From an uncultured Prevotellaceae bacterium (GTDB lineage Bacteria; Bacteroidota; Bacteroidia; Bacteroidales; Bacteroidaceae): a stretch of DNA of 24,047 nt. The position numbers and the translations under genes were made by a program. The stretch lies in the NCBI GenBank assembly GCA_902775075.1, contig CACYKX010000020.1, positions 1 to 24,047 of the forward strand. Reading direction: 5' to 3'. The notes beneath the pieces were generated by a model, which saw nothing but the letters and a program-made list of their open reading frames with translations, searched no databases and was not told the DNA's origin. This document shows positions 1 to 24,047 of the stretch, piece by piece (position 1 is the first letter of the stretch; every line of letters starts with the position of its first letter).

Positions 1-358
1 AATTACTCATTTTCAATGAGTTAAACAAACTTTGAAGCCTTTTTTATTCCAAATTTACGTTAATATATGCATGTGATTTCTTACATGCGAAAGTTCAATA
101 TATAATAAAATATATAATAATTATATAATATATTAAGAAAAGTATCTGTCGGATATTTTCGCAGAAAGTACAAAGTTATACCCCTCGAAAAACTAACTGA
201 GATTTGAGATTTGAGACTATCGCTTAGGAATTAGTTCATCCTCTCACCCCGAATCTACTTCTTCTCTATGAAGCCATAACTACTCTTTAATCGGAAAACG
301 AACTATCTAGACATACTTTCAGTCTGTATAGACTTTCTTAAAAATAATAGAGAAAACA
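1..358. other. Non-coding region left of the sigma-factor promoters
   Basis: I see no credible gene here. It holds a small hairpin at 5-21 (ACTCATT, 3-nt loop, AATGAGT), a second hairpin at 69-88 (GCATGT, 8-nt loop, ACATGC), a tract of only A and T at about 97-136, and at 181-217 one arm of a long-range inverted repeat (separate entry). The minus-strand reading frame reaching 319-516 has no recognisable protein character and runs across promoter P1. Confidence 0.6.
181..217 (+). repeat. Left arm of long-range inverted repeat
   Basis: CCCC at 181-184 is followed, after TCG, by AAAAACTAACTGAGA and then GATTT/GAGATTT iterations ending in GAGAC at 217. The reverse complement of 24005-24031 reads CCCC directly followed by AAAAACTAATTGAGATTTGA and then GAC. 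The arms differ by one substitution, by loss of one 7-bp GAGATTT unit, and by the TCG insert. The 7-bp iteration suggests copy-number slippage. It could be a dispersed intergenic repeat rather than the end of a mobile element, since no transposase or integrase is visible. Confidence 0.6.
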
Positions 359-390
359 TTTGGTAGTTTCAAAAAGTCGTTGTACCTTTG
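359..390 (+). promoter_or_regulatory. Promoter P1, far upstream of the sigma factor gene
   Basis: TTTG at 359-362 and TACCTTTG at 383-390 are separated by 20 bp, a full match to the Bacteroidetes housekeeping promoter (-33 TTTG, -7 TAnnTTTG). Transcription would start near 393 and give a leader of about 175 nt before the sigma factor start codon. The leader begins with a CGTCG/CGACG hairpin (394-398 with 409-413) whose loop contains a run of seven G. It may instead express a separate small RNA. Confidence 0.6.
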
Positions 391-505
391 CATCGTCGAT
401 TGGGGGGGCGACGGCAAAGAATCATACAGGAGCGAAGATAAAGGGTGGTTTTGCGATGACTCTCTAAAAAAATAATCTAGTAGGGTTAAAAGAACAATTT
501 TTTTG

Positions 506-513
506 TACCTTTG
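506..513 (+). promoter_or_regulatory. Promoter P2 (-7 element) close to the sigma factor gene
   Basis: TACCTTTG matches the -7 consensus and shares the longer string GTACCTTTGCA with P1. No TTTG lies at the expected -33 position (about 482-486), so P2 may be weaker or activator-dependent. A start near 520 would give a leader of about 50 nt. Confidence 0.5.
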
Positions 514-569
514 CAACCGAAGTCCATGAAAGAACTTTCTTAAGATAAGAACGATACAACAAGGTTATT

Positions 570-1133
570 ATGCAAATTAACCAAATTGACAAAGATACTA
601 TTGACGATCTTGCAATGGGGAGTAGAAAGGCTTTCCAGAGGATTTTTAATATCTTTTACCCAAAGGTTTATGCCTTTGCCCTTGGATTCATCAAGAACGA
701 AGCTGATGCCGAGGATATCTCTCAGATGGTATTTATTAATCTGTGGGTAAAACGCAATAAATTGCAAGGGGTTGAGAATCTCGATGGTTATGTTTATATT
801 GTAGCTAAACATACTGTGTTGAATTATATTGCTTCGCGCAAGGTGACAGTTGATATTGATAGCATTACGGAAACAAGTGCCTCAGGGACGTCACCTCAGG
901 AGTTGATAGAAGCCAGTGATATGAGGCTGTTGATAAGTATGATAGTACAAAATATGCCTCCACAGCGACAGACAATTTATAGGATGAGTAGAGAGAAAGG
1001 CCTTAACAATGATGTGATAGCAGAAAAGTTAGGTTTACAAAAGAAAACTGTAGAGAACCATTTGAATTTGGCATTGGGTGATATACGTAAAATGCTAAAA
1101 ATCCTTATTTTATTGTTATTGAGTTGGGAATAA
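570..1133 (+). CDS. ECF-type RNA polymerase sigma factor
   Basis: A 187-residue extracytoplasmic-function sigma factor that would direct RNA polymerase to the promoter of the downstream uptake genes. Region 2 spans about residues 21-90, with the typical AEDISQMVFINLW stretch at 47-59. Region 4 spans about 120-175, with a helix-turn-helix around NNDVIAEKLGLQKKTVENHL. The protein ends in a short hydrophobic tail (ILILLLLSWE), which I have seen in other Bacteroidetes members of this family. It is followed after 76 bp by a FecR-type anti-sigma gene and then by a SusC protein with an STN domain, the standard order of a trans-envelope signalling system. Two candidate promoters precede it. The family call is firm; the inducing signal is not visible. 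Confidence 0.93.
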   Translation: MQINQIDKDTIDDLAMGSRKAFQRIFNIFYPKVYAFALGFIKNEADAEDISQMVFINLWVKRNKLQGVENLDGYVYIVAKHTVLNYIASRKVTVDIDSITETSASGTSPQELIEASDMRLLISMIVQNMPPQRQTIYRMSREKGLNNDVIAEKLGLQKKTVENHLNLALGDIRKMLKILILLLLSWE

Positions 1134-1209
1134 CATGAATTTGTGTTGTCTAATATAATAGTTATAAACGATAGAGTTCTAAGTGAGTTCTGTAATAATA
1201 TGAATTGGT

Positions 1210-2196
1210 ATGAGCAGATACATACAACAGATTGTCGAATATTTCTTTCATCATGATGTAAAGGGGGATATAGTAACAAGAGTACAACAACGTATTTTGC
1301 TTGGTGGTCATGATGCCGAGGACGCCTTCCGTAAGATGTGGGCCGAATGTGACGAGGTTGTAGTAGATGATGCAAAGACAGAAAAAGCCTTTGCTAAGTT
1401 GTCGTCTGCTCTGCAAAACGATACGTGTGATGGGGGGCATCTCCATTGGTTGAAGATAGCTGCCATCTGGTTGACACCAGTTATAATGCTTAGTGCTTCT
1501 GCTTATTTTTATATATCAGCCACACAGAAGGAAAAGCTCTATTCAAAAGTGGAGTTCATACACAGGTTTACAGCCTATGGTGAGCGTAGTAGGATCGTAT
1601 TGCCCGATAGCTCGGTGGTTTGGCTAAATGGTGGAAGTTCACTTACTTATCCATCAACATTTTCGCCTGAAGAACGCAATGTGTGCCTTGTGGGAGAAGG
1701 ATTCTTTGAAGTGAAAAAGAATACAAAGAGACCGTTTACTGTGGACATCAATAAGATGAAACTGAAGGTTGTTGGTACATCATTTAATGTGTTCTCATAC
1801 CCGTCTAATCCGCAAGTTACCGTGACATTACAGACGGGTAAATTAAAAATAGATATGGCGGGACAGAAGAAATCATATATGTTGCAACCTAATGACCAAT
1901 TGCTTTTAGATACGAAGACAGGCAAAACGGAGATGCGACATGTAAATGCTGTAGATTATTCGATATGGCGTGTACCTACTTTATATTTTGAAGAGACAAA
2001 ATTGGTTTATGTTCTACAACAAATAGAGCGTGCATATAATGTTAAGATACACATACAGAATAGTAGATACAACAATCAGACCATTCGTGCACATTTTAAT
2101 ACGAACGAAAAGATAGAAGATATCATGTGCGTTATCAAAATGCTGATACCACAATTAAACTATGAGATTGACGGCAACGAGATCTTTATCAAATAA
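1210..2196 (+). CDS. FecR-family anti-sigma factor
   Basis: A 328-residue inner-membrane anti-sigma factor. An N-terminal cytoplasmic part (about 1-80) would hold the sigma factor. One transmembrane helix lies near residues 82-103 (AAIWLTPVIMLSASAYFYI). The periplasmic FecR domain follows at about 118-220 (for example SRIVLPDSSVVWLNGGSSL and KLKVVGTSFNVFSY). The C-terminal part, about 255-328, resembles the DUF4974 domain common in Bacteroidetes FecR proteins. In known systems the periplasmic part contacts the STN domain of the cognate TonB-dependent receptor, and ligand binding releases the sigma factor. Here the receptor is the next gene. ATG at 1210 gives the proper start; the ATG at 1200 is in another frame. 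Confidence 0.93.
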   Translation: MSRYIQQIVEYFFHHDVKGDIVTRVQQRILLGGHDAEDAFRKMWAECDEVVVDDAKTEKAFAKLSSALQNDTCDGGHLHWLKIAAIWLTPVIMLSASAYFYISATQKEKLYSKVEFIHRFTAYGERSRIVLPDSSVVWLNGGSSLTYPSTFSPEERNVCLVGEGFFEVKKNTKRPFTVDINKMKLKVVGTSFNVFSYPSNPQVTVTLQTGKLKIDMAGQKKSYMLQPNDQLLLDTKTGKTEMRHVNAVDYSIWRVPTLYFEETKLVYVLQQIERAYNVKIHIQNSRYNNQTIRAHFNTNEKIEDIMCVIKMLIPQLNYEIDGNEIFIK

Positions 2197-2223
2197 TTAA
2201 TTTAATATTTTTTAACCTTTTAA

Positions 2224-2260
2224 CTTTGGGGGTTGGGGAGTATTTGTAGTGTCTTAAATT
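2224..2260 (+). promoter_or_regulatory. Candidate ECF-dependent promoter of the susC-like gene
   Basis: The 104-bp gap after fecR holds a G-rich element (ACTTTGGGGGTTGGGGAG at 2223-2240) inside otherwise AT-rich DNA, then TATTTGTAGTGTCTTAAATT at 2241-2260. CTTAAATT occurs twice, at 2253-2260 and 2269-2276. No match to the housekeeping -33/-7 pair is convincing, which fits recognition by the locus's own ECF sigma factor. This is inferred from position and base composition only. Confidence 0.35.
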
Positions 2261-2300
2261 TAGATACCTTAAATTAATTATTTAAATTTAAAAACCTAAA

Positions 2301-5300
2301 ATGAAAGAAAAAAAACGTATTCTAAAGACGGCTGCCGCCATGTTGATAGTTGGTAGTCTATTTCTACAAGCTCAGAATGTGTCCTTTGGTAATGAGCGCA
2401 CGACGCTGAAAAAAGCTTTTGAGAAAATAGAAGCGGTGAGTAGCTACAAAATTGCTTATAATGCTTCTAAACTGAATGTGAATAGAACAGTAAAACTGGA
2501 CAAGAAAAACAAAACCGTGGTCCAAGCGCTAGAAGATTTACTGAGAGACACAGACTGTACATTTGAAATGAAAGGCAACCTGATTATTATCGTGCCCAAA
2601 AAGTCGGAGAATGTAAAGCAAAATAAAAGCATAAGTAGAGTGAGGATTTCGGGTGTGGTAACAGATCAAAATGGCGAGGCTGTGATAGGTGCTACAGTGG
2701 GAGAGAAGGGAACCACTAATTGTACCGTTACAGATGTCAATGGTCACTATAAGCTAAATGTTCAGAAAGGTGGTCTCATACAAGTTAGCTATATAGGTTT
2801 CATTACCCAGAACCTGAAAGTAGGAGGCACAAATGAACTTAATGTCACATTGAAAGAAGATCAGCATAACCTGAATGAGGTTGTCGTCGTAGGATATGGT
2901 CAGATGAAGAAAAGCGACCTCACAGGTGCTGTGGCATCGGTGACGGTCGATCAAGATAAAGCCGTATATGAAAGTGGTGTGGATCATTTGTTGCAAGGTA
3001 ATGCCCCTGGTGTGTATGTGAATTCGGGTGACTCGCAATTGGGTGGTCTTATCAATGTGCGTATTCGTGGAACATCAACATTGAATGGAAATAAGGAACC
3101 GTTGTATGTGATTGATGGCATTATCATGAACGATGCTACAGAAGATGCCGGAAATGCTGTAAGCGGAGGTACAGGTGGCGACCCTGTGCAGACTACCCAG
3201 AGTGGACTTACGGGTCTTAACCCTCAAGATATACAGAGTATTGAGGTATTGAAAGATGCTTCGGCAACGGCAATTTATGGTTCACGTGCATCAAATGGTG
3301 TTGTACTTATTACTACTAAAGAGGGCAAAACCGGTAAGGCAAAGGTCAACTTCTCTACAGGTTTCTCGTTGGGTAAAGCGACAAAACACATCGATGTACT
3401 TGATGCAGAAGAGTATGTGATATATAAAAATGAGAAGAGTGAAGGCTATTATAGTGATACGTTTCATCCTGTGTCACGTGATTGGCAAAAGGAATTATAT
3501 CATACCGCTCTAACGCAGTCGTACCGTTTATCGGTGAGTGGTGGTAACGACAAGGCCAACTATTTTGTGGCAGGTGGTTATCTCGATAATGATGGTATCA
3601 TCCGCAATACGGGACTATCACAGGCCGACCTACGCGTGAACTACAAATATAAACTGAGTAAGAATATGAGTTTGAAGGGTACATTCAGTTTGGTGCGTCG
3701 TATCAATGACATGACCGCAGGTACCGATGGACTTGGAAACTCTACCACTAGTCTAACTCGTCACGCTATATTAGCAAAGCCATTTACAGATGTAAATCCT
3801 GATGATGAGAATGATACAGGTTTGCAACTCATGCCAACAAATTGGTTGACAGACTATAAAGACCATTCTGAGGAAAATCGTGCTGTAGCATCAGTGGCCT
3901 TCGACTATAAGATTGTCAAGGGCTTGACATTTCATCTGATGGGATCGTATGACACCCGTGACAAGACACGTTCACGTTGGTATGGTACTGGCGTATATAC
4001 CGGTATGAAAGTGAAAGGACAATTGGGTATAAGTGAATTAAAAAGTCAGAAAAAGGCTCTTGAGGCATTGCTCTATTATGATTATACTATAAATGATGTG
4101 CATCATTTGTCGGGTACGGCTGGTGTGACCTACGAGCGTCGCGATGTGAATCGATATGGTATGGTAGGTGAGGATTTCTCTGTGTTGAGTTTGGGAATTG
4201 ACGGTATAGCCTATGCCAACAAAACCTACACAAATTCACATTCACTTACCAACGAGACTACCGCATCATCATTATTGCGCGTGAATTATAACTATATGGA
4301 CCGTTATCTTGTAACGTTGACAGGTCGTGTGGATGGCTCGAGTAAGTTTCAAAAGAACAACCGCTACAGTTTCTTCCCATCATTGGCACTCGCATGGCGT
4401 GTCAGTCAGGAGAATTTCTTGAAAGACAGCAAGTGGTTGAATAATTTAAAGATAAGGATGGGATGGGGTATGACAGGTAATCAAGGAATCTCAGCCTATG
4501 CCACCCAAAACACTTATAGCAATGTGGAGTATTCTACAGGTTCTGGTTCTAATCTCGTAGGTATGGCTCCAGATAAAATAGCTAATCCCAATCTGAAATG
4601 GGAAGCAACTTCACAGGTGAATGCCGGTATCGATTTTGGTGTACTAAACAATCGTTTGACCTTTAGCATCGATGCGTATCATAAGGAAACCAACGATATT
4701 CTTCAGTCAATGAGTACCGCTGTATCTACTGGGTTTAGTTCAATCTATGTAAACTGTGGGTCTATTCAAAACAATGGTGTGGAAGTCGCTGTTAATGCTG
4801 TACCCATAACTACAAAGGATTTTACTTGGAATATCGGAGCTAACCTGTCACACAACAAGAATCGTATAACCGATCTTGGATTGCCTGAAACAAAATATGG
4901 TACAGAATACTATCAAGCTTATTATGGAACAAATTTGTCGTACTTCGGTTCGGCAGCTTTTCCTGTAAACATCTTCATCAAAGGCAAGCCTATCGGACTA
5001 TTCTGGGGATATAAGACCAATGGTATTTTCCAAAGTGATGAAGAGGCTAACGGACTTGTGCATAATGGAAATAAGCTGACGGCTGGTGACATCGCTTATG
5101 TAGATATCAATCATGATGGAGTTATTAATACAGAAGATCGTGTGATTCTTGGCGATCCGAATCCTGATTTCACCTTTGGCTTCAACACGTCTTTAACCTA
5201 TAAGGCTTTCACTCTCTCGGCTCAGTTCTATGGTTCAGTAGGCAACGATTTGGTGAATGCTAACCTACTTGATAACACCAATACATATTATGATTATAAT

Positions 5301-5648
5301 ATTTTAAAAGAGGCATACTATGAGGCATGGCGTGCAGAGAGTCCAAGCATAAAATATCCAAAACTTGGTACACCTTTGAATGAACTTACAGACCGAATGG
5401 TGGAAAATGGTAGCTTTTTGCGCATGAGTAGTTTGAGTCTTACCTGGAATATGCCTGTACGCAAGTGGAAAGCAATAAACGGATTACAGCTTACTCTGAC
5501 AGGTCGCAATCTGTTTACGATTACAAACTATTCCGGTTACGATCCTGATGCCAACAGTTTCTCTAATGACTCTAAACGTGTCGGCATCGACTATGGTAGC
5601 GCACCTGTTACCCGTTCGTATAGTTGCACGGTAAATGTAACCTTTTAA
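2301..5648 (+). CDS. SusC/RagA-family TonB-dependent transducer with STN domain
   Basis: A 1115-residue outer-membrane receptor that imports a bound ligand using TonB energy. A signal peptide covers about residues 1-25 (LFLQAQ). An STN (secretin/TonB short N-terminal) domain spans about 29-98, which marks it as a transducer signalling to FecR. A carboxypeptidase-regulatory-like beta domain spans about 114-190. A TonB-box-like NEVVVVGYG lies at 192-200, the plug runs to about 340 (QDIQSIEVLKDASATAIYGS), and the barrel ends in SCTVNVTF with the usual terminal Phe. The SusD partner starts 58 bp downstream. The ligand cannot be told from sequence; the adjoining phosphatase gene suggests a phosphorylated compound rather than a plain glycan. 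Confidence 0.95.
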   Translation: MKEKKRILKTAAAMLIVGSLFLQAQNVSFGNERTTLKKAFEKIEAVSSYKIAYNASKLNVNRTVKLDKKNKTVVQALEDLLRDTDCTFEMKGNLIIIVPKKSENVKQNKSISRVRISGVVTDQNGEAVIGATVGEKGTTNCTVTDVNGHYKLNVQKGGLIQVSYIGFITQNLKVGGTNELNVTLKEDQHNLNEVVVVGYGQMKKSDLTGAVASVTVDQDKAVYESGVDHLLQGNAPGVYVNSGDSQLGGLINVRIRGTSTLNGNKEPLYVIDGIIMNDATEDAGNAVSGGTGGDPVQTTQSGLTGLNPQDIQSIEVLKDASATAIYGSRASNGVVLITTKEGKTGKAKVNFSTGFSLGKATKHIDVLDAEEYVIYKNEKSEGYYSDTFHPVSRDWQKELYHTALTQSYRLSVSGGNDKANYFVAGGYLDNDGIIRNTGLSQADLRVNYKYKLSKNMSLKGTFSLVRRINDMTAGTDGLGNSTTSLTRHAILAKPFTDVNPDDENDTGLQLMPTNWLTDYKDHSEENRAVASVAFDYKIVKGLTFHLMGSYDTRDKTRSRWYGTGVYTGMKVKGQLGISELKSQKKALEALLYYDYTINDVHHLSGTAGVTYERRDVNRYGMVGEDFSVLSLGIDGIAYANKTYTNSHSLTNETTASSLLRVNYNYMDRYLVTLTGRVDGSSKFQKNNRYSFFPSLALAWRVSQENFLKDSKWLNNLKIRMGWGMTGNQGISAYATQNTYSNVEYSTGSGSNLVGMAPDKIANPNLKWEATSQVNAGIDFGVLNNRLTFSIDAYHKETNDILQSMSTAVSTGFSSIYVNCGSIQNNGVEVAVNAVPITTKDFTWNIGANLSHNKNRITDLGLPETKYGTEYYQAYYGTNLSYFGSAAFPVNIFIKGKPIGLFWGYKTNGIFQSDEEANGLVHNGNKLTAGDIAYVDINHDGVINTEDRVILGDPNPDFTFGFNTSLTYKAFTLSAQFYGSVGNDLVNANLLDNTNTYYDYNILKEAYYEAWRAESPSIKYPKLGTPLNELTDRMVENGSFLRMSSLSLTWNMPVRKWKAINGLQLTLTGRNLFTITNYSGYDPDANSFSNDSKRVGIDYGSAPVTRSYSCTVNVTF

Positions 5649-5706
5649 AGGTTAATAGAAGAAAAATGAAAAAACAAGAAGGTAAAAAACTCAAAACAAT
5701 ACGACA

Positions 5707-7272
5707 ATGAAAAAAATCATTATATATTCGTTAGTACTGTTAAGTATGATTTCTTTTGTTTCATGTAATGCCATACTTGAAGAAGATATAGATTCTTTCC
5801 CTTCGCCATCGATTACTTACTCTAACGATGAAAGTGTAGAATCAGCATTAACAGGTTGTTATCATGAACTAATAAGCTATCAATTATTCGGTTCAGACTA
5901 TACAACTATTTTTTGTACTGCCGGTGGAACATGTATCAATACAAGTTCATCATACAACGATATGAGAGCTCAAAAGTGCGAACCCGACAATAAGTATATT
6001 GGTAGATTATTTAAATCACATTATCGTGTGATAGCCGATTGTAATGACTTGCTCGATAAGATCAATGATAGCGGAGCTTCTGATATGCTGAAAGCACGCG
6101 CTCAGGGCGAGGCTTACTTGTTGAGAGGTATGATGTTCTTTAATCTAGTGCGTGCATTCGGTGGCGTGCCTCTTCGTATTAGTTCAATAACAAGTACAAC
6201 GCTAAATATGCCTCGTGCCTCTGTGGAAGCAACCTATCAGCAGATTATTGATGACTTGGAAAAGGCCGCTACATTCCTACCCGAAGTGAATCCTATCGAA
6301 GGACGTCCAAATTGCTATGCTGCCCACGCCTTGTTAGCGAAAGTATATCTGACGATGGCTAATGGTGAGGAGAATTCTCCATATTGGCAGAAATGTATCG
6401 ATGAGGCACAAAAAGTGTATGGCCACTATCAGTTGGTGCCTCTGCAAACCCTCTACAATCCACAAAACCGCAATACAGCCGAGTCAATAATCGAAATTCA
6501 GTTCTCCGACATCAACGGTAATACCTATACACAGGGTTTTGCTCCTACCGAGAGCGATTATACTCCTAATTCAGCAAGTGCACCTTATGGGCGCTATCGT
6601 CCATCAAAATATATCTTTGATACTTGGAGAAAACAATATCCGGGTGATCCACGTATAGAAGAGGGAATCATCTATGATAGTTATACAAAGAAAGGTGGTA
6701 AAGAAACCGTAGAAATATATCCAAAGTATAATAGTAGTAAAGGAAATTCACGTATGTGGGTTTATATCAAAAAGTATCTAGACTCCCGATATGTGGCACA
6801 ATATACGCCTCAAAACTTTATCTATCTGCGTTATGCCGATGTGTTGCTGATGTTGGCAGAGGCTACCAATGAGGTAAGTGGACCGGAAAAAGCTTATAAA
6901 TATGTGAACGAGGTGTTAGCTCGTGCACGCAATAGTGCTACTCCAGCAGCTGCAGAACCTGCCGATTGGAGTGGTATGACAAAGGAAGAATTCCGTCATC
7001 GTATTATGTACGAGCGCTTTTATGAATTATTAGGAGAACAGACAGAATATTTCGACATGCGCCGTCGTGGTTATCAGTTTATGCTCGACTATTGGATAGC
7101 ACATAACGCTCATCCCGCGAACTGCAAAAATCCGTCATCTCCGAAATATAAGGAAAACTGGTTTGAATGTACTCCCGAGATGGCTAAGCGCGCAATGTTG
7201 CTACCGTTTCCAACACTTGAGATTAATTCGAACAACGCTATTAGTGATAAAGACCAAAATCCTGGATATTAA
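5707..7272 (+). CDS. SusD/RagB-family ligand-binding lipoprotein
   Basis: A 521-residue surface lipoprotein expected to form the lid of the SusC channel and bind the ligand. The signal peptide ends in SFVSC with the lipidated Cys at residue 20. Family hallmarks include the region around EAYLLRGMMFFNLVRAFGGV, the tetratricopeptide-like AAHALLAKVYLTMANGE, the YLRYADVLLMLAEA stretch, YERFYELLGEQTEYFDMRRR, and the C-terminal DQNPGY. It lies 58 bp after the susC-like gene and 9 bp before the phosphatase, so the three are almost surely cotranscribed. The family is certain; specificity is not visible. Confidence 0.95.
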   Translation: MKKIIIYSLVLLSMISFVSCNAILEEDIDSFPSPSITYSNDESVESALTGCYHELISYQLFGSDYTTIFCTAGGTCINTSSSYNDMRAQKCEPDNKYIGRLFKSHYRVIADCNDLLDKINDSGASDMLKARAQGEAYLLRGMMFFNLVRAFGGVPLRISSITSTTLNMPRASVEATYQQIIDDLEKAATFLPEVNPIEGRPNCYAAHALLAKVYLTMANGEENSPYWQKCIDEAQKVYGHYQLVPLQTLYNPQNRNTAESIIEIQFSDINGNTYTQGFAPTESDYTPNSASAPYGRYRPSKYIFDTWRKQYPGDPRIEEGIIYDSYTKKGGKETVEIYPKYNSSKGNSRMWVYIKKYLDSRYVAQYTPQNFIYLRYADVLLMLAEATNEVSGPEKAYKYVNEVLARARNSATPAAAEPADWSGMTKEEFRHRIMYERFYELLGEQTEYFDMRRRGYQFMLDYWIAHNAHPANCKNPSSPKYKENWFECTPEMAKRAMLLPFPTLEINSNNAISDKDQNPGY

Positions 7273-7281
7273 TAACATATA

Positions 7282-8565
7282 ATGATGAAGAAATTTTTTC
7301 TATCTGTAGCATTTACGCTATTGACTATCTTGGCTTGGGGACAACGTACTCCAGCTTTAGAACAACTGAAAAATGACCCACGAAAAGCTTATGGTACAGA
7401 TTATCCGTATAGGCAAACTAATGATGTAAAACTTACCAAATGCCCTGATGGATATAAGCCATTCTATATCAGTCATTATGCCCGTCATGGTTCGCGCTAT
7501 TATTGGAGTAATAGTCTATATAAGGAACTTGACACTCTGCTTACTATAGCTCATGAAAGACGGCAATTGACATCAATAGGTGAAGCCTTTCGCCAAAAGT
7601 TTATGATGGCCAAAGATGAATTGCTGACAGGGGTTGGTGAGTTGACCGACCTCGGCTGGCAACAGCATCAAGGCATTGCCCGAACGATGTATAACAATTT
7701 TCCGGAAGTTTTCGAGAATGGTGGTAAAGTTTTGGCTATTTCATCGCTGGTAGGCCGTTGTATCATCAGTATGTCGGCCTTTTGTCAGGAATTGGTACAA
7801 TGTAATCCTAAGATTGTAATTCGTGAACAGTCGTCACGCTTTACGCTTGATGGGGTAGTTCCTACTGATGGACAAAATCCCATCAAGCACAATTATCCTA
7901 AGGACCTAAAACCAAGATATGAAAAGAATAGTAATCTCTTTAAAATAAAAGACGACCTGCGGCAAAAGTTGCTCAAACGTATGTTTACAACCACAGAAGG
8001 ATTACCGAGCAAACCACATCATATTGCCAGCAATCTAATAAGGTTATATACATCACTTCCAAGTATTAATCACGAAGGAATGATGGACAACCTTATTACC
8101 GATCAAGAAATTGCAGATAGATGGGAAGGCGAAAATCTGAGTTCATATTCATGGGTCTTTGGTTCGCAATATCAGATGATTCCAATCTTGCAAGATATCA
8201 TGAAGAAAGCTGCTGCCGTTATTGATGGAACAAGTGACCATATAGTGGATTTGCGATTTGGCCACGACACGTGTATTGGTCCACTCACCGTATTGATGGG
8301 TATCAATGGTGCTGACATTGATCCTGTAAATCCTAATGAGGTAAAAGATTGCTACCAAAATTGGGAGACTTGTAAGGCGAGCAACATTCAATTAATATTT
8401 TATCATGGAAAGAAATCTACGGATGATATCCTTGTTAAATGTCTGATGAATGGTGAGGAGGCTTCTTTACCTGTTCCTACCGATAATTATCCATATTATA
8501 AATGGAACGATTTTCAGAAATTTTATACAGCTCGTTGTTTAATAGCTTGTAAAAGTTCGAATTGA
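7282..8565 (+). CDS. Secreted histidine acid phosphatase (phytase/MINPP-like)
   Basis: A 427-residue member of the histidine phosphatase superfamily, clade 2. It has a signal peptide of about 20 residues (LLTILAWG, cleaved before Gln21). The catalytic signature HYARHGSRY carries the phosphohistidine nucleophile His69 with Arg68 and Arg72. The downstream HD pair at 328-329 (FGHDTCIG) would supply the proton donor. Relatives include inositol polyphosphate phosphatases such as the MINPP of Bacteroides thetaiotaomicron, but MINPP enzymes usually carry HAE rather than HD, so substrate class is open (phytate, sugar phosphates, other phosphomonoesters). It starts 9 bp after the susD-like stop codon. 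Its product would free phosphate or a dephosphorylated moiety in the periplasm or at the surface. ATG at 7285 is an equally possible start. Confidence 0.88.
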   Translation: MMKKFFLSVAFTLLTILAWGQRTPALEQLKNDPRKAYGTDYPYRQTNDVKLTKCPDGYKPFYISHYARHGSRYYWSNSLYKELDTLLTIAHERRQLTSIGEAFRQKFMMAKDELLTGVGELTDLGWQQHQGIARTMYNNFPEVFENGGKVLAISSLVGRCIISMSAFCQELVQCNPKIVIREQSSRFTLDGVVPTDGQNPIKHNYPKDLKPRYEKNSNLFKIKDDLRQKLLKRMFTTTEGLPSKPHHIASNLIRLYTSLPSINHEGMMDNLITDQEIADRWEGENLSSYSWVFGSQYQMIPILQDIMKKAAAVIDGTSDHIVDLRFGHDTCIGPLTVLMGINGADIDPVNPNEVKDCYQNWETCKASNIQLIFYHGKKSTDDILVKCLMNGEEASLPVPTDNYPYYKWNDFQKFYTARCLIACKSSN

Positions 8566-8582
8566 TAGGTTCTTTGTTTATT

Positions 8583-8659
8583 CAGTTAACTTCGTAAGGC
8601 TACATACCTATTCGCGTGAGCTTACGAAGTTAACTGCGTAAGCTGATGAAGTTAACTGC
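8583..8659. repeat. Three-copy GAAGTTAACTG repeat cluster; possible bidirectional terminator
   Basis: CAGTTAACTTCGTAAG at 8583-8598 and CTTACGAAGTTAACTG at 8621-8636 form a perfect 16-bp inverted repeat with a 22-nt loop. The right arm also sits inside a tandem direct repeat: 8616-8637 and 8638-8659 are 22-bp units identical at 19 positions. It lies between two convergent genes, where the stem-loop could end transcription from both sides, though no long U run follows. It may alternatively be a small dispersed repeat unit. Confidence 0.65.
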
Positions 8660-8705
8660 ATTCGGAAAGCCACCTCTTTGAATACTTTTTCAACTAATAA
8701 CAACT

Positions 8706-9374
8706 CTATTTCATTTTATCGGAGTTGAGAATCGTAATTGTTTTCCCATCGATTTTGATTGCTCCATTAGCTTCGAATTCCGACAGACAACGCAGAAGCG
8801 AGAATTTCTGTATACCGAACATATCAGCTAGCTCTTGTCTGCTTTTGTCTAGTTTGATGATGCGACTTTGCTGCTCTTTAGCGGCCTTGATGAGAAAATA
8901 AGCCACCTTCTCGCGTACCGTAAAAAGCGACAGCATACGCAGCTTTTGGGTGAGGAAAACATCTATGGAGGAGAGTCGGCGAATGAAATTCATACGCAAA
9001 TGTTCGTTCTCGTCGATAAGTCGTTTCAGTTCCGAAGGCATCATGCGCAAGATCGTTGTCGGTTTGGCCGTCTCCACGCTTACCGGCATGGCATTATTCT
9101 CGGCGAAGATGAAGGCCGGAGCGATCAGCATGCAAGCTTTCAGACGGTCTATCTGAACTTGTTTGCCCGACAGACCGGTCATCCTGGATATCAGCTCACC
9201 TCGGAGAATGAAGTCGGCATAGCGGCAAGGCAATCCGGCCAACGTGTAGATTTCTTTGGCCGGATATTCCACGATTCTATATTCCGTAGAACTCAGCATC
9301 TCTTCGATTTCACGAGTAGAAAATCCTTCGAAGAGAGGACTTGTCTGTAGTATCTGGTATATTGACTCTTCCAT
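8706..9374 (-). CDS. Crp/Fnr-family transcriptional regulator, HcpR-like by context
   Basis: A 222-residue regulator with an N-terminal cyclic-nucleotide-binding-type sensor fold (about 1-125) and a C-terminal winged helix (about 150-215; recognition region around SRQELADMFGIQKFSLLRCL). No Fnr-type Cys cluster is evident, so oxygen sensing by an iron-sulfur cluster is unlikely. It lies 94 bp downstream of hcp on the same strand, beyond a hairpin terminator. Crp/Fnr proteins next to hcp are typically HcpR regulators that sense nitric oxide or nitrite stress, as known in Porphyromonas gingivalis. The palindrome ahead of hcp is a natural candidate operator. The family is secure; the HcpR role is inferred from neighbourhood. 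Confidence 0.85.
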   Translation of the reverse strand: MEESIYQILQTSPLFEGFSTREIEEMLSSTEYRIVEYPAKEIYTLAGLPCRYADFILRGELISRMTGLSGKQVQIDRLKACMLIAPAFIFAENNAMPVSVETAKPTTILRMMPSELKRLIDENEHLRMNFIRRLSSIDVFLTQKLRMLSLFTVREKVAYFLIKAAKEQQSRIIKLDKSRQELADMFGIQKFSLLRCLSEFEANGAIKIDGKTITILNSDKMK

Positions 9375-9430
9375 TTCAATCCGTTTTTATGATGATAACG
9401 GACATTTCCCTCATTTTATTGCATGAAAAC

Positions 9431-9459
9431 AATCCCCCGATAATAGTTATCGAGGGATT
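9431..9459 (-). terminator. Hairpin terminator after hcp
   Basis: AATCCCCCGATAA (9431-9443) and TTATCGAGGGATT (9447-9459) pair at 12 of 13 positions around a 3-nt loop. On the minus strand the stem is followed by a short T-rich stretch (GTTTTC). It starts 9 bp after the hcp stop codon. Confidence 0.75.
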
Positions 9460-9468
9460 CTTGTTGTC

Positions 9469-11124
9469 TTATAAAATATAGTTTTCGAGGTCCTCTTCTA
9501 CTGTTGAGTTTCCGGCAATACCGAAGTTCTCAACCAGTATCTTGAGTACACCTTCTGAGATGAACGCTGGGAGGGTAGGACCGAGATGAATGTTCTTGAC
9601 ACCTAAATGTAATAGAGCGAGGAGTACGATGACAGCCTTCTGCTCATACCATGCGATATTGAAGAATATCGGCAGGTCGTTGATGTCGTTGGCCCCGAAG
9701 ATTTCCTTCAACTTGAGAGCCACAACAGCCCATGAATAAGAGTCGTTACATTGTCCTGCGTCGAGCACACGCGGAATACCGTTGATGTCGCCAAGGTTCA
9801 GTTTGTTGTACTTATATTTTGCGCATCCACTTGTAAGGATTACCACATCCTGTGGCAAGGCTTTGGCAAACTCCTCATAATAGTTTCTACTCTTCATGCG
9901 ACCATCACAACCACTCATCACCACGAATTTGCGGATGGCGCCACTCTTCACGGCCTCTACGATCTTGTCGGCAAGAGCGAAGACCTGAGCGTGGGCAAAA
10001 CCTCCTACGATCTTTCCGGTTTCTATCTGCTGAGGAGCCTCACAAGTCTTGGCCATGGCGATGACCTCAGAGAAGTCTTTGTGCCCATTGGCATCCGCCT
10101 CGATATGTTTCCATCCAGGGAATCCCGTAGAGTTCGTCGTAAACACCCGATGCGCATAACTAGCATTCTTAGAAGGTGGTACGATACAGTTGGTCGTGAA
10201 CACGATCGGCCCGTTGAAGCTTTCGAATTCCTCCTTTTGCTTCCACCACGCATTACCATAGTTGCCCACGAGATGCTTATACTTCTTAAGCTGAGGGTAG
10301 TAGTGGGCCGGTAACATCTCACCATGTGTATACACGTCCACTCCCGTACCCTCAGTTTGTTGAAGTAAATCCTCGATATCCTTGAGGTCGTGACCGGATA
10401 TGAGGATGCCCGGATTCTTTCCGGTGCCTATATTAACTTGAGTAATTTCCGGATTTCCGTAAGTCTCGGTATTGGCTGCATCGAGCAACGCCATCACGTC
10501 GACACCATATTTGCCCGTCTCCAAGGTGATGTCGAGGAGCGATTGCATATCACTTTCGGGGTTTGCGATAACGCTCAACGCCTTGCAGATGAAGTCTATG
10601 ATATGCTCATCACGCTTGTTGAGTCGTGCTGCGTGCTCATAGTAAGCCGCGATACCCTTCAGTCCCAAAGTGGTGAGTTCCTTGAGCGAACGCAAGTCAG
10701 CATCCTCGTTGCGCAAGATACCCTCACGTTCACCCTCAGCCTCATAGTCAGTCTTCTCGCCGCCCCATCTTACCTCCTGGTAATCCGGCAAGGCCACAGC
10801 ATGATCGCGGGCAATCGACAAGAGTTGCTTCTTGATGCTGATACCCTCATCCACCTTGTTCAATATCGCCTGATCGTCGAAGTTAGCATTCGTGATCGTA
10901 GAGAATAGTGCATCCGACAAAAACTCGCCCACACGAATCTTCTCATAGTCGAGCTGCTGCTTGTTGAGTTCGTGAGCGATGGCTCCGACACCACGGACTA
11001 CACTCAACAACAAATCCTGCCATCTGGCCGTAGAAGCCTCTTTGCCACATACACCCTTGATGGTACAACCGGTTCCCTTTGCCGTCTCCTGACATTGGAA
11101 ACAAAACATTTTATTGTCTGTCAT
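9469..11124 (-). CDS. hcp: Hybrid cluster protein (hydroxylamine/nitric oxide reductase)
   Basis: A 551-residue Hcp, the usual length for the family. It binds a [4Fe-4S] cluster and a 4Fe-2S-2O hybrid cluster and reduces nitric oxide and hydroxylamine, protecting anaerobes from nitrosative stress. The N-terminal cysteines C8, C11, C20 and C26 ([14 protein letters not shown], then CTIKGVC) give the short spacing of class I enzymes from strict anaerobes. Further family motifs include [42 protein letters not shown] and [11 protein letters not shown]. No Hcr-type reductase gene adjoins it, so electrons must come from another donor. The promoter carries a palindrome (separate entry) and a hairpin terminator follows. 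Confidence 0.96.
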
Positions 11125-11153
11125 TTTCTTTATTACCTTTTGATTTTCGACGG

Positions 11154-11161
11154 CAAAGGTA
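11154..11161 (-). promoter_or_regulatory. hcp promoter (-7 element)
   Basis: On the minus strand this reads TACCTTTG, a full match to TAnnTTTG, 29 bp before the hcp start codon. No TTTG occurs at the -33 position. The arm of the 11184-11199 palindrome lies there instead, which is what an activator-dependent promoter would look like. Confidence 0.6.
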
Positions 11162-11178
11162 CGTATATCACAAACAAA

Positions 11179-11204
11179 GCCTCGGTAACAATTGTTACCA
11201 AGGC
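11179..11204 (-). promoter_or_regulatory. Palindrome ahead of hcp: Crp/Fnr operator and/or ccsBA terminator
   Basis: GGTAACAATTGTTACC (11184-11199) is a perfect 16-bp palindrome and extends to 26 bp (GCCT...AGGC) with a single mismatched pair. Its centre is about 40 bp upstream of the transcription start predicted from the -7 element, the usual class II position for Crp/Fnr activators. The same sequence also follows the ccsBA gene, and on the minus strand is trailed by TTTGTTTG, so it could act as a rho-independent terminator. Sequence alone does not separate the two roles. Confidence 0.55.
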
Positions 11205-11247
11205 GTGTTAATGTTATGTTAAAAAAAGCCTTTAAGATTTCTGATTC

Positions 11248-13377
11248 TTAGGCGTAGGAATGCAATCCCCCGAGGACATAGTTTACGCCGAAATAGGTCA
11301 TGATGATGCTGAGAAACGCCAACACCATATAGAGATGATAGATCTTCGGACGACGGAATATCGGGAGTGTGTGTGTATGCAAAACTACGGCATATATCAT
11401 GAAGGTGATGAGCGCCCACGTCTCCTTAGGGTCCCAACTCCAATAAGTTCCCCAACTGATGTTTGCCCATATAGCGCCGATGAAGATGCCAAGACCCATG
11501 GTGACGATGGCTGGATAGAGCATCAGACGACTCAACAGCTGTAGTATCTCCGTCTGCGACTTCATCAACATTCCGAGAACTCCGCACACGAAGGTGAGGG
11601 CGAGTAGGGCATAACTCATCATGATGATGCTCACGTGGATGCACAATAGAGGCGAATTCAATACCGGCATGATATGTCCGATGGCCGGGTCCATCTGGTT
11701 GATGTGGCTCACGAGCAACAGAAATCCCGAGAGTAAGAATCCAAAGAGAGTGAGATAGTATGATGGTAATGTTGGGAGCCGAAATGAGAACAAGATACAA
11801 AACAACATGATAAACCAAGCCACGCTCAGCATCGACTCATAACCGTTGCTTAACGGGATGTTGTCGCTGATGATCCATCGAAGGATAAGAGAGAAGGAAA
11901 GGGCGAGAAAGGATATCGCCAGCATGATCTCGAAACATCTGTTTATCGTCTTATTGCTGATTCTCATCATTCTCTTTTGGGGATATGCCAATAATCGGAT
12001 GAGTATCAGAAGGGCGAGGATGCCTAAGGTGAGATTCACGATGAACAGAATCGTAGCAAAAGGTATTTGGTTGTTGATGCGTTCAGCCTCTACTTGTATC
12101 GTAGAAGGTATACCCGCAACCGATGCTCTCTGCCTGTTGATATTCTCGTCAACGATTTGCATCAATCGCGTGTTGTTGCCACTATCGGCCGAACGATAGA
12201 GTTCGTTGATACTCTTCGTCTGAATCAAGTTCAACGCCTTACCCATACGCAATTCAGCTATCAGGTTTACCTTGTCGTCGAGACGGGCCGCCTGCTCGTG
12301 TAAGGCATCATGACAGCCTTGGCGATAATATTCCTCTACAAGTTGTTTAAGTATGTAACCATTCGAACTAAACAATTCATTTACAGATACATAGTCGTCA
12401 AGGTGCAAGTAATCCTTTAGTTCGCTACCTTTCACCTTGATAATCTTCTCCTGAGCCCATTGGTCGCCCCAGAAGATGAATCCCGTAAGGATTTGTTCCG
12501 GAGAACATCCCTTGTAAGAACGCCTTCCCGAAATCTTGCGCGTAAACTCATAAGCATAGGTTTGTATCTGACAGATGCGGGTGTTGTATTGCATAAACAT
12601 CTCACACATATGATTGGCCACAGGACGCGGCAAAACCGTGGTTTGAGCCTTGAGCGACGTGGCGGAGAAGAATAGGACGAAAAGGAAAGCCCCCTTGCGC
12701 AATAAAGGATTGCGGAGGAGTCTGCGGAATGTGCCCTTAGGGTCGACGAGCATCCAGATGAGCGAGATGAAGAGTAGACCATATCCCGTATATGTGACGG
12801 GTATTCCCCATGGGTCGCTATTGATACATAACGTACTACCGTTGGCATCTTCATCATACGAGTTTTGATAGATGCGGATACGATCATGACAGAAGATATG
12901 ATTCATGGAAACGACACCTCGCGTACTTTCGCCCTTCTCCTTGACAGTAATCGTAGAGGCGTAATCGGCCGCGGCATCTGACCCCTCGTATTTCTGAATA
13001 TCGAAGTTCTCCAGTTTGATGCTGAAAGGCAGAGGCTCGAGTTTCATTCCCTCATCGCCTTCCTCAAGATATGTCTGAGTGGTTTCGCCGACACGCAGAT
13101 GTACAACCCCTCGGAAAGAATAAAGATGGGTGAGGAGCGCTCCCACAAGGATGACGACAAAGGAAAGATGAAGTAGAAGGATATTCTTTGATGCGATCTT
13201 AGTCTTCAGAATATAAAGAATACTGGTAACGGAAAGTACGACCCAAAGCGAACAAAACCACCATGAGCCATATAAATGCGCCGAAGCATAAGGAGTTCCT
13301 ACAAATTTCTCGCTCAGAGAGATCGCTACCATGGCGAGGATGACACAAATGTAGGAAATTATAACAAGTTTCTTCAT
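11248..13377 (-). CDS. ccsBA: CcsBA (ResB-ResC fusion) cytochrome c maturation protein
   Basis: A 709-residue inner-membrane protein of the System II cytochrome c biogenesis pathway, which moves heme across the membrane and attaches it to CXXCH motifs. The N-terminal ResB/CcsB-like part (about 1-245) has membrane segments near 5-22, 40-60, 68-88, 195-213 and 230-246. A soluble central region lies at about 250-440. The C-terminal CcsA/ResC part (about 445-709) has a series of membrane helices and the WWD heme-handling motif WGTYWSWDPKETW at 642-654. It ends in the typical GLHSYA, with His706 a likely external heme ligand. It follows the di-heme cytochrome gene by 64 bp, with a hairpin between them, so its obvious client is its neighbour. 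Confidence 0.92.
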   Translation of the reverse strand: MKKLVIISYICVILAMVAISLSEKFVGTPYASAHLYGSWWFCSLWVVLSVTSILYILKTKIASKNILLLHLSFVVILVGALLTHLYSFRGVVHLRVGETTQTYLEEGDEGMKLEPLPFSIKLENFDIQKYEGSDAAADYASTITVKEKGESTRGVVSMNHIFCHDRIRIYQNSYDEDANGSTLCINSDPWGIPVTYTGYGLLFISLIWMLVDPKGTFRRLLRNPLLRKGAFLFVLFFSATSLKAQTTVLPRPVANHMCEMFMQYNTRICQIQTYAYEFTRKISGRRSYKGCSPEQILTGFIFWGDQWAQEKIIKVKGSELKDYLHLDDYVSVNELFSSNGYILKQLVEEYYRQGCHDALHEQAARLDDKVNLIAELRMGKALNLIQTKSINELYRSADSGNNTRLMQIVDENINRQRASVAGIPSTIQVEAERINNQIPFATILFIVNLTLGILALLILIRLLAYPQKRMMRISNKTINRCFEIMLAISFLALSFSLILRWIISDNIPLSNGYESMLSVAWFIMLFCILFSFRLPTLPSYYLTLFGFLLSGFLLLVSHINQMDPAIGHIMPVLNSPLLCIHVSIIMMSYALLALTFVCGVLGMLMKSQTEILQLLSRLMLYPAIVTMGLGIFIGAIWANISWGTYWSWDPKETWALITFMIYAVVLHTHTLPIFRRPKIYHLYMVLAFLSIIMTYFGVNYVLGGLHSYA

Positions 13378-13398
13378 GTTTTTGTATAAAAAATAAGA

Positions 13399-13427
13399 AA
13401 CCTGACAAGTAAAGAACCTGTCAGGTT
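13399..13427 (-). terminator. Hairpin between the di-heme oxidoreductase and ccsBA genes
   Basis: AACCTGACA (13399-13407) and TGTCAGGTT (13419-13427) pair perfectly over 9 bp with an 11-nt loop. On the minus strand the stem is followed by TTCTTATTTTTTATAC. It begins 14 bp after the stop codon of the cytochrome gene and could fully or partly end transcription before ccsBA. Confidence 0.75.
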
Positions 13428-13441
13428 GATATAGAGATCTG

Positions 13442-15142
13442 TTAGATAGAGCGAAGGAATTTCACGATAGCGTCTCGATCGCTCTTAGGGAGATTATAAA
13501 ACTTCAAAGCCGAACTGTAGGCATGACTGTTCTTGCTATAAGCATGCCACATGATAGCCTCAACCTCGTTGCGCGCACGACAATCGTGCAGACGATCCTC
13601 GGCACCCGTGTTGACAAGCGACAAGCCACGTCCCCAAAGAGGAGTGGTACGACACCAACTACCATGGATATCATTCTTCATATATAGTTTGTGTTGCATC
13701 ATATCGCTATAAGGATAGATGGTCTGATGAGGATAGCGAGGCAAAGGTTTACCCGCACATATCTCAGGTTCCCAATAGTCGTCATCACCAGTCTTCCACG
13801 AAGGACGATGGCAACTAGCGCATCCAATCTCCATGAACAACTTCTTACCACGTTGTACGTCCTTGTCGTTCAAATTACGCGCGCGAGGAATAGCCAATCC
13901 ACGATGCCATACCATGAAGTTGTAGAATTGTTCTGCCGTCTGTTCAGGCGCAAAGTTATGCCACTTATTATCGAACTGGTTCGTCTTTGGGTCGAGCAAG
14001 TTGCGTACGGCATCAGCAATACCCGCGTCTGTACCATCTGCATAATAAGGAGAAGATGGGTCAGCCTTGATTTGTGCGATAACATCCGGATTCTCGCTCA
14101 TAGCCTGAGCCCATGCAGAAGTAGTATAGAGATAAGGACGATCAGGACGACTCACGTTCGTGATATTCCAAATGGCGTTAGCGCCTGGGCCATCCTGTAA
14201 CGTGCCACGTGTGAGAGCGTATGTGAATCGCTTCACAAACTTCCTATCGCCAGCCTTATACCATGCGTTAGCCGTAAAGTCGTTGGTAGAAGCATCCCAG
14301 AAGTTGCTATTCACATATTCTGCCACATTCATTCCCGCACGCTTGAAATAACCCGCTGTCTTGGCATATTGCGCACGAATAGAATCATTAGGGATAGCAT
14401 CCAGCAAACCCGTACCGATGACACCTATCGTAGACTCCAGACGAACATCATAGTCGGTAGGCTGAGGTTTCGTGTTGAAAGCCGATTGAGCGATGGTCAC
14501 CTCCGGATAAATCAAATCGTAAGTCTCGCCATCAGGAAAATGCATAGGCAGCCCACTCTCCATCGTCGTGACATGCTTCCATTTGATGTTGATACCATTC
14601 TCGTTGACAGGCGGAAGGAAAGGCGCCGAAGCCTGAGTTTGAGGCATAGCCGTCACCTCGGAAACATACGGACCATCGTTAGACCCCTCGTGGTTAGGAT
14701 GATAGATTACCAACAGATATCCGTTGCCATTGGCATAGCTCGTGCGATATTGAGCCTGCCACTTGCCATGACCATATTGAGGATGACAATCGAAACAACT
14801 ACTACGAACAGAGGCAGGACCGAGTCCCTTGAAAGGTGCCTTGTTCTCCGTATAGTTACGCTCAAACATCTGCTCTCCGGCAAAGAAGGCGTTGAATAAT
14901 GACGGATTTTCATCTACTACAGGAGCTTGGTCGGAATATGCGCTCGAACCGATGTTCTCCGTAGTTCCTAATTTACCTCCAGGATACCATTCTCCGGCAG
15001 AAAAGTTACCTGTAGCTTCCCCTACATAATTTGCCTCGGGTGTCTCATTGGTCTGTATACCCGTGGCATCATCGCTACAGCCCGTCAGCAAGGTAGCTAA
15101 AGCGACTGTAGCGGATGATAAAAAATATATACTTCGTTTCAT
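13442..15142 (-). CDS. Di-heme oxidoreductase lipoprotein (COG3488/DUF1111 family)
   Basis: A 566-residue c-type cytochrome of the family annotated as di-heme or thiol oxidoreductase. The signal peptide ends in LLTGC, with lipidation at Cys22 followed by SDD. That acidic start resembles the lipoprotein export signal of Bacteroidetes, so it may be surface-exposed. Two heme-binding CXXCH motifs are seen: CFDCH at 116-120 and CASCH at 441-445. The C-terminal region with TTPLWGRGLS, RLHDCRA and AIMWH is typical of the family. The start codon lies only 6 bp after the imelysin stop codon, so the two are translationally coupled or nearly so. Family members are predicted peroxidases or electron-transfer proteins and often accompany imelysin genes. 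The actual reaction is unknown. Confidence 0.9.
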   Translation of the reverse strand: MKRSIYFLSSATVALATLLTGCSDDATGIQTNETPEANYVGEATGNFSAGEWYPGGKLGTTENIGSSAYSDQAPVVDENPSLFNAFFAGEQMFERNYTENKAPFKGLGPASVRSSCFDCHPQYGHGKWQAQYRTSYANGNGYLLVIYHPNHEGSNDGPYVSEVTAMPQTQASAPFLPPVNENGINIKWKHVTTMESGLPMHFPDGETYDLIYPEVTIAQSAFNTKPQPTDYDVRLESTIGVIGTGLLDAIPNDSIRAQYAKTAGYFKRAGMNVAEYVNSNFWDASTNDFTANAWYKAGDRKFVKRFTYALTRGTLQDGPGANAIWNITNVSRPDRPYLYTTSAWAQAMSENPDVIAQIKADPSSPYYADGTDAGIADAVRNLLDPKTNQFDNKWHNFAPEQTAEQFYNFMVWHRGLAIPRARNLNDKDVQRGKKLFMEIGCASCHRPSWKTGDDDYWEPEICAGKPLPRYPHQTIYPYSDMMQHKLYMKNDIHGSWCRTTPLWGRGLSLVNTGAEDRLHDCRARNEVEAIMWHAYSKNSHAYSSALKFYNLPKSDRDAIVKFLRSI

Positions 15143-15148
15143 ATCTGA

Positions 15149-16444
15149 TTATTTCTGACGGATAATCCATGTGCCTGCGGCATTCAAAGCTTCATCTAGA
15201 GCCTGAACTTTTTCGATACAATTCTTTACTTGTGGGTCTCCAGGAGCGTCGATGAAAGCCTTACCACTATTCTTGGCAGACTCAAGGGCTGCGATAGCTT
15301 CGTTGAGCGCGTTATTCAAGGCTGTATATCCCTCATATTTATGCTGTTGCATATAGTTCATCAAAGAGTTCTTAGCAGGAACGGTCGCATTGATATCACG
15401 CAATCCATAAAGAGAATTCTTGATAGAGTAGATATTGTCTTGATAGTCCTGGAAAGAACGCTTGCTATAAGGAGACTCGATATAGTCGGCTGCATCCTGA
15501 TCGTCGCCTTGACCGGTAGCGACACGATAAGCCTGTCCCAACTTTTGGGTGTATACTTCCTGACAGATATCAGAACAACCGCCAACGAAGATGTTCTGTA
15601 AGGTCTCTTGCCATGTGGCGAACATACCATTTGCAGAACCTGCACTTATAACCTCAAGACCATAGCCGATACCCTTGCTTGACAAACCGGCATAATGAGT
15701 ACCGTCGAGCGTCCATTTGGCTGCGTTTACGGTATTTTTTACGCTCTCGCTAGCCTTGTCTCCCATCCAGCCATAGGCGAGTAGGGATGTCATATTGCGA
15801 AGGTCTCCGGCAACAGCAACGGCGAAGGCACATTCGTCAAGGGTCTTGATGGAGGTAAGTTCCTTCTCGGTCTCGTTTTCTGCTGTAAGGGCAGCCAAGG
15901 TACGATTAGCACCATTACGGAAGAGGATGAACTCCAATCCATGGAAACCCAATACAGAGTCGAAATCATGGTTCTTCTTATATACGAACTTGTCGGCCTG
16001 TGCTCCGTTGATACCGGCAATAACATCCTTATCGTTAAGAGCTTTTACCAACTGGTCATGATCGAGTGGCCATGAGTCGATATGTGGGTCGATATTGTTA
16101 TCGCTAGCGGCACCATAGAGGAAAGATTCGCTCTCTTCCCAATATTTACGGGCTGCCTTGAAAGCGTTACAAGCTGCGTCGATATCGGCCTGTGTCAAAG
16201 TTCCGGCCTTGCGCTTAGTATATACGTTCTGACAAGTCTCATAAAGGGTCTGTGTGTTTGCGGCCAAATCCGTATAAGTAGGTTCTACGACATTAGCGAC
16301 ATAGTTTTCAGCAATAGCCTGCATCTCAGAGGATGTTGTTATTTCTGTGTTTTCGTTGTTGTCATCACTACTACAAGAGGTAGTGGTTAATGTCATCGTG
16401 CTTATTGCCGCGAAGAGCAAAGCATACTTAAAATTCTTTTTCAT
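15149..16444 (-). CDS. Imelysin-family lipoprotein (IrpA-like, M75)
   Basis: A 431-residue lipoprotein with signal peptide ending TTTSC. Cys24 is followed by SSDD and more acidic or Asn residues, which suggests export to the surface. Imelysin hallmarks are YWEESESFLYGA at 101-112, IDSWPLD at 122-128 and the GXHXXE motif GFHGLE at 166-171. Despite the peptidase-style name, relatives are mainly linked to iron (iron-regulated protein A) and no protease mechanism is established. It lies 39 bp after the porin gene and 6 bp before the di-heme cytochrome gene, forming an outer-membrane/surface module. Iron binding or delivery is the likeliest role, by family association only. Confidence 0.92.
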   Translation of the reverse strand: MKKNFKYALLFAAISTMTLTTTSCSSDDNNENTEITTSSEMQAIAENYVANVVEPTYTDLAANTQTLYETCQNVYTKRKAGTLTQADIDAACNAFKAARKYWEESESFLYGAASDNNIDPHIDSWPLDHDQLVKALNDKDVIAGINGAQADKFVYKKNHDFDSVLGFHGLEFILFRNGANRTLAALTAENETEKELTSIKTLDECAFAVAVAGDLRNMTSLLAYGWMGDKASESVKNTVNAAKWTLDGTHYAGLSSKGIGYGLEVISAGSANGMFATWQETLQNIFVGGCSDICQEVYTQKLGQAYRVATGQGDDQDAADYIESPYSKRSFQDYQDNIYSIKNSLYGLRDINATVPAKNSLMNYMQQHKYEGYTALNNALNEAIAALESAKNSGKAFIDAPGDPQVKNCIEKVQALDEALNAAGTWIIRQK

Positions 16445-16483
16445 CGTTTTTTATAATTGATTAATTAATGTGTTTCAAACTTT

Positions 16484-17794
16484 TTATAGGAAGAAACCCT
16501 CATATACCACACCTATATTGATAGAAGGTTCGTTATTATAGGTATTCTTGAATTTGCGCAGATTATATTCTGCCTTGATACCGATCTGTGGAACAGGATG
16601 GTAGTTGATGCCGGCGGCAAAAATCTGTTTGTTGGTCCATTGCTTTGTCGTGGCGTGAATATAAGAATCGTAATATTCGTAATGACCGAAGACATAAAGT
16701 TTCTTGTTGTCGGCACGGAGAGACTCTATCTGCGAGAAGATATCGTAGCCAGCTTCGAGCATGGTGGCAATAGCATGACTACCGAAATATTTTCCGTTGC
16801 CCGACTCATAAGGTTTTACCAACGAGGTGGTAGGATATACATAAGAAGTAATCTTGTTGGCATCACTCACATAACCATAGTCTGCGTTTCCACGAACGAT
16901 CCAGTTGTGAGCATGATATGTGAAGTCGATGGTTCCGATATACACATTACCCTTGATATTCTTGGCGTCTCCGCTCTCCATATCGTGAGGTACGGCGTTG
17001 TGCATGGCTTGCCCGTAATAGCCGCTCATACCGATGCGCAACCCCGGAATGGAATAGTTGTCGAGACGACCGGCTACAGCATATTTGTTGGCTACATCAA
17101 ACTCGAAAGGGGATTGTGTGCCACCTTTTATCCAGTTTGTTCGGCTAAAGTTGAAGGCGTTCAAACCTGCGAGTAATTGAGCCTCATAGCGGAATTTACC
17201 CAAGCGTCCCCAAAGAGAAACACCAGTCTGATGCCAGGTACAAGGAAGAATTGTGTTTTCTCCTTCCGGGCGATATACGGTAAAGAAGTTTAGAGGTTCA
17301 TGATTTGCGTTGGTCAATCCGATTGGTACTACGATATGTCCCATCTTCAGATTCAAGGCACGAGAGAAAGATTTCTGCAACCAGAACTGTTCCAGTTCCA
17401 CTTCACCCCCTCGTTCATTCTCCTGTTCAAACTCGATAGCCTCGTCGGCTTCATATTCAATAGAAGAACCACTTCCGCCATGTTCAAACTCGATCTCACT
17501 ACCTAAGGTCCAACCTTTGCCGAAGTCGTAGCCGAGATAGATGACGGCATGAGGAATGTCGAAACGTCCATGACTAGGGTCGTTCTTGTACTTCTGAGGA
17601 ACCGTATATCGGTTGCCGTTGTCGCTATAGAAGTTTCTGCTATAGGCAGCCTCTCCATATCCTCCGATGCTGAGGCGTTTTCCTCCGGCATGATTCATCA
17701 CAGAATCGGCCGCATGAGTCTGGGCATCTGCGTATATACCACTTGTAAAGGTCATGATTCCAGCAAGAATGCTGATTTTGAATGAATTATTCAT
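16484..17794 (-). CDS. Outer-membrane beta-barrel protein (porin-like) with acidic loop
   Basis: A 436-residue protein with a signal peptide of about 24 residues (GIYADAQ). Many alternating hydrophobic strands with aromatic girdles follow, for example LSIGGYGEAAYSRNFY, HAVIYLGYDFGKGWTLGSEI, KMGHIVVPIGLTNANHEP and IFAAGINYHPVPQIGIKAEY. It resembles the phosphate-selective-porin (O/P-like) superfamily of Bacteroidetes. Residues 100-136 hold 14 acidic residues in 37, likely a loop and possibly a cation-binding site. The protein ends in FFL rather than in Phe. It is the first gene of the imelysin/di-heme cytochrome operon, and its promoter carries the 48-bp element also found before the flavodoxin gene. 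The transported substrate cannot be read from sequence. Confidence 0.85.
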   Translation of the reverse strand: MNNSFKISILAGIMTFTSGIYADAQTHAADSVMNHAGGKRLSIGGYGEAAYSRNFYSDNGNRYTVPQKYKNDPSHGRFDIPHAVIYLGYDFGKGWTLGSEIEFEHGGSGSSIEYEADEAIEFEQENERGGEVELEQFWLQKSFSRALNLKMGHIVVPIGLTNANHEPLNFFTVYRPEGENTILPCTWHQTGVSLWGRLGKFRYEAQLLAGLNAFNFSRTNWIKGGTQSPFEFDVANKYAVAGRLDNYSIPGLRIGMSGYYGQAMHNAVPHDMESGDAKNIKGNVYIGTIDFTYHAHNWIVRGNADYGYVSDANKITSYVYPTTSLVKPYESGNGKYFGSHAIATMLEAGYDIFSQIESLRADNKKLYVFGHYEYYDSYIHATTKQWTNKQIFAAGINYHPVPQIGIKAEYNLRKFKNTYNNEPSINIGVVYEGFFL

Positions 17795-17834
17795 ATCTGA
17801 AATATATTATGTATTTTCGCATTATTTCCGGATG

Positions 17835-17910
17835 CAAAAGTACGGATCTTTACATTTCTATACAATACTTAAAAATTGGTAAAAGCGTGGATACCTACTT
17901 ATGGGGATGG
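17835..17910 (-). promoter_or_regulatory. Promoter and shared 48-bp element of the porin operon
   Basis: On the minus strand a -7 TACTTTTG (17835-17842) and a -33 TATTG (17863-17867) are 20 bp apart. The element 17863-17910 spans the -33 and the DNA upstream. It shares 38 of 48 bases with 19002-19049 ahead of the flavodoxin gene. It contains GGTA (17878-17881), 10 bp, TACC (17892-17895), with the dyad centre about 55 bp upstream of the predicted start. Invariant parts are CCCCA, AAGTAGGTA, TACC and ATTTTTAAGTATTG. The placement fits binding of an activator. Confidence 0.75.
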
Positions 17911-17926
17911 TAATATAAAAAATAAA

Positions 17927-17948
17927 AGGCACGTTTCTCAACGTACCT
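17927..17948 (-). terminator. Terminator of the flavodoxin-DUF2023 operon
   Basis: AGGCACGTT (17927-17935) and AACGTACCT (17940-17948) pair at 8 of 9 positions with loop TCTC. On the minus strand the stem is followed by TTTTATTTTTTATA, a good U-rich tail. It lies 59 bp after the DUF2023 stop codon. Confidence 0.8.
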
Positions 17949-18007
17949 AATATCTATTATACAAAAACATTATGAACTTTATTATTCGTGAACTCTTCGA
18001 TCCCCAC

Positions 18008-18367
18008 TTATTGCAAGTTGGCTAAAGAAGAATGGACTGCTTTATTCTTTCTTTTGCAAAAACGTTCACATTGGGCACAAATGTCATATCCCAGCATAGC
18101 GCCAAGAATGAAATCTTCTTCCGGAGAAAGTTGGCATAATGGTTTTGTCACAATTAGTCTGATCGCATCCAGACATTCTCGTTTGCCGAAATAAAGGTTC
18201 AGACGGTCGTTTCCCACGGGTTGGAGTATATATTCTATACCTTGATGCTGTAGACGCTCAAGGGCCTCCTCCTCGTATTTCTTGTTGAAGGTGTAGAGTA
18301 TCATGTTGCGTACTCCTTTTCTATACTCGTAAATGTGGTTAGCGAGAACCTTTAACTCTATTGGCAT
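18008..18367 (-). CDS. DUF2023 family protein with Cys-rich motif
   Basis: A 119-residue cytoplasmic protein with no signal peptide or membrane segment, matching my recollection of the DUF2023 family, whose function is not established. The N-terminal half (about 1-65) reads as a small alpha/beta fold (HIYEYRKGVRNMILYT, GIEYILQPV, LNLYFG). The C-terminal part holds LSPEEDFILGAMLGYD followed by CAQCERFC, with Cys97, Cys100 and Cys104 (CX2CX3C); Cys65 and Cys78 are further cysteines. The motif could bind a metal or an iron-sulfur cluster, which is inference. It starts 32 bp after the flavodoxin stop codon and shares its operon, suggesting a role with flavodoxin, in electron transfer or in iron-poor growth. 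Confidence 0.8.
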   Translation of the reverse strand: MPIELKVLANHIYEYRKGVRNMILYTFNKKYEEEALERLQHQGIEYILQPVGNDRLNLYFGKRECLDAIRLIVTKPLCQLSPEEDFILGAMLGYDICAQCERFCKRKNKAVHSSLANLQ

Positions 18368-18399
18368 AATTATTTATATGTACGGGATAATAGGAAAAA

Positions 18400-18894
18400 C
18401 TAAAGAGATTTCTTGATGCTATCGATCCATGCGTCGATACGACCTTCTGTTTTGTCGTCCTCGTTGACGTCGTCAAGGGCAAGACCTACGAATTTACCGT
18501 CAACAACGGCTTCGCTATCATCATAGTTGTATTCGTCGGCAGATACTCCGGGAAGTACATTTGCGCCGGCTTCTATAGCGGCATCATAGAGTTCTTTCAT
18601 ACCGCCACAGAAGGTGTCGCAATAACTTTCGCTATCGCCACAACCGAATAGGGCAACGGTTTTGCCGGATAATCCTGCGGCTTTCAAAGTCTTTATGCCA
18701 TCATACCAGTCGTCTTGTAGTTCTCCGGCTCCCCAGGTAGAGGTGCCCAGAATCAAGTTGCTGTTACTATTGATGTCATCGGTCTTAAGGTTTTGAACAT
18801 CAATAGCTTCTACGCCCAATTTCTCGGCGATAGTTTCTGCGATTGTCTGACATGTTCCTGTAGAGGAACCGTAGATTACTATTGTTTTTTCCAT
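18400..18894 (-). CDS. fldA: Flavodoxin
   Basis: A 164-residue long-chain flavodoxin, an FMN-carrying low-potential electron carrier that substitutes for ferredoxin when iron is scarce. The FMN phosphate loop is GSSTGTCQ (residues 9-16), followed by the flavodoxin segments LILGTSTWGAGELQDDWYDG, TVALFGCGDSESYCDTFCGG and VGLALDDVNEDDKTEGRI. I chose the ATG at 18894 because the protein then begins MEKTIVIYG as in other flavodoxins. A longer in-frame start at 18930 would add a 12-residue basic extension not typical of the family. It is transcribed with DUF2023 from a promoter bearing the 48-bp element shared with the porin operon. Confidence 0.95.
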   Translation of the reverse strand: MEKTIVIYGSSTGTCQTIAETIAEKLGVEAIDVQNLKTDDINSNSNLILGTSTWGAGELQDDWYDGIKTLKAAGLSGKTVALFGCGDSESYCDTFCGGMKELYDAAIEAGANVLPGVSADEYNYDDSEAVVDGKFVGLALDDVNEDDKTEGRIDAWIDSIKKSL

Positions 18895-18973
18895 CGTTTT
18901 ATTAATTTTAGGGTTTATTTTTCGGGCCACCCTTATAAGTATAGGATATGCCTCATGAACAATTTCTTGGTTG

Positions 18974-19049
18974 CAAAGATACGGGCAATCGTAGAAATCT
19001 GCAATACTTAAAAATGGGTAAAGATATTTCTACCTACTTTTGGGGATAG
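18974..19049 (-). promoter_or_regulatory. Promoter and shared 48-bp element of the flavodoxin operon
   Basis: On the minus strand a -7 TATCTTTG (18974-18981) lies 20 bp from a -33 TATTG (19002-19006). The element 19002-19049 carries GGTA (19017-19020), 10 bp, TACC (19031-19034), and the same flanks (CCCCA, AAGTAGGTA, ATTTTTAAGTATTG) in the same spacing to the -33 as at the porin promoter. The predicted transcript has a leader of about 75 nt. Confidence 0.75.
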
Positions 19050-19058
19050 ATAAAAAAA

Positions 19059-19083
19059 TAGGCATGCCCCCATAGCATACCTA
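19059..19083 (-). terminator. Terminator of the Lrp/AsnC gene
   Basis: TAGGCATGC (19059-19067) and GCATACCTA (19075-19083) pair at 8 of 9 positions with a 7-nt loop. On the minus strand the stem is followed by TTTTTTTATC. It is 29 bp after the stop codon. Confidence 0.8.
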
Positions 19084-19112
19084 CTTATGATGATGAATAT
19101 GATTCATGTATG

Positions 19113-19583
19113 TCATTTCAAAGGCACACCATACGTGTTTTTCACCTCCTTCATCACGAAGATACTATGAAAATAACCTACGCTATCTATGTTTCCCAGT
19201 TTGGTGCGCATAAACTCCTGATATGAATCCATATCGCGCGTTTGGATCTTTAGGGTGAAATCATACTCTCCACTCGTGTTATAACATTCCGTTATCTCCT
19301 CAATACCTTGTATCGTCTCCATGAAATCATCCATCAACTGCTGAGAATGATGCCTAAGTCGCATATTACAGAGAACAGTAATACCATTTCCCGTCTTCTT
19401 AGCGTCCAAGACAGCACGATATCCCTTGATGAACCCCTCACGTTCAAGTCGCTTCTGTCGGTCGAAAGTCGGCGAAGTGGAGAGGTTTATGCGAGCTGCA
19501 AGTTCCTTGATTGTGAGTGTGGAATCTTTCTGTAGAATGCGCAATATCTTGCGATCTATATCATCTAAATCTTCGTATTTCAT
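19113..19583 (-). CDS. Lrp/AsnC-family transcriptional regulator
   Basis: A 156-residue regulator. The N-terminal helix-turn-helix (about 6-50: LDDIDRKILRILQ, then IKELAARINLSTSPTFDR) binds DNA. The C-terminal RAM/AsnC domain (about 68-145, with ECYNTSGEYDFTLKI) would bind an amino acid or similar ligand and form oligomers. I chose ATG at 19583, giving MKYEDLDDIDRK, the canonical start. A longer frame reaching 19736 would run through the gene's own promoter and into that of the divergent gene. The neighbouring MetE-like gene is divergently transcribed and is the likely target. The family is firm; the ligand is unknown, with methionine or another amino acid suggested by context. Confidence 0.93.
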   Translation of the reverse strand: MKYEDLDDIDRKILRILQKDSTLTIKELAARINLSTSPTFDRQKRLEREGFIKGYRAVLDAKKTGNGITVLCNMRLRHHSQQLMDDFMETIQGIEEITECYNTSGEYDFTLKIQTRDMDSYQEFMRTKLGNIDSVGYFHSIFVMKEVKNTYGVPLK

Positions 19584-19628
19584 GCTTTTTGATAGAATAA
19601 TATACTGTAATCCGATATAATTATAGCA

Positions 19629-19659
19629 CAAAGATAGTATATTTTCCTGAAGTTGCAAA
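19629..19659 (-). promoter_or_regulatory. Promoter of the Lrp/AsnC gene
   Basis: On the minus strand TTTG (19656-19659) and TATCTTTG (19629-19636) are 19 bp apart, a full match to the Bacteroidetes promoter. Its -33 is only 6 bp from the -33 of the divergent promoter at 19666-19696. Confidence 0.75.
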
Positions 19660-19665
19660 ATAATA

Positions 19666-19696
19666 TTTGATAAATGATATTGTTCTATTATCTTTG
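19666..19696 (+). promoter_or_regulatory. Promoter of the MetE-like gene
   Basis: TTTG (19666-19669) and TATCTTTG (19689-19696) are 19 bp apart, again a full match. The predicted start near 19700 gives a leader of about 30 nt before ATG 19730. Confidence 0.75.
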
Positions 19697-19729
19697 CACA
19701 TCGAAAATCATTATAAAAACAAATATCAA

Positions 19730-20809
19730 ATGACAAAAATTATCAAAGGCGTAGAGGTTCCACAGAGAGCCGATTTCGTGGGCAGTTTCCTTCGTCCATC
19801 AAATCTTAGTGCAAGCAACTGCGACAGCTATGTAGCAGAAGTAATCGAAAAACAGAAACAATTAGGCTATCATATCATTACCGATGGTGAGTTTAACAGA
19901 ACCTATTGGCATCTAGACTTCTTCTGGGGTTTCGGAGGCGTCGCCCATGAACAAGGAGGTGACGTCATCTTCAATGGAGAGAAAGCCCAACTCGACCGCG
20001 TCTATCTCACAGGTAAACTTACCGCCCAGCCACATCCTTTCATAGAAGACTTCAGACGAACCCAGCAATATGAGGATGCGCAGAGTGTCGCCAAACTTAC
20101 GATTCCTGCTCCGGCACAATTCTTCCAGCAACTCATCATTCCACAGAACTTCCCAAGCACACGTGCGATATATCCAGACCTTAACGATCTGATACACGAC
20201 ATCGCCTTCGTATATCGTGATTTCATCCGCCAGTTTTATGAGATAGGAGGGCGTTATCTGCAATTCGACGACTGCACATGGGGCGCCATCGTCGGTGAGG
20301 CTGCAGCCCAACGCTATGCCAGTTTGAGCGACAATCTTGATGAAGTGAAAGAGCTTTTACTTACTGTCAACAATTTATCTTTGGAGGGACGTCCCGAAGG
20401 CTTGGTGGTGGCATCTCATATCTGTCGAGGCAATTACCATTCCACTTGGTTCAATAGCGGCTCATACGATACCGTGGCCGACTGGGTATTTGCGCGCGAG
20501 AAAGTAGATATTCTCTATCTGGAATATGATGATGAACGTTCGGGTGGTTTTGAGCCGTTGAGCAAGGTAAGTAGCGATAAACATGTCGTCCTCGGACTTA
20601 TCACCACCAAGCGTCCGGAATTGGAGGATAAAGCCTATATCATCAATCGCATCCATGAGGCAGCCCGTTATATCCCGCTCAGTCGACTTTCACTTTCTCC
20701 TCAATGTGGTTTTGCTTCTTGTGCCATAGGTAACAAACTCACCCAAGAGGAACAATGGCAAAAACTCCGACTGGTTCGCGAGATTGCGGATGAAGTATGG
20801 CCCGCATGA
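19730..20809 (+). CDS. MetE C-terminal-like (cobalamin-independent) methyltransferase
   Basis: A 359-residue protein like the catalytic half of cobalamin-independent methionine synthase, in the style of stand-alone YxjG/YxjH proteins; full-length MetE is about twice as long. The N-terminal segment has VGSFLRPSNL and ITDGEFNRTYWHLDFFWG. Likely zinc ligands are His230 and Cys232 (ASHICRGN), Glu265 (YLEYDD) and Cys326 (SPQCGFAS). It would methylate homocysteine or a related thiol, though the methyl donor is unclear because the N-terminal folate-binding half is missing. ATG 19730 was chosen since it follows the promoter; an upstream in-frame ATG at 19667 lies within the -33 element. It is divergent from an Lrp/AsnC gene that probably controls it. 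Confidence 0.88.
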   Translation: MTKIIKGVEVPQRADFVGSFLRPSNLSASNCDSYVAEVIEKQKQLGYHIITDGEFNRTYWHLDFFWGFGGVAHEQGGDVIFNGEKAQLDRVYLTGKLTAQPHPFIEDFRRTQQYEDAQSVAKLTIPAPAQFFQQLIIPQNFPSTRAIYPDLNDLIHDIAFVYRDFIRQFYEIGGRYLQFDDCTWGAIVGEAAAQRYASLSDNLDEVKELLLTVNNLSLEGRPEGLVVASHICRGNYHSTWFNSGSYDTVADWVFAREKVDILYLEYDDERSGGFEPLSKVSSDKHVVLGLITTKRPELEDKAYIINRIHEAARYIPLSRLSLSPQCGFASCAIGNKLTQEEQWQKLRLVREIADEVWPA

Positions 20810-20865
20810 TAACGGAAAAAGTATAAAAATATGAAGAAAAACGTGGAGATATAAGAAATAATATT

Positions 20866-20873
20866 TATATTTG
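20866..20873 (+). promoter_or_regulatory. Possible -7 element before the carboxypeptidase-regulatory-like gene
   Basis: TATATTTG matches TAnnTTTG, 44 bp before the start codon, but no TTTG stands at -33 and the surrounding DNA is AT-rich, so a chance match is possible. Confidence 0.3.
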
Positions 20874-20917
20874 ATGCAGAAAAGAACATAAGTCGGTGAT
20901 ACTCAAAACATAAGCCT

Positions 20918-22129
20918 ATGAAAAAGTGGATAGCGCTGATGATATTCTGCATCTGTAGTATGACGATAGGAGCACAAAATGTGAAGACTATCAGAGGACA
21001 CGTAAGCGACGAGAAGGGGCACGATGTCAAAGCAGCCTCGATCATCGCAGACGATGGACATACCGCAACAGTCTCCAACGAGAATGGATACTTTATCCTA
21101 AATGTGCCCGAGAAGACACATACCATTACCGTATCCCATCTAGGCTATCTCTCAGAGATACTCAAGGTAGGAGAAAAGACAGAACTCAGCGTCCGCTTAC
21201 ATTCTAAGGCTGTGATGCTACAGGATGTGTTGGTGGCAGATGCTGAGGATGTCTTGAAGATCGCCATCCAGAATATCCCGAAGAATTATGTCATGGAGCC
21301 ACAATTATACGATTGTTTCTATCGCGAGACAACGTGCAAGGGCAGACGCTTTATCTATGTTGCCGAAGCCGTGATGCAGATGTACAAGATGGCGACCGAT
21401 TGCGGTATAGATTTTGATAAAGTGGCTATCGGCAAGGCGCGCCGGTTGATTTCCACGCAGGCTAATGATACCTTGGGAGCTAAGATAGCAGGTGGTCCTA
21501 CGACTCCATTGATCCTCGATATCGTGAAGAACCGAGATTATTTGTTGAATGATGCCGTCCTTTCGCAATATAAGTTTTCGATGCGTCCAGCTCCGACGAC
21601 AACAGACGGCAGAAGTGAAGTCATCGTGACGATAGAACCCTATCGCGTGACCGAAGAAGCCCTACTTTGGGGAGACTTCTATATCGATACCGAGACGATG
21701 GCAATCAGACAGGTCAACCTACAATTAGACATGAAAGACCGAAGTAAGGCAGAACGCTTTATGCTGCAACAAAAGCCTGTAGGCGTGAGATTTAAGCCGC
21801 AGCAGTTGAATATCCAGTTAAACTACCGTCCAGACCATCAAGGCAAACTCTTCCTAGGATATATACGCTCAGATATAGCCTTTAAATGCGATTGGAAACG
21901 CCGTTTGTTCTCAGCAGGATATCGAGTGACCTCAGAAATGGTAGTAACAGACGTGAAAGTGGAAGGCATCAAGCCAATCAAGGGAAGGAATAGTTTCCGG
22001 AAACAAGAATCACTCTACGACCATCCCGAGTATTTCGGAGATGCCGACTTCTGGCAGAAATATAACATCATAGCCCCGACAGAAACCCTACTCAATGGCA
22101 TCAAGAAGTTTATGAAGCGCGAAAAATAA
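20918..22129 (+). CDS. Secreted protein with carboxypeptidase-regulatory-like domain
   Basis: A 403-residue exported protein of unknown function. A signal peptide covers about residues 1-20 (FCICSMTIGAQ). A carboxypeptidase-D regulatory-like beta-sandwich spans about 25-95 (IRGHVSDEKGHDVKAA, SNENGYFILNVPEKTHTITV, SHLGYLSEIL). The remaining 300 residues begin with VLKIAIQNIPKNY and a CFYRET motif, which recall the N-terminal part of DUF5686-type Bacteroidetes envelope proteins. There is no long outer-membrane barrel, so it is about half the length of those proteins. No enzyme motif is recognised. The gene sits 108 bp after the methyltransferase and 81 bp before the MATE gene and may be a single transcription unit. 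Confidence 0.75.
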   Translation: MKKWIALMIFCICSMTIGAQNVKTIRGHVSDEKGHDVKAASIIADDGHTATVSNENGYFILNVPEKTHTITVSHLGYLSEILKVGEKTELSVRLHSKAVMLQDVLVADAEDVLKIAIQNIPKNYVMEPQLYDCFYRETTCKGRRFIYVAEAVMQMYKMATDCGIDFDKVAIGKARRLISTQANDTLGAKIAGGPTTPLILDIVKNRDYLLNDAVLSQYKFSMRPAPTTTDGRSEVIVTIEPYRVTEEALLWGDFYIDTETMAIRQVNLQLDMKDRSKAERFMLQQKPVGVRFKPQQLNIQLNYRPDHQGKLFLGYIRSDIAFKCDWKRRLFSAGYRVTSEMVVTDVKVEGIKPIKGRNSFRKQESLYDHPEYFGDADFWQKYNIIAPTETLLNGIKKFMKREK

Positions 22130-22172
22130 ACAAATTCGTATACAAAACAGAACACAATTCCCGAGAAAACCG

Positions 22173-22180
22173 TACCTTTG
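22173..22180 (+). promoter_or_regulatory. -7 element of the MATE transporter gene
   Basis: TACCTTTG, followed by GCA as at other promoters in this window, lies 30 bp before the start codon. No TTTG is present at -33. Confidence 0.5.
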
Positions 22181-22210
22181 CAGCTGATAAGATTGTAAAG
22201 GAAATAGGTT

Positions 22211-23557
22211 ATGGATAAGAATCGGATAGATATGCTCAACGGCCCCCTGTTGGGCAAGATCATGAGTTTTGCGCTCCCTTTTGCGGTAAGCAGCATCTTG
22301 CAACAGCTGTTCAACTCCGTGGATGTTGCCGTTGTAGGTCGCTTTGCATCGAGCGAAGCCCTTGCCGCCGTAGGGGCCAACACGTTTCTTATCAACCTGA
22401 TGCTTAATCTGTTTTTAGGAATCTCGATAGGAGCCAATGTCGTTATAGCCAATTTGATAGGACAGCGTGACGGCAAGCGCATTCGAAGAGCCGTGGGCAG
22501 CACGATGGTCATCGCCTTGCTGGGTGGATGCGTCATGCTGGTGGTAGGGTTGGTTGTAGCGCGTCCTGTCTTGGAGTGGATGGGAACGCCACAGAACATA
22601 CTAGATGATGCCGTACTCTACCTGAGAATCTATTTCTTAGGCGTCCCTTGTTTTATGGTCTACAACTTTGGAGCTTCGGTATTGAGAAGTAAGGGTGACA
22701 CCAAGCGACCGCTATATATCCTTGTCGTAGCGGGAGTTATCAACGCTATGCTCAACCTATTGTTTGTTATCGTGTTCCGGATGAGTGTGGCCGGAGTCGC
22801 CATTGCCACAGGTATAGCCAACCTGTTTAGTGCCGCTGTTATCATATACCTATTGATGCACGAAAAGATGCCTTTCCGACTGCGATGGCGTTATCTGAGT
22901 TTAGACCGCCAAGAGGTAAAGCGCATCCTTCAGATCGGTATACCGGCAGGTTTGCAGACCATGGTATTCTCGCTTAGTAATGTATTCGTGCAGACAAGCA
23001 TCAACACCTATGGCTCCTCAGCTATTGCCGGGGCAAGCATCAGTCAGATGTTCGACTACTATTGTTATTTCTTGATGGTAGGCTTCAGTAGTGCCGCCGT
23101 AACCTTTGTGGGACAAAACTATGGAGCCGGTCTCATAGACCGTTGCAAGCGTACCTTTTGGATATGTCTAGGTGGGGGAGCGCTAGCCTGTTTGGCAGGA
23201 AACCTACTCTTCATAATAGGCTCCGATAGTTTCGTATCCATCTTTTCAGAAGACCGCGACGTGGCGCGATATGCCATGCTCCGAATGTCTACGGTGTTGT
23301 GGTTCCAATGGATGGCAGCCGCTTACGAGATACCGGCATCCGCCATGCGAGGATTCGGTCATTCCCTAGAGCCAGCCTTGATCACGATATTCGGTACATG
23401 CGTGTTCCGCCTAGTATGGATATTCACCATCGTACCCATATGGGCAGGTTTCCAGCATCTGATGATGATATATCCTATCTCGTGGATCTTTACCGTCCTA
23501 CTGATGGTTCCTGTATACGTTTGGCAGAGCAGAAAGGCATTCGCACGATTTCAATGA
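22211..23557 (+). CDS. MATE-family efflux transporter
   Basis: A 448-residue integral inner-membrane protein of the multidrug and toxin extrusion family (NorM/DinF-like), with about 12 hydrophobic segments in two similar halves. Family features include the N-terminal MLNGPLLGKIMSFALPFAVS, SILQQLFNSVDVAVVGRF, GISIGANVVIANLIGQ, and in the second half GIPAGLQTMVFSLSNVFVQT and AAVTFVGQNYGAG. It would export cationic or hydrophobic compounds using a Na+ or H+ gradient; the substrate is not predictable. It has its own candidate promoter and is followed by non-coding DNA. Confidence 0.95.
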   Translation: MDKNRIDMLNGPLLGKIMSFALPFAVSSILQQLFNSVDVAVVGRFASSEALAAVGANTFLINLMLNLFLGISIGANVVIANLIGQRDGKRIRRAVGSTMVIALLGGCVMLVVGLVVARPVLEWMGTPQNILDDAVLYLRIYFLGVPCFMVYNFGASVLRSKGDTKRPLYILVVAGVINAMLNLLFVIVFRMSVAGVAIATGIANLFSAAVIIYLLMHEKMPFRLRWRYLSLDRQEVKRILQIGIPAGLQTMVFSLSNVFVQTSINTYGSSAIAGASISQMFDYYCYFLMVGFSSAAVTFVGQNYGAGLIDRCKRTFWICLGGGALACLAGNLLFIIGSDSFVSIFSEDRDVARYAMLRMSTVLWFQWMAAAYEIPASAMRGFGHSLEPALITIFGTCVFRLVWIFTIVPIWAGFQHLMMIYPISWIFTVLLMVPVYVWQSRKAFARFQ

Positions 23558-23613
23558 GAATTATTGGAGGGGGCTTTTTCCTTTGATTCTCCGAGATTCC
23601 TTCGGGGCAAGGA
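23556..23613 (+). terminator. Weak hairpins after the MATE gene, possible terminator
   Basis: GAGAAT (23556-23561) pairs with ATTCTC (23586-23591), and GGA (23566-23568) with TCC (23579-23581), enclosing GGGGGCTTTT. A second hairpin, TCCTT (23598-23602) with AAGGA (23609-23613), follows. Neither has a clear U tail, and the first overlaps the stop codon. Confidence 0.3.
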
Positions 23614-24004
23614 GCGCTACATCTGCCCTTTAGGATTACGATTGCAAAGATACAACATTCGAAAATGGCGATGATACGTTGTGTCGCATTATTGTGCGAT
23701 ATTGTTCGATTTTATACCTAACATCCTGATAATGAACGTGTTAAGGTTTGTCTAGAAAATCGAGGATGATGCGTACTTGGCGAGGGGGTGAGATGTAAGC
23801 CCCAAAGCAGAAAAAAGCATCGGAACGATAACTGTGCGCATATCATGTAAAAATCAGCGCTTAAAAGCCTTGTACATCCGATATTTTTGCCGAATTTTGG
23901 CATCATAGGAGAAGAGGTAGCTGTGATGTCTGTTTTGTAGAATCCATGTAATTTATTGATAATCAATGTTTTACGTTGTGTTAACTATGTTAGGAGTCTC
24001 AGTT
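23614..24004. other. Non-coding region at the right end
   Basis: I see no credible gene. A minus-strand TATCTTTG (23645-23652) matches a -7 element but has no -33 and no gene in front of it except the 3' end of the MATE gene in antisense. A minus-strand reading frame at 23718-23966 (82 codons) shows no domain, no signal peptide and no promoter, and is probably chance. Confidence 0.5.
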
Positions 24005-24031
24005 GTCTCAAATCTCAATTAGTTTTTGGGG
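24005..24031 (-). repeat. Right arm of long-range inverted repeat
   Basis: Reverse-complement partner of 181-217: GTCTCAAATC, TCAATTAG, TTTTTGGGG. It matches the left arm at 22 of 23 positions over the AAAAACTAA...GAGAC core once the extra 7-bp unit of the left arm is allowed for. The GAGAC pentamer recurs on the minus strand at 23996-24000, just outside the arm. Confidence 0.6.
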
Positions 24032-24047
24032 TAGTGGTATTTTCCTA

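Follow-up and report, generated by a model that had tools for sequence, protein, structure and literature searches.

A 20-bp operator shared by fldA-DUF2023 and porin-imelysin promoters of an uncultured Prevotellaceae bacterium, with a hemerythrin-HTH protein as its likely regulator

The operators of NarL/FixJ-family proteins follow a 7-2-7 layout of TACYYMT-N2-AKRRGTA heptamers and serve class-II activation. These proteins have a GerE-family HTH in common with the candidate regulator discussed below, and their operators share with the site described here inverted half-sites, TAC/GTA cores, a short spacer and a centre that we would place near -42; NarL itself (chains 1je8 and 8u3b, compared by name only) has a phospho-receiver domain where the fused form of the candidate has a hemerythrin domain. 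The CdhR locus (PG1236-1237; BT0519-0520) resembles the candidate in uniting a hemerythrin with a DNA-binding regulator, here as two adjacent genes, and is iron-regulated. CdhR has been reported as an activator of hmu (PMC10101095; PMC10434189), PG1237 (CdhR) has been called a repressor (PMC2671838), and the passages considered from PMC10434189 and PMC10101095 give no binding site.

The Bacteroidetes iron stimulon (PMC10434189) shares with the genes considered here fldA-DUF2023, porin/thiol oxidoreductase/M75, TonB, TetR-ABC and methyltransferase genes. That study reports that fldA/DUF2023 go up at low iron by 159-164-fold in P. intermedia and by 326-598-fold in Bacteroides thetaiotaomicron (B. 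theta; RNA-seq), BT2473-2482 (CcsA, porin, thiol oxidoreductase, M75) by 63-324-fold and BT0519-0520 by 16-20-fold; in P. intermedia, TetR-ABC, TonB and methyltransferase genes are induced too, some porins fall 2-3-fold, and no porin-imelysin operon is named there as induced. Given the low-iron induction in B. theta, there is a relative in which fldA-DUF2023 and the porin-imelysin operon type both belong to the iron-starvation genes. The words "motif", "promoter" and "binding site" have no occurrence in the main text of the paper (PMC10434189).

The window, by which we mean the whole 24,047-nucleotide stretch of contig CACYKX010000020.1 that was analysed, carries both operon types on its minus strand, fldA-DUF2023 at 18894-18008 and porin-imelysin-diheme oxidoreductase-ResB/CcsA at 17794-11248. 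Gene order and strand make the ResB-CcsA fusion the probable last gene of the porin operon. The porin-like gene has no Pfam or NCBIfam match; its homologues have the element upstream and an imelysin-like gene next. The features are as follows.

19029..19048, minus strand: distal tandem operator copy, fldA promoter (centre 26 bp upstream of the proximal one)
19003..19022, minus strand: proximal operator, fldA-DUF2023 promoter, overlapping the -33 box (core register in 81/81 fldA promoters)
18974..18981, minus strand: -7 box TATCTTTG, fldA promoter (from the sequence and the fldA promoter set)
18400..18894, minus strand: fldA, long-chain flavodoxin (NF006738 / TIGR01752)
18008..18367, minus strand: DUF2023 gene (PF09633, E=1e-45)
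17890..17909, minus strand: distal tandem operator copy, porin promoter
17864..17883, minus strand: proximal operator, porin-imelysin-diheme promoter, overlapping the -33 box (pattern and conservation)
17835..17842, minus strand: -7 box TACTTTTG, porin promoter (from the sequence)
16484..17794, minus strand: porin-like gene, first of the second operon (named in the original prediction, and by resemblance)
15149..16444, minus strand: imelysin, Peptidase_M75 (PF09375)
13442..15142, minus strand: di-haem oxidoreductase, DHOR (PF06537)
11248..13377, minus strand: ResB-CcsA cytochrome c assembly fusion

Beyond the cytochrome assembly gene, at 8706-11124, a Crp-type regulator gene adjoins a hybrid-cluster protein (Prismane) gene, which we take to be an HcpR-hcp-like pair. 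Inspection by eye of 570-8565 finds an ECF sigma / anti-sigma pair, a SusC/SusD-like pair and a histidine-phosphatase (phytase-like) gene, possibly a phosphate-scavenging locus.

Promoters of Bacteroidetes consist of a -33 box, 19-21 bp and TAnnTTTG. Both window promoters fit this layout, TTG-N20-TAnnTTTG being exact in each on the minus strand, and the spacing is equal in 81/81 fldA promoters. The original prediction, made from the letters alone, held that two similar blocks occupy the same place in both promoters, over the -33 box and with a 20-bp gap to the -7 box, and that the remaining DNA is less alike; this proves correct. The blocks at 17863-17910 and 19002-19049 are identical at 38/48 bases, as against 7/20 in the spacer to the -7 box and 15/40 in the 40-nt leader; when one intergenic region was shuffled 12 times by dinucleotide blocks, the best ungapped 48-mers reached 24-27 identities. 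A pattern derived from both copies, with up to 3 mismatches, matches these two places only in the window and nowhere in 100 shuffles. The further proposal of one dimer-type operator common to both operons and covering the -33 box is likewise borne out, with a different internal anatomy.

The best reading of each block is a tandem pair of 20-bp imperfect inverted repeats, AATACCTA-N4-TAGGTATT, with centres 26 bp apart and the proximal one over the -33 box, rather than the single 48-bp element first proposed; the distal copy is optional (34/81 fldA promoters). The GGTA-N10-TACC dyad that had been taken for the binding unit is there in its letters, as the right half of the distal site and the left half of the proximal one; as a unit we reject it, because the distal copy is optional and because the left half fits spacer 4. 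The direct-repeat relation of the two copies, 26 bp apart, suggested AraC-type tandem direct repeats; this reading was also set aside, the distal copy often being missing and the proximal site being itself an inverted repeat. Singly, the four window palindromes have 4, 4, 4 and 5 mismatches of 16 and are not unusual in the window, which elsewhere has one with 3, two with 4 and others with 5; the evidence for the site is its promoter register and its conservation elsewhere, not the single palindromes.

The anatomy was derived from 173 non-redundant of 207 sites, fldA promoters included, the left half lying outside the pattern used to find them. In this set the conserved stretch of the left half runs from -16 to -7, and its best match to the complement of TAGGTATT is at spacer 4 (score -8.6, as against -15.2 for the next best), so that the inverted repeat expected for a dimeric reader is present in the set and imperfect in single sites. 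The left half is often AATCAYTA. Set against the NarL heptamers, TACCTAY-TT-TTAGGTA nearly fits, whereas the frequent AATCAYTA left halves do not. Among eight sites examined in genomes G035 and G061, four read TTTCACTA-N4-TAGTGATT, two AATCACTA-N4-TAGGTATT and two neither; in the first four, the complement of the right half TAGTGATT is AATCACTA, a common left half, and their own left half TTTCACTA fits it at 6/8 positions. If the -7 box is centred at -7, the operator centre would lie near -42. Because the right half overlaps the -33 box, promoter constraint may account for some of its conservation.

A direct GGTA-type copy stands 26-32 bp upstream in 34/81 fldA promoters, as compared with 7/81 at a control offset; 24 others have an ATACCTA-like string within 130 bp (a count that has no control), and 23 have neither. 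At L061, L063, L068, L076 and similar rumen Prevotella loci, where the core is GAGTATTG, the direct distal copy gives way to an inverted string resembling ATACCTACTTATGATTAAT, which lies upstream of fldA within 130 bp. In a Hoylesella oralis genome (L164) element plus promoter occurs twice, 231 bp apart, before one porin gene.

Conservation was followed in 80 flavodoxin relatives, the best of 437, whose titles give Prevotella-type genera, Prevotellaceae or, once, Bacteroidales; with the window they make 81 fldA(-DUF2023) promoters. Within 900 bp upstream, [AG]GTATT-N21-TAnnTTTG is found once in 81/81; spacers of 17-23 were allowed and a single spacing was found. Flanking bases that the pattern does not force are conserved as well (A at -16 to -13, TTTT at -5 to -2), and at loci in which DUF2023 comes first, such as L102, the site precedes DUF2023. 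Genomes were scanned with TTTTAGGTATTG-N20-TANNTTTGC, the reversed pattern serving as control. Twelve genomes gave 194 matches versus 21 at up to 3 mismatches, and 60 genomes from the family of S. albensis, the closest relative among the best 80 of 437 (FldA 94% identity), gave 138 versus 3 at up to 2 mismatches, with 47/60 genomes hit. Across 80 genomes of the order there were 67 matches versus 28 controls, and on account of this smaller excess the regulon is claimed firmly for the family of the closest relative only. Within that family the site is, in our judgment, a genuine operator of an iron-starvation regulon.

The genes behind the sites bear out the expectation that, in related genomes, the element would be enriched before iron genes. 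The regions taken from the 12 genomes contain 86 distinct sites, and for 82 of these an ORF starts within 320 bp. The largest target cluster (27/82) is represented by a protein with a TonB plug domain; the others are fldA (8), DUF2023 (1), porin (5, in 4 genomes, an imelysin-like gene next by eye), a Por_Secre_tail cluster (5), TetR (4), methyltransferases (4), enolase (3, by eye), hemerythrin-HTH (2) and 23 more that include PepSY_TM, ZIP, a flavodiiron-type protein and several hypothetical ORFs. The enolase-like genes, again by eye, follow the element directly at L090, L111 and L115 (X. ruminicola, S. albensis, S. baroniae), and there is no obvious reason for iron control of enolase. In the 60-genome set, 27/39 imelysin genes are preceded on the same strand by a site at 1529-1745 bp, where the porin promoter lies, as against 0/39 in the mirrored interval and 2 on the opposite strand; 12/39 have no site. 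HmuY was considered as a general target and rejected: within the order, only 4/30 HmuY-family loci have a match within 1.5 kb upstream, which speaks against the element at the reported CdhR target. Together with the low-iron induction reported for relatives in PMC10434189, this enrichment supports the iron-limitation regulon of the original prediction. That the regulon is "undescribed" holds in part: the iron response of both operon types had been published for relatives (PMC10434189), while neither the site nor a connection between it and a regulator was found in the titles and abstract openings searched.

Which protein, then, would read the site? The candidate joins a hemerythrin domain (PF01814) to a GerE domain (PF00196; NarL/LuxR-HTH); in at least 25/44 loci both parts lie in one protein, in contrast to the CdhR locus, which is the two-gene form. 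H88, H131, E135, H164, H209 and E213 are conserved at 95-100% across 41 homologues, a set selected from 42 loci with an expression that already demands HxxxE-type strings, and the hemerythrin domain is predicted to sense iron. At L161 (P. pallens) and L171 a second GerE-type regulator gene, this one lacking hemerythrin, comes after the fused gene. The regulator is matched in 57/61 family genomes, a few of them through the HTH only. Its recognition helix is nearly constant and has diverged in G035/G061, where the right half-site has also changed; these are too few events for any claim of covariation.

It is the genomic linkage that ties this gene to the site. The element precedes the hemerythrin-GerE gene in S. 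baroniae, P. pallens and S. albensis (63 bp upstream), and a match on either strand occurs in 18/30 regulator upstream regions as compared with 3/198 control windows taken elsewhere in the same loci, mostly coding (p=4e-16). In 12/18 of the linked loci the match faces the divergent gene only. Over the 30 regulator loci, the divergent gene is in 9 cases a porin adjoining imelysin, in 5 FeoA/B-like (called by eye, one with a gene between) and in 3 fldA; conversely, 16/39 imelysin genes have the regulator within 12 kb, in 12 cases divergently. Among the 80 genomes of the order, the 11 with a close regulator (E<=1e-50, a threshold chosen after the list was inspected) have 19 matches versus 2 controls and the other 69 have 48 versus 26; DUF2023 and the close regulator co-occur (8/16 vs 3/64, p=5e-5, with kinship uncorrected and the same post-hoc threshold). 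Within the family, motif presence tracks the regulator weakly (46/56 vs 1/4, p=0.03, some matches being HTH-only): 10/56 genomes with a regulator match have no site at up to 2 mismatches, and 1/4 without the regulator has one. Judged from sequence, assignment of the hemerythrin-HTH regulator to the site is likely.

A Fur-family repressor would account for much of this, iron-loaded Fur covering the -33 box and blocking transcription until low iron releases it: the position over -33 suits a repressor, and both the kind of target gene and the low-iron induction are those of a Fur regulon. The palindrome, however, differs from the usual Fur boxes. Against Fur stands also P. gingivalis, in which fldA rises 15-fold on hemin limitation and yet, in a mutant of the Fur orthologue Har, falls to 0.60 and does not rise, so that Har does not repress fldA as a Fur regulon would lead one to expect (PMC4222909). 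Har is without the usual Fur sensory site, a site that the same paper infers in B. fragilis Fur (PMC4222909), and its behaviour therefore counts against a Fur operator in a single, unusual species only. On balance we regard Fur as an unlikely reader.

We give similarly little credence to the idea that another dimeric regulator binds the site and that the hemerythrin-HTH gene is merely one more of its targets. The element does stand before the regulator gene just as it does before other targets, and the many loci in which it faces only the divergent gene would suit this reading; but the hemerythrin-HTH gene adjoins different operons of the regulon from genome to genome, matches are enriched where a close regulator is encoded, and the inverted repeat goes together with a NarL-type HTH. 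That the block reflects only a strongly constrained -33/-7 promoter, with no specific regulator, fits its inclusion of the -33 box and its rigid register, but seems very improbable given conservation for 16 bp upstream of GGTATTG, a left half that matches the complement of the right, and the many sites before iron-type genes.

The reading we favour, and consider probable, is thus that an operator centred near -42 is bound by a CdhR-type hemerythrin-HTH regulator that activates, at low iron, an iron-starvation regulon found widely across the family of the closest relative. A dimeric NarL/LuxR-type HTH protein, fused to hemerythrin or encoded beside it as in the CdhR locus, would bind the 20-bp operator, the promoter-proximal copy of which overlaps the -33 box and, in the window's two promoters, is accompanied by a second copy 26 bp upstream. 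When iron is scarce, the regulator would switch on fldA-DUF2023 and the porin-imelysin-diheme operon as well as TonB receptors and further genes, its own among them in some genomes. That it acts as an activator is plausible from the position near -42 and from the CdhR reports.

In animals, FBXL5 senses iron by a hemerythrin fold. We put at about even the chances of a broader scheme, in which the Bacteroidales iron-starvation response would run mainly through a hemerythrin-NarL-type activator and not through Fur, a diiron fold sensing cytoplasmic iron and its apo form activating a large regulon via class-II, often tandem, operators. With a defined operator and a named candidate regulator the proposal is directly testable; it predicts a regulon in common bacteria of the gut and mouth, and it places the porin-imelysin-diheme module and DUF2023 in the context of iron limitation.
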